From Thiotrichaceae bacterium (GTDB lineage: Bacteria > Pseudomonadota > Gammaproteobacteria > Beggiatoales > Beggiatoaceae): DNA of 64,000 bases. Positions 1-64,000 of the stretch are shown in pieces; the stretch's first letter is position 1, and each line of letters begins with the position of its first letter. The stretch covers positions 1 through 64,000 of the forward strand of contig JADGDF010000002.1 in NCBI GenBank assembly GCA_016745055.1. Direction: 5' to 3'. Below the pieces are notes generated by a model. The model made no database searches. It was not told the DNA's origin and saw only the letters and a program-made list of their open reading frames with translations. A program made the translations under genes and the position numbers.

Positions 1-1
1 T

Positions 2-64
2 CGTAAACGTTTTGCGCTTCGCTTCAACCTTATTGCTGCTATATATAATAAACTAATTATTTAA
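2..64 (+). pseudogene. IS5-family-like transposase, C-terminal end (cut by window edge)
   Basis: The frame opening at base 2 reads RKRFALRFNLIAAIYN and stops at 62-64. The block RF-LRFNLIA-IYN is the usual C-terminus of IS5-group DDE transposases. Only the last 20 residues lie in the window, so whether the rest is intact cannot be judged. About 15-30 bases after the stop comes a run (78-96, ending in aagaggtct) that would suit a terminal inverted repeat, but the other end is outside the window. The element has landed in the 5' end of the gene that follows. Confidence 0.6.
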
Positions 65-97
65 GCTTGTTAACAAGTTATTTCGCAAGAGGTCTAA

Positions 98-661
98 TAT
101 AGACCTTTTCAGGTTTATCATCCACAAGATGGAGACATTATCTTCCAGGTATCAAAATCTTCTCAAAGCCAAGCTATACAACTAGTCACTCAATCTAAAT
201 ATAGCCATATGGGTATTGTATATAATAAAAAGGGTAAATCATTTGTTTTTGAGGCGGTTGAACCAGTTAAATTAACCACTTTAGAGAGATGGATATCCCG
301 TGGTGTTAATCAACATTTTATTGTAAAACGTTTAAAAAATGCAGAATATATTTTGACAGCGGGTGCACTTAGAAAAATGTACAAAACTGGCCAGCCATTT
401 AAAGGTAAGCACTATGATTTATACTTTCAATGGTCTGACAATACAATATACTGCTCAGAGTTGGTTTGGAAAATTTACAACCGTGCATTAGGGATAAAGC
501 TTGGTGAGTTACAGACTTTTAAAGAATTTGATTTCTCGCACCCTATTGTTCAGAAAAAAGTAAGGGAACGTTTTGGCTCTAATTTACCACTCGACGAGAA
601 GGTGATTTCTCCTGCTCGTATTTTTTCGTCTACGCATCTAAAAACGGTCTATGAGAAATAA
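98..661 (+). pseudogene. YiiX/YaeF-like NlpC/P60-superfamily (permuted papain fold) hydrolase, 5' end lost
   Basis: The frame is open from base 98, directly after an in-frame TAA, to the stop at 661 and has no start codon in its first 37 codons. Translation upstream of the first ATG (209) continues the family pattern: DGDIIFQ, then YSHMGIVY. The catalytic His of this permuted papain fold is the H just before that Met, so initiation at 209 would remove it. The catalytic Cys sits in IYCSELV (430-470). The family normally has an N-terminal signal or lipobox, which is absent. The simplest reading is a periplasmic peptidase/amidase gene decapitated by the IS5-type element on its left. The remaining codons show no stops, so the damage is either recent or rescued by read-through. 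Confidence 0.6.
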
Positions 662-669
662 TAAGATTT

Positions 670-727
670 CCGGAGTCCTCCAGAGCTTTTTTGACATTTG
701 CAGAACTTTCAACCTCTAGGACTCCGG
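670..727. terminator. Inverted repeat between convergent genes
   Basis: CCGGAGTCCT (670-679) and AGGACTCCGG (718-727) are perfect 10-base inverted copies with a 38-base loop. A T-run follows the left arm. The repeat lies between the end of the YiiX-like gene and the end of the TSUP exporter on the opposite strand, so it may act as a bidirectional terminator. The long loop makes this tentative. Confidence 0.35.
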
Positions 728-766
728 TGATTTATACACTAAACTATCGTTTATTATTAGCTATCA

Positions 767-1840
767 TTAGTCAGAAGAGGCTGGCTGCCGCTTTTCTAAC
801 CTTTCTAACATCATGCCACGCCACAAGGCACTTAAAATAATAAATGCGCCTGTGCCTAAAGCTAATATCATAATACCAAAGCTTGTAGTAGATAGTATTT
901 TTACTGTACTCGCTTCAATAGGCGCAATAAGTTGTAAGGCTGCTAAATAAATGGGAATCATGAGTGCACGACTAAATAGCACAATCACCATAATGGATCC
1001 CATAACAAGTTTAATCATGTAAGGTTTAACATAAGTTGTTCCAATTGCGCCCAATTGAATACCAAAGAGTGATCCCGCTAAAATAATCATTGCAAGACGA
1101 ATATCAACTAAACCGCTCCAAGCAAACTTAATCGTGCCACCTAATCCCATCACGAAAGCAACTACAAGTTCTGTTGCCGTACCGACTAAACTGGGTGCGC
1201 CTAAAATATAAATAATTGCAGGTACACCAATAAAACCACCAACCGCAATGGTTGCGGCTAGCATACCTGTTGCAACACCTAGCGGTAACACAAAAAGGAG
1301 GGAAACTTCTGCATTTAAGCTTTTAAAATAAACCATTGTGCCAGGAATACGAACAGAACGCACCCATAATGCAAGTGGACCTGGTTTTTCTTCTATATCG
1401 TCGTTTCTTTGTTTGCGACTTTTCCACGCATCATATAGTACATAACCACCCACAACAGCTAATACGACAACAAAAGCAAGGCTAACGTATAAATTAGAAC
1501 CCGCATCACCAAATTTGTCACGAATATGTTGTTGAATTTGGATACCAATGAGTACACCAATTTCAGCAAAAATACCAAAAATAATACCTAATTTGACATC
1601 CACGTGGCCAAACCGAGCACGTTTAATGGCACCAATGAGTGCTTTAGGAAATTTATGACACATATTACTTGCAACAGCAACAATCCCAGGTACTCCTAAG
1701 CTCATCATTGCTGGAGTTAACACAAAAGCACCACCAGTACCAATAAAGCCACTGACTAAACCACCCACGAATCCTACAATAAATAAATAAATAACATGCA
1801 GGTATTCTAAGTCAATAAAATTAGCAGACATTGCTTCCAT
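767..1840 (-). CDS. TSUP (TauE/SafE) family sulfite/sulfur-anion exporter
   Basis: The 357-residue inner-membrane protein has about eight hydrophobic segments in two halves, each with the glycine-rich TSUP signature (GFIGTGGAFVLTPAM near residues 30-45, GGFIGVPAIIYILGAP near 200-215). TSUP proteins export sulfite, sulfoacetate or related anions. With APS reductase in the same window, sulfite or sulfate handling is the likely role (inference). The Met at residue 4 (MSANF) is an alternative start. The chosen ATG abuts the stop of the upstream 83-residue gene (TAAATG), which implies translational coupling. A soluble loop around residues 140-160 (KSRKQRNDDIEEK) separates the halves. Confidence 0.8.
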   Translation of the reverse strand: MEAMSANFIDLEYLHVIYLFIVGFVGGLVSGFIGTGGAFVLTPAMMSLGVPGIVAVASNMCHKFPKALIGAIKRARFGHVDVKLGIIFGIFAEIGVLIGIQIQQHIRDKFGDAGSNLYVSLAFVVVLAVVGGYVLYDAWKSRKQRNDDIEEKPGPLALWVRSVRIPGTMVYFKSLNAEVSLLFVLPLGVATGMLAATIAVGGFIGVPAIIYILGAPSLVGTATELVVAFVMGLGGTIKFAWSGLVDIRLAMIILAGSLFGIQLGAIGTTYVKPYMIKLVMGSIMVIVLFSRALMIPIYLAALQLIAPIEASTVKILSTTSFGIMILALGTGAFIILSALWRGMMLERLEKRQPASSD

Positions 1841-2092
1841 TTAGTTTTTTCCTTTATATGGTTTTGGTTTAACCCCTAATAAATCCCAAAATTGGGAGGT
1901 AAAATTTCCGTGAGCAATTGAAAATACAAAGGCAATAATCATCACACCGATAAATGTCCACTTACCTTGACTTGTCCAAGCAAGTAATTCTTCTGCTTTC
2001 AAATAAAGTGCAGTATATAGCACCACAACACTAATTCCCCACAAAATCACTTTTATTAACTTAACCCTGAATTTTTGTTGTTCAGTTAACAT
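1841..2092 (-). CDS. Small two-helix membrane protein coupled to the TSUP exporter
   Basis: The 83-residue protein has two hydrophobic helices (about residues 13-31 and 45-62) with a basic N-terminus and a short basic tail (KPKPYKGKN). Its stop codon touches the ATG of the TSUP exporter, so the two are almost certainly co-translated and may form a complex. A plausible AAGG-type ribosome site precedes the ATG. I recognise no catalytic motif. An accessory subunit role is inference from position and topology. Confidence 0.65.
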   Translation of the reverse strand: MLTEQQKFRVKLIKVILWGISVVVLYTALYLKAEELLAWTSQGKWTFIGVMIIAFVFSIAHGNFTSQFWDLLGVKPKPYKGKN

Positions 2093-2601
2093 GTGTTTAA
2101 CTTCCTTAAAGTTAGATTTTTAAGTAATTACCACGAATGGAAACCAATTATCCTGCGGTATTGATATTATTAACCAAACACTTTGGCTGCTTTTTGAGTA
2201 ACGATTACACAATTAATATGCGGTTTTTAACAAAAAGTCAGATACTTTATACTTAAAATACAACAGCTTTGCGCAGGTTAAAGGGATAAAAAAGTCTAAA
2301 TTTTATTGTTTGTCTATTTTTAAATGTTGTTAGCGTATAGCATGAGAATTTCTAAACGCTTTTTTTTATGCCTCCTTAAATTTGAATATGGACTTTTTTC
2401 AATAAAGTATCATTCAAAAAACTAAGATGTTTTAACTTGTATTCTGATTTTTAAAATAAAACCTATATTAGTAAATAATATTTAGTTATACCTTTAAAAA
2501 TCAATAAATTATATAAATTAAACTTTATACTAAACTAGCATATTATACAATAATAGCGTCTAAATTGATTTAAAATCTTTTGAACAGGCAGAGCAACCGC
2601 A
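2093..2601. other. AT-rich intergenic region, nothing recognised
   Basis: About 500 bases between the TSUP operon start and a transposase remnant. It is strongly AT-rich with multiple stops in all frames. Promoters for the leftward TSUP operon should lie near its right-hand start, but I cannot pick one confidently. Confidence 0.5.
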
Positions 2602-3197
2602 TTAAAATATTTGCCCAAACACAAGGTTAGCTCGATAAGTGTTACTCCAACTAGCCTTGCGCCGTTTTTTAGCGAGACTCCCAGCAGTAGAATCTAGGTC
2701 AAAAAACCTCATGCACCAATGCCGGATTGTGGTCATGATAGCTGGCGCATTGCCTTTACGAATTCGACTCGAATCTTCATGAAAAACAACATCCAGACGC
2801 CAATGCAAGCGGTTTTTCCCCCTCAATATTCACGTACAGCTTTGGCGAATAGTTTGGCATTTGCAGCAAAAGAATTAATGAAATAGCACCGCTCCACCGT
2901 TTCTTTTTCACCCGTTAAACAGGTACGCTCCACCCTCCTGATACTTTCTCAACCCCTTCCATTTGTCCACATCAGGTAGCGTGGTTAAAATCCAGTAACG
3001 CTGGGTTTCTAAACGACCATGTCCTTTGTCAATATCTTCGGCAAAGTTGTATTGGACATGGCGATATTTATTTGTTTGCGCCGTATCAAAAAAATTAACA
3101 ACTGCCTCATGCAAGGAGCCTTGATTACCCTTGAGGCCAATTGAATAATCCCCACCCTGGTCAATTTGAGCTTGTGGATAGGCTTTGCGTAATGAAT
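2602..3197 (-). pseudogene. ISAs1-family transposase remnant
   Basis: Reading leftward, three frames together give the ISAs1 pattern: GGDYSIGLKGNQ, then DKGHGRLETQRYW, then ETVERCYFINSFAANAKLFAKAVREY, then LHWRLDVVFHEDSSRIR and the C-terminal KKRRKASW. The pieces are separated by at least two frameshifts, and a small deletion removes part of the segment before LHW. The N-terminal half is missing. The remnant lies directly upstream of the 3.4-16.3 kb metabolic cluster and is one of several decayed IS elements around it. Confidence 0.8.
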
Positions 3198-3370
3198 GTA
3201 ATAATAGAATCTATATAAGTTCAAAGAAACTAAAAAATATGGCTTTAATAAGGATAGTAATTCTGGTAGAGTTACATAATTAGTGCATTAATTAATTTAT
3301 GAGAATCTTGCTGCTGCAGAGCAGTTTATTTAAACTTGATATACTGTCCTATAAATAGGGGATATTTTCT

Positions 3371-4165
3371 GTGATCCACGACGATACTGTAGCCCAACTG
3401 AAGCATCAAGTGCAAACATTGCACGCTCAACACGGTTTAGTTTCTTTAAAAGCAGGTACTGAATGGGAGGATATGGATTACCAAGAAATTCAGTGGCTGT
3501 ACGAATTAGGTGAAAAACAACTCCCGATTCTAGTTAAAGTCGCTGGTCCCGAGGCCAAAGTCGATTTACGTCATTTGCAGGCCATCGGGGTTACAGGTTT
3601 ATTGGGTCCAATGATTGAATCCAATTATGCGATGGAAAAATTCGCTGACATCGCGCAAGCACATTATAAAAAGGCAACGCAAACGCCTATGTTAGCAGTC
3701 AATTTGGAAACAATTCATGCTCATGATCAACTTGATACATTAATCAGTAGTCCTGCTTTTGAGTCCATTGAATTAGTTGTCATTGGTCGTTTAGACCTTT
3801 CTTTATCAATGGGTATTGATGATGTAGATCATCCAAAAGTATTGGAAGTCACCCAGAATATTGTCAATAAAGTCAGTGCTGCTGGCAAACCAGTGTCCAT
3901 CGGTGGTTTTGTTAATCCTGCTACTGCTGGCAGTATCCGTGATACCTTTAATGTTAATTACCTCAACACTATCCACACTTTATTTGATCTGTCCAAAATA
4001 GACGATGTGGCTACCGCTATTTGGAGAGGCATTGAATTTGAAATTGATTTTTATGAATACCTAAAAACCCGCAACCCAGATCGCAACGAATTTTACCAAT
4101 CTCGCATTGAAACCAGTCAAGCAAAATTAGATAAAGCTGCAGATTTTGCACCTAGCAACACGTAA
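3371..4165 (+). CDS. HpcH/HpaI-type aldolase (citrate-lyase-beta superfamily)
   Basis: The 264-residue cytosolic enzyme starts at GTG with AGGGG nine bases upstream. The family's metal ligands are visible: Glu113 in NLETIHAH and Asp142 in IGRLDLSLSMG. KVAGPEAKVDLRHL and GLLGPMIES (about residues 56-84) match the subgroup often found in O-antigen and nucleotide-sugar clusters, rather than HpaI of aromatic degradation. The family makes or breaks C-C bonds using pyruvate or acyl-CoA enolates with Mg2+/Mn2+. It is the first gene of a co-directional accessory cluster, and the next gene begins 17 bases downstream. It likely builds or cleaves a 2-oxo-acid intermediate. The substrate cannot be read from the sequence. 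Confidence 0.75.
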   Translation: MIHDDTVAQLKHQVQTLHAQHGLVSLKAGTEWEDMDYQEIQWLYELGEKQLPILVKVAGPEAKVDLRHLQAIGVTGLLGPMIESNYAMEKFADIAQAHYKKATQTPMLAVNLETIHAHDQLDTLISSPAFESIELVVIGRLDLSLSMGIDDVDHPKVLEVTQNIVNKVSAAGKPVSIGGFVNPATAGSIRDTFNVNYLNTIHTLFDLSKIDDVATAIWRGIEFEIDFYEYLKTRNPDRNEFYQSRIETSQAKLDKAADFAPSNT

Positions 4166-4182
4166 ATTATTAGTGATGTTTA

Positions 4183-5550
4183 ATGAGTAATTACATCTGG
4201 AATACACAAGTGGATGTGTTGGTGGTTGGCAGTGGCTTTGCGGGGTTAACGGCTGCCATCGAAGCTGCACAAGCAGGTTGTTCTGTGCAAGTGGTTGAAA
4301 AGCGTGATTTTTACGGGGGTAACTCTTGGATTAGTGGAGGAGTGCTTGCTGCAGTTGACTTAGAAATGCAACAGCGTTACGGTATCCAAGACAGTACAGC
4401 CCAAATGTTTGACGATATGATGCGGGCGGGAAGAGCACGTAATGATCCTGCGTTAGTTCAACAAGTGTGTGCTCAATCGTATTCTGTTTTACAGTGGTTG
4501 CGCCAAGAGTTAGGCATCACTTTCATGGAACGCATTGAGCAATTTGGTGGACATTCTGTACCACGCTGTTATTCTGTCACCGATATTCAAGGACGCAATA
4601 TCGTTAACCCTTTACTCGCTCGTGCTCAGGCATTGGGTGTTGATCTGCGTTTAAACACACGTTTGACTGGTATATTACAAAACGAAAAACAACGTGTTGT
4701 TGGGTGTGAACTGATGGCTAAAGATAATACAGTGCAATGTGTGCAAACCACACGCGCTTTAATACTTGCCAGTGGTGGTTTTAGTGGTGAAGCGGATGAA
4801 CTACAACCAGCGACATCAAGTACTCGTTTAACCGATGCCACCAGTGACATTTTAAATTTAGCACAACAGTTTGGGGCAGAATTGATTGACTTAGACTGTG
4901 TGCAACTATTGCCTTGCGCTTCGCCTGATGAACCAGGACGAGGTGTCGCCCCCGTATTTGCTAGTTACGTTGTATTTCCTTATGGTATGATGTTAGATGT
5001 GGCTACAGGGCTGCGTTTTGTCAATGAATGGACAGATCGCAAAACACGCGCTGATGCCATGTTAGCTTTACAACAACCAGCCGTTGGTTTGACTGATCAA
5101 AACGGAATCAATAATGCTGGAGATATGATTCACCAGCATATGAATGACACTGTGATTCACCGTTTTGAGGACTTAGCTACCTTAGCGGTGGCTTATCAAT
5201 TCCCTGCAGATGCCCTGAAAAATAGTGTTCATACTTACAACCAATATGTTGAACAACAACACGATGCGGCTTTTGGCAAGCCTATTCCTGCCCGCGCTAA
5301 ACCACTTGCACCACCCTATTATGCATTGCGTTTATGGCCAAAAACTCATTCGACAATGGGCGGTTTACGCATCAATGCCCATACTCAAGTGTTAAACTGT
5401 GAAGGACAAGTCATTCCTGGTTTATTCGCGGCCGGTGAGGTGATAGGTGGTGTGCATGGTGTATCGCGTTTAGGCGGCTGTGCTATTACCGAATGTTTAG
5501 TACTGGGGCGTGTTGCAGGTCAACAAGCCGCTTTATTTCCCAAACTTTAA
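4183..5550 (+). CDS. FAD-dependent dehydrogenase/reductase (FrdA / 3-ketosteroid dehydrogenase-like)
   Basis: The 455-residue soluble flavoprotein has an N-terminal Rossmann site (VVGSGFAGLTAAIEAA, about residues 14-29). Its C-terminal FAD/active-site block is HSTMGGLRI, then GGVHGVSRLGGCAITECL (about residues 380-440). The Arg of the fumarate-reductase-type GG-HG-NRLGGNA block is kept, while its first Asn is Ser here and its second is Cys. There is no Sec or Tat signal and no haem motif, so it is neither periplasmic flavocytochrome c nor a complex II subunit. The family adds or removes a C=C bond next to a carboxylate or ketone, as in tricarballylate or ketosteroid dehydrogenases. In this cluster it probably oxidises or reduces the aldolase-derived acid. 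Confidence 0.75.
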   Translation: MSNYIWNTQVDVLVVGSGFAGLTAAIEAAQAGCSVQVVEKRDFYGGNSWISGGVLAAVDLEMQQRYGIQDSTAQMFDDMMRAGRARNDPALVQQVCAQSYSVLQWLRQELGITFMERIEQFGGHSVPRCYSVTDIQGRNIVNPLLARAQALGVDLRLNTRLTGILQNEKQRVVGCELMAKDNTVQCVQTTRALILASGGFSGEADELQPATSSTRLTDATSDILNLAQQFGAELIDLDCVQLLPCASPDEPGRGVAPVFASYVVFPYGMMLDVATGLRFVNEWTDRKTRADAMLALQQPAVGLTDQNGINNAGDMIHQHMNDTVIHRFEDLATLAVAYQFPADALKNSVHTYNQYVEQQHDAAFGKPIPARAKPLAPPYYALRLWPKTHSTMGGLRINAHTQVLNCEGQVIPGLFAAGEVIGGVHGVSRLGGCAITECLVLGRVAGQQAALFPKL

Positions 5551-5559
5551 TTAAGCCTT

Positions 5560-6549
5560 ATGAATTCATCTATACATAAAACTAGATTATTTACTGATAC
5601 TTACAGCGTGTTAGACGCGACTTTGCGTGATGCTGGCTACATGAATGATTGGCAGTTTTCCCGAGAGGAGATTTTTCAAGTTGTTGGCACTGTGGCACAA
5701 ACAGGTGTAGAAGCCATCGAAATCGGTTATATCAGTGATGATCCTGACAGGCCGCTTGCTGCTCGTTGTGATGTAGCGTTATTACAGGCTTTGCACGAAC
5801 ATACCAATGGGGTAAGCAACTTTGTGGTTATGCTCAGCCTCAGTGAACCTGATCCTGCCAGTCTATTTGCCAGCCGCGCAGAATTGATAGACTTAGTACG
5901 TCTTCCTAGCACCTTTGCCCAATTACCTCAAGCCCTAAAAATCGCAGAACAGGTTAAAAAACAGGGGATTGCGTGTAGCCTAAATTTAGTCAATATTTCA
6001 ACCTTAGAACGGGAAGATTTTCTGCAGGTTGCCCAAGAAGTTAAACACAGTGAAGTCGTCGATATTTTTTATTTAGCGGATTCTCGAGGCGCTTGTCATC
6101 CAGACGAAGTATTTAGCATGGTGAGCACGGTACGCGAAGTATGGGAGGGACGATTTGGCTTTCACGCCCATGATAACACAGGGTTTGCAGCAGTCAATCC
6201 ACTCCGCGCTCTGGAAGCTGGTTGCCAGCTCATTGATGGTACAGTCAATGGATTAGGTTTGGGCAGTGGCAATACCAAGTTATCTCATGCATTGAGTATG
6301 GTACAACAACGTTGTCCTGAAAAAAATTACAATATTGCTGCACTAGATGCCATTTGTCGTAGTTTCCGCGTCCCCATGCCTGCTGAAAAAAGCTACTTGC
6401 ATTATTTATTAGGGGCAAAAAATCTTGCTCAATTGTGGGTTGAACCATTGATTGAACGTTATGGCAAAGACACCGAACGTTTGCTGCAAATGATTCCACG
6501 CAGAGCTTACACCGATATTCAACAAGTGTTTGCTGAGATTGATACATGA
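5560..6549 (+). CDS. HMGL-like DRE-TIM aldolase
   Basis: The 329-residue TIM-barrel metalloenzyme opens with LDATLRDAGY (residues 18-27), a variant of the DRE-TIM signature with LRDA-GY in place of TLRDG. The metal-binding HxH is His202-Ala-His204 in FHAHDNTG, followed by the DGTVNGLGLGSGNTK block. The length and LRD-GY form resemble 4-hydroxy-2-oxovalerate-aldolase-like proteins found in polysaccharide clusters. The acyl-CoA-specific C-terminal domains of isopropylmalate synthase are absent. It starts nine bases after the flavoprotein and overlaps the methyltransferase by ATGA, so it belongs to one transcript. It probably joins or splits a 2-oxo acid and an aldehyde. Confidence 0.75.
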   Translation: MNSSIHKTRLFTDTYSVLDATLRDAGYMNDWQFSREEIFQVVGTVAQTGVEAIEIGYISDDPDRPLAARCDVALLQALHEHTNGVSNFVVMLSLSEPDPASLFASRAELIDLVRLPSTFAQLPQALKIAEQVKKQGIACSLNLVNISTLEREDFLQVAQEVKHSEVVDIFYLADSRGACHPDEVFSMVSTVREVWEGRFGFHAHDNTGFAAVNPLRALEAGCQLIDGTVNGLGLGSGNTKLSHALSMVQQRCPEKNYNIAALDAICRSFRVPMPAEKSYLHYLLGAKNLAQLWVEPLIERYGKDTERLLQMIPRRAYTDIQQVFAEIDT

Positions 6550-7187
6550 GCCAACTTAGCCTATCTGATTTGCAACAAACCGATTTAAGTGAGCTGGATG
6601 TCGTGGCACGTTACAGCGAGTTCGCACCTACGTATGATGAATCTGTGACTAATTGGGGCTATCAATGCTATCGTACAGCCGCAGAACTTTTACAGCCTTA
6701 CGTTGGACATGAGCAACCCATTCTTGATGCAGGCTGTGGGACGGGCTTAGTTGGGAAATCTCTGTATGAATTAGGTTATCAACAGTTAACAGGCATTGAT
6801 ATTTCACCCGATATGCTGGAACGTGCAGAACGCCTAGATTGTTATCAAAACCTACAACGGCAAGATTTAAGTGCAATACCATACTCATTTGCAGACAACC
6901 AATTTGTCGCAATTACCTGTGTTGGCGTATTTTCTCTTATCGCAGAACCTCGTCCTGTGTTACAAGAATTCTGGCGCCTGTTGCAATCAGGGGGGTATTT
7001 GGTATTTACGCAACAGGCTGTGTTATTTGAAAAATATGATTATACTAAATTACTACAAGAATTTGAGCAACGTGGTGAATTCCAGCGTATTGCCATCACC
7101 GATCCTATAGTTTATTTGCCGCAGCGTGAAGGTTACGAAGAACGTACAGTCATTTATTGTACTTATCAAATTCACAAGGGTTCTTGA
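6546..7187 (+). CDS. Class I SAM-dependent methyltransferase
   Basis: The 213-residue protein has motif I ILDAGCGTGLVG at about residues 59-70, the acidic motif II (GIDISPDML) and post-motif DNQFVAITCVGVFS. The N-terminal YDESVTNWGY resembles the METTL27/WBSCR27-like group of small-molecule methyltransferases. The ATG overlaps the stop of the aldolase by four bases and the next gene starts three bases after its stop, so it is tightly embedded in the operon. It likely O-, N- or C-methylates the pathway product. The acceptor is unknown. Confidence 0.8.
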   Translation: MSQLSLSDLQQTDLSELDVVARYSEFAPTYDESVTNWGYQCYRTAAELLQPYVGHEQPILDAGCGTGLVGKSLYELGYQQLTGIDISPDMLERAERLDCYQNLQRQDLSAIPYSFADNQFVAITCVGVFSLIAEPRPVLQEFWRLLQSGGYLVFTQQAVLFEKYDYTKLLQEFEQRGEFQRIAITDPIVYLPQREGYEERTVIYCTYQIHKGS

Positions 7188-7189
7188 AC

Positions 7190-8134
7190 ATGAAAAAATG
7201 CCTAGTTATTAATGACCGTGAACCCATTCCTGAAGACCACTTGAATGATGTTACTGAATTAGACACTGTTTGGTACCAAAAAACAGGGGAAGCTTTTTCC
7301 TTAGATGAGGCCATTGCTCAAAATCTTGATACACAAATTATTGTCACCACGTATATGGATTTGAGTGCGGCGCGTTTACAGCAATTACCTAAATTGGAAC
7401 TTGTCATTACCACCACCATTTCCACTCATTTTGTCGACTCAGGGTATTGTCGAGAACACGGCATCCAAATTGTTAACACAGCCAATTATACCGGCGCTTC
7501 CGTGGCAGAACATGCGGTTGCTTTAATGATGGCGGGAATGCGTAAAATTCCAGCGATTGATCAACAAGTGCGGCAAGGCAATACGGATTGTTTTGATTTT
7601 CCTGGTACAGAGTTATCCAGTAAAACGACTGGCATTATTGGTTTTGGCAATATTGGGGCGTACACGGCTCAGTTATTGAGTGGGTTTAATATGCAGTTAC
7701 AATTTTATAATCGCTCGCCTAAAACCAGCCCCATTGCCCAAGCGGTGGACGTAGATACCTTGGTAGAAACCTCTGATGTTGTATTTTTAAGTTTGCCATT
7801 GAATAATGAATCACGTCATATTATTAATGCTGAACGTTTACAACGGATGAAAAACACGGCGTTGTTGGTGAATACATCACCCGATGATGTGATGGATTTG
7901 GCTGCCGTTAAAGCCGCTGTGCTCAATGGGGATATTGGTGGAATAGCCTTGGATTTACTCAATGCTAACTTTTTCCTAGAATGCCCCAATACCATTCTTA
8001 CTCCACGTCGTGCTTGGTTCACTAATGAATGTTTTACGCGCCGTATTGGGATGTGGAAAGATACCTTAAAAGGTTATTTGAGTGGTACACAGCTTGATAA
8101 TCAAAATGCGGAAGATTTTGTGCCTATTTCTTGA
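7190..8134 (+). CDS. D-2-hydroxyacid dehydrogenase-fold protein lacking the Arg/Glu/His catalytic triad
   Basis: The 314-residue protein has the two-domain D-2-hydroxyacid dehydrogenase fold, with the NAD site GFGNIG at residues 151-156. The start is the ATG at 7190, three bases after the methyltransferase stop; an in-frame ATG at 7157 lies inside that gene. The canonical active site is altered. NTARG is NTSPDD (Pro231 for Arg), the Glu five residues after the conserved Asp255 is Asn260, and TPH is TPRRAW (Arg273 for His). The NAD-binding loop is intact. It is therefore either an oxidoreductase using different residues or a non-catalytic NAD-binding subunit. Ordinary lactate- or glycerate-type activity is unlikely. 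Confidence 0.7.
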   Translation: MKKCLVINDREPIPEDHLNDVTELDTVWYQKTGEAFSLDEAIAQNLDTQIIVTTYMDLSAARLQQLPKLELVITTTISTHFVDSGYCREHGIQIVNTANYTGASVAEHAVALMMAGMRKIPAIDQQVRQGNTDCFDFPGTELSSKTTGIIGFGNIGAYTAQLLSGFNMQLQFYNRSPKTSPIAQAVDVDTLVETSDVVFLSLPLNNESRHIINAERLQRMKNTALLVNTSPDDVMDLAAVKAAVLNGDIGGIALDLLNANFFLECPNTILTPRRAWFTNECFTRRIGMWKDTLKGYLSGTQLDNQNAEDFVPIS

Positions 8135-8222
8135 GAGTGAATGTACTTTGTTCTACAGTTGTTTGATATTGTATTAGTGGATGATGCTACGCTTATCTAC
8201 CCTAACATTTGCTTGATTAGTA

Positions 8223-8250
8223 AGGTGGGCAAAATAATGTGAAACCCACC
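8223..8250. repeat. Short hairpin GGTGGG...CCCACC
   Basis: GGTGGG (8223-8228) and CCCACC (8245-8250) form a small stem. It lies between the dehydrogenase-like gene and the antitoxin-like remnant and lacks a T-run. It could terminate or attenuate the upstream operon, or be the left edge of an inserted toxin-antitoxin segment. Confidence 0.3.
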
Positions 8251-8276
8251 AAACAACTACAAAAGAGATATAAGCG

Positions 8277-8420
8277 ATGTATGCCTATAGAGAAATGTTA
8301 ACACTAACTGATCCACAGACTTTGCATCTCAAACAACCCTTGCCATTTGGCAAGGGACAACGAGTTGAAGTTGTTGTATTGATTAGTAATGAGAATGAAG
8401 AATTACAAATTCTGGAGTAG
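8277..8420 (+). CDS. Small antitoxin-like ORF (47 residues)
   Basis: ATG 8277 follows AAAGAGATATAAGCG and encodes a 47-residue acidic polypeptide (MYAYREMLTLTDPQTLHLK...). Its length and strand-forming pattern (RVEVVVLISNENEE) resemble small AbrB/DUF104-like proteins that accompany toxin-antitoxin modules. Its stop is four bases before the Phd/YefM-like remnant, which supports a TA origin. No toxin gene follows. The assignment is by context and pattern only. Confidence 0.4.
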   Translation: MYAYREMLTLTDPQTLHLKQPLPFGKGQRVEVVVLISNENEELQILE

Positions 8421-8423
8421 AAT

Positions 8424-8632
8424 ATGACGAAGGTTTTTACATACTCAGAAGCTAGGCAAAACTTCGCGAAAATATTGGTTTTAGCGCAATCGGAAGAAAT
8501 AAAAAGAAAAGATGGGGCAGTTTTTGTACTAAAGTAAAAAGTGTGTCATCACCTTTTGATGTTGAGGGCATAAAAACAAATGCAACCACTCAAAATATAC
8601 TTGATGCCGTCAGAACTAGCAGAATGGGCTAA
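8424..8632 (+). pseudogene. Phd/YefM-type antitoxin, frameshifted
   Basis: The first frame (8424-8537) reads TYSEARQNFAKIL then KRKDGAVFVLK, the DNA-binding half of a Phd/YefM antitoxin, and stops at TAA. The following frame continues in register with the family's C-terminal half (SPFDVEGI... TTQNILDAVRTSR) to the TAA at 8630-8632. One small indel therefore separates the DNA-binding half from the toxin-neutralising half. The remnant is stranded inside the metabolic cluster, between the dehydrogenase-like gene and the first P-type ATPase. Confidence 0.6.
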
Positions 8633-8692
8633 TTTGTCGCTCAAGGCCGATCACCCCATAGGCATCCAACTTAAGCACTACAGTTTTCTGTT

Positions 8693-8731
8693 ATAGTCAT
8701 CACCATTGAAAAGTTGCCAAATTCAGATTTT
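8693..8731 (+). repeat. Solo IS630-type terminal repeat
   Basis: This stretch (atagtcatcaccattgaaaa and on to cagatttt) matches the left end of the IS630 remnant at 35801-35840 with only a few mismatches over nearly 40 bases. No transposase follows it here. It is a scar of an IS630-family copy that inserted inside the metabolic cluster and was deleted. Confidence 0.6.
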
Positions 8732-8747
8732 CTCCACCCTACAAACA

Positions 8748-8888
8748 GTGAAGGATAACCCTAGTTCAGCCCTACACGTTTATTTAGGCAATCTAAGAAC
8801 CACTGAGCGTTCCTTATTTGATTGGGAAACAGGGGAAGCTTCCCCATTTACGACTGAGACTTATAACAAACTACTACGTTTTTCTTAG
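8748..8888 (+). other. Open tail of an unrecognised gene just upstream of the first ATPase
   Basis: From about 8748 to the TAG at 8886-8888 one frame reads VKDNPSSALHVYLGNLRTTERS and ends GEASPFTTETYNKLLRFS. The first ATG of that frame (8706) lies within the IS630 scar, so that start is probably artificial. The stop is 13 bases before the ATPase ATG, and the AGAGGT ribosome site falls in between, which is the spacing of a true upstream operon gene. I read it as the 3' end of a cluster gene truncated by the IS630 insertion. I recognise no family. Confidence 0.35.
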
Positions 8889-8901
8889 ACTAGAGGTTCT
8901 C

Positions 8902-10926
8902 ATGCCACTTGGATTGACAGTTTTGGTGGGAGTATACTCCACCCTACGGGTGTTAGAATATCAGCAAAAACGCTATCAAAAAAGCTTACAAAAAGGTACT
9001 CCTCCTGCATCTATTCCACAGCAAAAATCACAGAGTCTTTCGCAAAAAATCCGTAGTATTAACTTGACAAAACGAAGTTCCAAAGCTGATCTAAACCTTT
9101 CGTTGGCAGGGGTCGGGTTGGCTGTATTGCAACCCCTAGTTTTACCTGGTTGGTCTTTTTTGAATGCATTTCTAATTGGTTACAGTGCCTATCCTTATAT
9201 GAAAGGATTTGAACGTTCTATTCTTGACAAAAAGATAAGCAATGATGTATTAGGCGCAGCTTGGATAATATTAGCCACCAGCGGTAATCAATATTTTGCA
9301 GCGACATTAGGCAATGTGGTTTATCATCTTGGTACCAACTTTATTGAAAAAAACCGTCAATCTTCTCGGGACTCAATGGTGCATATTTTTGACCGAGAAA
9401 ATCGGCAAGCCTGGGTACTCAAAGAGGGGACTGAAATTGCAATTCCGCTCATACAAGTGATGACTGGTGATGTTGTGATTATTCGCAGTGGAGATATGAT
9501 TCCTGTGGATGGAACTATTATCCAAGGGTCTGCCCGCATTGATCAACATGTATTGACCGGCGAATCCCAAGCCGTTGAAAAGTCAGTTAATGATCAGGTT
9601 TTTGCTTCTACTTTGTTAATCAGTGGGCAAATTCAAGTATTAGTTGAAAAAGCAGGTAACGATACAGTGGTGGCTAAAATTGAAACAACACTGGCTCAAA
9701 CCACAGATTTCAAAAGTACATTACAAATGAAAGGTGAGGAATGGGCTGATAAGTCTGCACCTTATTTATTAGGTTTTGCAGGACTAACGGCTTTGGTTGC
9801 TGGTCCTGCTTCGGGGGCTGCAGTTCTCAATGCTCAAATTGGCTATCAACTTAGAATGGTGGCGCCCCTCAGCACTCTACGCTATTTATCAAAGGCTACT
9901 CACGATAGTATCTTGGTTAAAGACGGACGTTCCCTAGAAACTTTAAACACAATTGATACCTTTTTGTTTGACAAGACGGGCACGCTGACTGAAGAGCAGC
10001 CCCATGTTGGACAGGTAGTTATTTGGGGACATTATACTGAAGAACAGGTGTTAAGATTAGCCGCCATTGCTGAATTTAAATTGACTCATCCGGTCGCCAA
10101 AGCTATTTTGCAAGCTTACGCTCGTTACGAACAACCCCTGCCGGAACTTGATAACACCCACTATGAAATGGGATTCGGTACCAAAGTGAGCTGGGAAGAA
10201 CAGATAATTCGTGTGGGTAGTTTGCGTTTTATGCAAAACGAAGGTTTATTGTTGGATGATAACACCCAAACTGAGCTTGAACCCATCTATGTTCAAGGAC
10301 ATTCTGTGGTACTGGTTGGCATAAATAACAATGTTATTGGAGCCATTGAAATTAAGCCAACAATCCGTAGCGAAATTCCAGCGTTGATTGCAAACTTAAA
10401 ACAGCGAGGTAAGCACGTAGCCATTGTATCTGGTGATCATGATAAACCCACACAACGTTTGGCTCAACAATTGGGCATTGAAGAATACTTTGCTGAAGTC
10501 TTGCCAGAAGATAAAGCCAATATTGTAGATTTGCTCAAGCAACAAGGTCGTAAAGTTTGCTTTGTAGGTGATGGTATTAATGATACCATTGCAATGAAAA
10601 AGGCACAGGTATCTATTTCCTTACAGGGAGCTTCCAGCATTGCCACGGATACAGCCGATATTTTATTAATGAGTGGTGATTTGAAGCCCTTAGTTAAACT
10701 GTTAGATATTGCCCAAAACCTGCAAAAGACTATGTACAGAAGTGCCTGGTTAGTTGCTATCCCCAGTACTGTGGTATTAAGCAGTAGTTTGCTTCTACAT
10801 ACAGGATTGTTGTTCGCTATTTTGGTGAAGAATACATTTTTAAGTTCTAATGTTTTTTATGTTCTGCAAAAATCTAAACCTCATTTACAGTCAGAGAAAG
10901 CATTGCCAAACTCTACAAAATTATAG
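8902..10926 (+). CDS. P1B-like P-type ATPase without CPx metal site (copy 1)
   Basis: The 674-residue membrane pump starts at ATG 8902 behind AGAGGT. The machinery is intact: TGES (219-222), Asp357 in DKTGTLT, His396-Pro397 and GDGIND (556-561). The transport site is not. Where CtpC-like P1B pumps have a D-Y-S-C-A-L-R-L-type motif before the cytosolic loop, this protein has IGYQLRMVAP (Gly314, Tyr315, Gln316) with no Cys, His or acidic ligand. The last helices also lack the expected His-Asn pair (VKNTFLSSN). There is no N-terminal heavy-metal-associated domain. It probably couples ATP hydrolysis to movement of something other than a soft metal ion, or is regulatory. It sits among biosynthetic enzymes and has a close paralogue 2 kb downstream. 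Confidence 0.8.
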   Translation: MPLGLTVLVGVYSTLRVLEYQQKRYQKSLQKGTPPASIPQQKSQSLSQKIRSINLTKRSSKADLNLSLAGVGLAVLQPLVLPGWSFLNAFLIGYSAYPYMKGFERSILDKKISNDVLGAAWIILATSGNQYFAATLGNVVYHLGTNFIEKNRQSSRDSMVHIFDRENRQAWVLKEGTEIAIPLIQVMTGDVVIIRSGDMIPVDGTIIQGSARIDQHVLTGESQAVEKSVNDQVFASTLLISGQIQVLVEKAGNDTVVAKIETTLAQTTDFKSTLQMKGEEWADKSAPYLLGFAGLTALVAGPASGAAVLNAQIGYQLRMVAPLSTLRYLSKATHDSILVKDGRSLETLNTIDTFLFDKTGTLTEEQPHVGQVVIWGHYTEEQVLRLAAIAEFKLTHPVAKAILQAYARYEQPLPELDNTHYEMGFGTKVSWEEQIIRVGSLRFMQNEGLLLDDNTQTELEPIYVQGHSVVLVGINNNVIGAIEIKPTIRSEIPALIANLKQRGKHVAIVSGDHDKPTQRLAQQLGIEEYFAEVLPEDKANIVDLLKQQGRKVCFVGDGINDTIAMKKAQVSISLQGASSIATDTADILLMSGDLKPLVKLLDIAQNLQKTMYRSAWLVAIPSTVVLSSSLLLHTGLLFAILVKNTFLSSNVFYVLQKSKPHLQSEKALPNSTKL

Positions 10927-10947
10927 ATTGTTTTAGGGAGATTTATT

Positions 10948-11967
10948 ATGACAACAAGCATGACAACCCAACAACGCCAGGCCATTAAAATTTTTACGCA
11001 CAAAGGTAATGTGCCTGATTCTGAAAGTGAACAATACCACTTGAATGTTAGCCAATACCCAAATTCAGAAGGGTTAAAAGCAGAAGTGTTACGTCGCTGG
11101 AATCAAGATGGTATTATGGTGGTATCAAACAGTGGCATGACGCATTTGAGCGAGTTAAAACGTTGGGGCGCAATGATTTTTGATGATTTTGTAGATTATG
11201 AAGGGGGGTCAGCTCCACGCAGTGCTTGGGGGGAAGGAGTTTTCAATATTGATGATACCCCTTCGCATATTAACATGTGCTATCACAACGAAATGTGTTA
11301 TTTGCCTGCCTACCCACGTTGTTTTCTGGTTGGTTCCCTTGCTGTACCAAAGCTAGGTGGAGAAACAATGGTATCAGACAACCATGCAACTACCACTGCT
11401 TTATTAGCCACGGATGTAGGACAACAACTCAAAACCCGACGAGTACGTTATATCCGCAATATGACAGATAAACATAGCGATAAACTAAGCTACAAATCTT
11501 GGCAAGATACGTTTAAAACAGAAAGCCGTGAAGATGTGGAACGCTATATTGCCAAGACAGATTGGGAATATGAATGGTTAGATGATGGTACCTTGCGGAC
11601 GTCCTATATCGTTGATGCGTATGAATGGCATGAAAATTTGCAAGAAAACCTATTTTTCTCTGGTATGGTCAGTCATGCTTCATTTTTTGATCAATGGACG
11701 GGCTTTAATCAACTTGATGATCCAGAGCGTCCTTTCACGATGACTTATGGTGATGGCCAACCGTTTAATGACAATGAATTACAAATACTATTTGATATTT
11801 ACAATAAGCGTAGTTTTCCTATTCGTTGGCAACAATTTGATTTAGCCATCTTAGATAATTTACGTTGGACCCATGCACGTCCTGCATTTCAGCTAACTGA
11901 AAACGAACAACGGGTAATGGGAGTCTCAATGGGTATGATGAGACAACGTGTCGGTGCACATTTTTAA
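10948..11967 (+). CDS. SyrP/TauD-like Fe(II)/2-oxoglutarate-dependent oxygenase
   Basis: The 339-residue cytosolic enzyme has the facial triad: His113-Asn-Glu115 (CYHNEMCY) and His309 in DNLRWTHARPAF, with Arg311 placed to bind 2-oxoglutarate. GGETMVSDN follows the first two ligands as in SyrP, clavaminate-synthase-like and TfdA-type proteins. The Glu in place of the commoner Asp is typical of SyrP-like hydroxylases in secondary metabolism. It starts 21 bases after the ATPase stop behind a GGGAG site. It probably hydroxylates or desaturates an acid intermediate. It is more SyrP-like than taurine-dioxygenase-like, so I see no direct link to sulfonate use. Confidence 0.8.
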   Translation: MTTSMTTQQRQAIKIFTHKGNVPDSESEQYHLNVSQYPNSEGLKAEVLRRWNQDGIMVVSNSGMTHLSELKRWGAMIFDDFVDYEGGSAPRSAWGEGVFNIDDTPSHINMCYHNEMCYLPAYPRCFLVGSLAVPKLGGETMVSDNHATTTALLATDVGQQLKTRRVRYIRNMTDKHSDKLSYKSWQDTFKTESREDVERYIAKTDWEYEWLDDGTLRTSYIVDAYEWHENLQENLFFSGMVSHASFFDQWTGFNQLDDPERPFTMTYGDGQPFNDNELQILFDIYNKRSFPIRWQQFDLAILDNLRWTHARPAFQLTENEQRVMGVSMGMMRQRVGAHF

Positions 11968-11976
11968 GAGGGTATT

Positions 11977-13083
11977 ATGCGTATTAAAAAGGTATCTTTA
12001 TACCGCAAAGAAATGCCGATGGTGTGTGGTAAATTTTCGTGTTCTTTAGAACCTGGCACAGAGACGGCAGATGTCGTTATTACCCGCATAGAAACTGAAT
12101 GTGGTTTAGTGGGCTATGGCGAAGCAGGTTCTGTAGGTGGCTATCCCAATTATGCACTGGGTACGCTAGCGAGTAGTGCAGAACTGATTGAGCGGCATTT
12201 AATGAGTAAAGACCCCCGCGATCTTAATCAGATTCAATACATCATGTCCTTGATTGATGGTCACGGAGCGACAAAAGCAGGGTTTGATATGGCCTGTTGG
12301 GACATTATTGGTAAAGCCTCTGGCAAGCCTTTGTATGAAATGTTAGGAGGCAAGTTTATTGAACAAGTGCCTTTGTATCGTTCTATCCCCACGATTGAAC
12401 CGGACGAAATGGTAAAATCAGTCGAAGACTGGCGTAGTGAAGGCTATAAAATGTTTCAGCTACGAGTCGGACATGGGGATATTCAAGCGGATTTAGCTCG
12501 TATTTCTGCAGTCATTTCTCAGCGTCAACCAGGAGAACTTTACACGGTAGATGTAGCAGGACATTGGCGACGCGACGAAGCTTTGTCTATTTTAAATGCA
12601 GTAAAAGAGTTGGATTTTACCATTGAGCAACCTTGCTGGATGATGGAAGACTGCATGTCTATCCGCGACCGTTGCCAATTCCCTATGAAGTTGGATAATA
12701 GCCTCAACAGTGTACATGATATTTTACGGGCTTATACCAAGCAAGCCTGTGACAGTATTGTATTGCAAATCAGTAAATATCCTGGGGTGAGTCATGCACG
12801 TTTAGCCCGAGATATAGCAGTCACTGGGAGTTTGGGTATTACTTATTCAACGCAGTGGGGGACGGAAATTACTGGCGCAGTACTGACACAATTGGCTATG
12901 ACTACGCCACCCAATCGCTTTATCAGTACCTTAGATATCCACAATTATTCTTCTTTATCTGTTGCCCATAATCATCCCATTAATGTTGAAAATGGTATGA
13001 TGTGGATGGCACATGATAAACCTGGTTTAGGTATAGAAGTGAATGATGCTGTTCTTGGTGAACCTAATCTGGTGATTGAATAA
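11977..13083 (+). CDS. Enolase-superfamily (MR/MLE-like) enzyme, copy 1
   Basis: The 368-residue protein has the capping domain (to about residue 125) and barrel of the superfamily. The metal ligands Asp192, Glu217 (IEQPC) and Asp240 (KLDN) are all present. The usual KxK base motif on the second strand is Gln161-Leu-Arg163 (FQLRVG), so one or both bases of the mandelate-racemase mechanism are altered. Lys267 (QISKY) may be the opposing base. The pattern is closest to cis-3-hydroxyproline dehydratase or hydroxyproline-betaine epimerase relatives. The superfamily abstracts an alpha-proton from a carboxylate, giving epimerisation or dehydration. It starts 9 bases after the oxygenase and is paralogous to the gene at 15170, with nearly identical length. 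Confidence 0.75.
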   Translation: MRIKKVSLYRKEMPMVCGKFSCSLEPGTETADVVITRIETECGLVGYGEAGSVGGYPNYALGTLASSAELIERHLMSKDPRDLNQIQYIMSLIDGHGATKAGFDMACWDIIGKASGKPLYEMLGGKFIEQVPLYRSIPTIEPDEMVKSVEDWRSEGYKMFQLRVGHGDIQADLARISAVISQRQPGELYTVDVAGHWRRDEALSILNAVKELDFTIEQPCWMMEDCMSIRDRCQFPMKLDNSLNSVHDILRAYTKQACDSIVLQISKYPGVSHARLARDIAVTGSLGITYSTQWGTEITGAVLTQLAMTTPPNRFISTLDIHNYSSLSVAHNHPINVENGMMWMAHDKPGLGIEVNDAVLGEPNLVIE

Positions 13084-13087
13084 TACT

Positions 13088-15160
13088 ATGTCGCTACTTC
13101 TCACACTTGCAGGTCTTACCTTGGGAGGCGCTGCATCATTTCTTGCTGATAAACTGCCTGACAAAACCAAGTTACCCTTTGCTGGTGGGAGTCAACTGAC
13201 TGACAAAATTAAATCACAATGGGTACAACGTAAAACTGGTTTAGCTAACACAAAAGTAGAGGACAAAACGGTAGAGACTTCTCCCAAAATGTCCCCTGCC
13301 GAAACTGAGGCGGCTCACCAACAAGGTATCGCTCTCAGTGCTGCTAGTTTGTTGGTTATAGGAACAATAACTACACCTGTGGTGGCTTGGCTGGGTTTGC
13401 CCCTGTTGGGTTACAATGTTACTTATCTGCTGCGTAAAGTTTGGCATTCACTGCATAATCAAGGCAACTTTTCAGTTATTTTGCTGGATGTTTTATCAAT
13501 CGTATTTGCAATTTTTCTCGGTTTTTTCTTCATTGCCGCGTTGTTATTCAGTGCTATCTTCACAGCTAACCGCTTAATTGCTAGAACAGAGCGTGAGGCA
13601 CAAACGGATTTTAGCCGTATTTTTGGCGAATTATCCGACACTGTTTGGTTGTTGCAAGATGGAGCTGAAATTGAAGTCCCTTTGAGTAGTTTAAATGCTC
13701 AGGATGTGATTGTGGTTCATGCAGGCGATATGATACCTGTTGATGGGCATATTGTCGCAGGAGAAGGGCTGATAGATCAGCATTTATTGACTGGGGAGTC
13801 TCAGCCGGTAGAAAAAAAGGTAAGTGACCCCGTACTAACTTCAACCTTGTTAATTTCTGGTAGTCTGCACATTGTGGTTGAAAAACAGGGGTCTGAAACG
13901 ATTACGGGACAAATCGCTAAAACGTTGGAACATGCCGCTAGCTTTAAGCATAAAGTACAATCACGGGGCGAATATCTGGTTGAACAAGGGGCTTTTTATA
14001 CTTTGCTTGCATCAGGATTGACATTGCCTTTTCTTGGCTTGAACAAAGCAGTCGCCATTAGTTACAGTGGCTTTGGTTACCAAATGCGCATGGCTGCCCC
14101 ATTGATGGTATTAAATTATTTACGTATCGCTTCGCGCAATGGTATTTTGGTCAAAGATGGACAGGCTTTAGATACATTACATAGTGTGGATACCGTAATC
14201 TTTGACAAAACAGGGACTTTGACTGAAGAAACCCCCCAAGTTGAACAGTTGATTGCTTGTCATGGTTTTACAGAACAGCAATTATTACACTATGCTGCGA
14301 GTGCTGAGCAACGTCAAAAACACCCTGTTGCTCAAGCAATTACCAACTATGTTCAACAACAAGAGATGGAATTATTAGTTTTAGAACACAGTGAATATGT
14401 TATTGGGCATGGATTGCTAGCCACATTATTGGATACTGCGAAACAGCAAAATATTCGGGTCAAAGTTGGCAGCCAACGTTTTATCCAATCAGCTAATATT
14501 GAAGTGCCAGACAATATTGTACACATGCAACATGAAGCCGGTGCAAAAGGCCATTCTGTGGTATATGTAGCTTCTGAACAAGGACAACTGATTGGGGCAA
14601 TTGAATTGCGTCCTGCTTTACGTTCTCAGGCTAAAGACGCTATCGCAGCTTTGCATAAATTGGGCATAAAAGTTTATATTATTTCAGGCGATCAAGAAAA
14701 ACCTACCCGCCATTTAGCTCAAAGTCTTGGGATTGATGCTTATTTTTCAGAAACATTGCCGCAGGATAAAGCAAAACATGTTGAAGAATTGCAAGCTCAA
14801 GGACGCAAAGTCTGTTTTGTGGGTGATGGTATTAATGATTCTGTCGCCTTACAAAAAGCTGATGTGTCCGTTTCTCTGCATGGAGCAGCTACCATCGCTC
14901 AAGATACTGCTGATATTGTATTAATGACCCCTAATTTATCACATATCCCTTATTTAATTCGTATGTCTAAAGAATTAGATACACGTATGACCTTGAGTGA
15001 ACAATTGAATATGGGGTCTGGGGCTGTTTGTGTGTCAGGAGTATTCTTGTTGGGTATGGGAACAAGTGGCGCTATTTTTCTTTACTCCGCAGGTTTATTA
15101 ACGAATTTAGGGAATGCATTATTACCTTTATTTATTCATCCAGAAAAAAGCAATTCTTGA
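13088..15160 (+). CDS. P1B-like P-type ATPase without CPx metal site (copy 2)
   Basis: The 690-residue pump begins at ATG 13088, five bases after the enolase-like gene ends (an in-frame TTG at 13076 overlaps that gene). TGES starts at Thr235, the phosphorylated Asp373 is in DKTGTLT, and GDGIND starts at Gly579. As in copy 1, the transport motif is FGYQMRMAAP (Gly330, Tyr331, Gln332) instead of a Cys-containing site. The C-terminal helix pair (GAIFLYSAGLLTNLGN) carries no metal ligands. There is no HMA domain. An extra hydrophobic region near residues 85-165 and a Lys-rich N-terminus precede the actuator domain. The shared GYQ[LM]RM-AP motif shows that loss of ligands predates the duplication and is maintained by selection. 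Confidence 0.8.
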   Translation: MSLLLTLAGLTLGGAASFLADKLPDKTKLPFAGGSQLTDKIKSQWVQRKTGLANTKVEDKTVETSPKMSPAETEAAHQQGIALSAASLLVIGTITTPVVAWLGLPLLGYNVTYLLRKVWHSLHNQGNFSVILLDVLSIVFAIFLGFFFIAALLFSAIFTANRLIARTEREAQTDFSRIFGELSDTVWLLQDGAEIEVPLSSLNAQDVIVVHAGDMIPVDGHIVAGEGLIDQHLLTGESQPVEKKVSDPVLTSTLLISGSLHIVVEKQGSETITGQIAKTLEHAASFKHKVQSRGEYLVEQGAFYTLLASGLTLPFLGLNKAVAISYSGFGYQMRMAAPLMVLNYLRIASRNGILVKDGQALDTLHSVDTVIFDKTGTLTEETPQVEQLIACHGFTEQQLLHYAASAEQRQKHPVAQAITNYVQQQEMELLVLEHSEYVIGHGLLATLLDTAKQQNIRVKVGSQRFIQSANIEVPDNIVHMQHEAGAKGHSVVYVASEQGQLIGAIELRPALRSQAKDAIAALHKLGIKVYIISGDQEKPTRHLAQSLGIDAYFSETLPQDKAKHVEELQAQGRKVCFVGDGINDSVALQKADVSVSLHGAATIAQDTADIVLMTPNLSHIPYLIRMSKELDTRMTLSEQLNMGSGAVCVSGVFLLGMGTSGAIFLYSAGLLTNLGNALLPLFIHPEKSNS

Positions 15161-15169
15161 GTAATCTTT

Positions 15170-16279
15170 ATGCGTATTAATCGAGTTTCTTTATATCATA
15201 TCCACCTCCCCATGTTATGCTCTTCTTTTACCTGTTCACTGGAACCTGGTGTATCTAGTGCTGACGTGGTCATTGCAAAAGTTGAAACTGATGAAGGACT
15301 AGTGGGTTATGGTGAAGCAGGTGCAGTAGGCGGTTATCCCAATTATGCCAAAGGCATTCTTGCCAGCAGCGCAGAACTGATCAAGCGTCATCTTATTAAC
15401 AAAAACCCCTGTGACATTAACAGTATTCAACAAAGTATGTCTCTGATTGACGGCCATGGTTCAATCAAATCCGCTTTCGATATTGCCTGTTGGGATATTT
15501 TTGGCAAACTTTTAGGCCAGCCTATTAGCACTTTATTGGGTGGAAAATTAACAGATTCTGTGCCGATTTATCGTGGTTTACCTCTGAAAAAACCGGCTGA
15601 CATGGCAAAAGAAGCAGATGCTTGGCGTACAGAAGGGTATCGTTACCTGCTTATGAAGATAGGCTGTGGCAACCTTAATGAAGACATAGAATGCATTGAA
15701 GCCGTCATGCAAAATCGCCAGCCAGGGGAACATTATACGATAGATGCATCAGGACGTTGGCGGGTAGATGAAGCCTTAACTGTGCTCAAGGCCGTACAAC
15801 ACTTGGACTTCGTGCTTGAACAACCTTGCTGGACTTATGAAGAATGTCTGTCTGTGCGAGTGCGTACCCAACGTGCTATCAAGCTAGATAATGTTATTAC
15901 AGATATTGGCAAAGTACTACGGGCACAAGCGGATCGCTCTTGTGAACTTATGACCTTGAAAATTGACAAGCTGGGTGGTATCACACAGGCAAGAATTGCT
16001 AAAGATATTGCCTCCGCAGCAGCGATAGGGGTCACCATAGAAGCTCAATGGGGTACGGAAATTCTCGGTGCGGCTGTCACACAATTAGCGCTGACCACGC
16101 CCCCCAATCGACTATTAGCCGCACCAGATATTCATACCTACTCTTCAATTTCGACGACTAGCAACAATCCTATTAAGGTTGAAAATGGACAAATGAGTAT
16201 GAATAATGAATCAGCAGGTTTAGGTATTGTCGTGAATGATGATGCTTTGGGCGAAGCAAGTCTTGTGATTGAAGCGTAG
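15170..16279 (+). CDS. Enolase-superfamily (MR/MLE-like) enzyme, copy 2
   Basis: The 369-residue paralogue of the enzyme at 11977 aligns with it over its full length. The metal ligands Asp192 (TIDASGRW), Glu217 (LEQPC) and Asp240 (KLDN) are kept. On the second strand the motif is Leu161-Met-Lys163 (LLMKIG), so the second Lys of KxK is present here but is Arg in copy 1. Lys267 (LKIDKLGG) is conserved. The two copies therefore differ exactly at the catalytic base and probably act on different substrates or opposite faces. It is the last gene of the cluster; it starts nine bases after the second ATPase, and a decayed IS4 element follows at once. Confidence 0.75.
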   Translation: MRINRVSLYHIHLPMLCSSFTCSLEPGVSSADVVIAKVETDEGLVGYGEAGAVGGYPNYAKGILASSAELIKRHLINKNPCDINSIQQSMSLIDGHGSIKSAFDIACWDIFGKLLGQPISTLLGGKLTDSVPIYRGLPLKKPADMAKEADAWRTEGYRYLLMKIGCGNLNEDIECIEAVMQNRQPGEHYTIDASGRWRVDEALTVLKAVQHLDFVLEQPCWTYEECLSVRVRTQRAIKLDNVITDIGKVLRAQADRSCELMTLKIDKLGGITQARIAKDIASAAAIGVTIEAQWGTEILGAAVTQLALTTPPNRLLAAPDIHTYSSISTTSNNPIKVENGQMSMNNESAGLGIVVNDDALGEASLVIEA

Positions 16280-16830
16280 AAATCTAACTTCCAAGACCTT
16301 GCTTAAAAATAGTTTTAGCCTTGTAACCCTGCTTGCAAACACGCATAGCTTTTTGTTCTGAGAACCATAAACCCATTCGATAGCATCAAATAAAAGCCAA
16401 GACAAGAAGTGCCAATAACCGACTGACTCTTTGTGGGTCGGTCAAATGCGCCTCTTCCAAATTAAAGCCACGGATTTTCAAGGCATTAACGAGTTTTAGA
16501 TAAGTTTATAGTTGTTAAGTTTACAGTTGTTTCGGGAATGGAATGCAGTAGATTTCTCGAAACGACCGAGAGAATTTCATCCTCGGTTTGTGTCAAATGT
16601 GTCATGGGTAGCTTCAGACAACCAATTCACCCATAAAGTTCTCAGTGAAGTGATTGTCCAACTATCATCACGTAGAAATCGTTGGAGACATTTGTCATTC
16701 GATTCTACTTGGGCATTATGCTCAAAATGCACTGCTCAGCTGAGATTTACTGTGTGCAACTCAATAATCGCTAACAGGCAATGCGCCATCAAAAAACATC
16801 GGGGTACACCAGGCTAATGTTGGTAGATTA
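16280..16830 (-). pseudogene. IS4-family transposase remnant
   Basis: Leftward, the piece at about 16490-16280 reads [19 protein letters not shown], then LLALLVLAF, and ends KAKTIFKQGLGS. This is the C-terminus of an IS4-group transposase with TGA where the family has Trp. The piece at about 16830-16600 gives AHCLLAIIELHTVNLS and CLQRFLRDDSW in mixed frames, matching the N-terminus. The catalytic middle is deleted. The remnant abuts the 3' end of the metabolic cluster (stop at 16279). Confidence 0.65.
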
Positions 16831-17346
16831 TCTACCAACTGCTTCAGTTTTGTTGGGCTTTACATCATCAATGAATTTTGGTTATCAAATAAATGGGAAA
16901 TCATAAACTGTATTAAAAATTTATTAACACTATTTTATGCCCTGTCGTCAGGATACAACCTAAGTTTTTCAGTAAAAAATTAAATTTATGAATAACCAAT
17001 ATCATTTTTGTTTTTCCTTTACACTAATGTGATAGCATAATGCGTAATTTACTCACAATTAAGACCTTCACTTTCATAGCTTTTATAATATACTTAACAT
17101 TAGTTGATGTAAGTTTTATGGGTAACTATTTTGAGTACACAATGGCAAATTTTTATCTATAAATTTTACAAAATAGTATAGTGAGTAATTTTTCGTATAT
17201 GATTTAAATTGTATTTAATGGCAGGTAGGTTGAGTTATGTGGTATATGATAGAAACAAAGGTATTTAAATACTTTACAATACATTGACTTCTAATCAGAG
17301 ACATAACTTTAAATACTCATATTTCAACTATGAGAGGTTCAAGACC
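16831..17346. other. AT-rich gap upstream of the SMR exporter
   Basis: No convincing coding sequence is seen. The next gene is a guanidinium-type exporter, so I looked for guanidine riboswitch hairpins with ACGR loops and found none. Upstream promoter elements are likely but not assignable by eye. Confidence 0.4.
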
Positions 17347-17667
17347 ATGAACTGGCTAATTTTAACATTTGCGGGGATTTTCGAAGTTACATTTGTGATT
17401 GCACTGAAATACTCAGATGGATTTACCAAGCTATGGCCAAGCACAACGACTATTATTGCTGGAATCCTAAGCTTATTTCTCCTCTCACTTGCACTAAGAA
17501 GTATTCCTGTGGGTACAGCTTATGCTGTGTGGACAGGTATTGGCATTGCAGGCAGTGCAATGATGGGTATTCTTTTCTTTCATGAGCCTAAAGAGGCCGC
17601 TAGAATTATTAGCATCTTATTACTTCTTGGCGGTATTATTGGCCTGAATTTGACTTCCACGCATTAG
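17347..17667 (+). CDS. SMR-family exporter, SugE/Gdx (guanidinium) type
   Basis: The 106-residue protein has four transmembrane helices. The start is ATG 17347 behind GAGAGG; the longer in-frame extension to 17284 is soluble and unlikely. The active-site Glu13 lies in FAGIFEVTFVIALKYSDGF. PVGTAYAVWTGIGIAGSAMMG is the SugE/Gdx signature rather than EmrE. The family exports guanidinium in exchange for protons as an antiparallel dimer. The gene stands alone between an IS4 remnant and an unrelated permease. Confidence 0.8.
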   Translation: MNWLILTFAGIFEVTFVIALKYSDGFTKLWPSTTTIIAGILSLFLLSLALRSIPVGTAYAVWTGIGIAGSAMMGILFFHEPKEAARIISILLLLGGIIGLNLTSTH

Positions 17668-17828
17668 TAATTATATTTCTCCATTTTTCTTACTAATAAA
17701 GGTGAGAAAGAAGGAGAAAAAATTATGTTCGATCATTTAGCTATCCCATATAGAAAGACCTACAAGCCTGTTGTTAGGAAAAAATCTCTGCTTATACCAG
17801 ATTGTTAATCATTTAAATATTCTAAAAA

Positions 17829-18953
17829 ATGTCAATATCTGCTAAGGATACTTTATCCACAAATTTTTCTATGAGTAACAATACAGTTTGCTATGAAGGC
17901 GAATGGACCATTACTCAGATTGGCCAACAAGAAAAGAATCTTCAAAAATTACCCCCAAGTTCCCAAATTATATTTGATGGCAGTAAAATTAGTTCTCTTG
18001 ATACTGCAGGTGCCTGGTTAATTTATCGTACTCAACAAACTTTACAACAGCAAAATGTAACAGTCAGTTATAAAAACTTTACCTCAGAACAAATGGCATT
18101 GTTTCGTATGATCGCAGACTATTCAATCCAATTAGTTCCATGTCATACTCATACTTTCGCTAATTTTTTAGTCCGTATTGGCAAGCGCACTTACTCCACG
18201 CTTAATCATGCTTTCGTTTTCTTATCTTTTGTTGGTGAAACAAGTTTAGCTTTATTATGGGCTTTATTATTTCCACACCATATTCGATGGAAAGCTTTAT
18301 TTTCAAACATTCAAACAGCAGGTATACAAGCTTTACCTATTGTTGGTTTAATGGCTTTTTTAATGGGGGTTGTACTTGCTTATCAAGGAGGAGTTCAACT
18401 CAGCCAATATGGCGCCAATATTTTTGTTGTAGACTTAGTGAGTGTCACGTTATTTCGTGAATTAGCGCCTTTATTAACTGCTATTATTATTGCAGGGCGA
18501 AGTGGTTCTTCTTACACTGCACAAATCAGCACTATGCATATCACAGAAGAAATAGATGCCTTACGTACATTGGGCATTACGCCGATGGAATTGCTTGTAT
18601 TGCCAAAATTATTGGCATTAATTTTGGTTTTACCTTTACTGTCTGTATTCTCAAATATATTGGGATTGATTGGTGCTATGTCAATTGCACAGTTAGCGTT
18701 GGATGTATCAATAAATGACTTTTTTGAACGTTTGCAACAAGCTATTGACGTTAGGCACTACTTAGTTGGTTTAAGTAAAGCACCTGTGTTTGCGGCAATT
18801 ATTGCATTGGTTGGTTGCTATCAAGGACTTCAAGTCCAAGGTGGTGCAGATAGTGTTGGTAAACAAGTGACAAAGAGCGTTGTACAAGCTATTTTTCTAG
18901 TAATTATTGCTGATGCGATTTTTTCTATTTTATTTAGCTGGTTTGGTATTTAA
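17829..18953 (+). CDS. STAS-MlaE-type ABC permease (lipid/organic-solvent transport)
   Basis: The 374-residue protein joins an N-terminal STAS-like domain (about residues 25-105, including SSLDTAGAWLIY) to an MlaE permease domain with five to six helices. GEVTLFRELAP-like LFRELAPLLTAIIIAGRSGSSYTAQ and ITEEIDALRTLGI are the conserved MlaE blocks. Such proteins are the membrane subunits of MCE-type ABC systems that move phospholipids between membranes. The usual partners (MlaF ATPase, MlaD MCE protein) do not follow, because the next genes are on the opposite strand. It is therefore an orphan here, or its partners lie elsewhere. Confidence 0.8.
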   Translation: MSISAKDTLSTNFSMSNNTVCYEGEWTITQIGQQEKNLQKLPPSSQIIFDGSKISSLDTAGAWLIYRTQQTLQQQNVTVSYKNFTSEQMALFRMIADYSIQLVPCHTHTFANFLVRIGKRTYSTLNHAFVFLSFVGETSLALLWALLFPHHIRWKALFSNIQTAGIQALPIVGLMAFLMGVVLAYQGGVQLSQYGANIFVVDLVSVTLFRELAPLLTAIIIAGRSGSSYTAQISTMHITEEIDALRTLGITPMELLVLPKLLALILVLPLLSVFSNILGLIGAMSIAQLALDVSINDFFERLQQAIDVRHYLVGLSKAPVFAAIIALVGCYQGLQVQGGADSVGKQVTKSVVQAIFLVIIADAIFSILFSWFGI

Positions 18954-18999
18954 GCTGATAGGTTGGAACTCTTTATGAAACTTTGTTAACTTAAAAAAT

Positions 19000-19416
19000 T
19001 TATCCATCAAAGCTTAATGTTTTATTCACGTCCAAAATACCTTGATGTCCGCCAGCTAAGGCAATATTCGCTAATGTATCTAAATCTGTGGTTTCATGAT
19101 TCATGATTTTTACTAACATAGGAAAATTAATGCCGCTGACAATACGCACTCGATATTGCTCTATTAAACTAGCAGCTATCCTTGATGGCGTTGAACCAAA
19201 TATATCCGTTAAAACTAATACGCCTTGCCCTTCTTCCAGTCTGGTATACAATTGTTTGGCGTAATAACAGTATCGATCAACATATTCAGTGGTTTCGTTA
19301 CGCACAGGTAACACTTTAACGGGCAAAGGTAAATTATCCCCCCACATTCTCTCTAAACAACTTAATAAAACTTTTCCCATATCATCTTGGGTTATTAACA
19401 GCACACCTACTGCCAT
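19000..19416 (-). CDS. Mannose-family PTS EIIA-like protein without the phospho-histidine
   Basis: The 138-residue protein has the EIIA-Man fold pattern: an N-terminal strand GVLLIT, then GVLVLTDIFGSTPSRIAASL (about residues 64-83), then NFPMLVKI. The active His that follows the first strand in the family (T-H-G) is Gln10 here (LLITQDD, codon CAA). It cannot accept phosphate at the normal site. It overlaps the rapZ stop by one base (TGATG). In Proteobacteria this gene usually accompanies rapZ, HPr and nitrogen-PTS genes as a regulatory EIIA. The substitution suggests an unphosphorylatable regulatory protein or a decaying system. Confidence 0.75.
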   Translation of the reverse strand: MAVGVLLITQDDMGKVLLSCLERMWGDNLPLPVKVLPVRNETTEYVDRYCYYAKQLYTRLEEGQGVLVLTDIFGSTPSRIAASLIEQYRVRIVSGINFPMLVKIMNHETTDLDTLANIALAGGHQGILDVNKTLSFDG

Positions 19417-20264
19417 CAGGTAAGCTCTCGGTGTCTCGCCAATACATTTTCATGCTTTTGACTAAAATGTTGAGCCAACTGCTCAACAAAATAAACAGAC
19501 CGATGTTTTCCCCCTGTACAACCAATGGCAACCGTTAAATAACTTCTATTATCAATTACAAACTGCGGAATCCAAGTGTCTAAAAACTCAATCAAATTTA
19601 TCAACATTTGATTGACTTTAGATTGTGCTTCAAGGAATGTTATCACTGGCTGATCTTTTCCTGTGAAGCTTCGTAGGTCTACTTCCCAATGTGGATTTGG
19701 TAAACAGCGGACATCAAATGCAAAATCAATATTATCAGGTACGCCATATTTAAATCCAAATGACTGAAATAGCAAGGACATTGTTTGTTCAGAATTCAAT
19801 TTTATTTGTAAACGAATAAGGTCACGAAGCTGATGCACATGAGTATGGGTGGTATCAATATGTGTACTGGCATTATAGATTAGTGGTGTTAATAACTGTC
19901 GTTCGTAAGCAATGGCTTCTGAAAGTGGGCGCTGAGCGGAAGAGAGTGGATGCTTTCGGCGAGTTTCACTAAAGCGTTTGATTAATACCTCGTCATCCGC
20001 TTCTAAGAATAAGATTTCGTAAGTAACATCCATCTTATCCAAAGTTTGTAATAACGCTGGCATGTTTTGTAAAGCAATAGTTCTTACATCAATGCCAACT
20101 GCAACACAAGCATGCGCTGGTTGGATTTGTAATACTTGTTCAGTAAAAGCGGGTAGTAATGCCACAGGTAAGTTATCAACACAATAAGCCCCCATATCTT
20201 CAAGGCTACGCAAAGCAATGGTTTTCCCCGCACCCGCAAGACCGCTTACGATAATTAATTTCAT
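19416..20264 (-). CDS. rapZ: RapZ-type RNase adapter / nucleotide-binding protein
   Basis: The 282-residue protein has the Walker A motif GLAGAGKT at residues 8-15, the conserved GAYCVDNLP just after it, and the C-terminal GCTGGKHRSVYFVE signature. In enterobacteria RapZ guides RNase E to the GlmZ small RNA in response to glucosamine-6-phosphate. Outside that group the RNA partner is unknown. The stop overlaps the start of the EIIA-like gene, the standard rapZ-PTS arrangement. The length is normal. Confidence 0.9.
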   Translation of the reverse strand: MKLIIVSGLAGAGKTIALRSLEDMGAYCVDNLPVALLPAFTEQVLQIQPAHACVAVGIDVRTIALQNMPALLQTLDKMDVTYEILFLEADDEVLIKRFSETRRKHPLSSAQRPLSEAIAYERQLLTPLIYNASTHIDTTHTHVHQLRDLIRLQIKLNSEQTMSLLFQSFGFKYGVPDNIDFAFDVRCLPNPHWEVDLRSFTGKDQPVITFLEAQSKVNQMLINLIEFLDTWIPQFVIDNRSYLTVAIGCTGGKHRSVYFVEQLAQHFSQKHENVLARHRELT

Positions 20265-20528
20265 TTAGGTTATTTACTTATTAAGTACAAGCAAAAGATT
20301 TAAAGTTTAAAGCAATCTAAACTAAACATGTATTGTTTTTTCATATAGAAGTAATAAATTTGTATGATCGCATTCAAATTTTTCTTGTTTCTAAGCTTTA
20401 ATAGACTTTTGAAAAATCATCTCAACCTTTAAGGCATGCAAGATTTACATTGCTAAATAGGTTTTAAGCACCTGCCAAACCAAGTTGGTTATTTTTGGCT
20501 GGTATTAAATTATAATGATATAGGTAGG

Positions 20529-21836
20529 CTACTTATTGTAAATAGGTAATTCTATGATAAAAGTTGTACCAATGCCTAATTCGCTTTCACACCAGATTTT
20601 ACCTGCCATCGCCTCAACCAGTCTTTTTGCAATAAATAATCCTAATCCAGTAGAATGCTCTCCTCCTGTGGGTCTTGGACTGAGTCGGCTAAATTTGGTA
20701 AATAATTTTGCCCGATCTGTTTGGCTCAATCCAGGTCCTTCATCTTGAATCTCACAACGAATACGTTTTGCTGTTGAAATAATGCGTACACAAGTTTTTG
20801 TTTGTGAAGGAGAATACTTAATTGCATTGGAAATCAAATTATCAAATACTTCGTAAATAGCACATTTATCGACGAGGGCAATATATTCATAGGACTCTGC
20901 TCGATCTTTCTCAAATAACAAAATAATATCTTTGTGATGAGCTAATTGTTGATAATTATCTAGTAATTGTTTAATAATAGTTGAAATTTCAATTTTTTCT
21001 AAAGAAAGATAAGTTTTTCCTGCCTCAATGGCGTTGATATCCAGCAAATTAGTTACTAATTGAAACATTCTATTAGCACTTTCACAAATCATTTGGTTAA
21101 ATTCTAATATTTCTTTCTTAGATAAAATATTTAAGTCTTCAACCACCATTTCCGACAAACCTATAATAGCAGATAACGGATTTTTTAAATCATGAGCCGC
21201 AATGGCTAAAAATTCATTTTTTTCTTGGTTTAAAAGTATGAGTTCCTGGTTTTTTTGGTGCAATTCATGCGTCCGTTGTTCAACTTTTTCCTCTAAGTTT
21301 TGTCGATAGGATTCAATTAACATAATATCTGCGTAACTACGTAAATTTGCAGTGAGTAAGGTAAAAATTTTTTGCGCAGTTAATTCTGTTTTATTAGCAT
21401 ATTCATTAATTTCATATTTTTGAATAACTTCTTTTTGAGGTGCTTGGCCAGGCTGACCAGTGCGAAGGACAATACGGACAAATCGATTTTGTAACACATT
21501 GCGGATATATTTAACTAATTCCAGTCCTGCATTGTCAGTTTCCATCACAACATCTAAAAAAATAAGTGCAATATTGGCTGTATTTTGCAATATATTTTTA
21601 GCTTCCAGGGCAGAATAAGCGTCTAAAATTTCTAAGCACTTATTTTCATAACTAAAATCAGATAATACCATATGAGTAACTTGGTGAATGCTAACATCAT
21701 CATCCACGACAAGCACTTTCCAACTTTCTTGAGTGACTGTTTTCTGGGAACAATCTTCAGTTTCATCCTCTTCGTCTACAAACAACAAATCATCTTCTAC
21801 TTGACTAGCTATCATTTCTACTTGATTTGTATCCAT
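20529..21836 (-). CDS. Soluble response-regulator/histidine-kinase fusion
   Basis: The 435-residue cytosolic protein has a receiver domain first (about residues 38-165; phospho-acceptor Asp95 in FLDVVMETD). A coiled coil follows (about 170-205), then HisKA with His215 in AAHDLKNPL, and a HATPase domain with DEGPGL and GLGLFIAKRL near the C-terminus. There are no membrane segments or PAS domains. The receiver-first layout and the GQPGQAPQKEVI segment after the receiver match a second protein in this window at 60808, so the two are paralogues. It has no adjacent output regulator and may be controlled by another kinase phosphorylating its receiver. Confidence 0.8.
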   Translation of the reverse strand: MDTNQVEMIASQVEDDLLFVDEEDETEDCSQKTVTQESWKVLVVDDDVSIHQVTHMVLSDFSYENKCLEILDAYSALEAKNILQNTANIALIFLDVVMETDNAGLELVKYIRNVLQNRFVRIVLRTGQPGQAPQKEVIQKYEINEYANKTELTAQKIFTLLTANLRSYADIMLIESYRQNLEEKVEQRTHELHQKNQELILLNQEKNEFLAIAAHDLKNPLSAIIGLSEMVVEDLNILSKKEILEFNQMICESANRMFQLVTNLLDINAIEAGKTYLSLEKIEISTIIKQLLDNYQQLAHHKDIILLFEKDRAESYEYIALVDKCAIYEVFDNLISNAIKYSPSQTKTCVRIISTAKRIRCEIQDEGPGLSQTDRAKLFTKFSRLSPRPTGGEHSTGLGLFIAKRLVEAMAGKIWCESELGIGTTFIIELPIYNK

Positions 21837-22117
21837 GCAGATTGTCTCTTAGTGACGAGGATTTTTTGACTGAAAAAGTTAATCTGAAGAACTGCGAGGC
21901 TAAATAAGGCAAGTATATCCACACCCACAAAAAGGCTTGATATATGCTACCATCTTTCCAACTAAGCTACCAGTTTTAAGTGTTAAAATTAGCTTTTATC
22001 TTGTACGACCTGGCTTTAAACCATACTTTAACCTGATTTACAGCTTTTTATTTGTAACTTATTCTATCTCTATCAACAACTCATTGACTAGCTTATTGTT
22101 TTGTATTATACGCACCA

Positions 22118-24880
22118 TTATTTACAGTAGGGTTGTACCATTTCAATGATACTATCATCGTCAAAATCTTTTGCCAAAGTGCGTATTTTTTTCAATGCTG
22201 TATATAATCCTGGTTCAATTGTCTGTAACTCATCTAAATAATTGTGAATTGCCATAACATCGCCCATACGGGCAAATTCTAATAAATGTTTTGCTTGCTC
22301 AGAATTTAGTTCAATTTCAGGTACATTAGTTTGTTTCGTTACTAAATCAGTGACATTCGTTTTTTCTTCATATACCCAAGTCAGTGGCAGATATTTTTCT
22401 AGACAAGCGAACAATAATTCTGCTTTAAATGGTTTGGGCAAAAAATCTGTGCAACCCGCATCATGACTTGCTTGCATATGTTCACTAAAGACACTGGCAG
22501 AAATAGCAATAATGGGTGTGTTTTGAAAAGCTGTTTCTTGACGCAAGCGTCGTGTGGCTTCAAAACCATCCAAAATGGGCATCATTAAGTCCATTAAAAT
22601 CAAATCTGGTTGACATAAGTGTGCTTTCTCAATGGCTTCATGCCCGTTAACGGCTTGATCAGTTTCAAACCCTAATGGTTCAAGTAAATTTTTAGTGACT
22701 AAAATATTATCGTTGGTATCATCTACAATTAAAATACGATAAGCAAGGTGATTTCCGGCAGGCACATAGCCATTGATATGTTCAAATTCATTGATTTGTT
22801 TTGATTCTACCCGATTTCGGCTAAATGGTGCATGAATTTTAAACCAAAATCGTGAACCTTTACCTGCTTCACTCTCCACACCAATTTCACCTTCCATCAT
22901 CTCCACTAGACGTTTTGTGATGGACAGTCCTAGCCCAGTCCCTTGTGCTTTGTGCAAAATACTCCCGACCTGCCGAAAGGGTGAAAATACCTCGTTTAAT
23001 TGGTCATCAGCAATACCGCAGCCAGTATCAACAATATCCACCTGTAAATATTGGCTGTCAAAATCATATCGCAGTTGCAGGTTTACATAACCTTTCTCAG
23101 TGAATTTAACCGCATTTCCCATTAAATTCATCAATAATTGACGTAAACGTTTTTCATCAGCGTGCACAATATCTGGCAGGATAGAAACAGCCTCATAACT
23201 TAATTCAATACTTTTTTGCTGAGTGCGAATTTTGAACATTTCTATAATATCCTTCAAAAAGCTTCCCAGAGCAAAATCATCAGTATAGAGTTCCATTCGT
23301 CCTGCTTCGATTTTCGATAAGTCCAAAATATCATTAATTAAGGTAAGTAAATGTTCTCCACTACGATGAATGAGTTCAACGCCCTCTTTTTGCCGAATGG
23401 TCAAACTGCGTTCACGCTGCAAAATTTGGGTGTACCCCAAAATGCCATTTAAAGGAGTGCGCAATTCATGACTCATATTAGCTAAAAAGGCACTTTTTGC
23501 TTGGTTAGCAGCTTCTGCCTTTTCTTTTGCCAATTGTAGTTCTAACTCAATATTTTTACGTTCAGTAATATCTGCTACATTGCCAACAAAACTGTTAATT
23601 TCCCCATATCTATTCAACTCTAAAGCAGCCTTTATTAAAGCCCAACGTACTTCTCCATCTGGCCTTAATAAACGTCCTTCTTCTTTCCAAGGTTGGCGAG
23701 TTTCTACTGTTTTTAACCAACTTTGCACTAATCTCTCTTGATCTTCTGGATGCAATGCTTTTGTCCAACCTTGCCCCAAAGATTCTTTTTCACTAAAACC
23801 GGATATTTCATACCAACGTTGATTCGCATAAATACAAGCACCTTCGGGATTTGCTTGAAAAATACCATTGGGTGAAGTGTTAGTCAGTACTTGAAAACGT
23901 GTCTGGCTAGCTCGTAATTCTTCTGCCACTTGTTCGGCTCTGTCTCGGGCCTGCTCCAAATTTTTAGCAGTTTCGGCCAATTTCTTAGCACTTTGGACAG
24001 CAGATTTGCGAACTTTATTGAGTGAATAAACAGTTTTGGTCATTAATTGATGGGAAGCCAACACCAGTAATCCACTGAATAAACTGATACCAATGATCAG
24101 CGTACCAAATTTATCCCAGAAAGATTCGCCAATAAAGGCATGTTCTTCAATGGTAATTAATAGGTCGTGTTCAGTAATTAATAGTTTACTGAGGCTAAAT
24201 GATTTTTCATAAATATGGTCAGATTCTTGTGAGGTAGAGTGAGTTTCTTGTTTATGTTCTAAATTTCTTGTATTAAACAATATATCACCATACTTTAAAG
24301 TGATACTGAAATGATTATGCTTTTTTTCTCCAAAAGCATGTAACCATAATTGATCAAACTCATACCCAACAGCAATAATGGCTGATACGCCATGTACATC
24401 TGCTTTCAAAGCCTGTAAAGAAATCAACATAAGCTTACCTTGGTAAATTTTGAATAAAGGTTTATCAGGTAAGCTGTTCAAAGCCTGTTTTATATCTGGC
24501 AATAGTTCATCAGTTATTCCAAATTGATGTGGATTATCTGCTCGTCCAATAATACGTCCAAGATGGTCATACACTGTGACCATATCAAAGTGCAGTCCTT
24601 CATGGAAGGGCATGATTAAATCTAACAAAGCATCTTTGTCTCCAAGAAGTATACTGTCAATAATACGCCAGTCTTCAACTAATGCGTTTGCAAGACGCCC
24701 AGTATCCTCAGACAATTTCTTAATTTCAGAAATTAACTCAGTTTTATGAGTATTTAATTCCGATTCAACCTGCTTTTTAAAAATGTTATATTCCAACAAG
24801 GCAATGTAAGCGATACTACCCAGCATCAGTAAAGTAGTAATTAATGTTGGAATTAGTAATTTGGCTCGTAAACTGAACAT
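22118..24880 (-). CDS. Membrane hybrid sensor histidine kinase (PAS-HisKA-HATPase-REC)
   Basis: The 920-residue protein has a helix at about 8-28, a periplasmic domain of about 230 residues, and a second helix at about 263-283. A coiled coil (285-325) and a PAS/PAC domain (about 330-450, ending VGNVADITERKN) follow, then HisKA with His471 in SHELRTPLNG, HATPase (GTGLGLSITKRL), and a receiver with Asp764 in LILMDLMMP. The C-terminal 50 residues are helical, like a degenerate HPt domain, without a clear phospho-His. It starts five bases after the PhnD-like binding protein, so that protein is probably its periplasmic ligand receptor. Confidence 0.85.
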   Translation of the reverse strand: MFSLRAKLLIPTLITTLLMLGSIAYIALLEYNIFKKQVESELNTHKTELISEIKKLSEDTGRLANALVEDWRIIDSILLGDKDALLDLIMPFHEGLHFDMVTVYDHLGRIIGRADNPHQFGITDELLPDIKQALNSLPDKPLFKIYQGKLMLISLQALKADVHGVSAIIAVGYEFDQLWLHAFGEKKHNHFSITLKYGDILFNTRNLEHKQETHSTSQESDHIYEKSFSLSKLLITEHDLLITIEEHAFIGESFWDKFGTLIIGISLFSGLLVLASHQLMTKTVYSLNKVRKSAVQSAKKLAETAKNLEQARDRAEQVAEELRASQTRFQVLTNTSPNGIFQANPEGACIYANQRWYEISGFSEKESLGQGWTKALHPEDQERLVQSWLKTVETRQPWKEEGRLLRPDGEVRWALIKAALELNRYGEINSFVGNVADITERKNIELELQLAKEKAEAANQAKSAFLANMSHELRTPLNGILGYTQILQRERSLTIRQKEGVELIHRSGEHLLTLINDILDLSKIEAGRMELYTDDFALGSFLKDIIEMFKIRTQQKSIELSYEAVSILPDIVHADEKRLRQLLMNLMGNAVKFTEKGYVNLQLRYDFDSQYLQVDIVDTGCGIADDQLNEVFSPFRQVGSILHKAQGTGLGLSITKRLVEMMEGEIGVESEAGKGSRFWFKIHAPFSRNRVESKQINEFEHINGYVPAGNHLAYRILIVDDTNDNILVTKNLLEPLGFETDQAVNGHEAIEKAHLCQPDLILMDLMMPILDGFEATRRLRQETAFQNTPIIAISASVFSEHMQASHDAGCTDFLPKPFKAELLFACLEKYLPLTWVYEEKTNVTDLVTKQTNVPEIELNSEQAKHLLEFARMGDVMAIHNYLDELQTIEPGLYTALKKIRTLAKDFDDDSIIEMVQPYCK

Positions 24881-24885
24881 AGGAA

Positions 24886-25743
24886 CTATTTTCCTTTGTC
24901 CACCACTGTACGCACTACGTCGTAGAAACTGTCTGGTCTCACAACAAATCCCTTTGCAGGAATGTCAATCAATAATTCTTCTGGTACTTTTGGCAGGATA
25001 ACCTGAAGCTTATCACTCATGGCTTTGGGTAAATTCGGATGGGTGGCAATCAAAATATTGGGAATAGGCGGTGTTTCTAACAAGATTTTGAAAACATCTC
25101 CATATTTTTCTTGAGCATCCTCAAGATTATACTGCCAAGTTGCACCAGCGATAATACTTTCTTCCACGATAGCGCCAGTGACATTAGGATGACTGCCGAG
25201 AAATAAAGATTCGCTAAAAAAATCTTTATAATTAATACCTTTTTCTCTCATAATGGCATGAGGATATTTAAAGCCACTGGAAGATTCCGGTTTCACAAAC
25301 CCAAAATTTTTACCTTTTAAATCTTTCAAATTATTGATATTTTTATATTTTTTCAAAGTGACAATATAACCTAAGTAAGAATCTTTAAGTTCACTCTTAT
25401 CTGGTGTCGGCATAAGTGCGGTTACCAACACATTCACATCTGGATTTTTACGTTTAGCTAATATATATGGCACTGGACTGATTTCAGTAATAGAAACCGT
25501 ACCTGATGCTAGTTTTTCCACTAAATCTTCGTAGCTTTTCGCACCAATGGGAACAAATTTGCAATCCGTTTGCTTACTCATCCAATTCAGTAATGGTAAA
25601 TATTTTTGCCTCATATTACTGAAAGAGCGTCCCTTTTGCCAAGGTGGTATACCAAAATGACAAATCTTAGTTTCAGCATATACCACTGGAAACAAGGTAA
25701 AAGTAAGAATCAATAGTAAAGTAGTAACGAGTAAACTACGCAT
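24886..25743 (-). CDS. PhnD-like periplasmic binding protein partnered with a sensor kinase
   Basis: The 285-residue protein starts at the ATG at 25743, behind GGAGA; an upstream in-frame ATG at 25767 has no such site. A signal peptide (about residues 1-24, ending VVYA) precedes CHFGIPPWQKG and the phosphonate/phosphite-binding (PhnD, type II SBP) pattern, including SSGFKYP. No ABC permease or ATPase is nearby. Instead the hybrid kinase starts five bases later. Such pairs (TorT/TorS-like, PhnD/kinase) sense an oxyanion or small ligand. The ligand could be an oxyanion such as phosphonate, phosphite or a sulfur anion, but the pocket residues do not decide this by eye. Confidence 0.75.
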   Translation of the reverse strand: MRSLLVTTLLLILTFTLFPVVYAETKICHFGIPPWQKGRSFSNMRQKYLPLLNWMSKQTDCKFVPIGAKSYEDLVEKLASGTVSITEISPVPYILAKRKNPDVNVLVTALMPTPDKSELKDSYLGYIVTLKKYKNINNLKDLKGKNFGFVKPESSSGFKYPHAIMREKGINYKDFFSESLFLGSHPNVTGAIVEESIIAGATWQYNLEDAQEKYGDVFKILLETPPIPNILIATHPNLPKAMSDKLQVILPKVPEELLIDIPAKGFVVRPDSFYDVVRTVVDKGK

Positions 25744-26210
25744 TAGAAAGTTCTCCAAAAGCATCAAGTAAAAAATACAAAGAGTTATGCCTAATGAGTT
25801 TAAGTCAAATAATTATTATAGATAATGCATTAACAGCAATTATACCATTGTTTTAGCGGGAATAAATGTTGAGCACCTCAATTTGTAAGGATTAAAAATT
25901 ATTGATGAATTTACTAGCTGTTAAAGGTTTAATATTTTAACGCTATCATCATTCTTGCAGATGTTTTGTGCTTTGTTTTAATCCTATTACTTATATATAC
26001 AACAACTTACTAAATATAAACACAAACTTATTTCGCAAGAATGCTATTTAAAAATTGAACATAGCATCAATTAGTGCTTTAATTTAATTTATTACTTTAG
26101 TTTAAAATTTAGAGTTGGCCTACACTATACTTATACAAGTTAAAACAATACCATTAATTTAAGCTTGCATTCTTTTAATAATAAGCAGGGCATCCAAAAA
26201 GGTGGTTGCA
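25744..26210. other. Divergent intergenic region
   Basis: About 470 AT-rich bases between divergent genes must contain both promoters. The 13-base string ttatttcgcaaga at 26028-26040 also occurs at 78-90, beside the IS5-type transposase tail. This may be chance in such AT-rich DNA. Confidence 0.4.
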
Positions 26211-27380
26211 ATGAAACAGTTAAAAGTACTCTTTTATGCACTTTGTTTACTTTATCTCAATCCAGGATATGCCAACGATTTTGGTATTGAAGTGCGGTTG
26301 GTTTGGGACACGCCTCAAGCAGATTTAGATTTATATATTTATAATCCACAAATGGATGGTTGTTTTTGGGATCAGAAAACCACTGATTGGGGGTGTCATT
26401 ACGATTATGATTCTCGCGCAGGTAGAGAACCCACCGATACTTACCCTTATACAGAACAAGCCACGGTCGATTTAGCAAGTATGCAAGCCAATCCTGGTAT
26501 TTATACAATTTTAGTACATCATTATTACCAATCTAGTTATGGAGCGAGTCCTAAAAATGTCAGTGGCAGTGTTGACATTTATAGTTATGGCAAATTTGTC
26601 GGCACATTTCCAATTACTTTGAAAAATCCTACAAATCATGTCATCGTTTGGCAAGGTCATATTAACGATGAATCTACGGGATTTATTCCTCCTTCAGTCC
26701 CCACAATTGGATGTCGATTATATGCAGTACACGATGATAAACAAAGTGATTCTCAACTATTAAATATTGATCCTGAAGGTGCTACCATCGCTTTATTAGG
26801 TGGTGTGCATGCAGGTTATGATTTAGAATCATTGGCAGCTCATCCTTCTACACACATTTTATATACAGTCTCCAGTGATGACAGGCAAACGACTTCATCT
26901 GAAAGTCAATTATTTACTGTAAATACTACAACGGGTGCGCTGACTAGTATTGGCCAAGGTATTGGTTTTAATAGCGTGGACAGTCTCTCATTTGATGCAG
27001 AAGGCCAATTATGGGGTTGGGCCAAAGGAAAGGGATTAATCCAAATTGATTTAAATACAGGTGAAGGAGAACTTAATTTAGCAACATCGCATAGGATTGA
27101 AGATTTGACTTGGGATCGCAATAACAATCTACTTTATGCCGTGCAACAGCAAAAATTATGGCGCTTTGATGGGCAACAAACGGAATTAGTTTGTACTTTA
27201 CCTCAAGAAACCGAAGCGTTGGAAATGTTGCCTGATGGAAAACTATTATTTGCCATGCACAATGATGATAAATTACGCATTCATGCACTTGATGTAAACA
27301 CTTGTCAAATTTTGGAAGAAAACCATATTTCAGTTCCCTATAATGATATAGAAGGATTAGCTTGGGATTGCCAAGAATAA
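26211..27380 (+). CDS. Secreted protein: DUF2135/YfaP-like domain plus beta-propeller-like domain
   Basis: The protein (389 residues) starts at ATG 26211 behind AAGGTGG; the GTG nine bases upstream is an alternative. A signal peptide ends near PGYA-NDF. Residues 25-165 carry the pattern VRLVWDTPQADLDLYIYNP with later VDIYSYGKFVG, typical of DUF2135/YfaP-like secreted domains. The rest (about 175-389) has repeating strands such as LYAVHDD, LYTVSSD, LWGWAKG and LYAVQQQ, like a six-bladed propeller. It has many Asp and Cys residues and no anchor. The role is unknown; a surface or periplasmic binding protein is likely. Confidence 0.6.
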   Translation: MKQLKVLFYALCLLYLNPGYANDFGIEVRLVWDTPQADLDLYIYNPQMDGCFWDQKTTDWGCHYDYDSRAGREPTDTYPYTEQATVDLASMQANPGIYTILVHHYYQSSYGASPKNVSGSVDIYSYGKFVGTFPITLKNPTNHVIVWQGHINDESTGFIPPSVPTIGCRLYAVHDDKQSDSQLLNIDPEGATIALLGGVHAGYDLESLAAHPSTHILYTVSSDDRQTTSSESQLFTVNTTTGALTSIGQGIGFNSVDSLSFDAEGQLWGWAKGKGLIQIDLNTGEGELNLATSHRIEDLTWDRNNNLLYAVQQQKLWRFDGQQTELVCTLPQETEALEMLPDGKLLFAMHNDDKLRIHALDVNTCQILEENHISVPYNDIEGLAWDCQE

Positions 27381-27483
27381 TTCAGTTAATTATCTATATT
27401 TCTTGATTAATCCACCAATTTCTTAACTTTGTTGGTAAAATAACAAATTAAGAAACATGAATTTATGGCTAAGGAGAAATCCA

Positions 27484-28308
27484 GTGTGTGATACTTGTGG
27501 TTGTAATGTAACAACAGGTAATGAACATTTAATCCAAAAAGAGGGCAAACTAGCTACCACAGCCGAAGGCAAAGTAGCTGTTGATGTATTACAAAACTTA
27601 CTGTCTGAAAATGACCATCAAGCACTGCATAATCGAGAACATTTTGATCAGCATGGAGTGCTTGCCATTAATTTAATGTCATCACCTGGTTCAGGAAAAA
27701 CTGCTTTACTAGAAACAACCATCCGTGAATTAAAAGATGAATTCAACATAGCGGTCATTGAAGGAGATTTAGAAACTGAAAATGATGCGCAACGTATTCG
27801 TCAACAAGGGGTACCTGCGGTGCAAATTGTGACGGGAACTGCTTGCCATTTAGATGCCCATTTAGTTCATCAAGCTTTACATCATTTAGATTTAAGCCAA
27901 TTGGACATTGTATTTATTGAAAATGTGGGTAACTTAGTTTGTCCTGCTAGCTTTGATTTAGGTCATCACCATAATATTATTTTACTTTCTGTTACAGAAG
28001 GTGATGACAAGCCTGCTAAATATCCTGTGATGTTTCGTACGGCTGACGTTGTACTTTTAACCAAAACTGATTTATTGCATGCATTGGATGATTTTATACC
28101 TGAAAAGGCTGAAAAAGCAATTCGTCACTTAGCAAATGATGCACCATTCATTCAACTTTCTGCTAGAAAAAATATTGGTTTAGCGCAGTGGTTTACATGG
28201 ATACGCCAAGCGGTTGAAACCCAAAAACATTATGTCAGTCATCACAAAACAAGTCATAAACATGCTGAAATTGCGCATTCTCATGCACACCAACCAGTTT
28301 ATGCATAA
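27484..28308 (+). CDS. hypB: HypB, nickel-incorporating GTPase (orphan)
   Basis: The 274-residue protein starts at GTG 27484 behind AAGGAG; an in-frame ATG at 27457 lies upstream of this site. It opens with the high-affinity metal motif MCDTCGC (Cys2, Cys5, Cys7). The P-loop is SSPGSGKT (residues 66-73), followed by IEGDLETENDAQRI, the GTACHLDA metal site and TKTDLL. The tail is His-rich (HKTSHKHAEIAHSHAH), suggesting nickel storage. HypB loads Ni into [NiFe] hydrogenase with HypA. No other hyp or hydrogenase gene is in the window, so partners must be elsewhere. Confidence 0.9.
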   Translation: MCDTCGCNVTTGNEHLIQKEGKLATTAEGKVAVDVLQNLLSENDHQALHNREHFDQHGVLAINLMSSPGSGKTALLETTIRELKDEFNIAVIEGDLETENDAQRIRQQGVPAVQIVTGTACHLDAHLVHQALHHLDLSQLDIVFIENVGNLVCPASFDLGHHHNIILLSVTEGDDKPAKYPVMFRTADVVLLTKTDLLHALDDFIPEKAEKAIRHLANDAPFIQLSARKNIGLAQWFTWIRQAVETQKHYVSHHKTSHKHAEIAHSHAHQPVYA

Positions 28309-28729
28309 TTTTTCCTACAGTGGCTACCATTATTTAGAGTCTTAGAATCCAACTTTTTAGATTTGGAAGTTTAAAACTAAATTATCTAACACTGAGAGTG
28401 TTGAATACCGTATGATCTTGTCATTACATTAAGTCTTGAAATTTAAATAGTTGATTTAAAAGTTTAATTTAAAGCTAAACAACTAAAACCCAATGTTTTA
28501 GATGTCATAACTTTAGTGGCATATCAGTCTACACAGACTGAAGATAAGTTTTGAACTTTTTTGAGTTCTATACAATAAAATAATGTATCCCCTCATACAG
28601 AGATGGTTTTGAAAAATTGTGAATTGCATCTTGATAGTTTTTAGTAAACGTTTTATGATCTCAAATTAGCTAAATATTTTTAAATATTACGTAGAATTCA
28701 TCTAGAGTAAGTGAAATATCAATATTTCA
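28309..28729. other. AT-rich intergenic region, nothing recognised
   Basis: About 420 bases between hypB and the palindromic repeat upstream of aprB. All frames are interrupted and no promoter or RNA gene stood out. Confidence 0.4.
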
Positions 28730-28822
28730 CCTTCACCCCAACCCTTTCCTCACAAGGGAGAAGGGAGTCCCCTCTCTCAGTAAAGCCAAAAGCTTTGCCG
28801 TGAGAGAGGGTTAGGGTGAGGG
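28730..28822. repeat. Large palindromic repeat (CCCTCACCC/GGGTGAGGG type)
   Basis: An outer arm CTTCACCCCAACCC (28731-28744) pairs with the region GGGTTAGGGTGAGGG at 28808-28822. An inner stem CCCTCTCTCA (28770-28779) pairs with TGAGAGAGGG (28801-28810). The inner stem contains AAGC/GCTT around a short loop. This resembles the dispersed CCCTCACCCTAACCC-type repeats seen in many proteobacteria. It lies just upstream of the aprB promoter candidate. Confidence 0.65.
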
Positions 28823-28871
28823 AAAAGAAGCGTTTTGCTCACTCGTAAGACTTTATTTAGTGCCAACGATT

Positions 28872-28900
28872 TTGGGACTAAAAAGAGTTAGCAGTATTTA
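28872..28900 (+). promoter_or_regulatory. Candidate sigma-70 promoter for aprBA
   Basis: TTGGGA (28872-28877) and TATTTA (28895-28900) are separated by exactly 17 bases and stand 25 bases before the aprB ATG, with AAGGAG between. The -35 and -10 boxes each differ from consensus at two positions or so, so this is a candidate only. Confidence 0.4.
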
Positions 28901-28924
28901 ACATAAATTAAGGAGACTACGAGA

Positions 28925-29389
28925 ATGCCTACATTTGTGCGTACCGAAAAATGTGACGGTTGCAAAGGTCAAGATAAGACTGCTTGCATGTACATTTGCC
29001 CGCATGACTTGATGAAATTGGACAAAGACGGTTCTGAAACTGGTCACGCAATGAAAGCGTTTAACCAAGAACCAGAACAATGCTGGGAATGTTATTCTTG
29101 CATTAAAATCTGTCCTCAACAAGCCATTGAAGCGCGTGCTTATGCTGATATCGTACCTTTGGGCGGTTCAGTGCAGCCTCTACGTGGTAGTGATTCCATC
29201 ATGTGGACGATTAAATTCCGCAACGGCATGATGAAACGCTTCAAATTCCCAATTCGTACTACCCCAGAAGGTTCAATTGATCCTTATACTGGCAAGCCAG
29301 CAGTAGATATGGGCAAAATTGACCAACCAGGCTTCTTCACGATGAGCGGTGAATTAAAAGGCGATCGTAGCCAATTAGTTTGCTTATAA
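28925..29389 (+). CDS. aprB: Adenylylsulfate (APS) reductase beta subunit
   Basis: The 154-residue iron-sulfur subunit carries two [4Fe-4S] ferredoxin motifs: Cys10, Cys13, Cys21 and Cys25 (CDGCKGQDKTAC-YIC), and CWECYSCIKICPQ near residues 57-70. It transfers electrons between the FAD of AprA and a membrane partner. Cytosolic AprAB converts sulfite and AMP to APS in sulfur oxidisers, or the reverse in sulfate reducers. The start follows AAGGAG. aprA is 55 bases downstream. No QmoABC or AprM gene is adjacent, so the electron partner is not shown here. Confidence 0.95.
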   Translation: MPTFVRTEKCDGCKGQDKTACMYICPHDLMKLDKDGSETGHAMKAFNQEPEQCWECYSCIKICPQQAIEARAYADIVPLGGSVQPLRGSDSIMWTIKFRNGMMKRFKFPIRTTPEGSIDPYTGKPAVDMGKIDQPGFFTMSGELKGDRSQLVCL

Positions 29390-29444
29390 GTCATTTTTGA
29401 AGAAATTATCTTTCAATTTTAATTTTAACAACAGGTAATACATT

Positions 29445-31355
29445 ATGGCAGAATTTGGTAATCCTGAAGTCATTGAAGAAGAAGTCGATATTCTCCTTAT
29501 CGGTGGTGGTATGGCTTGCTGTGGCGCAGCTTATGAAATCATGCGCTGGATGGAAGGCACTGACTTAACCGTCAAGTTGATTGACAAAGCAGCCATGGAT
29601 CGCTCTGGTGCGGTTGCTCAAGGTTTGTCTGCAATTAACACCTATTTGGGTGATAATGATCCTGCTGACTATGCACGTATGGTCGCTAATGACTTAATGG
29701 GCATTACCCGTGACGATTTGGCTTATGATTTAGGCCGTCACGTTGATGATTCCGTTCACTTGTTTGAAGAATGGGGTTTACCTATTTGGAAACAACCTGG
29801 TGACGAAGATAAGCCATTGAAAGACGGTGGTAAACCTGTCCGTTCTGGTAAATGGCAAATCATGATTAACGGTGAATCCTACAAATGGATTGTTGCTGAA
29901 GCCGCTAAAAAAGCTTTAGGCACCGACAAAATTCAAGAACGTGTATTTATCGTTAAATTAATCAATGATAAAAATGATCCAACGCGTGTTGCAGGTGCCA
30001 TTGGTTTCTCTGTACGTGAACATAAAGTCCATGTTTACAAGTTCAAAGCTTGTTTATTAGCCGCAGGTGGTTGCGTTAACATCTTCCGCCCACGTTCAGT
30101 GGGTGAAGGGACAGGTCGTGCTTGGTATCCAGTCTGGAATTCAGGTTCTACCTACGCAATGGCTGCTGAAGCGGGTGCAGAACTCACCATGATGGAAAAC
30201 CGTTTCGTGCCTGCACGTTTCAAAGACGGCTATGGCCCTGTTGGCGCATGGTTCCTGCTCTTCAAAGCGAAAGCAACGAATGCCATTGGCGAAGTCTACA
30301 TGGATAAAAATAAGGAGATGTTGAACGAATATCCTCCTTATGGCCAAGCGGCAGTGCCAGCTTCTTGCTTGCGTAATCACTTGATGATGCATGAAATGAA
30401 AGAAGGTCGTGGCCCCATTTACATGGATACCCCAACTGCATTAGCCAAATTGGCTGAAACCATGACTCCTAAAGAAATCAAGCATCTTGAAGCAGAAGCT
30501 TGGGAAGATTTCTTAGACATGTGTATAGGTCAAGCAGGTGTGTGGGCAGGTGAAAACATTGAACCTGAAAAGAAACCTTCTGAATTAATGCCAACCGAAC
30601 CTTACCTCTTAGGTTCACATTCAGGTTGTTGTGGTATTTGGGTGTCTGGCCCTACTGATGTCGGTGCTCCTGCTGAATGGTCTTGGGGTTATCGTTCTAT
30701 GACCACTGTGAAAGGTCTGTTTACTGCAGGTGATGGCGTGGGGGCTTCTGGCCACAAATTTTCCTCTGGTTCTCACGCAGAAGGCCGTATTTCTGCAAAA
30801 GCGATGGTCAAGTTTGCGTTAGATAACAAAGATTGGAAACCTGAGCTAGATACGCCAGTCAACGAATTGGTTGAAGAAATTTACAAACCTGTTCGTACCT
30901 ACTTGGAATTCAAAGATTATTCCACAGCGATTGATATTAATCCTAACTATATCACTCCCAAAATGTTGCAATTCCGTCTTCAAAAAATCATGGACGAATA
31001 TTGCGCAGGGGTTGCAACTTGGTATCAAACCAATGCCCATATGTTGCAAGTCTGTGAAGATAAATTGGAAATGCTCAAAGAAGATTCTTTGAAAATGCGT
31101 GCAAAAGATTTACATGAATTGTTACGTGCTTGGGAAAACTATCACCGTATTATTACGGCTGAAGCTCACATGAAACACATCCAATTCCGTGAAGAAAGCC
31201 GTTATCCTGGCTTCTACTATCGCATGGACTTCAACTTTGTTGATGAAGAAAATTGGAAATGCTTTGTGAACTCCACTTATGATAGAAAAACTAAAGAATG
31301 GACTTGTAAAAAAGTGCCTCACGTTGATTTAGTGTCTAAACCAACTGCTGCATAA
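29445..31355 (+). CDS. aprA: Adenylylsulfate (APS) reductase alpha subunit
   Basis: The 636-residue FAD-binding catalytic subunit belongs to the fumarate-reductase flavoprotein superfamily. The N-terminal FAD site is LLIGGGMACCGAAYE. Downstream blocks include RSGAVAQGLSAINTYLG, GEGTGRAWYP and GDGVGASGHKFSSGSHAEGR, all characteristic of AprA. The length is normal and no catalytic gaps were seen. The gene reads on from aprB after a 55-base spacer, and the pair ends at a strong terminator. With TSUP nearby, the direction is most likely sulfite oxidation to APS (inference). Confidence 0.95.
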   Translation: MAEFGNPEVIEEEVDILLIGGGMACCGAAYEIMRWMEGTDLTVKLIDKAAMDRSGAVAQGLSAINTYLGDNDPADYARMVANDLMGITRDDLAYDLGRHVDDSVHLFEEWGLPIWKQPGDEDKPLKDGGKPVRSGKWQIMINGESYKWIVAEAAKKALGTDKIQERVFIVKLINDKNDPTRVAGAIGFSVREHKVHVYKFKACLLAAGGCVNIFRPRSVGEGTGRAWYPVWNSGSTYAMAAEAGAELTMMENRFVPARFKDGYGPVGAWFLLFKAKATNAIGEVYMDKNKEMLNEYPPYGQAAVPASCLRNHLMMHEMKEGRGPIYMDTPTALAKLAETMTPKEIKHLEAEAWEDFLDMCIGQAGVWAGENIEPEKKPSELMPTEPYLLGSHSGCCGIWVSGPTDVGAPAEWSWGYRSMTTVKGLFTAGDGVGASGHKFSSGSHAEGRISAKAMVKFALDNKDWKPELDTPVNELVEEIYKPVRTYLEFKDYSTAIDINPNYITPKMLQFRLQKIMDEYCAGVATWYQTNAHMLQVCEDKLEMLKEDSLKMRAKDLHELLRAWENYHRIITAEAHMKHIQFREESRYPGFYYRMDFNFVDEENWKCFVNSTYDRKTKEWTCKKVPHVDLVSKPTAA

Positions 31356-31383
31356 TTTCTAATCTGTTCGTTTAGTTTGTAAA

Positions 31384-31414
31384 GCCTATCTTCTGAAAGG
31401 AAGGTGGGTTTTTT
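31384..31414 (+). terminator. Rho-independent terminator of aprBA
   Basis: CCTATCTTCT (31384-31393) and GGAAGGTGGG (31398-31407) form a 10-pair stem using G-U wobbles, closed by a GAAA tetraloop and followed by seven Ts (31408-31414). It lies about 30 bases after the aprA stop. Confidence 0.8.
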
Positions 31415-31509
31415 TATGCCAGTGTTTCGCAGCGATTAAGCAATTCAAGTTGTGTCTGCCATCTGCAAGTAGGAATGTCGTGTACAAAGCTAAAACATGT
31501 TTCAAAGAC

Positions 31510-31541
31510 GACCTTGGAGGTTTTGAAAACCTGCCAGGTCT
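31510..31541. repeat. Palindromic repeat, copy 1 (imperfect)
   Basis: GACCTTGGAGGTTTT-GAAAACCTGCCAGGTCT. The right arm is the same as in five other copies, while the left arm has a substitution and an extra base. A run of seven Ts follows, so it could terminate rightward transcripts. Confidence 0.75.
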
Positions 31542-31547
31542 TTTTTT

Positions 31548-31865
31548 AACTAATTGACACTAGCATTTGAGACATTACCTTTTTGACTACGAATATACCC
31601 AGCCACGGCAGTACTCCGTTGCACTACGCACTCCGTTAACCTACTCCACCATGACTTGACGCTGGGGTGATGCTCAAATATAGCAAAAAACGCAGGCAAG
31701 GACTATCGCCCTTACATTCTGTTTTATACCATTTTTGTGCGCACAGCTAGTCGCGGACTACTCGGCTTCCATGCCTCGCAGCGATTGAATAGGATTTTTT
31801 GTCTGAATCAGGATTTAAGAACTTGTAGCCTCAGAAGGAGGTTTTCTGGAGCTATTCAACCAAGT
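31548..31865. other. Intergenic region, nothing recognised
   Basis: About 320 bases between repeat copy 1 and the decayed nuclease-like gene. I found no open frame, promoter or RNA gene that I could support. Confidence 0.35.
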
Positions 31866-32598
31866 TCAGTGTTCCTTCACTTTGTTTAGATAATTCTCTA
31901 ACTCTTCTACTGACAGTCCCATTAAGCGCTCTTCTGTAGAGAATTTCTGGAAGATTTCTTCAGGACTTAATACATTTAAGTGATCTTTAACATAATCATC
32001 AACGGTATAAGTCATCACAACGCCCTCCATTTTGTAAAATTCAAATAGTCGATTAATGATACTGCCGACTTTGTTCAGTTTATGTTGATAGTTTAGCTTG
32101 GCAGTGTATATTTTTCTAGAATTAGCACTGTAAAGTTGCCAAAATACATTGTTGGGTGTTTCGGGAAACTCACTGAGTACCAATATTCTAATCGTATGAT
32201 TGCCCCATTGAGTCTCATAAACACCGGCTTGGATTTTTGTTAAGGTGGTGGCTAATCCTTGAGGAAAACGGGTGATGACGGCATATAACCTGAACTGTTC
32301 AATAGGCAATAATGCTTCTTTGCTTACGATAGTTAACATAATGCCCCGCAAGTTCGTCTAAAGACCAAGCCGTTAAGGGTTCTCGAAAGGATTTGTAAGT
32401 CAATAGATTGTGTTGAGCGAGAGTGTCTAACCCATCGGGTAAGTCTTTGGGTAATTCACCTATTTTCACTTGCTCAATAATGACGACATCTAAAAACTGC
32501 TGTTTGATGGATAGGTCTTTTTCAAGTTCTACTTCGTAGTTTGTATAGGCAAATAGGTCAATCAAACCAATGCCAAATAACCGGTGCCAATTCGTCAT
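31866..32598 (-). pseudogene. Frameshifted Rpn-like (PD-(D/E)XK / transposase-associated) protein
   Basis: The 5' frame (32598 leftward) gives FGIGLIDLFAYTNYEVELEKDLSIKQQFLDVV and DELAGHYVNYRKQ. The 3' frame continues KEALLPIEQFRLYAVITRFP, then NRLFEFYKMEGVVMTYTVDDYVKDH, and ends with a helical tail. One base lost near 32305-32320 accounts for the switch. The layout (DLFAY early, long Phe/Leu-rich middle, short C-terminal helical tail) resembles large Rpn/DUF4351-like families that are expanded in Beggiatoaceae and cyanobacteria. The family call is tentative, but the frameshift is clear. Confidence 0.5.
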
Positions 32599-32654
32599 CA
32601 GGAAATTGTAGCATAGCTGGGATGATTTTTTGTTGGTAAGAAATGAAAAAAGAT

Positions 32655-32687
32655 AGACCTGGCAGGTTTTAAAAATCTGCCAGGTCT
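32655..32687. repeat. Palindromic repeat, copy 2
   Basis: AGACCTGGCAGGTTTT and its near-complement around a short A-rich centre, with one mismatch (AATCTGCC). A T-run follows. It lies between two leftward genes. Confidence 0.85.
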
Positions 32688-32804
32688 TTTTTTGCAGTTA
32701 CTCTAACTGGCATTAGGGATAGGGAGATAAACTTTAGCATGACGTGACGACGTTAGTGCATCGCCATCGCCACAAGAAAAAGTAGAAATTATTCCTCTGA
32801 AAAA

Positions 32805-34220
32805 TCAAGTATGCCGCCCATAATCATCATCGAAACGCACAATATCATCTTCTCCTAAATAACTACCTGATTGAATTTCAATAATTTCCAATGGTAATTT
32901 GCCAGGGTTAGCCAAACGATGCTTAATACCTAAAGGAATATACGTCGACTGATTCTCGGTTAAGACGAAAGTTTCATCTCCACGGGTAATTTGGGCTGTT
33001 CCTTTCACAATCACCCAATGTTCCGAGCGGTGATAATGCATTTGTAAAGATAAACTCGCACCAGGATTGACGATAATATGTTTGACTTGATAACGCTGTT
33101 CCATGTCAATACTTTCGTAACTACCCCAAGGGCGAGAGACTTTGCGGTGTAAATCTGCTTCGCTTCGCGCACTTTGTTTTAATTGATTCACAATTTGTTT
33201 AACATTTTGAACGTGATCTTTATGCGCCACCAAGACGGCATCTGCAGTTTCAACAATTACATGATTTTCAATGCCAATGGCGGTGAGTAAACGGTGTTCA
33301 GCGCGTAAATAACAGTTGTTCACGTTATCAACCAGTACATCGCCCAAAATTACATTACCATTTTCATCTTGCGCGCTGACTTCCCACAAAGCAGACCAGG
33401 CTCCTACATCACTCCAACCCGCTTGTAAAGGAATCACAACCGCGGATTGGGTATGTTCCATAACCGCATAGTCAATTGAATCACTGGGACAGGTTTGAAA
33501 AATATCCGCATCTAAACGAATAAAATCTTGATCCTGCTGCGTATTTTGGCAGGCTTGCTGACATACCAAATACATTTCCGGCGCGTATTTTTCCAATTCC
33601 ACCAAAAATGTGGACGCTTTGAAAAGAAACATCCCACTGTTCCAATAATATTGACCAGAATCAACATAGGTTTGTGCGACTTCCTGCGTGGGTTTTTCAA
33701 CAAATTTTTCTACAGAAAAGGCTGTATTATCTGACAGTGGTTGAGATGCTTTAATGTAGCCATAACCAGTTTCTGCTCTTTCAGGCACAATGCCAAAAGT
33801 GACCAGTTGATTATTTTTGGCCAAAGGAATGCCTAAAAGAACTGCTTGACGAAAGGCATCCGGTTGAGCAACCAAATGATCGGCCGGCAGAATCAACAAA
33901 ATGGCTTCTGGATCATTGACAAGTGCTGTAAAAGCAGCAATGGCAGCCGCTGGTGCTGTATTTCTCCCCATAGGTTCCAACATGATAGTCGGTTGTTGCA
34001 CCCCAATACTACGCAATTGTTCAGCGACTAAAAAACGATGATATTCATTACATATGGCTAATGGTGGAGATTGTTCGGGTAATCCTTCCAATCGCAACAT
34101 CGTGTCTTGCAATAAGGTTTGTTCACCCACTAAGGCAAGCAATTGTTTAGGATAATGTTCACGGGAAAGTGGCCATAAACGACTGCCCACACCGCCAGAA
34201 AGAATGACAGGAATTAACAT
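32805..34220 (-). CDS. manC: Mannose-1-phosphate guanylyltransferase / mannose-6-phosphate isomerase
   Basis: The 471-residue bifunctional type II enzyme has the nucleotidyltransferase signature GGVGSRLWPLSREHYPKQ at residues 9-26 and FVEKP near 170. The C-terminal cupin isomerase domain includes RPWGSYE and the QMHYHRSEHW metal block. It makes GDP-mannose for exopolysaccharide, LPS or fucose-type sugars. The gene stands alone, with no polysaccharide genes adjacent. The length is standard for AlgA/CpsB/ManC. Confidence 0.9.
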   Translation of the reverse strand: MLIPVILSGGVGSRLWPLSREHYPKQLLALVGEQTLLQDTMLRLEGLPEQSPPLAICNEYHRFLVAEQLRSIGVQQPTIMLEPMGRNTAPAAAIAAFTALVNDPEAILLILPADHLVAQPDAFRQAVLLGIPLAKNNQLVTFGIVPERAETGYGYIKASQPLSDNTAFSVEKFVEKPTQEVAQTYVDSGQYYWNSGMFLFKASTFLVELEKYAPEMYLVCQQACQNTQQDQDFIRLDADIFQTCPSDSIDYAVMEHTQSAVVIPLQAGWSDVGAWSALWEVSAQDENGNVILGDVLVDNVNNCYLRAEHRLLTAIGIENHVIVETADAVLVAHKDHVQNVKQIVNQLKQSARSEADLHRKVSRPWGSYESIDMEQRYQVKHIIVNPGASLSLQMHYHRSEHWVIVKGTAQITRGDETFVLTENQSTYIPLGIKHRLANPGKLPLEIIEIQSGSYLGEDDIVRFDDDYGRHT

Positions 34221-34366
34221 AGTCTTCGTATAAACTACAAGATTTGTAATAGAAAAGATTAAATTTTAGCAATTGTAACATGCTCAAAAGAGAATTGTTG
34301 TTTCTTGCAAAAAAACAGTGGTAAGATGCATTGAATCCCGTAGCCTTGTAATATAGGAGATATGAC

Positions 34367-35608
34367 ATGTTTTCTCCCACCGAATTAAAAACACTATTTA
34401 CCCATGAAATGAGTCGCCGTGATTTTTTATTAGACACCGTGGCCGCAGGTAGTTTAGCAGCATTGGGGCTTAGTTTGCCTCAAACTGCCTATTCTAGGGA
34501 AATTAATATTGATACCAGTGCTGTCAGAATTGGTTATTTACCTATTTCTGATGCAACGGCGCTTTTGGTCGCGGATGCTTATGAACTATTTCAAAAGCAA
34601 GGCTTAAAGGTTGAAAAACCAATACCTGTAGGTAGTTGGTCAGAGTTAATTATAGGTTTTCTATCGGGCAAGTTTAATTTAGTACATCTCCTAAATCCCA
34701 TTCCCATTTGGTTACGTTACAGTCATCAAATTCCAATTAAAGTAACTTCCTGGGCACATGTTAATGGGTCTGCTATTTTGGTGGGCGAACATACGGGTAT
34801 TGAGCATATTCATCAGTTAGCAGGTAAGCAAATTGCCGTCCCTTATTGGTATTCTATCCACAATATTTTGTTGCAAATGATCTTGCGTCAAGCAGGTTTA
34901 AAGCCTGTCATCAAAAATAAATATGAACATTTGGATGAAAAGGAAGTTAATTTACAAATATTACCACCACCACTAATGGTGCAAGCGCTTAAACTGGGAA
35001 ATATTGATGCTTTTATCGTTGCAGAACCCATTAATTCCAAAGGGGAATTAGTCGCCAAAGGCAAAATTTTACGTTTTACAGGTGATGTGTGGAAAAATCA
35101 TCCTTGTTGTGTCATTTGCATGCATGAACAGTTAACCACACAACAACCTGAATGGGTTCAAAAAGTGACGAATGCTCTCGTGCAAGCGCAAGTTTATACA
35201 CAAAAAAATCGTGAAGAAGTTGCACATACCCTTTCAAAATCTGCAAAAGGGTATATTCCTGTCGATGAAAAAGTATTGAAGCACGCTATGATGAGTTACG
35301 ATGCCAACCATTATGCCTTGCCCAAAGCCATATTACATCAAAAAACTTGGGGTAATAGACGCATTGATTTTTATCCTTGGCCTTATCCTTCGGCAACCCG
35401 CTTACTGGTAGAATCTATGAAAAAAACACTGGTGGGCAATCAAGTTAAAAATACATTTCTAAATACACTTGATCCCAATTTTGTCGCTGAGGACTTAGTA
35501 GATTATCGTTTTGTAAAAGTGGGTATGGAAAATCATATGGATTGGGAAACCGTATCAGGCGTTGATTTAAGTAATCCCTATGCGAGAGAAGAAATTATTG
35601 CTATTTAA
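34367..35608 (+). CDS. Tat-exported NrtA/SsuA-like periplasmic binding protein (orphan)
   Basis: The 413-residue protein has the twin-arginine signal SRRDFLL near residue 16 followed by a hydrophobic stretch ending in AYS. The mature part reads RIGYLPISDATALLVADAYELF and GFLSGKFNLVHLLNPIPIWLR, the pattern of the CmpA/NrtA/SsuA group that binds nitrate, bicarbonate, sulfonate or related ions. AGGAGAT stands just upstream of the ATG. No permease or ATPase follows: the next 190 bases are empty and then an IS630 remnant begins. The rest of an ABC operon may have been lost by that insertion. The ligand is not decided by sequence. Confidence 0.8.
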   Translation: MFSPTELKTLFTHEMSRRDFLLDTVAAGSLAALGLSLPQTAYSREINIDTSAVRIGYLPISDATALLVADAYELFQKQGLKVEKPIPVGSWSELIIGFLSGKFNLVHLLNPIPIWLRYSHQIPIKVTSWAHVNGSAILVGEHTGIEHIHQLAGKQIAVPYWYSIHNILLQMILRQAGLKPVIKNKYEHLDEKEVNLQILPPPLMVQALKLGNIDAFIVAEPINSKGELVAKGKILRFTGDVWKNHPCCVICMHEQLTTQQPEWVQKVTNALVQAQVYTQKNREEVAHTLSKSAKGYIPVDEKVLKHAMMSYDANHYALPKAILHQKTWGNRRIDFYPWPYPSATRLLVESMKKTLVGNQVKNTFLNTLDPNFVAEDLVDYRFVKVGMENHMDWETVSGVDLSNPYAREEIIAI

Positions 35609-35800
35609 AAGCCCAGTGGCCGAAAAAGGATACAAGCATGGCAAACGTGCAACCTTTCGCTAACGTTGCCATATAATAATACTCTAGAAAATCTAGGGAG
35701 AATTTCAAAAGTTGTTGGTGAAGTTTTGGTATAAGCCAAATTAACGATTTTGGATTTAGAAAAAGAGACTAAATTAGCGCGAACGCCAATGGATTAAAGA

Positions 35801-36460
35801 ATAGTCATCGCCATTGAAAAGTCGTCAAATACAGATTTTTTAGGTAATTGGTTTATAATGGACTCATGGCAGGCAATTACCAACTGCCCCCCCCCCCAAG
35901 AACAACAAGTTCTCAAAGCTAGACATGGCCGAACGAGGGGCAAACGCCAAGCAGACCGTTTAAAAGCGGTTACTTGCTGTCTTCACGGTTGATCAGCAAC
36001 AGATGTGGCTCAAGCACTGCTGTTAGACCCAGATACGGTGCGAAGTTACTTTCGTCAATACCAAACGGGTGGTATTGAACAGTTGCTAAGCTCCCGAGCA
36101 GGTGACAGCCAAGCTCGCTTATCAGAGAACAACAGTTGAAAGCTCATTTGGATGATAACTTGTGCCTGAGTACGCAGGTGGTGATTACCTACTAAGTGAA
36201 TACCTACAAACATCGCGTATTCAACTCATTTTCCTCCCACCTTATGCACCTAATCTAAACCTGATAGAACGTTATTGGAAGTTTTTTAAGAAAAAAGTCC
36301 TCTACGGTTCTTACTACGAGACTTTCAACCATTTTAAGTTGGCTTGTGATAAGTTTTTCAATCAACCCTGTGAGCATGTCGAACTGCTTTGCTCATTATT
36401 GGCCGAGAATTTTCAGCTTATTGCTGTTCCATAAACCGATTTTTGAGTGGCTGTGACTAT
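35801..36460 (+). mobile_element. IS630-family element, internally deleted
   Basis: Both ends are visible: atagtcatcgccattgaaaa at 35801 and its inverted counterpart actcaaaaatcggttt/ctgtgactat ending at 36460. They are inverted repeats of about 12-16 bases starting ATAGTCA, and the TA target is consistent with IS630. The element is only 660 bp, compared with about 1.1 kb expected, so the middle is gone. Confidence 0.75.
35865..36434 (+). pseudogene. IS630 transposase, frameshifted, stop-containing and deleted
   Basis: The N-terminal DNA-binding part can be followed in a second frame: QEQQVLKARHGRTRGKRQADRLKAV, a TGA in place of a Trp, then ATDVAQALLLDPDTVRSYFRQYQTGG and LLSSRAGDSQARLSE. The catalytic end is in the frame 36162-36434: LPPYAPNLNLIERYWKFFKKKVLYG. 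An 11-base C-run at 35887-35897 sits just after the start and probably causes the first frameshift. The first two catalytic Asp residues are lost with the central deletion. Confidence 0.8.
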
Positions 36461-36524
36461 ACATCCTTTTTTAACCCTCCCCAGTCAAGTTTGTAGGAGT
36501 TCACTTCTTTGGATACCTGCGAGG

Positions 36525-36677
36525 TTAGTTTTCCTCTTTCCTTAACACGTTTATCCAATTTCTTACCGTTTCATAAGGTACTTGAAATATTTCACTCACT
36601 TCCTCTCTGCTCTTTCCTTGCTCTACTACACTCTTGAACTCACACTCTCTTAGCTTAACATCCTATCCTCTTTTCAT
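36525..36677 (-). pseudogene. Transposase helix-turn-helix fragment (IS630-like N-terminus)
   Basis: Leftward from ATG at 36677 the frame reads MKRG, a TAG, then VKLRECEFKSVVEQGKSREE, VSEIFQVPYETVRNWI and NVLRKEEN before a stop. The order of helix, turn and helix (EEVSEIFQVPYETVRNWI) is the N-terminal HTH of many IS630-type transposases. TAG replaces the family's Tyr in YD. It is unrelated in strand to the element on its left and is a second, older remnant. Confidence 0.6.
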
Positions 36678-37132
36678 CTTTAGCCTCTCCCTATTTCATT
36701 TTAATCATTATAAATCAAAACAACTATATCTTGAATCAAATCGCTTCCATTGCTGTAATCAGAGTTTTTAACGGTCATGCATTTGCTACCATCTGTAACT
36801 TGCGTGCCTAACGTAAAATACCCAGGTAAGCTATGGCGCAAGTTCTGTACCTTTAATATAACTTAGCTGCACTTGGTTGAATATTTTGTGTAACATCAGC
36901 TAATAATAACGGCATTTGCTGATGAGTGGCTTTTATTCGTGGCGAGTTGCTAAATTTAATAAAAAAATTGTAAAACTTACAACTTTAGTTGTAGGGCTTA
37001 CGACTTTAGTGGTATTTACTTTTATTTAGACTCAAGGAATAATGGAATTTGTTCGCTCGTGACTAAAACTTAGTTTGAGAGTGAGCTTAATAATACTTAT
37101 TTAAATTCATGACACCTAAGGAAAATCAATTT
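36678..37132. other. Intergenic region with a possible broken reading frame
   Basis: On the minus strand about 36720-36860 reads NLRHSLPGYFTLGTQVTDGSKCMTV, which looks like the C-terminus of a secreted protein but has no start. The rest is AT-rich. At 36975-37010 TTACAACTTTAGTTGTA makes a short hairpin. No confident gene. Confidence 0.3.
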
Positions 37133-38832
37133 ATGTCTTATTTAAAACGACTCCTATCCTATTCTTTTATAGGTTTGGGTTTAGCAATTTCGCCACAGCT
37201 TTATGCAGCAGATAATTGCGTAGGGGGGGAGTTAACGGCTTACGGCTGTGATATGCCAAAACAGTTAGTATCAGGTAATCCTTTTCCCGTTTCTAGTGCC
37301 AAGATTGAAAAGTGGCTGAATTATGGAAAAGAAGAACAAGATGCTGCAAAAATGATTGAACATAGTTGGGCAATCTGGGCTGCACTTAATGACCCTCTTC
37401 CTAGCTTTACATTTACAGCCGAGAAAGGGCAGAGCTTTAAAGATTATACAGCAACCAATATTGAGCGGTTTCTCACATGGACTGTGCTCCTAAGGCTGTT
37501 GCTCGTGGGTTTAATACAGGTACAGAGCTTGCGCATGCTGCACAATTACACCACAATGCGCCTCCACCTAAGTTAATTCCGCCAGTCAGTTTTAATATTC
37601 AGCTTCCCAATCAGGCTGAAACAAGTACTATTACAAAAATTCAGAATATTATTGAGGGTGTTTTATATAGCCCAGGGTCTGCCATGTTTGCCGCAGGTAA
37701 AGATTCAGTTTACAACCCATATAATTTGAATTTATTGATTAAACAAAATCTAGAATGGGTTCTTGCGCAAGGTGCAGCATCTTTTCCTGACTTTCCTTCT
37801 GATTCAGTTAATATCAAGCCTGTGTTTAAGCATCTAAAAGGAAGTGCAAACACAATTAATCAAATCCCTGTTTGGACTGGTTTGCCAGCAACTCCAAAAG
37901 CTTACCCAGAAAAAGATTGGCCTAAATGTGTAAGCGTTTCGATTGCTAAAATGGATATAGATAAAAGCGGAGATGTTTATGATTGTATGGAGAAAGGAGA
38001 TAGTCCTAGTACAACACCTGCAGTTTATGGTTTAAATAATTTTATTCACATCAGTATTACTGATGAAAACATTGTTTTTTATAAGGAATACTTCTTTACT
38101 GGTGAAGATTTTGCGAGAATTACTGAAGTAAATGAAGGTGATGTATTCATTTTGGTTGGTATGCATGTTACTACGAAGGAAATTCCACCTTGGACATGGA
38201 TGACTTTCTGGTGGGATCCTATACCTGATTCCCCTGAGTTGCCTAGTACACCTGGAATGGCAGCAGGAAAATCTATTTTGAAAAAAAATACAAGTAACGC
38301 ACAGGCTGTACACCATTATGCTTTAGCCAGTGGTTATCGTTGGACAACTTATGGCAAAGCAGATGCCGATGCTGGCTTTCAGTCTGTTTATCCAGCAGTT
38401 GACGTAGTTACAAGTAAAGGTATTAATGAAAAAAATGCTTATGATGCTGTGAATGCATTTAATCCTTACCTTGAAGCTGGATTTGGTCCAAGAGTATTTA
38501 GTAATATAGTCGATTCTTATCAATCATATACAAAACCAAGTGTCAAATATAAGTTGAAATATGGTGTTGAAACCAATTGTACAAGTTGCCATGGTGTAGC
38601 TTCTTATGGTGATAATTCTCAAGGTTATAATATAGATAAATTATCTACAATTTATGAGCTTAGAAGAAAAAGTGATATTATTACGATTGATTTTGCTTGG
38701 TCGATTAAGGGTGAAAAACTTGATATTACTGACTGCAACAACAAAGGTGAAACAAAATGTCGTCCTTATGAAAAAGAACCAAGAGCTGGTGGCAGAGCTG
38801 GTGGCTATGTCTATGTCTATGTTTATAAATAG
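37133..38832 (+). pseudogene. Secreted c-type-haem protein, frameshifted
   Basis: ATG 37133 follows AAGGA and starts a signal peptide (MSYLKRLLSYSFIGLG...LYA, cleavage before ADN). The frame runs on as secreted protein (EHSWAIWAALNDPLPSF) to about 37476. The continuing protein is then in another frame from MDCAPKAVARGFNTGTEL (37477) to 38832. Both frames are well-formed across the junction, so a single indel near 37470-37500 splits one gene of about 565 codons. The C-terminal part contains one haem motif, CTSCHG (about 38579-38596). The protein resembles large secreted monohaem proteins with no clear catalytic assignment. Programmed frameshifting is less likely, because no slippery heptamer is visible. 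Confidence 0.6.
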
Positions 38833-38992
38833 ATTAGCTTAGTTCATTAGCCTCGTTCCCATGTGCTGAACTTGTAAAAGAATTCAGAACTTGAGAACGA
38901 GCTATAAAACTCATAAGGCGGATAAACGATAGCGTCGTCTGTCATGGATTATTGCACGACACTTAGCATTTTTTCCCGTTACCAAGCTTTGA

Positions 38993-39087
38993 GGCTGTAA
39001 AAGAACTCCAATTTTGGCACTTTCGAGAAGGTAAAATCAATGATTTACAAGCTAAAAACTGTCAATTTGGGAAATTCTTTTACAGCC
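38993..39087. repeat. MITE-like inverted-repeat element
   Basis: GGCTGTAAAAGAACTCCAA (38993-39011) and TTGGGAAATTCTTTTACAGCC (39067-39087) are inverted copies with 13 perfect terminal bases. The total length of 95 bp with no coding capacity suits a miniature transposable element. It lies between the haem-protein remnant and rluB. Confidence 0.5.
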
Positions 39088-39201
39088 GCTTAGTAATGAA
39101 ATAATACCTAAATATATAATGATTTAAAACCAGTAGGTCTTTGCGACCTGCCTGATTTCATAAAAAACATTCTCTTTTAAACAGCATACTTGATAATTTA
39201 T

Positions 39202-40005
39202 TTAAAAACGTTTTTTTCTAACAGTCTTTCTACTTTTGTAAAGGGCGGCGGCTGCTGTTTTCTCAACTTTAGGTAATCCAACTAACTTGAGTAACAGGTT
39301 TTCTATTTCTTTATCTAAAGGAAGATAACGTCCAGTTTTTAAACCAGATGGGAGTGAAATAGGCCCAAAACGAATTCGGATTAAGCGGCTGACTGTCACG
39401 TTTTGTGAAGCCCATAAACGACGAACTTCTCGCTTTTTACCTTCAGTAAGTGTGGCATGATACCAATGATTTGCGCCCTCGCCCCCCACATCTATGACTT
39501 TTTCAAAATGCGCTTCGCCATCTTCTAGCATCACACCTGTTTTTAATAGCATGAGCTGTTCATCTGTCACTTTACCTAATACTCTCACAGCATATTCACG
39601 TTCAAATTGCAAAGAAGGATGCATTAAGCGATTAGCTAATTCACCATCTGTGGTCAGAACTAATAAACCTGAAGTATTACAATCCAAACGACCTACACCA
39701 ATCCAGCGCTGATATTTTAGGCGCGGCAAATTTTTAAAAATAGTAGGGCGACCTTCAGGATCATGACGTGTACATACTTCTCCCACAGGTTTGTGGTAAC
39801 AAATAATTTGACGTTCGGGCTGAACAATATGGGTTAATTTAATGGTCTTTTTATCCACCTGGATAATGGCGTGTGTATCAACGCGATCCCCAAGCTGGGC
39901 AATGCGATGATTTACTTTAATACGACCTGCACTAATCCAAGTCTCTATTTCTCGACGCGAGCCTAAACCCAGTCGTGCTAATACTTTTTGTATTTTCTCA
40001 GTCAA
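39202..40005 (-). CDS. rluB: RluB-type 23S rRNA pseudouridine synthase
   Basis: The 267-residue protein has an N-terminal S4 RNA-binding domain (KIQKVLARLGLGSRREIETWI) and the RsuA/RluB catalytic motif with Asp in GRLDCNTSGLLVLTTDGELANRLMHPS. RluB modifies U2605 of 23S rRNA. A basic tail (KSRKTVRKKRF) is typical. It is the last gene of a leftward four-gene run, beginning ten bases after the V4R-like pair. Confidence 0.85.
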   Translation of the reverse strand: MTEKIQKVLARLGLGSRREIETWISAGRIKVNHRIAQLGDRVDTHAIIQVDKKTIKLTHIVQPERQIICYHKPVGEVCTRHDPEGRPTIFKNLPRLKYQRWIGVGRLDCNTSGLLVLTTDGELANRLMHPSLQFEREYAVRVLGKVTDEQLMLLKTGVMLEDGEAHFEKVIDVGGEGANHWYHATLTEGKKREVRRLWASQNVTVSRLIRIRFGPISLPSGLKTGRYLPLDKEIENLLLKLVGLPKVEKTAAAALYKSRKTVRKKRF

Positions 40006-40015
40006 TGTTTTTTAC

Positions 40016-40615
40016 CTAAACTGCTTGTTTTGTGACCACAAATTCGCCATATTCATCTCCCATTTCAATGGCTTTAGTCTGTTTGCATTGAAATGTGTTT
40101 AAACCCTTGGGATAAGGTTTACCATAAGCTAAATCCATAAAAGCCGCACAAACACCTTGAATCATATAGGCACTGGGTCTATCTGTTTGGCCATAGTCAA
40201 CTACATCACTTTCATAATAATTATAAGCCCGTACGACCATTTTTTCATTAGGTATTAATTCGATAACTTCTGATTTTGCCCATCCCCAGGCAGTGAATAC
40301 TGCAAATGCCCCATGTAAAATATCTTCTGGGATATTTTCAATCATTGGGGTGACAATTTGATGCCATTCGTCACAATTAATAATTCCATGTCCAGTATGA
40401 TAGCCGCATTCATGTGCCGCGTTAATCAATAATCCTTCCGCGGCTTCAACCAAATCTTCGGACACGCTGCTCACCATGTATCTTGCAAATCCATTCCAAA
40501 AACCTGAGGGTAATTGTTGCACAAATACACCAAAAGCTGGAATAAGTCCTTGTGAGTTACTGATTAATGTCATTTTAGACATGGCTTGAATAATTACTTG
40601 TCTATCGATTGCCAT
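40016..40615 (-). CDS. V4R-domain-like protein (first of a pair)
   Basis: The 199-residue soluble protein has the V4R pattern: the GLLINAAHECGYHTGHGI helix near the centre, then VCAAFMDLAYGKPY and GDEYGEFVV at the C-terminus. In typical V4R domains the last motif is GDEYCEF; here the Cys is Gly. V4R domains bind small hydrophobic ligands or hydrocarbons and occur in bacteriochlorophyll 4-vinyl reductase BchJ and in XylR-type sensors. It lies between rluB and its paralogue, with 9-10-base gaps. The ligand is unknown. Confidence 0.55.
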   Translation of the reverse strand: MAIDRQVIIQAMSKMTLISNSQGLIPAFGVFVQQLPSGFWNGFARYMVSSVSEDLVEAAEGLLINAAHECGYHTGHGIINCDEWHQIVTPMIENIPEDILHGAFAVFTAWGWAKSEVIELIPNEKMVVRAYNYYESDVVDYGQTDRPSAYMIQGVCAAFMDLAYGKPYPKGLNTFQCKQTKAIEMGDEYGEFVVTKQAV

Positions 40616-40624
40616 ATTATATCC

Positions 40625-41149
40625 TTATTTTAATAGTGCCTTGAAACAAGACATATCATTTCCATTTGCTAGTGATGCAATTTCTTGTACCTCATAACTT
40701 TCTTGCGGGGCATGATTAAATAATGCGGCCATTGCAGCAATAAAACCACAAGTAATAAAATTGACGGGCGTATTACTTTGTCCCCACTTTTTTAACCAGC
40801 CTTCATCAATATGAGAATAAGGCATTTCTACCCGCAGAATATATTCACCCACTTCTTTAAACATTAGTTTGCCCATGCCCACAGTTTGCCAATATTGTTC
40901 TGCAACTGCTATCTTATCTTCAAGTTGAGTCAATTGATGTTGAGAAAAATAGTTTTGTAATATCTCATAAAACGTATGTTCTGCAGCCTGTTTTAAGTGT
41001 TTTTCTCCGTCAAAATTTACCGCATCACACGCCAATTGAGTGTAAAGTGTCATAAAATGGTGACAATGTAATACGGTAGAAGCACCATTCATATAATGAC
41101 GACAAGTGTCTGAATCAAAGTGGTAATCAACTTTAAATGACTGTGTCAT
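40625..41149 (-). CDS. V4R-domain-like protein (second of a pair)
   Basis: The 174-residue paralogue ends with TCGFIAAMAALFN and GNDMSCFKALL, the same C-terminal V4R pattern, here with the Cys retained. Near the N-terminus it has GASTVLHCHHFMTLY, with three His and one Cys that could bind a metal or haem. It is soluble, with no signal peptide. It follows a 62-residue protein and precedes the first V4R-like gene, suggesting a small complex. I recognise no close characterised homologue. Confidence 0.5.
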   Translation of the reverse strand: MTQSFKVDYHFDSDTCRHYMNGASTVLHCHHFMTLYTQLACDAVNFDGEKHLKQAAEHTFYEILQNYFSQHQLTQLEDKIAVAEQYWQTVGMGKLMFKEVGEYILRVEMPYSHIDEGWLKKWGQSNTPVNFITCGFIAAMAALFNHAPQESYEVQEIASLANGNDMSCFKALLK

Positions 41150-41164
41150 TCAACATTCTCCCTG

Positions 41165-41353
41165 TTAAATTTTGACTTCTTTGCCTAAGATGTCCCGCAA
41201 AGCAGCTTGCATTTTTGAAACACTGGTCTCGTCATCTGGGATGGATTCTGCTTTCATCATGCTCATTGCTGCGCGAATAGCTAAACGAAATTGGGCTTGT
41301 GTACCACCATTTTCCTTTGCAATATCAAATGCTTTTACTAGTCGTACCCCCAT
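41165..41353 (-). CDS. Small helical protein of the V4R operon
   Basis: The 62-residue protein (MGVRLVKAFDIAKENGG...GKEVKI) is helical and has no recognisable motif. It begins the leftward four-gene run, 15 bases before the V4R-like genes. The ATG follows a GAGGTAGGTT run that can serve as a ribosome site. It is probably a partner or regulatory subunit of the V4R proteins (inference). Confidence 0.5.
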   Translation of the reverse strand: MGVRLVKAFDIAKENGGTQAQFRLAIRAAMSMMKAESIPDDETSVSKMQAALRDILGKEVKI

Positions 41354-41538
41354 AACCTACCTCGCAAATTATTGCTATATAAATTATTGATTATATCCTA
41401 ACCCGTCGACATTTATAATACCAGTATATTAGCAATTTCTTATAATCAAATTAAAAATTACAACATTTAATGTTTGATCCCTTATCTTATTTGTAAGGAA
41501 AAAAATACAGCGATTAAGTTAAGGGCAGACGTGTAGGA

Positions 41539-41557
41539 GGCAAACACATGGTTTGCC
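41539..41557. repeat. Perfect hairpin GGCAAAC-ACATG-GTTTGCC
   Basis: Seven-base arms around a five-base loop, extended outward by AGGGCA/TGCCCT with a bulge. It lies in an otherwise empty 450-base gap (41354-41807) between the V4R operon and the surface-protein gene, in which I see no coding sequence. Confidence 0.5.
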
Positions 41558-41807
41558 CTAACGTTCATTGATTGTTCACAATTTTGGTGACAATACAAGA
41601 TATGTAGTTAGATTATATGGATGATGCACAGAAATGTGCTAGGCAAGTAGTTCGTGGGCCGTGAAGCTGTTTTAGTCACTAAACCCAGTATTAAAAACCT
41701 CCCCCCCACTCTCGTCAAACAATTGCTATGACAGACTTGAAAATATCTTTGCCTTGAGTAAGTAGAGACTGAGGGAGGTTAATTTAATGATTTAACATAA
41801 CAATGGG

Positions 41808-44800
41808 CTAATTACCTAATGCTGCCTTTTCAGCCTCAACATCGTTCCATGAGTTTTCACCATTAGCACAATCACCCGTGATAACGGTAGTTAGTTGAAT
41901 GCCTTTGCCTTCAATACGCCCAATTAAAGTGTCAACATCCGCTCCTTCATAGGGAGAGGCATCTGTGGTGAAAAATATGATGCCGCTGTCTTTTAAGTGA
42001 TCAACCGCAAGATTGAGTGCATCAACCGAAGCTTCAGGGCAAGTCCCACCGCCTGATACTTTAAGTTTTTCCACAGCGTTTAGCAGTACTTGCATATCGC
42101 TAGTAAACACTTTCAGTTTCACATCATCCTTGAATTCAACCAACGCGACTTGCATCGTTGCGTCGGCCATTTGTTCTTGGATGAAAGTTTTTAAAGCAGT
42201 GATAACTGCATTTCTTTCTTCCGACATACTCTGTGTCGTATCAAGCACGAGCACCATGTCAACTTGCGTATCACTCACGAATACCTTAGTTCTTTCACGA
42301 TGCATGTCAGCAGGATACTCATTTGAGGTGATTCTAGCTTCATGGTTGAGCATTAACATGCCGCCATCTTCAACCATTACGCTCATATTCACCGTTGCTT
42401 GGCCCTTATCTCCAGCGTTGGCGATACTCAAGTCATTCAATGTACAGGTGATTTGATTATCGCCATTTTGACACTGACCATCGTTTGTTGACACGCTGTT
42501 CAATTTAACGCCTTGAGGTAAGAGGCTTGTTAATTGAATGCTGGTTGCCTTATTAATAGGTGAGTATTCATTAAGGTTAACAGTCAACTCATAATGTAAT
42601 TCTGCACCCAACACAACTGGATCAGCCTGATCTTTGACTTGCACTGATAAATAAGGGTCAACATGGTTTCTGGTTTTCTTCATATCATTAGGATATTCGT
42701 TAGCAGAAACGATGGCCGTATTTGTCATAGTATTAGATGGCAAATCAGTGATTTCCAATTTAATTTGAGTACTGGCACCTGTTGTTAAATCAGGCAATTG
42801 ACAAGTTAGGGTTGCAGACTCACAAGAACCGCCATCAATAATACTCAAACTCACAAGCTGACTACCTTCTGGCAAGGTTTCTTTCAAGATCACATTGGTG
42901 GCAGTTTCATCACCACCGTTCATCACTGTGATAGTGTAACTTTGATTTTGACCTTGTTTTAACGTTTTACGGTAAACAGGTTTTACTGAAATACCGAGTT
43001 GTGACAGTGGTTTGACGCTAACTTCATGTTGGTAATTTTCATTACCTAAACCAATGGTTTCAGGCATGAAAACATAGCCCTCTTTACTAGTGCTTAAAGG
43101 ATAATCACCTTCAGGTAATCCTGAAATTTCCCAGTTGCCAGCAACATCTGTCGCGGTTGTGATACCATTTAGTTCAATAGTGACGCCTGCAATCGGATTA
43201 CCTTGCTTGTCAACCAATGTGCCATACGCTGTGTAGCGATTGATTTCATCAATCTCATCGAACTCTGATTCTACCTTTAAACGTAGTTGTGAAGTGATAG
43301 TTAATGAAGGATCGTTTTGTGATGTTGCCATGACTGTCACGAGATTTTCAGCATCATAAGTTTCGGGTAAAGTAACTTCACATGCTAAATCCACATGACG
43401 TTGACTATTCACAGAAACTGTTTGAGGTAACGTGCAAAGTTCCCAACCTTGTGCACCGTTGATAGATAAATCATAGGTATCTTTTGCAGGGCCAATATTT
43501 CTCAGTGTCAGAGGCAATACGATAGATTCACTAGGTTTACCAATCAGCGTTTCATCACTGTTAGACCATGAAGCCATTGCTAACAATTTTGCGGGTTCAA
43601 CAATCAAATTTTCTGTGTCAACTAAATCTTCCAACGTTTTTCCTTCAGGAAGAAGAATCGTGTCCGCATAAATAGTGATTGACTCACCTGCTTTAAGTGC
43701 ATTATCACTTAGGTTACTAAAGTCAATGATACCACCTGTACCAACAGAAAAAACAAGCTTTCCTGTTGCTGTAATTGCACCTTCAGCAAGATTACCTAGT
43801 TCAATACTACCATTGTCATCAGCAACAAAGTAATTTTCGTCAGTATGGATAGATACATTGTCTCCTACCTTAATGTGGATAGGATCCCAAAACCATTCGC
43901 CACTTGAACCATGTTCTATAGCGTCACCATCTATATTTAGTGCTTGAGCACCATCAATAACTATATGGCTCGCTTTTCCTTGCAAGGCTGCACCATTTGT
44001 GTGATAAGCATTACCTCCATTACCAGCACCGACCTTACCTTTGATGTTTACACTACCAGTACCAACGATTGATAATTTTCCACCATCTCCACCGCCAGTA
44101 CAAGCATTTGACAAAATATCACAAGGTCCTCCATTACCCAAATTAATATTGCCGTTGTTTGTGAAGTTGTGAGGATTAATTTCTATTGGGCCTCCATTAC
44201 CACCATTTCCTCCTCCATTTCCCGACTGGATTGTACCATCATTATCCATTTCATTAGGTTCTCCTAAATAGATACCAACACCAGGCCCACCATCTATACC
44301 ATCACTTGACTTGATGATACCTTTGTTATGTAAGTTATTAGGTCTAATTGCTAACCAGTATTGTTGATTATCGGGAGGTAGTTCAGTAGGACTTGTTAAT
44401 GTACCTTCATTACAAAGGCTATCTACATTATGAGTTCTAGTAGTCGTTGTGTAAGGAACAACGACAGTAACACCTGGCGGAATGTATGCAACGTCATTCC
44501 ATCTTGGTACACTGCGTGGTGTCCAAGTAGTTCTCACTTCCCAACTGCCAGGAGGAGTGAGTTTTTGCGCGGTGATAGTTGGTGTTAAATCACAAGCATC
44601 ACTACGACGGGTATTACTTCCTTCTGAGTAATGACCAGACAAACCTGTTGGTTGTGTCTTCCATTCTTTGTAATAGAAATTACCCAACTTAGCACCTTGA
44701 TCTACGCACAAACCCTTGACTTTGAGTAAGTCTCTTCCTTGATTTTTTGTGATGTCTACGGTAGTTGCAGCGGCTACCTTGACTTGGTGAGTACTGCGAA

Positions 44801-46034
44801 TCATCACCCAATCGTTAGCATTAGGTACCTGTCCGCCTGTCCACACAGTAGGATCATCCCATTTACCTGAGCGCGTTGACCAAATAGTTTGTACGTTCAT
44901 ATCACACGCATCACTGGTATCAACATCACGTACAGTAATATTACCTTCACTTTCAGCAATTTTACCCGCACCACTTTTTGCGGTGATTTTCACCGGATAA
45001 TCTCCACCTTTTGGGAAAGTAACCGATAAGGAGACAGGAATGATTTCTTTGGCAACTCGATCCTTTGCAGGAATCACTTTGACAGTACTGAAACCAAAGG
45101 CTTCTACAGTAATGGTTAAATCACTATTATCAGGTTCATTATCTACGACAGAACCACCGACAATCGCTTGTTCACCTGCATCTGTTTGCGCATCATCAGC
45201 AGCAGTACATAAGGTACATTCCTCACGCACAATACCATCCCATACCCCAAAATCAACCTGATAGGTACTTTCCCCTACAGGAATACTCATGTCATAAGAA
45301 ACAGGAACACCCACTCTTGGGGACTTCATAGGCGTTGTTTGCCAAAAGGTTGCTTTAAGCGTCGTCCTCATCATATAACTACCAGGCAACATACCCGTCA
45401 GAGAATAATTACCCTCAACATCGGTTGTTACTGTGTATTGACCAGGTAAGCCTTTATCGGCCAAATCATTCGCACGAATATTGATAGTTTCAAAAGACAT
45501 CCCTTTTTCGTTAGGCTCTCTTACACCATTCCCATTCAAATCATTGAATTTAGAACCTTGGATGGTAAGATATTCCTCTTGTATTACCGTTCCGTTGACA
45601 CAGAAAGCTCCTATCTCGGGTATAACAACATCATTGACAGTCATGTTGCTATCTTTAGCATCAAGAGGAGAAATGCTAACGGTTGAGCCACCAGGAATTA
45701 ACACCGCATCACTTTCAATAGGTACACCTGTTGGAATCCAACTATCTGCACTTCCCCATCTGACAATTTCCCCACCATTTCGTTTAGCCGTTTTAGTGGG
45801 ATTAGTACAAGCATTGTCAATCGGAACATCAGCCGCTTGAGATATTTCGGGAAAAATACTACCTAATGAAAAAACGGCAAGCGTTATTGCTAACTGACCA
45901 CCCAAAGCCATTTGACAACTAGAAAGTAAAGACTTTTTCTTTTGAAAGGTTCTACCACTCTCAAAAGCTTGTTGGAGTTGCGCCCATACGAACCGGCTAT
46001 TCGCGGTGGTTCGCTTTTTACTGTAAAATAACAT
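41808..46034 (-). CDS. Large multidomain surface protein (G8-like, SdrB, DUF11, VWA), C-terminus probably truncated
   Basis: The 1408-residue secreted protein starts behind AAGGAG. It has a long signal region (residues 1-68, like extended autotransporter signals) ending in SQAA. Three W...W..G..P repeats with I-rich strands (about residues 86-120, 385-425, 495-530) resemble G8 domains. SdrB-like (SKFNDLNGNGVREPNEKG, about 160-245), CarboxypepD_reg-like (about 940-1010) and two DUF11 domains (about 1020-1240) follow. The C-terminal VWA domain has a MIDAS start DTTQSMS. The VWA ends about 20 residues after its fifth strand (TVITGDC), so the last helix and strand are missing. No LPXTG or other anchor is left. 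The sensor kinase at 46401 is the next gene upstream. Confidence 0.7.
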   Translation of the reverse strand: MLFYSKKRTTANSRFVWAQLQQAFESGRTFQKKKSLLSSCQMALGGQLAITLAVFSLGSIFPEISQAADVPIDNACTNPTKTAKRNGGEIVRWGSADSWIPTGVPIESDAVLIPGGSTVSISPLDAKDSNMTVNDVVIPEIGAFCVNGTVIQEEYLTIQGSKFNDLNGNGVREPNEKGMSFETINIRANDLADKGLPGQYTVTTDVEGNYSLTGMLPGSYMMRTTLKATFWQTTPMKSPRVGVPVSYDMSIPVGESTYQVDFGVWDGIVREECTLCTAADDAQTDAGEQAIVGGSVVDNEPDNSDLTITVEAFGFSTVKVIPAKDRVAKEIIPVSLSVTFPKGGDYPVKITAKSGAGKIAESEGNITVRDVDTSDACDMNVQTIWSTRSGKWDDPTVWTGGQVPNANDWVMIRSTHQVKVAAATTVDITKNQGRDLLKVKGLCVDQGAKLGNFYYKEWKTQPTGLSGHYSEGSNTRRSDACDLTPTITAQKLTPPGSWEVRTTWTPRSVPRWNDVAYIPPGVTVVVPYTTTTRTHNVDSLCNEGTLTSPTELPPDNQQYWLAIRPNNLHNKGIIKSSDGIDGGPGVGIYLGEPNEMDNDGTIQSGNGGGNGGNGGPIEINPHNFTNNGNINLGNGGPCDILSNACTGGGDGGKLSIVGTGSVNIKGKVGAGNGGNAYHTNGAALQGKASHIVIDGAQALNIDGDAIEHGSSGEWFWDPIHIKVGDNVSIHTDENYFVADDNGSIELGNLAEGAITATGKLVFSVGTGGIIDFSNLSDNALKAGESITIYADTILLPEGKTLEDLVDTENLIVEPAKLLAMASWSNSDETLIGKPSESIVLPLTLRNIGPAKDTYDLSINGAQGWELCTLPQTVSVNSQRHVDLACEVTLPETYDAENLVTVMATSQNDPSLTITSQLRLKVESEFDEIDEINRYTAYGTLVDKQGNPIAGVTIELNGITTATDVAGNWEISGLPEGDYPLSTSKEGYVFMPETIGLGNENYQHEVSVKPLSQLGISVKPVYRKTLKQGQNQSYTITVMNGGDETATNVILKETLPEGSQLVSLSIIDGGSCESATLTCQLPDLTTGASTQIKLEITDLPSNTMTNTAIVSANEYPNDMKKTRNHVDPYLSVQVKDQADPVVLGAELHYELTVNLNEYSPINKATSIQLTSLLPQGVKLNSVSTNDGQCQNGDNQITCTLNDLSIANAGDKGQATVNMSVMVEDGGMLMLNHEARITSNEYPADMHRERTKVFVSDTQVDMVLVLDTTQSMSEERNAVITALKTFIQEQMADATMQVALVEFKDDVKLKVFTSDMQVLLNAVEKLKVSGGGTCPEASVDALNLAVDHLKDSGIIFFTTDASPYEGADVDTLIGRIEGKGIQLTTVITGDCANGENSWNDVEAEKAALGN

Positions 46035-46400
46035 ACTTATCTCCTTAATGGAGTTAGGTTGTTGTAAAAGGACTTGGCTTAATCGTTTCCGGCAAGAATC
46101 TCAAAGCCAAGTCAGCCTGCTTACTACAAATATTTTAAAATTTGTAGCTTCATACATATAGAATTTACAAATGAAAAAAATGTTAGCTTTTTGTTAAAAA
46201 AATGCATTAAAAAATATAAATTTTAATATTGGTTTGATTATAAAACTAAAAAATGGGGACGAATAGAACTAGTATAATAAGGATGTGGATATAAATGATA
46301 TTTAAAGAGGTAGGTTTGCAAGCTGCTCAGAACGCTTCAGACGGAGTTAAAAACCAGCTAGCTCAACAGATTTTAAAGCAAAAAAATATACACTATAAAA
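46035..46400. other. Intergenic region, nothing recognised
   Basis: About 365 AT-rich bases between the surface protein start and the kinase stop. The promoter for the leftward surface-protein gene must be here, but I cannot identify it. Confidence 0.35.
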
Positions 46401-48518
46401 TCAGTTAACACCTACCTCTGACACTCGAACAGGTAGCCAAATAGTGAAGATAGCGCCAGGAAAATCAGAACAATTTTCAGCCTGAACTTGTCCGCGATGA
46501 TAACCTACAATTAACCTGACCATATATAATCCCAAACCTAAATGTGGTTCCTTTTTAGCGGGCACTTGTTTGCGTAAAGAAACCATGGATTCAAATAAAC
46601 GTTCTTGCATATTGGCAGGAATCGGGGTTCCGCGATTAATCACTTTTAGACATACCCTATTTTTTTCTTGGTATAACTGGATTTCAATCGGAGCGCCATC
46701 CTCACAAAAATCAACCGCATTAGAAACTAATTTATCAAGCATTTGTGCAATTAAATCAGGGGCGCCTTCAATAAAAACAGGCATAGGTGTTAGCTGAGCT
46801 TGAAAACGTTGAGTAGGATAAGCCAAACGATAACCTGCGACACAACTGCTTGTAAGCTCATTAAAATCAAAAAATTCTTTTTCAGTTTCAGTCGTTTGTA
46901 AGGCTTGTTCTAATTTAGTGGCTTCACTTAAACGAGTAATAATGGTATTTAAGCGTGTGACCCCTTCTTTAGCCCTTTCAATATAAATACCTGCGTCACT
47001 GGGTAAAGATTCTTGTTCTAAGTTTTCTAACGAAGAACGTACAACCGCAAGTGGTGTGCGCAGCTCATGCGATAATTTACTGGCCATACCTTCTAAATAA
47101 GTATTATATTGCTTTAATTTGATTAAAATCACAGAAAAACTGTGGGATAAATCACCAATTTCATCATCGGCATTAGTGGTAATGGCCGTGGTAGTCACTC
47201 GACCATGTGGATCAATCGCTCTTTCTGCTTGATTACGCAAACGTCGGAGTCTTACAGATAAACGGGTTGCAAATAGTAACAGCAATAAGGTGACTAAAGA
47301 AAAAATAAGTAAGGTTTTATTAAATAATTTGGAAATAGCTTGGCGTTGAATTGCTTGAATACTATTACTGGTTTCTTCTACGACAACAGCACCCATCACT
47401 TCTTCACCAGCAAATACAGGATGCGCAGCAGAAACAATGACCGCTTGTTCATCAGAGGTGGGTCGCCATCGAATGGCGGATTCTCCGTCTAGTGCTAAAG
47501 TGACTTCTTCCCCTTCTAACCTCGAAGCGCGGGCTTGATCATCTTTGAAATCTTCAGAAGCGGGTGGTAATAAAAAACTGTACAACATATTAAGTGGATG
47601 GTAAGGAAATTCTCGTCTTAAATCCCCCGTTTGTGCTAATACCCGATGTTGTCGATCAAGTACCCACAATCGCCTGCCAGGATCATCGCCCAAAGAGCGG
47701 ATTGTTTTTTCGATTTCAGGAATGGGAATAAAAACTTTGCCCACGGTATCTAAATTGTGGATAGCCGAGGTGCCAATCACCGCTTTAATAATCCGCGTTC
47801 TACGATCATCCACATCTGCAATGGCAAATCCCAAACGATCACCAACCATTGTCAAAGGAATACGTAGTTCTAACGTATAACCGTCCTTATTTTGTTTCCA
47901 AGTACCTTGAATACGAATTTCAGTTTGAGGTGCAGTAATTCGCCCACCTGTTGGTACTTTATAAGCACTGACCCAACCCTCACCTGTAGGTGTCACAATA
48001 TAGCGATAAAATTGTTGATTTGGTTCTTGCATGACAATTTGCAAGTGATCATTGCGATCCAATTCCATACTTTTTGGGGTACGGTAGACAATTTTGTCAT
48101 CTTTGACAATAAACAATACATATAGGTGGTTGCGATATTTACCTAAAATGTGTTTAAAGGAAAGTGATTGGGGCGAGTAGTGACCATAGCGTTTTAAAAT
48201 ATGTTTATCTGCATAATCTTCTGCTCGTTCTAAATAAATATCCCAATCATCGGCTTTGCCGTCTAGTTGAATAGGCGTTTTAAAAGAATGAGCAACTAAT
48301 TCAGTACCTTCTTTCACCGTGTCCACAAGGCGGCGATTGAATAAAGCAGGACGATCATTCAATACGCTTGCCAAAGCCCGCGCCGTATCTTGCAAAGAGG
48401 TTTCTAAATTATCGCGTAAATAGGCTTCCATTTCCCTCACGTATTGATAACCTACGTAGGGAATACTCAGTAGTGTCAAAGAAAGCAGTAGCACTTTGCT
48501 GCGAATTGTCAGTGTCAT
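46401..48518 (-). CDS. Sensor histidine kinase resembling proteobacterial dedicated-sortase kinases
   Basis: The 705-residue protein has a helix at about 7-27, a large periplasmic region with a CBM9/DOMON-like domain (about 85-235), a second helix near 395-418, HAMP, HisKA with His484 in LSHELRTPL, and a HATPase ending LGLGLYMVRLIVG. The N-terminus (TIRSKVLLLSLTLL.PYVGYQYVREMEAYLR) and layout match the dedicated sortase-system kinases of marine Proteobacteria as I remember that family. No response regulator or sortase is adjacent, though the VWA surface protein downstream would suit such a system. The family assignment is inference. Confidence 0.7.
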   Translation of the reverse strand: MTLTIRSKVLLLSLTLLSIPYVGYQYVREMEAYLRDNLETSLQDTARALASVLNDRPALFNRRLVDTVKEGTELVAHSFKTPIQLDGKADDWDIYLERAEDYADKHILKRYGHYSPQSLSFKHILGKYRNHLYVLFIVKDDKIVYRTPKSMELDRNDHLQIVMQEPNQQFYRYIVTPTGEGWVSAYKVPTGGRITAPQTEIRIQGTWKQNKDGYTLELRIPLTMVGDRLGFAIADVDDRRTRIIKAVIGTSAIHNLDTVGKVFIPIPEIEKTIRSLGDDPGRRLWVLDRQHRVLAQTGDLRREFPYHPLNMLYSFLLPPASEDFKDDQARASRLEGEEVTLALDGESAIRWRPTSDEQAVIVSAAHPVFAGEEVMGAVVVEETSNSIQAIQRQAISKLFNKTLLIFSLVTLLLLLFATRLSVRLRRLRNQAERAIDPHGRVTTTAITTNADDEIGDLSHSFSVILIKLKQYNTYLEGMASKLSHELRTPLAVVRSSLENLEQESLPSDAGIYIERAKEGVTRLNTIITRLSEATKLEQALQTTETEKEFFDFNELTSSCVAGYRLAYPTQRFQAQLTPMPVFIEGAPDLIAQMLDKLVSNAVDFCEDGAPIEIQLYQEKNRVCLKVINRGTPIPANMQERLFESMVSLRKQVPAKKEPHLGLGLYMVRLIVGYHRGQVQAENCSDFPGAIFTIWLPVRVSEVGVN

Positions 48519-48575
48519 GCGTAAACACAGTTACCCTTGTATTTAAGCAATGAATTGACAGCAAAATATCTCAAG

Positions 48576-49763
48576 TTATTGAAAGGCAGCATCGGCTCTT
48601 TTACCAAGTTCAGTTAATAATTCAGTAACGGCTTTACTGGCTTTACTTTCTTCCCCTTTTTCTAAATCTGCTGCGTTCGTGACCACAAATAATGCTATGT
48701 TTTTTTCGGCATTAATCAACATTATGGCAAACCAAATAGTATTACTGCCATCATGAAGGATGACTTGATCGTCTATTATCCAACCTAAACCATAGTTGGA
48801 ATTAGGAAAAGGGGTATACAGTTTTCCAAAGGCTTGGGCATTTAAAAAACCAGCCACTGACTCACCACGTAATCCTTTTAAATGCAAACCAATATAAGCT
48901 GCCATATCATCCAAAGAGGCGTGAACCGTACCTGCTGGCCCAAGTACAGGAGGATTGTCAGATATATCTTCAACCACAGGATCAACAGGTGTCCAATTGT
49001 CATCGTCGTCTAAAATATGTCCCACTGGTTGAGCAAGATTACCTTGTGTATTTGGGGCACCAAATCCAGATTGTGTCATTGCTAATGGATCAAATAAATA
49101 AATTTGCATCAATGCTTCCCAACGACTGCCTGAAACTCTTTCCAACATTGCGCCCGCGGTAATATACCCAATATTACTATATTCATATACACCACGAGTC
49201 GTTGTTGATGTAAGCACAAGGACTTTTTCAACGAACGTTTGCCGCTGTACATTTAATTCTCTTTGGTCAGTAAAATAGGCGTCAAAGTCTGGTATATTCG
49301 ATGGTAAACCAGAAGTATGGGATAATAATTCATCTAATCGCACCTTTTGGTATTCAGGTAACATGATGCCAATCAGTTCAGGATAAATATCTTCAATGGT
49401 TGAATCCCAGCGAATCATTCCTTCTTTGACCAATAATGCGGCCACCATTGATGTCATTGATTTTGTATTCGAGCCAATATGCCATTGATCATCTGCGGTT
49501 ACTTGGGTATTTGATTCAACCGAACGTTTGCCCATTGCACTTTTTTCAATGAGTTGCTCATCATGTACCATTACAGCCGCCATTGCAGGTAACCCATTTT
49601 GTTTCCGAATATACTCTACGATTAAATCCAATTGGCCATCACCAGCCATTCCCGTTTCAGGCTTTGCTGAAGTCATGGGTTCAGTGGAATCACTTGAGTT
49701 CCCACAACTGGTGAACACAATACTTGTTGCAATTAAAATCAATATCCGCAATAAAATATTCAT
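48576..49763 (-). CDS. Serine beta-lactamase-like (class C family) lipoprotein
   Basis: The 395-residue protein starts behind GGAGGATATT and has a lipobox (VFTSC, Cys20). The active-site SxxK is SNTKSMTSM near residue 99-107, the Tyr motif is YSNIGY (about 195), and the third motif is HDGSN near 345 in place of KTG. This is the esterase/penicillin-binding-type branch (beta-lactamase family serine hydrolase), not a proven resistance enzyme. It should be anchored in the outer or inner membrane. It is transcribed leftward, 57 bases before the sensor kinase. Confidence 0.8.
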   Translation of the reverse strand: MNILLRILILIATSIVFTSCGNSSDSTEPMTSAKPETGMAGDGQLDLIVEYIRKQNGLPAMAAVMVHDEQLIEKSAMGKRSVESNTQVTADDQWHIGSNTKSMTSMVAALLVKEGMIRWDSTIEDIYPELIGIMLPEYQKVRLDELLSHTSGLPSNIPDFDAYFTDQRELNVQRQTFVEKVLVLTSTTTRGVYEYSNIGYITAGAMLERVSGSRWEALMQIYLFDPLAMTQSGFGAPNTQGNLAQPVGHILDDDDNWTPVDPVVEDISDNPPVLGPAGTVHASLDDMAAYIGLHLKGLRGESVAGFLNAQAFGKLYTPFPNSNYGLGWIIDDQVILHDGSNTIWFAIMLINAEKNIALFVVTNAADLEKGEESKASKAVTELLTELGKRADAAFQ

Positions 49764-49944
49764 CTAAATATCCTCCTTTTTTATCTATTCATTATACCTA
49801 ACTGAAGTTATTCATTCATAGAATTTTCAAGGAAGATAACCATCTTTAATTTTTTTGAGTATTGCAGTTTCAATAAATTAAGTCATTTTTTTTTACAATT
49901 CCGCACTCCACTGGCTTAATTATGTAAAGCAAATTAAAGATAGT

Positions 49945-50334
49945 TTATGGCAATTGAACTGGTATTCGCGCTTGCCAATTGGGTTGTTGGTATTCAGCAA
50001 CGACAGTCGTATAAATACCGCCTCTGACATTAAATTCAGCCGTTAAGCGCATAAAACGCGGAGGACAAGCTTGTACTAAATCATCTAAAATCCGATTGGT
50101 AACTGCTTCATGAAATGCACCCTGATCACGATAAGACCAAACATAACTTTTTAACGCTTTCAGTTCCAAACACGTTTCATCTGGCACGTAATCTAAAAAT
50201 AGTGTTGCAAAGTCTGGTTGGCCCGTTTTTGGACATAAACAAGTGAACTCAGGAATACGAATGCGAATGGTATAATCGCGATTAATATTTGGATTTTCAA
50301 ATACTTCCAAGGTTGTACTTGGTAAAATTGGCAT
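49945..50334 (-). CDS. queF: NADPH-dependent 7-cyano-7-deazaguanine reductase (QueF, short type)
   Basis: The 129-residue tunnelling-fold enzyme has the catalytic Cys in [14 protein letters not shown] (about residues 30-43) and ELKALKSY, which includes the Glu that binds the nitrile substrate. The single-domain length marks the YkvM-type enzyme. QueF reduces preQ0 to preQ1 in queuosine synthesis. GGAG precedes the ATG. It is 24 bases downstream of the TatD-like gene. Confidence 0.9.
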
Positions 50335-50358
50335 GGCATTTCTCCGCTGTGCTAAAAA

Positions 50359-51135
50359 TTAAGGCGGTATTTTATCAAACAGTGTCAGTGCATTGTTAGT
50401 TGTTATATTCGCGATTTCTATAGGGTCTTGTTGACGTAAAGTGGCCACCATTTGAAGTATTTCGGTCAAATAAGCTGGCTCATTGCGTTCACCACGATGT
50501 GTAAATAAAGGTTGGTCAGGCGAATCTGTTTCTAATAAAATATGAGTTAAAGGTAAAGTTTGTATCAATTTACGTAATTTATTAGCATTTGGATAAGTAA
50601 TGGGTCCACCAAAACTCACATAAAGCCCTAGCTCAAATAGTTGGTTGGCTTGCTGTACACTGCCAGCATAACTGTGCACAACGCCATGACTGTGAGGCAC
50701 TTGTTTTAAACATTGAATAACATCTTCAATTGCCCGTCGAGCGTGGATTATTACTGGTAAATTTGCTGCTTTGGCAATATGCAATTGTGCAAGAAAGTAC
50801 TTTTTTTGCTGGTTTCTGTCTAAATCTTTCACAAAATAATCTAAACCACATTCTCCCACTGCAATTGAATTTTTTTGTGTTATCCAAGTTTCCAATTGCT
50901 GTAAATGATGAGGTTGATGCTCTGCTAAATACATAGGATGTAACCCATAAGCAGGGTATAAACCTGTATAGTGTTGGCAAATATTATGTAACCTTTCCCA
51001 AAAACGAGCACTGATTGCAGGCACAATTTGCACCATGACTTTAGCTGTATGCCCACGTTCAAAAGCCATCGGCCGATCCTCGTCAAACTTTTCATCATCA
51101 AAATGGGAATGGGTATCAATTAGGTAGTTATTCAA
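50359..51135 (-). CDS. TatD-family metal-dependent hydrolase
   Basis: The 258-residue amidohydrolase-fold protein begins IDTHSHFDDEKFDEDR and has GECGLDY, HARRAIEDV, and ETDSPDQP, with the His, Glu and Asp metal ligands in place. The start is TTG at 51135, because no ATG lies before the first motif. TatD-family proteins act as DNases. It starts 14 bases before a palindromic repeat copy and is followed by queF. Confidence 0.85.
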   Translation of the reverse strand: MNNYLIDTHSHFDDEKFDEDRPMAFERGHTAKVMVQIVPAISARFWERLHNICQHYTGLYPAYGLHPMYLAEHQPHHLQQLETWITQKNSIAVGECGLDYFVKDLDRNQQKKYFLAQLHIAKAANLPVIIHARRAIEDVIQCLKQVPHSHGVVHSYAGSVQQANQLFELGLYVSFGGPITYPNANKLRKLIQTLPLTHILLETDSPDQPLFTHRGERNEPAYLTEILQMVATLRQQDPIEIANITTNNALTLFDKIPP

Positions 51136-51148
51136 AAATTTTTCAATC

Positions 51149-51181
51149 AGACCTAGCAGGTTTTAAAAACCTGCCAGGTCT
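51149..51181. repeat. Palindromic repeat, copy 3
   Basis: AGACCTAGCAGGTTTT and the perfect right arm AAAACCTGCCAGGTCT around one A. The left arm has one substitution (TAG for TGG). It lies just upstream of the TatD start and after the Smr gene. Confidence 0.85.
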
Positions 51182-51226
51182 TGTTCCAGGTTTTATTAAA
51201 TTCTCGTTCTTGAATTTAGCAATAAC

Positions 51227-51769
51227 TTAACGATTTTTGATAAGAACATACACGGCGCCAGTTCCACCATCAACTGGACGCGCGGAACAAAAGGCTAATA
51301 CTTCATCACGTTGTTGTAGCCATTTATTTAATTTGGTTTTGAGCACAGGTTGTTTTTGCCAGGAACCTTTGCCTTTGCCATGAATAATACGGACACAATT
51401 GATTCTTCTTTGCATACAATCTTTTAGAAATTCAGCAACTTCTTGCCTAGCTGCTCGAACAATCATGCCATGTAAATCTAATTCAGCTCGAATGCTGTAA
51501 TGGCCACGCCGTAATTTTTTTAGCACACCATATTGCATACCAGGGCGCAAAAAGACAAGCTCTTCCCCCGTTTCTAATTCAGCCGGATCATAATAGTCTG
51601 ATAACATATCATTAAATATGGCTTCTTCTTCCAAATAGCGTTGTTTGGGGAAAGGTCGAGGTTGAGGCGTAAAATGAGGGATTTTATCACAAGACAACGG
51701 CTTAACATCTTTCATCGCTTGACGAAATAACAGGGTTTCTTCTTCTGCTAAATCGGAACGCTTGGCCAT
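51227..51769 (-). CDS. Smr-domain protein
   Basis: The 180-residue protein has the Smr core ELDLHGMIVRAARQEVAEFL and RIIHGKGKGSWQ (about residues 95-145) with a basic N-terminal extension. Such SmrA/YdaL-like proteins have been linked to nicking endonuclease or RNA cleavage activity. It is transcribed leftward, 23 bases after the ABC ATPase gene. Confidence 0.85.
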   Translation of the reverse strand: MAKRSDLAEEETLLFRQAMKDVKPLSCDKIPHFTPQPRPFPKQRYLEEEAIFNDMLSDYYDPAELETGEELVFLRPGMQYGVLKKLRRGHYSIRAELDLHGMIVRAARQEVAEFLKDCMQRRINCVRIIHGKGKGSWQKQPVLKTKLNKWLQQRDEVLAFCSARPVDGGTGAVYVLIKNR

Positions 51770-51792
51770 TATCCATCTTACCTAAAATGGGT

Positions 51793-53412
51793 CTAATTAG
51801 CCGCGAATAAAGAAGCGTGCAATAAACTTTGCGTATAGGAATGTTGTGGATGGGTAAACAATTTTTCTGTTTCTCCATATTCAACAAATTCACCATGCCG
51901 CATAACGATAATTCGATGAGAAATAGCTCGAATGACTTTCAAATCATGACTAATAAATAAATAACTGATATTGTGCTTTTGTTGCAAAGTTTGCAGTAAT
52001 TCAAGCACTTGTTTTTGAACTGAAACATCCAATGCACTGGTTGGTTCATCTAATAAAATGAGTTTAGGTTCTAAAATAATGACTCGGGCAACCGCAATTC
52101 TTTGTCGCTGTCCACCTGAAAATTCATGCGGATAACGCCATAACATGTCTTCAGTCAGGCCCACTTCCTTAAGGACTTTAATAATTTTTCCTCGCCGAGC
52201 CTTACGATTCAAACGAGGAAAATGGACTTGCAAACCTTCGCCCACAATTTGTTCAATGGTCATGCGTGGAGACAAAGAAGAGTAAGGGTCTTGAAATACT
52301 ACTTGAAAATAACGACGTAATGGACGTAAAGCACGATTGCGTACTCTATCAATACGTTGATTACCAAAGTGAATTTCACCACTACAGGCTTGTAGTTTCA
52401 GTAAACACATACCTAAGGTTGTTTTACCTGAACCAGACTCTCCAACGATACCCAGGGTTTCACCTGGGAATAGCTGCAAATCAACATTGTCCACCGCTTT
52501 AATTTGGTTAGTTGTATGTTTAAAAAACAGACCTCGTTGGGTGGCAAAATGACAACGGATATTTTTGCCTGCTAGCAAGGGTTGTTCATTGGAAGCATAA
52601 TCGTAGTCAGTTTGCATTCGCTCAGGCTGACTGTTGAGTAAATGTTGGGTATACTCATGTTTGGGTTGGTCAAATAACTGACCTACGGTGGCCTGTTCAA
52701 CAATATGACCGTGTTGCATGACACAAATACGTTCGGCAAAGCGTCTCACCATGTTTAAATCATGAGTGATCATGAGTATTGCCATGCCAAATTCAGCCTG
52801 CATTTTTTCTAGCAATTCAATAATTTGTAGTTGAATTGTGACATCCAATGCTGTCGTCGGTTCATCGGCAATCAGTAGTTTGGGACGACAAGCCAGTGCC
52901 ATCGCGATCATAACTCTTTGCCGTTGACCACCTGATAACATGTGTGGATAAACCCAAAAACGTTTGTGAGGTTCCTCAATACCTGTATGTTCTAACAGGT
53001 CTAGCATACGTTGCTTTGCTGCTTTTTTACTCAATCCCTCGTGCAATATTAAAGGTTCCATTAACTGAGTACCAATCGGATAAACAGGATTGAGCGAAGT
53101 CATCGGTTCCTGGAAAATCATGGCAATGTCTTTGCCACGCACCTTACGCAGTTTAGCCTCGCTGAGTTGTAGCAAATTTTGCCCAGCAAATAAAATATGT
53201 CCAGAGGGAAAAACAACTTGATTTACATCATGCAAACGTAAAATAGACAAAGCGGTGACCGTTTTACCAGACCCAGATTCGCCAACCAAAGCAATTTTTT
53301 CACCATGTTGGATATGGAAATTAATATGGTGGACAACCTCCGTGCTCTGCTGATGATTGCCAAAAGCAACGGTTAAATCTTGAACATCAAGTAAAGGTGT
53401 GGTATCTAGCAT
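51793..53412 (-). CDS. Tandem-ATPase ABC importer subunit (YejF-type oligopeptide/microcin C)
   Basis: The 539-residue protein has two full nucleotide-binding domains: Walker [14 protein letters not shown] (about residues 39) and [13 protein letters not shown] (about 330), with signatures LSGGQRQRV and FSGGQRQRI and the Walker [17 protein letters not shown]. The DppD-DppF fusion layout is that of YejF. It needs the YejA binding protein and YejB/YejE permeases, which are not adjacent. The start is at 53412. Single-gene placement suggests the system is split or uses a partner elsewhere. Confidence 0.85.
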
Positions 53413-53459
53413 AAACGCGGTCTAACGAGTGAGTAGTGGGCTTAAATTTATTTTATGTT

Positions 53460-53660
53460 TTAATGTTTATTGATATTTTCATTTGTAATTTTTCCTTCCG
53501 CGATTTCCCGTAAGGCAAGTACAGAAGGCTTATTTTTTCCTGCATCTGTTAATGGGTGTGCGCCCAGTGATAATTGGCGAGCACGTTGACTAGCAAGTAA
53601 TACTAATTCAAAACGGTTGCCTACCTTATCTAAACAATCTTCGACGGTTAAACGGGCCAT
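53460..53660 (-). CDS. rpoZ: RNA polymerase omega subunit
   Basis: The 66-residue protein begins [23 protein letters not shown], the standard omega N-terminus, with the ATG at 53660 behind AAGGAC; an upstream in-frame ATG (53696) adds 12 unsupported residues. The tail [16 protein letters not shown] is the normal C-terminus. Omega stabilises beta-prime in RNA polymerase. The usual gmk/spoT neighbours are absent. Confidence 0.9.
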
Positions 53661-53890
53661 AAATTTTGTCCTTTTGTTAAATGAAAATGTATGCATTCAG
53701 GAAAATAGCATAACTTTTAACATCTAAAATTGTATCATTACAAGAAAATTATGATTCCTGGTATTATACTTTTATCCTATCAAAATGCAGTTTTTTCTTG
53801 TGCCATGCGTTGTGTGGTACAAGAAAATGTATAAGAAACTGCTAACATGATTAGGAACGAGAATTAAATTACTTCCATAGCTTTTCAACC

Positions 53891-53923
53891 AGACCTGGCA
53901 GGTTTTCAAAATCTGCCAGGTCT
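53891..53923. repeat. Palindromic repeat, copy 4
   Basis: AGACCTGGCAGGTTTT, one C, then AAAATCTGCCAGGTCT. One mismatch in the right arm (ATCTGCC). It lies in the gap between rpoZ and the HdeA-like gene. Confidence 0.85.
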
Positions 53924-53970
53924 TGTTTCGAGTATTATTAAATTTTCATTCCTTAGTTTTAAACGTACAT

Positions 53971-54630
53971 TTATTCTGACTTTTGGATATTGGCATCTGA
54001 ATTCTGTTGTGCAGACTCTGATTTTTCAGGCGTTTGTTCTTCAAGTTTTGGTTTTTCTGAAGTTTCTTCCCAAGCTTCTAACATTTCTACAAATAAATTT
54101 GACTTCGTTTTTTCACATAAGTCAATAAAGAAAGAGGCGGAAATAATTAAGCTGGGTTTATCTAAAGGTGGTGCATCTTGATAACCAAATTTTTTTGCAG
54201 CATAACCATTACCCCAAATAGCAGCAATCATTGTAATGAAATTCTTTTTTTCAAAATCCTTGCGAAACTGTTTACAAGTATAGGCAATGGGATCAAAAGT
54301 TTTACTTTGAGATTGTCGAGAGGTTCTTTCTCTACTAAGGTGTTCACTGTTTTCTTGGTGAGAACCTTCTTCCATCATGCGTGGAGTATGTCTTTTTTCT
54401 CTATCATCATATTTACGATAAGGTGGATAATCGTAGTTACCCTCTTCTTCTCTATAATCATTTCGATCACTTCGCCTGCGGTAGTTTTCCCTTTCAGAAG
54501 GTGGAAGATATTCTTGAGTACGATAATTTTCGCGGGAATATCTTGAATATTCTTCATCATCCGTATCTGCTATTACAGGTAATGTCACGCAGGCTAACAT
54601 ACAGATTAAAAACAAATTTAATAATTTCAT
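53971..54630 (-). CDS. Secreted hydrophilic protein with an HdeA-like core
   Basis: The 219-residue protein starts at the ATG at 54630 (an ATG 15 bases upstream is an alternative). It has a signal peptide ending in VIA-DTDDEE. Residues about 25-100 are low-complexity, rich in Arg, Glu, Tyr and Asp. The core (about 105-180) has YTCKQFRKDF, AIWGNGYAAKKFG and FIDLCEKTKSNLF, with two Cys spaced as in HdeA/HdeB acid-stress chaperones. The tail is Glu/Lys/Ser-rich. A periplasmic stress role is inference. Confidence 0.5.
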   Translation of the reverse strand: MKLLNLFLICMLACVTLPVIADTDDEEYSRYSRENYRTQEYLPPSERENYRRRSDRNDYREEEGNYDYPPYRKYDDREKRHTPRMMEEGSHQENSEHLSRERTSRQSQSKTFDPIAYTCKQFRKDFEKKNFITMIAAIWGNGYAAKKFGYQDAPPLDKPSLIISASFFIDLCEKTKSNLFVEMLEAWEETSEKPKLEEQTPEKSESAQQNSDANIQKSE

Positions 54631-54722
54631 AGTCAAAATTTCCAATACTTAATTAAAATCATCAAGTTGCATTGTAACGTAAATTGTATTTTCGTGAGTA
54701 ATTTTTATGCAAGTAAAAAAAT

Positions 54723-55988
54723 TTAAGAGTCCACTTCTTCATTTAATTGAAATAACTGTTTAGCCGCAAGCACTAATTCATCTTGGCCATTGTAACCCGC
54801 TTGTCGTAACTGCGTACAAGGAGTATGCATTAAAGTGTTTGTCAGTGTATGCGCAAGATAATCAATGGCTTCATAAGGTGATTTGCCGTTATCAATCATA
54901 CGTTTGGCTTTGTCAACAAGATTATGCCTGAAATCATGCGCTTGATCACGCAAATGGCAAATTGTATCCACGGCACTTAACGAATTTAGCCAACCCATAA
55001 AATGATTGACTTGCACATCAATAATTTCTTCTGCTTGCAACGCGGCTTGCTGACGAGAACGTAAATTTTCCTGGATGACTTCATTTAAATCATCCACAGT
55101 ATATAAATACACATCTTCTAACTGACTGACTTTTGAGTCAATATCACGCGGTACTGCAATATCCACCATGAACATGGGGCGATGTTTACGCACTTTTATC
55201 GCAGCTTTCACAGTCTTCATATCCAAAACAGTGGTTGGACTTGCGGTAGAGGCAATCACCACATCGGCTTCTGATAAATGGACACTGATTTCTTCTAAAG
55301 TAATGGCATACCCAGAAAATTCTTTAGCTAATTGCCGAGCGCGATCAATGGTTCGATTTGCTACAATCATGCGAGTTAGCCCATTTTCATGTAAATGACG
55401 GGCAGTCAGTTCAATGGTCTCTCCCGCACCAATAAGTAAAGCCGTGCGTTCAGTTAAATCACCAAAAATTTGTTGCGCTAAACGAACAGCGGCAAACGCA
55501 ACTGATACCGGACTTGAACTAATCGCTGTATCGGTACGTACTCGTTTAGCCACTGAAAAGCTGTGCTGAAATAATTTACTCAGTAATTTACCAAGCGTAT
55601 CTGCTGCCTTAGCGGTTTGATAAGCTGTTTTTAGTTGGCCTAAAATTTGAGGTTCGCCCAGAATCATAGAGTCTAAACCCGATGCAACCCTAAACAAATG
55701 TTTTGCTGCATCAAGTTGATGATGAACATATAAATGTTTGCTCAATTGTCGCTTGGGGACATTGTGATAATAGCTTAACCAGTCAATAACCGCTTCACTA
55801 GTATCTATTGTTGAGCTGCAATAAATTTCAGTACGATTACACGTTGATATAATCGCCACTTCGTCTGCAAGTTCTCGCTCGACAAACTCATGCAGAGCAT
55901 GTTTGAGACGGTCAGGTGAAAAATTAACCTGTTCACGGATTTCAATGGTGGCGGTTGTATGATTTAAACCAAGTGCAAAAAGTTGCAT
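54723..55988 (-). CDS. hemA: Glutamyl-tRNA reductase
   Basis: The 421-residue protein starts at MQLFALGLNHTTATIEIREQV (55988); an in-frame ATG 36 bases upstream is less likely. The catalytic Cys is in STCNRTEIY (about residue 50), then the substrate-binding HLFRVASGLDSMILGEPQILGQ and the NADPH-binding IGAGETIELTARH. It reduces glutamyl-tRNA to glutamate-1-semialdehyde in tetrapyrrole synthesis. The length is normal. The usual prfA/prmC partners are not in the window. Confidence 0.93.
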   Translation of the reverse strand: MQLFALGLNHTTATIEIREQVNFSPDRLKHALHEFVERELADEVAIISTCNRTEIYCSSTIDTSEAVIDWLSYYHNVPKRQLSKHLYVHHQLDAAKHLFRVASGLDSMILGEPQILGQLKTAYQTAKAADTLGKLLSKLFQHSFSVAKRVRTDTAISSSPVSVAFAAVRLAQQIFGDLTERTALLIGAGETIELTARHLHENGLTRMIVANRTIDRARQLAKEFSGYAITLEEISVHLSEADVVIASTASPTTVLDMKTVKAAIKVRKHRPMFMVDIAVPRDIDSKVSQLEDVYLYTVDDLNEVIQENLRSRQQAALQAEEIIDVQVNHFMGWLNSLSAVDTICHLRDQAHDFRHNLVDKAKRMIDNGKSPYEAIDYLAHTLTNTLMHTPCTQLRQAGYNGQDELVLAAKQLFQLNEEVDS

Positions 55989-56101
55989 GGGAATAATGGA
56001 AGAACTGTCTAGTGGATTGGGCAATCATTGTTTTTACTTCTAAGTTTTTACTTCTAAGCAAAATTTCACAGCTTAAAACGTTTGAAATCTTGTAAGAAAG
56101 C

Positions 56102-56133
56102 AGACCTGGCAGGTTTTGAAAACCTGCCAGGTC
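56102..56133. repeat. Palindromic repeat, copy 5 (perfect)
   Basis: AGACCTGGCAGGTTTT then GAAAACCTGCCAGGTC, with perfect arms. It lies between the hemA start and the FKBP stop, in an otherwise empty gap of about 200 bases. Confidence 0.85.
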
Positions 56134-56185
56134 CAAGATTCAAAAAAATTACTGTGTAAAGTTAAAACTTAGGACAATAAAACAC

Positions 56186-56902
56186 TTACTTTTCAGGCTT
56201 GCCTTTAGGCTCACCAATAGAAATTAATTCTACATCGAAAATTAAAGTAGCATTTGGGCCAATTTTCCCACCAGCACCACGTTCACCATAGGCTAGATTA
56301 GAAGGGATGAATAACTGCCATTTTGCGCCTTCTTTCATCATTTGTAAGGCTTCTGTCCAGCCTTTAATCACACCATTAACAGCAAAAGTTGCTGGTGCAC
56401 CTCTGCTGTAAGAGCTATCAAACTCTGTACCATCAATCAAAGTGCCACGATAGTGTACGGTAACTTTATCTGTCGCTTTAGGTGATTTACCCGTGCCAGG
56501 TTTGACGATTTTATATTGCAAACCACTTTTTGCAGAAACAACAACCCCTTCTTTTTTAGTATTCTCATCTAGGAATTTTTTGCCTTCATCGGCATTTTTC
56601 TTAGCAATTTCGTTTTGGGCTGCAACCATTTTTGCTTTTTGCTGACTTTGATAGTTCATCATTATTTTTTGAACTTCATTTTCTGCCAACAATGCTGAAC
56701 CACTTGCTGTAATACCTTCATCTAACCCTTGGTTAAATAATTTCATTGATGAAGGTTGAATCGCTTGATTTTTTAAGCTTTTTCCTACGGTATAGCCAAA
56801 ACTATAACTTAGTTTGTCGTCTTCTGTCATGGTATCTGCGGCGGCAAAAAGTTGCATTGTAGCCACACTCAGTGCAAAACCAATCATATAAGGTAATTTC
56901 AT
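56186..56902 (-). CDS. FKBP-type peptidyl-prolyl isomerase (FkpA/Mip-like)
   Basis: The 238-residue protein has a signal peptide (about 1-20, cleaved near LFAAAD), an N-terminal helical dimerisation domain (residues 25-110), and an FKBP domain. The FKBP domain is marked by [26 protein letters not shown] and [19 protein letters not shown]. It is a periplasmic or surface prolyl isomerase/chaperone. AAGGAGTT precedes the ATG. Confidence 0.9.
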
Positions 56903-57086
56903 ATAACTCCTTGATTTTTGAGTATTGTATGAGCAAAAATGTGATAAGCTTCAGCTTAAAATAACTTAACAGTGTATAATGTATCAAACAAGATGACAAC
57001 TGATTTAATTTTCATTTTCGGTTGAGAAACGACTGAAGTCTTGGTAGGATGCAATCCTTGATAGCACTTTTAATGTGGAGATAGTA

Positions 57087-59327
57087 ATGCGAACTAAATC
57101 AACTATTCTACTGTTGTTTTCCCTTTTGATGGGCGCAGTATCAAGCAGTTACGCCGCGCCGACTTACAAGCTTTATATTACGACTGCCCCCAAAGATGCG
57201 GAAATTCGCATTATGAATATCAAACCTAAGTATCACCAAGGTATTGAGTTGGAAACGGGAAGTTATGATTTGATGATCAGCAAGGAAGGATACCAACCGC
57301 TTCGCAAGTGGATCGGCATTCGTAACAAACATAGAAGGTTGCATTTTGAATTAGAACCCGAAGAAATTCAAGCAGAAGCAAAGTATGGACTTACAATTGA
57401 TACTGTGCCTAAAAACGCCAGAATTTATGTGATGAATATGCGTGAGCGTTTTGAACAAGGCGTTGAACTCCCTCCGGGTAAGTACGATTTGATGGTAACT
57501 GCCAGAGGCTTTTCCCCAAAACGCCAATGGGTAGATATCGTTGATCAGGATGCAAATGTTAAGGTGGTATTAGGGAAACCGGAAGAAACAGTTTTTCAAG
57601 TTGAAAGTACTGACAATAAAATTGCCCAAAATACTGAGACAACAACAACACAAAAACAACCCATTCCAACAAATCACTCTAACATAAAAAAAATTAATAT
57701 TGGCGCAACAAGCGTGCTTAAAAAACCAGGCTTGCCAAATGATGATGCGACAGTAGTTGGTACAACTGTAAGTGATATATCGGAATTCGTTGATGATACT
57801 TTAGACAAAGATGTCGTCGACGAAACAGATTTAGGTGACGAAGAGTCAGACGCAGAAACTGATGTTGCAGAAACTGATGTATATGATGCTGAAGATGCAA
57901 TGGCGGATGATGAGGAAGACATTGCTAGTGATGAAGATATTGACGATGCTACTGACGACGTTGCAGAAGCAGAAGATGATGCAATTGAAGAAATAGATGA
58001 TGTTGATGAAAACGACGAATCTGCCGAGATAGATGATGAGGAAGATGTTTCAAATGATGCAGATGACACGGCTGGCATCGTGGTAGCAAAAGCAGAAATT
58101 ACTCAAACGCCAACTCCAGTAAAAGCATTAACTTTAAATGCACAAAATAATACGCAAGAAATTTCTCAATATGCTTTAACGATTGATACCATTCCCAGTG
58201 ATGCACGTATTTATATCATGACAATTAAGCCAAAATTTGAACAGGGCATCTCTTTAATGCCTGGTAAATATGATCTTTGGGTAAAAAAAGGCAATTTATC
58301 AGTCAGACGTTGGATTGAGATGACTGACCATGATATGCATCTTACAGTGAATTTAAATGAAGACACTTTAGTTGAAGCCACCCCTAAAAAGCGTTACAAA
58401 TTAACAGTCAATACTGTCCCTGAGGGTGCTAGAGTATTGATTATGAATATCATTCCTAAATTTCATCAAGGCATCTTACTCAAACCTGGCAAATACGATT
58501 TATTAGTTAAAAAAGCTGGTTATCCGAAGATGAGACAATGGATACCCATTGAAAATAGTGATGTGGAAGTTAATGTCGTGTTAGGTGATCCTCAAGAAGA
58601 AGCTGATGATGACAATGTCACTACCTTAGCTTCTGTGGATACTTCAGATGATGTTTCAATGGATACAGATGATGAAACAACTGATATTGAAGAAGTTACT
58701 GACGCTGAAGATGTTAAAGATAACACTGAAGCAGTGGTAGAGGAAGAGACTGACGTTATTGAAGAAGAGGTTGAAGATAATAATGCGCCTATCCAAAAAG
58801 ATAAGCCTGTTCAAAAATATGCGCTGAATATCAAAACTACACCTGCTAATGCCAAAGTTGAAATTCTAAATATGCCTGAGCCTTTCAAACAAGGCATGCT
58901 ACTGCCACCAGGTAAATATTTGGTGCATACAAGTAAATCAGGCTATCCATTAAGACGTGATTGGGCGATTATTGAGGAAGGTGATGTTACACTGCAAATT
59001 ATCTTGTCCAAGCAATCTCTATGTTTCTTTAGTGAAGAAATAAGCGAAAAAGTAGAACAATCTTATTCAGTAGTACGCAGTGCTAAGGTTAAATTCAGAG
59101 GGCAATTTGTTGATGTTAGCTATTATGAACACAGTATTCCTGCAGGCTTAAGTGATCATTTGGAATTTCAAGGTATTCAAAAGGGTGAAATGCTTGAAAT
59201 GGTAGCTTTGGTTGAGAAAGGTGGAAAAATGGAAGAAGTCCAAGCCTCAATGAAACTACAAGATAACCAATTATGGGTAGATGTGAATGGCAGCCAAGGT
59301 GTATTAGAACCATCGACGTGCTTTTAA
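57087..59327 (+). CDS. Secreted protein with five PEGA-like repeats and acidic linkers
   Basis: The protein (746 residues) starts at ATG 57087, six bases after GGAG; an in-frame GTG at 57075 overlaps that site. The signal peptide ends SSYA-APTYK. Five repeats of about 55 residues follow the pattern Y.L.I.T.P..A.I.IMN....F.QG..L.PGKYDL......Y...R.WI, like PEGA domains. Between repeats 2 and 3, and between 4 and 5, lie very acidic stretches (about residues 235-345 and 510-580, rich in Asp and Glu, with Thr, Val and Ser). The C-terminal 130 residues contain one further beta-rich domain. PEGA domains are surface or cell-wall-associated; the acidic spans may bind divalent cations or act as flexible spacers. 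Confidence 0.7.
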   Translation: MRTKSTILLLFSLLMGAVSSSYAAPTYKLYITTAPKDAEIRIMNIKPKYHQGIELETGSYDLMISKEGYQPLRKWIGIRNKHRRLHFELEPEEIQAEAKYGLTIDTVPKNARIYVMNMRERFEQGVELPPGKYDLMVTARGFSPKRQWVDIVDQDANVKVVLGKPEETVFQVESTDNKIAQNTETTTTQKQPIPTNHSNIKKINIGATSVLKKPGLPNDDATVVGTTVSDISEFVDDTLDKDVVDETDLGDEESDAETDVAETDVYDAEDAMADDEEDIASDEDIDDATDDVAEAEDDAIEEIDDVDENDESAEIDDEEDVSNDADDTAGIVVAKAEITQTPTPVKALTLNAQNNTQEISQYALTIDTIPSDARIYIMTIKPKFEQGISLMPGKYDLWVKKGNLSVRRWIEMTDHDMHLTVNLNEDTLVEATPKKRYKLTVNTVPEGARVLIMNIIPKFHQGILLKPGKYDLLVKKAGYPKMRQWIPIENSDVEVNVVLGDPQEEADDDNVTTLASVDTSDDVSMDTDDETTDIEEVTDAEDVKDNTEAVVEEETDVIEEEVEDNNAPIQKDKPVQKYALNIKTTPANAKVEILNMPEPFKQGMLLPPGKYLVHTSKSGYPLRRDWAIIEEGDVTLQIILSKQSLCFFSEEISEKVEQSYSVVRSAKVKFRGQFVDVSYYEHSIPAGLSDHLEFQGIQKGEMLEMVALVEKGGKMEEVQASMKLQDNQLWVDVNGSQGVLEPSTCF

Positions 59328-59394
59328 TTACGTAGGAGTAGGTTTGTAATCTATTCCAGAACGTTGATAAGGAAATCTAATAAAACTTACAAAA

Positions 59395-59427
59395 AGACCT
59401 GGCAGGTTTTAAAAACCTGCCAGGTCT
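59395..59427. repeat. Palindromic repeat, copy 6 (perfect)
   Basis: AGACCTGGCAGGTTTT, one A, then AAAACCTGCCAGGTCT. Perfect arms. It lies between the convergent PEGA-protein and PilZ genes and is well placed as a bidirectional terminator. Confidence 0.88.
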
Positions 59428-59466
59428 GATTAAGTTGTGGAAGTTATTAAATCTTCGTTCCTTCAA

Positions 59467-59826
59467 TCACATTGTATGTGTACTTTTGTTTGATCTTAAT
59501 GCGGAACTTAAGTATTTTTCTACACGTTCTCTAATTTTGCCATTATCCATTTCCCCAAAATGTACACCAATGCCAGCGGGCCGGCTGCCCTGAGCACCTT
59601 TGGGATTAATCCACACAACTTTACCAGCAACGGGCATTTTCTCGCCTTCATCCATTAATGTTAGCAACAAAAATACTTCATCCCCAAGTTTGTAATTTTT
59701 TTCTGTGGGAATAAATAAACCACCATGTTTTAAAAAAGGTAAATAGGAATTATATAATGTGCTTTCATCAGTGATATGCAAGGACAACATGTTACGTCGC
59801 ATACCACCAGGACGTTTGATTGCCAT
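59467..59826 (-). CDS. PilZ-domain protein
   Basis: The 119-residue protein has the PilZ layout: basic N-terminus MAIKRPGGMRRNMLSLHI, then SLHITDESTLYNSYLPFLKHGGLFIPT, VWINPKGAQGSRPAGIGVHF. The canonical c-di-GMP motif RxxxR and D/NxSxxG are not both clear; it resembles the PilZ subfamily that sits beside holB and works in type IV pilus assembly. It starts just after holB ends (2-base gap). Confidence 0.75.
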   Translation of the reverse strand: MAIKRPGGMRRNMLSLHITDESTLYNSYLPFLKHGGLFIPTEKNYKLGDEVFLLLTLMDEGEKMPVAGKVVWINPKGAQGSRPAGIGVHFGEMDNGKIRERVEKYLSSALRSNKSTHTM

Positions 59827-59828
59827 GA

Positions 59829-60818
59829 TTATCTCCTATGTGCTATCCAGGTTAGTGCAATTAATTCAAGCAAGCCTTGTAAACGAATAGTGGAACTATT
59901 CATGACAAATCTTAAGGCTTCCTGTTGCAAATCAAGTAATTGGTATAAGTGAGACAGGCTTAATTGTTTTCCCCAGCGCTGTAAGTGTTCAACCTGCTCC
60001 TGATTTAAAATATACACTGTTTGTTGAGTGCTTGCAAAACGGATTAAGTCCATCGTCCAACTAATCAACCAACTTAACAATTGCGTTGCTTCCAAAGCTT
60101 GCCAGTTTTCAACCACGCGGATAGGATCAATTTTACCGTTGACGAGTTGACTCAAATCATTAAATAAAGTTTGGCGCTTTTTCAAGCCTTCAGTTTCCAC
60201 TAGAGATAACGCAGCCAATGGTGCTTGATTGGACAGGTTCAATAATAAGTCTATTGGTACATCGGGTGATAACTGTGTGTGTAACCAATTTTTTAAAGTC
60301 GTTAATTCAGGACGACTAAAATCTAATCGTTGACAACGACTGCGAATCGTGGCCATAAGCGCCATTGGTCGGTGACTAATGAGTAAAATCAATGTATTAG
60401 AAGGGGGTTCTTCCAATAATTTGAGTAAGCTGTTAGCCGCATTGCGATTCATTGATTCGGCTGGAGTAATGATTACAATTTGATAGCGATTGTAATTGGC
60501 GGTTAGGTTACAAAACTGAATAAGTGCTCTAATTTGGTCAACAGTAATGGTTTTACTGGTATTGGTGGGGATGATTGTTTTTAAATCTGGATGATTATTT
60601 GCCTTTAGCAATAAGCAAGACTTACACTGGCCACAAATATTACCTTGTTCATCGGGTGATTGACAAAGTAAATAATCGGTAAGTCGTTGTGCAAACGCTG
60701 ATTTTCCCATTCCTTGCGGGCCACAAAGTAATAATGCGTGGGGCAAACGATCTTGGGTTGTCATTTGTAACGTGCGTGACCAAAGCGTGTCATGCCAAGG
60801 GAAAATTTTATTCACCAT
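59829..60818 (-). CDS. holB: DNA polymerase III delta-prime subunit
   Basis: The 329-residue clamp-loader subunit starts at ATG 60818 (MVNKIFPWHDTLW), which fits the family start better than the in-frame ATG at 60860. The P-loop is GPQGMGKS, the zinc ribbon has Cys in CGQCKSCLLL, and the sensor block is LLKLLEEPPSNTLILLIS. The start lies 11 bases inside the 3' end of the upstream histidine-kinase gene, so expression is coupled. The order holB-PilZ is the usual gammaproteobacterial one. Confidence 0.88.
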   Translation of the reverse strand: MVNKIFPWHDTLWSRTLQMTTQDRLPHALLLCGPQGMGKSAFAQRLTDYLLCQSPDEQGNICGQCKSCLLLKANNHPDLKTIIPTNTSKTITVDQIRALIQFCNLTANYNRYQIVIITPAESMNRNAANSLLKLLEEPPSNTLILLISHRPMALMATIRSRCQRLDFSRPELTTLKNWLHTQLSPDVPIDLLLNLSNQAPLAALSLVETEGLKKRQTLFNDLSQLVNGKIDPIRVVENWQALEATQLLSWLISWTMDLIRFASTQQTVYILNQEQVEHLQRWGKQLSLSHLYQLLDLQQEALRFVMNSSTIRLQGLLELIALTWIAHRR

Positions 60819-62619
60819 TAGTAGGTGATAGAGGAAATAGTACATAAAAGGTTGAACCAATACCTACCTGACTATTTACCCAAATTTTACCATGATGCGC
60901 ATTAATAATTTGCTGGCAAATCAAAAGACCTAAACCTGTACTCACTTCTCCAGCAGTACTTTTGACACTAGTCATTGTAAATGGCTTAAACAGTTTATCT
61001 AGTTCAGATGGTGGAATGCCTTGCCCTTCGTCTGCAACTGAGATGAGTATGTTATTTTCTTGTTGAGCAACATTAATTTGTATTTTAGTTTGCGGGTAGG
61101 AAAATTTAATGGCATTACTAAGTAAATTATTCATGACTTGTTGGATTTTAAAAGCATCTATTATTGCATGAGGAGTATTTTCCTCATAATCAAGACTTAA
61201 TAGTATATGTTTACTCTCTGCTAAAAAATGGTTGAGTGAAATAGCTTCTGTGATAATTGAGATCAAAGAGATTTGTTCAAGCTCTAGCCTTAAATTACCT
61301 GATTCGATTTTGGCAACATCAAGGAGGTTGCTTACCAAATTGAGCGTAAACTGACTGGCTTTTTGGATTTGTTCCAAATAGTCTAAGTGTTCTTTATTCA
61401 GAATATTGACAGTTTCTTCTTGCAAAATTTCCACATAGCTAAGGATGACACCCAAAGGACTGCGCAAATCATGGGCTGCCATGCCTAAAAATTCGTTTTT
61501 GCGTTCATTTTGACGATTGGCTTCTTCAAGATGAGTATATAATCTGAGATTTTTTAATGCGGCTGCACATTGGGTCACCATCACTTGAAGTAAGTATTGA
61601 TCATGCTCAGTAAGAAAATTCACGTCTTCAAGATAAATAAATCCCAAAATTTGATCATAAAGCGTCATAGGTAAAAGCAATGATTTTTCTGGTAAGGGAT
61701 TTTGTGGCTTTTTGCCTTGTAATATACGCTCACAAGATTTGATCATACTATCAGCCTGACAATCATTTGTCTTTCTAAGCGAAAATTTTCCTGTGCCTGC
61801 TTGAATCACGATGTTACTTTTTTCAGTTTCTTCAGAAGTCCCCTCTATCATGGCAATCACACTATGCTCCCCAATATGGCAGAAGCTTGTCATTTGGGTT
61901 AATACGCCTTCTAAAAACTGTTCCATGGGTTGAATTCGGTAAAGATTTGGCGCAGAAGTCAAAATTTTTTCCAGGCCCTGCCGGTTAATATCAATAGTTG
62001 TCAAGTCTCGATAAGCTTTAAGGGCTGTTCTTAATGTGGTATAAAGTCGTTCTGCGGTTAATTCTGTTTTATCCTTATAGTCATCTATGTCGTAATGATC
62101 CATAATCTGTCGTTCGGGAGCAACACCAGGTTGTCCTGTGCGAATAATCAGCCGAATGCGTTGGTTATTCAATTCATTTCTGATGTAACTAATCAATTGT
62201 AGGCCAGCATTTTCTGTTTCCATGACAACATCAATTAAGGCAACTGCGATGTCCGGTTCTTGCTGCAATATTTTTTGAGCTTCTTTACCAGACATTGCGT
62301 TAAGTAGTTGTAATGGTTTAGCTTCAAAAGTTAAATCTCCTACAACGAGCTTGGTGACTGCATGAATTTCTGGTTCATCATCCACAAGAAGTATTTTCCA
62401 CGAAGAAGAACACATAGCTGATGTAATATCAGATTGTTTTTCAAGTGATTTTAAATGCTTCCAAGGCATAACAGGCCCTTTTTCTATGACTTGTTGCTCA
62501 GAAACTTCAGATTTTACAATTTTCTTCTTATCGCGGATAAGCTTCATAAAATATAAACTTTTATTTGTTATTGACAAAATAATAGCGCAAGTCCTTGGTA
62601 AAACAGCAAAGATATTCAA
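60808..62619 (-). CDS. Soluble REC-GAF-histidine kinase
   Basis: The 603-residue cytosolic protein has a receiver near residues 70-195 (Asp130 in LIDVVMETE), followed by GQPGVAPERQIM. A GAF-like domain (about 225-365), a coiled coil, HisKA with His383 in AAHDLRSPLG, and HATPase with DEGQGIPP and GLGLLICQQI follow. The receiver-first plan and its post-receiver motif match the protein at 20529. There is no output domain. Its last bases overlap the start of holB. Confidence 0.82.
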   Translation of the reverse strand: MNIFAVLPRTCAIILSITNKSLYFMKLIRDKKKIVKSEVSEQQVIEKGPVMPWKHLKSLEKQSDITSAMCSSSWKILLVDDEPEIHAVTKLVVGDLTFEAKPLQLLNAMSGKEAQKILQQEPDIAVALIDVVMETENAGLQLISYIRNELNNQRIRLIIRTGQPGVAPERQIMDHYDIDDYKDKTELTAERLYTTLRTALKAYRDLTTIDINRQGLEKILTSAPNLYRIQPMEQFLEGVLTQMTSFCHIGEHSVIAMIEGTSEETEKSNIVIQAGTGKFSLRKTNDCQADSMIKSCERILQGKKPQNPLPEKSLLLPMTLYDQILGFIYLEDVNFLTEHDQYLLQVMVTQCAAALKNLRLYTHLEEANRQNERKNEFLGMAAHDLRSPLGVILSYVEILQEETVNILNKEHLDYLEQIQKASQFTLNLVSNLLDVAKIESGNLRLELEQISLISIITEAISLNHFLAESKHILLSLDYEENTPHAIIDAFKIQQVMNNLLSNAIKFSYPQTKIQINVAQQENNILISVADEGQGIPPSELDKLFKPFTMTSVKSTAGEVSTGLGLLICQQIINAHHGKIWVNSQVGIGSTFYVLFPLSPTNGE

Positions 62620-62652
62620 GTAATTGATTAATCTAACCTGGCAAGTCTTATT

Positions 62653-63990
62653 TTATAAAACGGTTTCAATTGGAAAACTAACGTGAAATATTGCGCCTTC
62701 ACCCAAAGTACTTTCACAACTAATATTGCCATTAAGACGGGTTGTCACTAGGTTATAACAAATATACATACCCAACCCAGTACCACCATTTGCCCGTTTT
62801 GTGGTATAAAATGGCTCAAATAATCTATCAACGACTTCTTCATTCATACCTTTGCCCGTATCACTATAAGTCATTAATACGGTGTTATCTTCCTGTTGGA
62901 CATGAATGACAATATTGCCAGCCAGGGTACCCCCCTCAAAGCCATGAATGATACTGTTTATGAGTAAATTATTTAAAATTTGGCTGATAATACCTGGATA
63001 TCCATAAATATTGATATGGGTTGAGCATTGATTTTCAACCATAATGTTAGTTTGATGAAATTTACTATCCAAACTGACAATAATATCCTGAATAGTTTCA
63101 TGCAAGGTAAATAATCGTTTGGTTTCCTGAGTTTGATCAATAGAAGTACGTTTAAAACTGGTGACAAGTTCAGCCGCCCGCCGTACATTGCTATAAGTCA
63201 ATTTGCTTCCTTCAACCATTTTGCCAATATTGGCAACCAGCTCCATTTCAGAGACTTCATCTTGGGAAAGCATCTCATTAATTTTCTCACCAGCCTGGGT
63301 AATCATTGATGATGATGTTACAGCAATGCCAATCGGTGTATTGATTTCATGCGCAAATCCAGAGACCAATCGTCCAAGAGAAGCCATTTTTTCACTTTGA
63401 ACCAATTCATTACGTGTTTTTTCCAACATTTCAATCGTCGTTGACAAGGCTTGATTAAGCGATTTTAATTCCTGCTTTTGTTGTTCAAGTTCATGATTTT
63501 TTCGGGCCAATTCTCGTTGTGTTGCAGCTAAATCACTGTTAAGCTGCGTCAATTCATCATAAAATTGGTTGTCTCGATCACGGGTTTGAACTGACAATTT
63601 TTGATGATCTTTCATGACCTGACGGAAAGCATTGATTTGTTCATTATTGAGTTTCATTAACTCATCATAAAAATAACTATCAATATCTGATAAAGTTTTT
63701 GCACCTACAATAAAAAGTTGATTGTTACTCATGCTGCCAACAAAGTGCAATGGCGTTAGTTTGTCGCTGACTAGCAGAGTTAATACCCAATCGAAAGCGG
63801 CTTCTTGGGTTCTAAGTTCGGTCAAAAAACCAAAAGTTTTATCAAGGCTGGCTTTGTCAAAAATAGCTGTGAATAATTGACCTTTGAGGATTGGTCTATC
63901 GCTTTCCAAATCATTGCGAATGACCTCAATGATTTTTCCCTGCAAATCGCAGAGAAGAGATATACCAATAACTTGGGTTTGTGTTTGCAT
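62653..63990 (-). CDS. Soluble sensor histidine kinase, start uncertain at the window edge
   Basis: The part seen has a PAS-like N-terminal domain (about residues 1-125), a coiled coil (about 130-195), a HisKA-type His214 in GFAHEINTPIG, and a HATPase ending TGLGMYICYNL. No membrane segment was found. I give ATG 63990 as the start, but the frame stays open to the window edge, so it may begin earlier. It is 33 bases upstream of the REC-GAF-kinase, in the same direction, suggesting a small signalling operon leading into holB. Confidence 0.7.
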   Translation of the reverse strand: MQTQTQVIGISLLCDLQGKIIEVIRNDLESDRPILKGQLFTAIFDKASLDKTFGFLTELRTQEAAFDWVLTLLVSDKLTPLHFVGSMSNNQLFIVGAKTLSDIDSYFYDELMKLNNEQINAFRQVMKDHQKLSVQTRDRDNQFYDELTQLNSDLAATQRELARKNHELEQQKQELKSLNQALSTTIEMLEKTRNELVQSEKMASLGRLVSGFAHEINTPIGIAVTSSSMITQAGEKINEMLSQDEVSEMELVANIGKMVEGSKLTYSNVRRAAELVTSFKRTSIDQTQETKRLFTLHETIQDIIVSLDSKFHQTNIMVENQCSTHINIYGYPGIISQILNNLLINSIIHGFEGGTLAGNIVIHVQQEDNTVLMTYSDTGKGMNEEVVDRLFEPFYTTKRANGGTGLGMYICYNLVTTRLNGNISCESTLGEGAIFHVSFPIETVL

Positions 63991-64000
63991 GATGGGCAAT

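Follow-up and report, generated by a model that had tools for sequence, protein, structure and literature searches.

A P-type ATPase family lacking the metal site of heavy-metal pumps, and its possible role in a biosynthetic operon of a Thiotrichaceae bacterium

The window (the whole 64,000-nucleotide stretch of DNA analysed) carries an operon of metabolic enzymes that is conserved in related bacteria, along with two members of a P-type ATPase family that has lost the motifs of metal transport, is strongly amplified, and is enriched next to biosynthetic genes. We think it fairly probable, from the sequence evidence taken jointly, that the operon makes a small metabolite, that one of the two ATPases (ATPase B) is its pump, and that this P1B-derived, metal-site-less family moves the organic products of the clusters that it adjoins.

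Layout and conservation of the operon

A sequence-only reading had described ten same-strand genes at 3371-16279, and all ten were present as long, co-directional open reading frames on the + strand. The gaps between consecutive genes (17, 9, -4, -1, 767, 21, 9, -8 and 9 nt) divide them into two tight blocks 767 nt apart. The families named in that reading were recovered by Pfam: HpcH_HpaI, FAD_binding_2, HMGL-like, methyltransferase, 2-Hacid_dh, E1-E2_ATPase with Hydrolase (twice), TauD and MR_MLE (twice). GC content was 42.0% in the cluster and 37.9% in the remainder of the window, and GC3 was also higher in the cluster (Mann-Whitney p = 0.001), which suggests that the cluster is a transferred unit. 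No RNA element from Rfam was detected across positions 1-20000, and promoter and terminator scans gave matches at chance level.

Apart from ATPase A, all the genes (nine) are found together again in the Thiotrichaceae MAG L133, where the HpcH gene is cut by the contig edge. The L133 operon also carries a cupin-like gene and an arylmalonate-decarboxylase-like gene, and no counterpart of the latter was found in the source genome. Subsets were seen in Marithrix (oxygenase-MR/MLE 1-ATPase B, plus the FAD oxidoreductase) and in Thiomargarita (ATPase B-MR/MLE enzyme 2). The proposal of a conserved system is therefore upheld within one bacterial family and not across distant taxa. Both ATPases had been included in this system; ATPase B is kept in the L133 unit and stays in it, while ATPase A falls outside. 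The cluster genes that flank ATPase A and the preceding intergenic gap (8135..8901) touch each other in L133, and short ORF remnants (YefM/Phd-like by eye) were read directly in the gap. On the sequence, ATPase A is a local insertion, marked by this gap.

The first block opens with an HpcH/HpaI-type aldolase (3371..4165, +), whose PF03328 score of 29.8 bits is barely above cut-off and which has a 59% homologue in the L133 operon. It is followed by a fumarate-reductase/flavocytochrome-c-type FAD oxidoreductase (4183..5550, +; TIGR01813, 393 bits, above cut-off) that matched PDB 1qo8 (E=7e-65), with the 'h.tmgg' and TxR stretch aligned, and has homologues in Marithrix (65%) and L133 (60%). Next are a DRE-TIM (HMGL-like) aldolase (5560..6549, +; PF00682, 1.6e-25; top PDB match the putative aldolase 3dxi; 68% in L133) and a SAM methyltransferase (6546..7187, +; PF08241, 2.3e-19; 63% in L133). 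The last gene of the block encodes a D-2-hydroxyacid dehydrogenase fold (7187..8134, +; PF02826) which had been described as lacking the catalytic triad, and this was confirmed by NTSPDD in place of NTSRG and TPRRAW in place of TPH. The same loss is common to two homologues (69 and 44% identity), such that Arg and His of the Arg-Glu-His triad are replaced in 3/3 aligned sequences, the Glu position being assigned by eye.

In the second block, the TauD/SyrP-like Fe(II)/2-oxoglutarate oxygenase (10948..11967, +; PF02668, 1.1e-16; PDB 1y0z, 5.6e-19) contains the ligands of the HxE...H motif, and has homologues in Marithrix (56%) and L133 (53%). A scan with the oxygenase alone as query gave no relatives, which indicates a rare lineage. 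Homologues at 33% identity were seen in genome G167, outside any comparable cluster. MR/MLE enzyme 1 (11977..13083, +; PDB 4mgg, 3e-71) has Arg in place of the base Lys in the KxK strand, and this Arg is kept in 3/3 orthologues. MR/MLE enzyme 2 (15170..16279, +; PDB 4mgg, 6e-69) retains the Lys and has a 77% homologue adjoining ATPase B in Thiomargarita (L165/L041). The closest curated family of both is cis-3-hydroxy-L-proline dehydratase, but their scores (297.5 and 295.1 bits) are under its 500-bit cut-off and enzyme 1 differs from it in the Arg substitution.

Together, the two aldolases, flavoprotein, methyltransferase, 2-oxoglutarate oxygenase and two enolase-superfamily enzymes would build a small organic metabolite, probably derived from an acid, and these enzyme families lead us to infer that the product itself is a small acid. 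A trans-aconitate-like antimetabolite, considered on account of the aldolases and the fumarate-reductase-like enzyme, was dropped as unsupported. A role in defence was likewise unsupported: in PADLOC the ATPases had no match, and the methyltransferase matched mad2 and MTase_II only weakly.

P-type ATPases without a metal site

ATPase A (8902..10926, +; most likely start ATG 8902) belongs to clade A, with GYQLRMVAP in M4, and is sister to L086 of Ca. Thiobius. ATPase B (13076..15160, +; start TTG 13076 or ATG 13088) belongs to clade B, with FGYQMRMAAP in M4. Its orthologues were found in four genomes (63-79%), and its AF2 model has a mean pLDDT of 84.6. The fold is that of the P1B metal ATPases (best Foldseek match 4bbj, E=1.9e-36). 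In common with CopA, ZntA and FixI, the family has DKTGT, the invariant A-domain Glu, GDGIND, the N-domain His-Pro and the M4 break. Automatic annotation names it 'heavy metal translocating', with scores that exceed the cut-off of that model.

Motifs were counted in 61 diverse family members, with FixI from the source genome as control. DKTGT and GDGIND were present in 61/61. P1B ATPases carry a CPC, CPH, SPC or PCP signature in the helix that precedes DKTGT (PMC4932525). The CPx metal site in M4 was absent from all 61 members, the CPC of the canonical pump aligning with F-G-Y or its variants. Of the ligand motifs assigned to the last two helices, the M5 copper motif YNx4P was found in none, and MxxSS (like YNx4P, P1B-1) and DxGx7N (P1B-2) in one each, whereas CPC, YNx4P and MxxSS were all present in FixI. 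The heavy-metal motif GMxCxxC was also seen in 0/61, a weak test in that the pattern misses the FixI control as well, but Pfam detected only the ATPase and hydrolase domains. Position 338 in M4 is Arg or Lys in most members, and the ATPases adjoining nspC have Asp, and no Arg or Lys, in the M4 core.

Family spread and gene neighbourhoods

The source genome encodes 11 family members (E<=1e-119; next relative 3e-53) and one canonical P1B pump of the FixI/CcoI type. The family was present in 34/43 genomes of the order, with up to 19 copies, as against 7/274 genomes sampled across the class. We found 386 loci in GTDB species genomes of about nine phyla, some of which could reflect binning errors, since many of the genomes are MAGs. 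The family is apparently undescribed as well as large: the open-licence literature yielded only generic metal and P5B papers, and none linking it to Beggiatoa/Thiomargarita, norspermidine or amidinotransferase clusters. This amplification had been missed by the sequence-only reading.

A co-directional neighbour lay within 300 nt of 85/103 ATPases, and 18 had no operonic neighbour. When 139 operonic neighbours were compared with 122 controls, methyltransferases (11), the EgtD family (5), PLP decarboxylases (4), condensation domains (4), ketosynthases (3) and sulfotransferases (3) were counted among the neighbours, and none of the six was among the families listed for controls. Overall the neighbours were methyltransferases, NRPS/PKS, amidinotransferases, EgtD-like enzymes, and phosphonate and norspermidine genes, mostly not seen in controls; PEP mutase, phosphonopyruvate decarboxylase, AEP aminotransferase and NspC all scored above curated cut-offs. 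Amidinotransferases were near 11 of the 103 ATPases and NRPS genes near 10. In Desulfamplus and Magnetococcales, ATPases of the same clade had NRPS genes upstream. A neighbour common to the Thioploca and SAR324 loci was 75% identical, while the ATPases were 57% identical. Some loci had housekeeping-like neighbours, such as Maf and mobA.

Proposed role and competing explanations

The loss of the metal site and the many different biosynthetic neighbours indicate that the ATPases probably pump out the products of their clusters. The earlier suggestion of ATP-driven export or sensing is thereby supported for an organic product, by family-wide gene context and the lost metal site, and nothing was found in favour of sensing. 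ATPases A and B would be P1B-derived pumps in which the phosphorylation machinery is kept and the M4 metal site replaced, ATPase B being dedicated to the window operon. The usual E1/E2 ATP cycle would power movement of the organic product, or else of one of its precursors, through the inner membrane, presumably outwards as in P1B pumps, and selectivity may be set by M4 residues (Arg/Lys338 in most members).

The annotation score and CopA-like fold could also mean that these are metal pumps with an unrecognised site, supplying or clearing metal for neighbouring enzymes as FixI/CopA2 do for oxidases, and TauD, MR/MLE and HMGL enzymes are indeed metalloenzymes. We consider this unlikely, as the tested P1B ligand motifs are missing bar the single MxxSS and DxGx7N, many neighbours (amidinotransferases, PLP enzymes, methyltransferases) have no metal cofactor, and 11 pumps with diverse M4 in one genome would be hard to explain. 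P4-type flippases are P-type ATPases that can move organics, and given the amplification in giant sulfur bacteria, the family might instead flip lipids or lipid-linked intermediates, or serve envelope or vacuole physiology, with biosynthetic adjacency reflecting accessory islands. This is the least probable of the alternatives, since members adjoin NRPS and amidinotransferase genes outside the giant bacteria too (Magnetococcales, SAR324 and Bacteroidota among others), and are packed closely into operons with their neighbours, frequently with overlapping genes and sometimes with the association preserved across phyla.

Only slightly less doubtful is an inward role for the pumps, in uptake or recapture of a precursor or signal, or a part in self-resistance but not as the main exporter. 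The myxobacterial miuraenamide cluster contains two ATPases among ORFs to which its authors gave no role (PMC10051162). These resemble the family by description alone (686 and 728 aa, between PKS/NRPS genes, the same automatic name, two per cluster). In heterologous M. xanthus, deletion of orf14-16, with one ATPase, left the yield unchanged, and deletion of orf19-23, with the other ATPase and further genes, raised it tenfold (PMC10051162), unlike the loss of an essential exporter, although the tie is by description only and the host heterologous. Several of our loci (L047, L050, L057, L079, L080, L112, L115) also hold two or three ATPases. Against import, P1B pumps export as a class, and we know of no importing member.

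Returning to product export, the eukaryotic P5B ATPases (ATP13A2) are polyamine exporters with PPALP in M4 (PMC8564547, PMC5856429). They provide a precedent for an organic-moving P-type ATPase, and one bacterial clade of the family adjoins norspermidine synthesis; however, PPALP was found in 0/61 members, which are closest in sequence to P1B. In serving as the dedicated transporter of a single cluster, the ATPases would do the same work as the ABC and MFS exporters known from natural-product clusters, which belong to unrelated protein families. Quite tentatively, the P1B chassis may have given rise to a general class of ATP-driven bacterial pumps for small organic metabolites, with hundreds of cluster-matched members and a readable M4, where Arg/Lys would denote acidic or zwitterionic products and Asp without Arg/Lys polyamines. 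The match of charge to product rests on one polyamine clade, and the Arg/Lys at 338 may be a legacy of some older P1B group instead of the outcome of selection for anions.

If export of organic products is correct, this family would, to our knowledge, be the first among bacterial P-type ATPases to handle organic solutes, natural products would have an overlooked class of primary transporters, and a large set of genes called heavy-metal pumps would be misannotated. The change of a P-type ATPase from metal to organic cargo would become open to direct tests, and the ATPase could serve as a genome-mining beacon for clusters without NRPS or PKS genes, that of the window included.

Motifs and spread of the ATPase family

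The ten-gene cluster at 3371-16279 encodes two P-type ATPases annotated automatically as heavy metal translocating, ATPase A (8902-10926) and ATPase B (13076-15160). We searched 61 diverse members of their family for the motifs that define P1B pumps (PMC4932525). CPx in M4, the transmembrane helix preceding DKTGT and the site of metal binding in P1B pumps, was found in 0/61, as were GMxCxxC and YNx4P; MxxSS was present in one protein, and DKTGT and GDGIND were universal. On alignment, the C-P-C of CopA lies opposite F-G-Y of ATPase B. The 13-residue M4 cores were of 49 distinct kinds, and 56 of the 61 proteins carried Arg or Lys at position 338. An AlphaFold model of ATPase B (mean pLDDT 84.6), best matched structurally by L. 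pneumophila CopA (4bbj), showed a helix that is broken at precisely this part of M4. Searches of open-licence papers returned no description of this family. We conclude that these proteins form a P-type ATPase family devoid of the metal site, strongly and specifically linked to biosynthesis, and that the finding as a whole is real.

The family is well separated within the 4.65 Mb host genome. With ATPase A as query, every member fell at E<=1e-119, whereas the hit that followed them, a copper pump of FixI type that has CPC, scored 3e-53; ATPase B retrieved 11 matches at E<=1e-90, itself included. Family members were carried by 34/43 genomes of the order, with a maximum of 19 copies in one genome. 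Outside the order, occurrence was sporadic (7/274 genomes of the class, two of them, the host and one more, from the host's own family; 6/399 of the phylum, in a search with a different query). Scanning GTDB species genomes with an M4 fragment alignment yielded 386 loci, the best 80 of which, many from MAGs, include Magnetococcales, Desulfobacterota, SAR324, Poribacteria, Chloroflexi, Verrucomicrobia, Acidobacteria, Bacteroidota and Methylococcales.

In the tree, ATPase A belonged to a clade of 13 rows (clade A) and ATPase B to one of 70 (clade B). FixI, on a long branch, was placed inside clade A, which we take for long-branch attraction. As the canonical pumps lie on very long branches, their point of attachment, and hence strict monophyly of the family, is unsure. 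Two P-type ATPases (L084, 9591; L087, 3890) with the M4 core GTGIR(M/I)AAP branched beside the family and may link it to metal pumps.

Biosynthetic neighbours and a proposed transport role

Co-directional neighbours (up to three genes per side, gaps <=300 nt) of 103 distinct ATPases were compared with those obtained by the identical rule from random regions of the host's bacterial family. Among the 139 ATPase neighbours we found methyltransferases (11), histidine-specific (EgtD-like) methyltransferases (5), class I/II (5) and class V (4) aminotransferases, PLP decarboxylases (4), NRPS condensation domains (4), ketosynthases (3) and sulfotransferases (3). None of these eight families was among the 25 Pfam families listed for the 122 control neighbours; since that list reaches counts of 3 and below, each occurs in at most 1-2 controls. 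Within 6 kb, amidinotransferases accompanied 11/103 ATPases and NRPS 10/103; comparison with PDB structures confirmed the amidinotransferase assignment, 1bwd being the best match (E=5e-107). In one ATPase clade, an NRPS gene lay immediately upstream of the ATPase in Desulfamplus and two Magnetococcales. Single ATPases adjoined PEP mutase, phosphonopyruvate decarboxylase and AEP aminotransferase; carboxynorspermidine decarboxylase; and EgtD, all over curated cut-offs.

A homologous neighbour was shared by 68% of ATPase pairs at 75-93% identity, a figure to which close kinship of genomes contributes, and by 2-7% of pairs below that. Such decay of context with divergence is expected if the ATPases are each tied to a separate cluster and not to a common pathway. 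Between Thioploca and SAR324, a neighbour protein was 75% identical and the accompanying ATPases 57%. One Thiotrichaceae MAG (L048, 2018-12324) carries a full 2-aminoethylphosphonate route, methyltransferase-like genes and two family ATPases, probably a methylated phosphonate cluster.

Transport of organic compounds is the best reading of the family, one that we hold with moderate confidence. Each member would capture from the cytoplasm a compound made by its own cluster, whether end product or intermediate; the remodelled M4 would be the binding site, and the phosphorylation cycle that the family shares with P1B pumps would release the compound outward. A family ATPase is the direct neighbour of nspC and of two carboxynorspermidine-synthase-like genes at L080 (13605-19407), L112 and L115; the substrates at these loci are predictable, which makes them well suited to a test. 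L112 and L115 carry a second family ATPase in this region, adjoining a diaminobutyrate-decarboxylase-like gene. The M4 core of the nspC-linked clade contains Asp and lacks Arg/Lys, a charge match to its putative polycationic substrate, and the Arg/Lys of most other members would suit acidic or zwitterionic products. We offer this matching of M4 charge to cargo as a hypothesis drawn from one clade.

Two "heavy metal translocating P-type ATPases" lie among unexplained ORFs between the PKS/NRPS genes of the myxobacterial miuraenamide cluster; deleting a region with one left the yield unaffected, and after deletion of a region with the other and further genes the yield was ten times higher and the product profile altered (PMC10051162). 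For these candidate members, likened to the family by annotation name and cluster position, the result cautions against taking a pump to be essential for production.

The window cluster and its relatives

All ten genes are present as the sequence-only reading had them, and Pfam backs each family name. Inside each of two blocks, 3371-8134 and 8902-16279, adjacent genes overlap or are narrowly spaced, and 767 nt separate the blocks. GC content was 42.0% in the cluster and 37.9% in the rest of the window, and GC3 was also higher in the cluster (p = 0.001). Small hydroxy, oxo or dicarboxylic acids are substrates of most of these enzyme families. The flavoprotein (FAD) aligned over its full length with fumarate reductases of the flavocytochrome c type, and the "TxR" and "h.tmgg" stretches fell within the alignment. 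The MR/MLE-type enzymes MR1 and MR2 are separate, individually conserved lineages; Arg replaces the Lys that usually ends the KxK strand in MR1, and MR2 retains Lys. The 2-hydroxyacid dehydrogenase fold (DHdh) has lost its catalytic triad in 3/3 homologues aligned, and is therefore either a binding protein or performs other chemistry.

The earlier proposal of a single system holds within the bacterial family of the host (which includes Thiomargarita, Thioploca and Marithrix), where gene sets are kept together, and fails for ATPase A, which is absent from every relative compared. In the uncultured Thiotrichaceae HLG_WM_MAG_07 (L133), the order is HpcH (truncated where the locus ends), FAD, HMGL, methyltransferase, DHdh, TauD/SyrP-like oxygenase, MR1, a cupin-like protein (178 aa, assigned by eye, without Pfam match), an arylmalonate-decarboxylase-family protein (295 aa, PF17645), MR2 and ATPase B, on a single strand with short gaps or overlaps and 53-76% identity to the window proteins. 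Marithrix (L038) retains oxygenase, MR1, ATPase B, a decarboxylase-like gene and FAD; upstream, an HpcH N-terminus joined to an HMGL C-terminus (10961-11329) is a deletion product, the remnant of the first genes of the window cluster. Thiomargarita nelsonii (L041/L165) retains ATPase B and MR2. The window pathway is a new cluster limited to one bacterial family.

In L133 the DHdh and oxygenase genes overlap; in the window, ATPase A has been inserted between them. The closest relative of ATPase A in the tree, from Ca. Thiobius (L086), adjoins saccharopine-dehydrogenase-type and ATP-grasp genes. Short ORF fragments between the two blocks (8135-8901), YefM/Phd-type antitoxin-like, suggest a decayed toxin-antitoxin module where ATPase A inserted.

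The closest ATPase B (79% identity) is that of Thioploca CSMAG_545 (L040), which also lacks ATPase A. Some 1.1-4.6 kb from it lie an aminotransferase-like gene and a methyltransferase, triad-less DHdh and HMGL block, followed by AroQ-like and ureohydrolase-like genes (10645-15424); this set represents a second undescribed pathway, with a three-gene module in common with the window.

Elsewhere in the window, two overlapping ORFs in different frames (37109-38832) look like the pieces of one exported protein, with a CxxCH motif, that has been broken or frameshifted. The product of 41808-46034 is a protein of 1408 aa which, read by eye, is of secreted type and has DUF11-like repeats and a von Willebrand A-like C-terminus.
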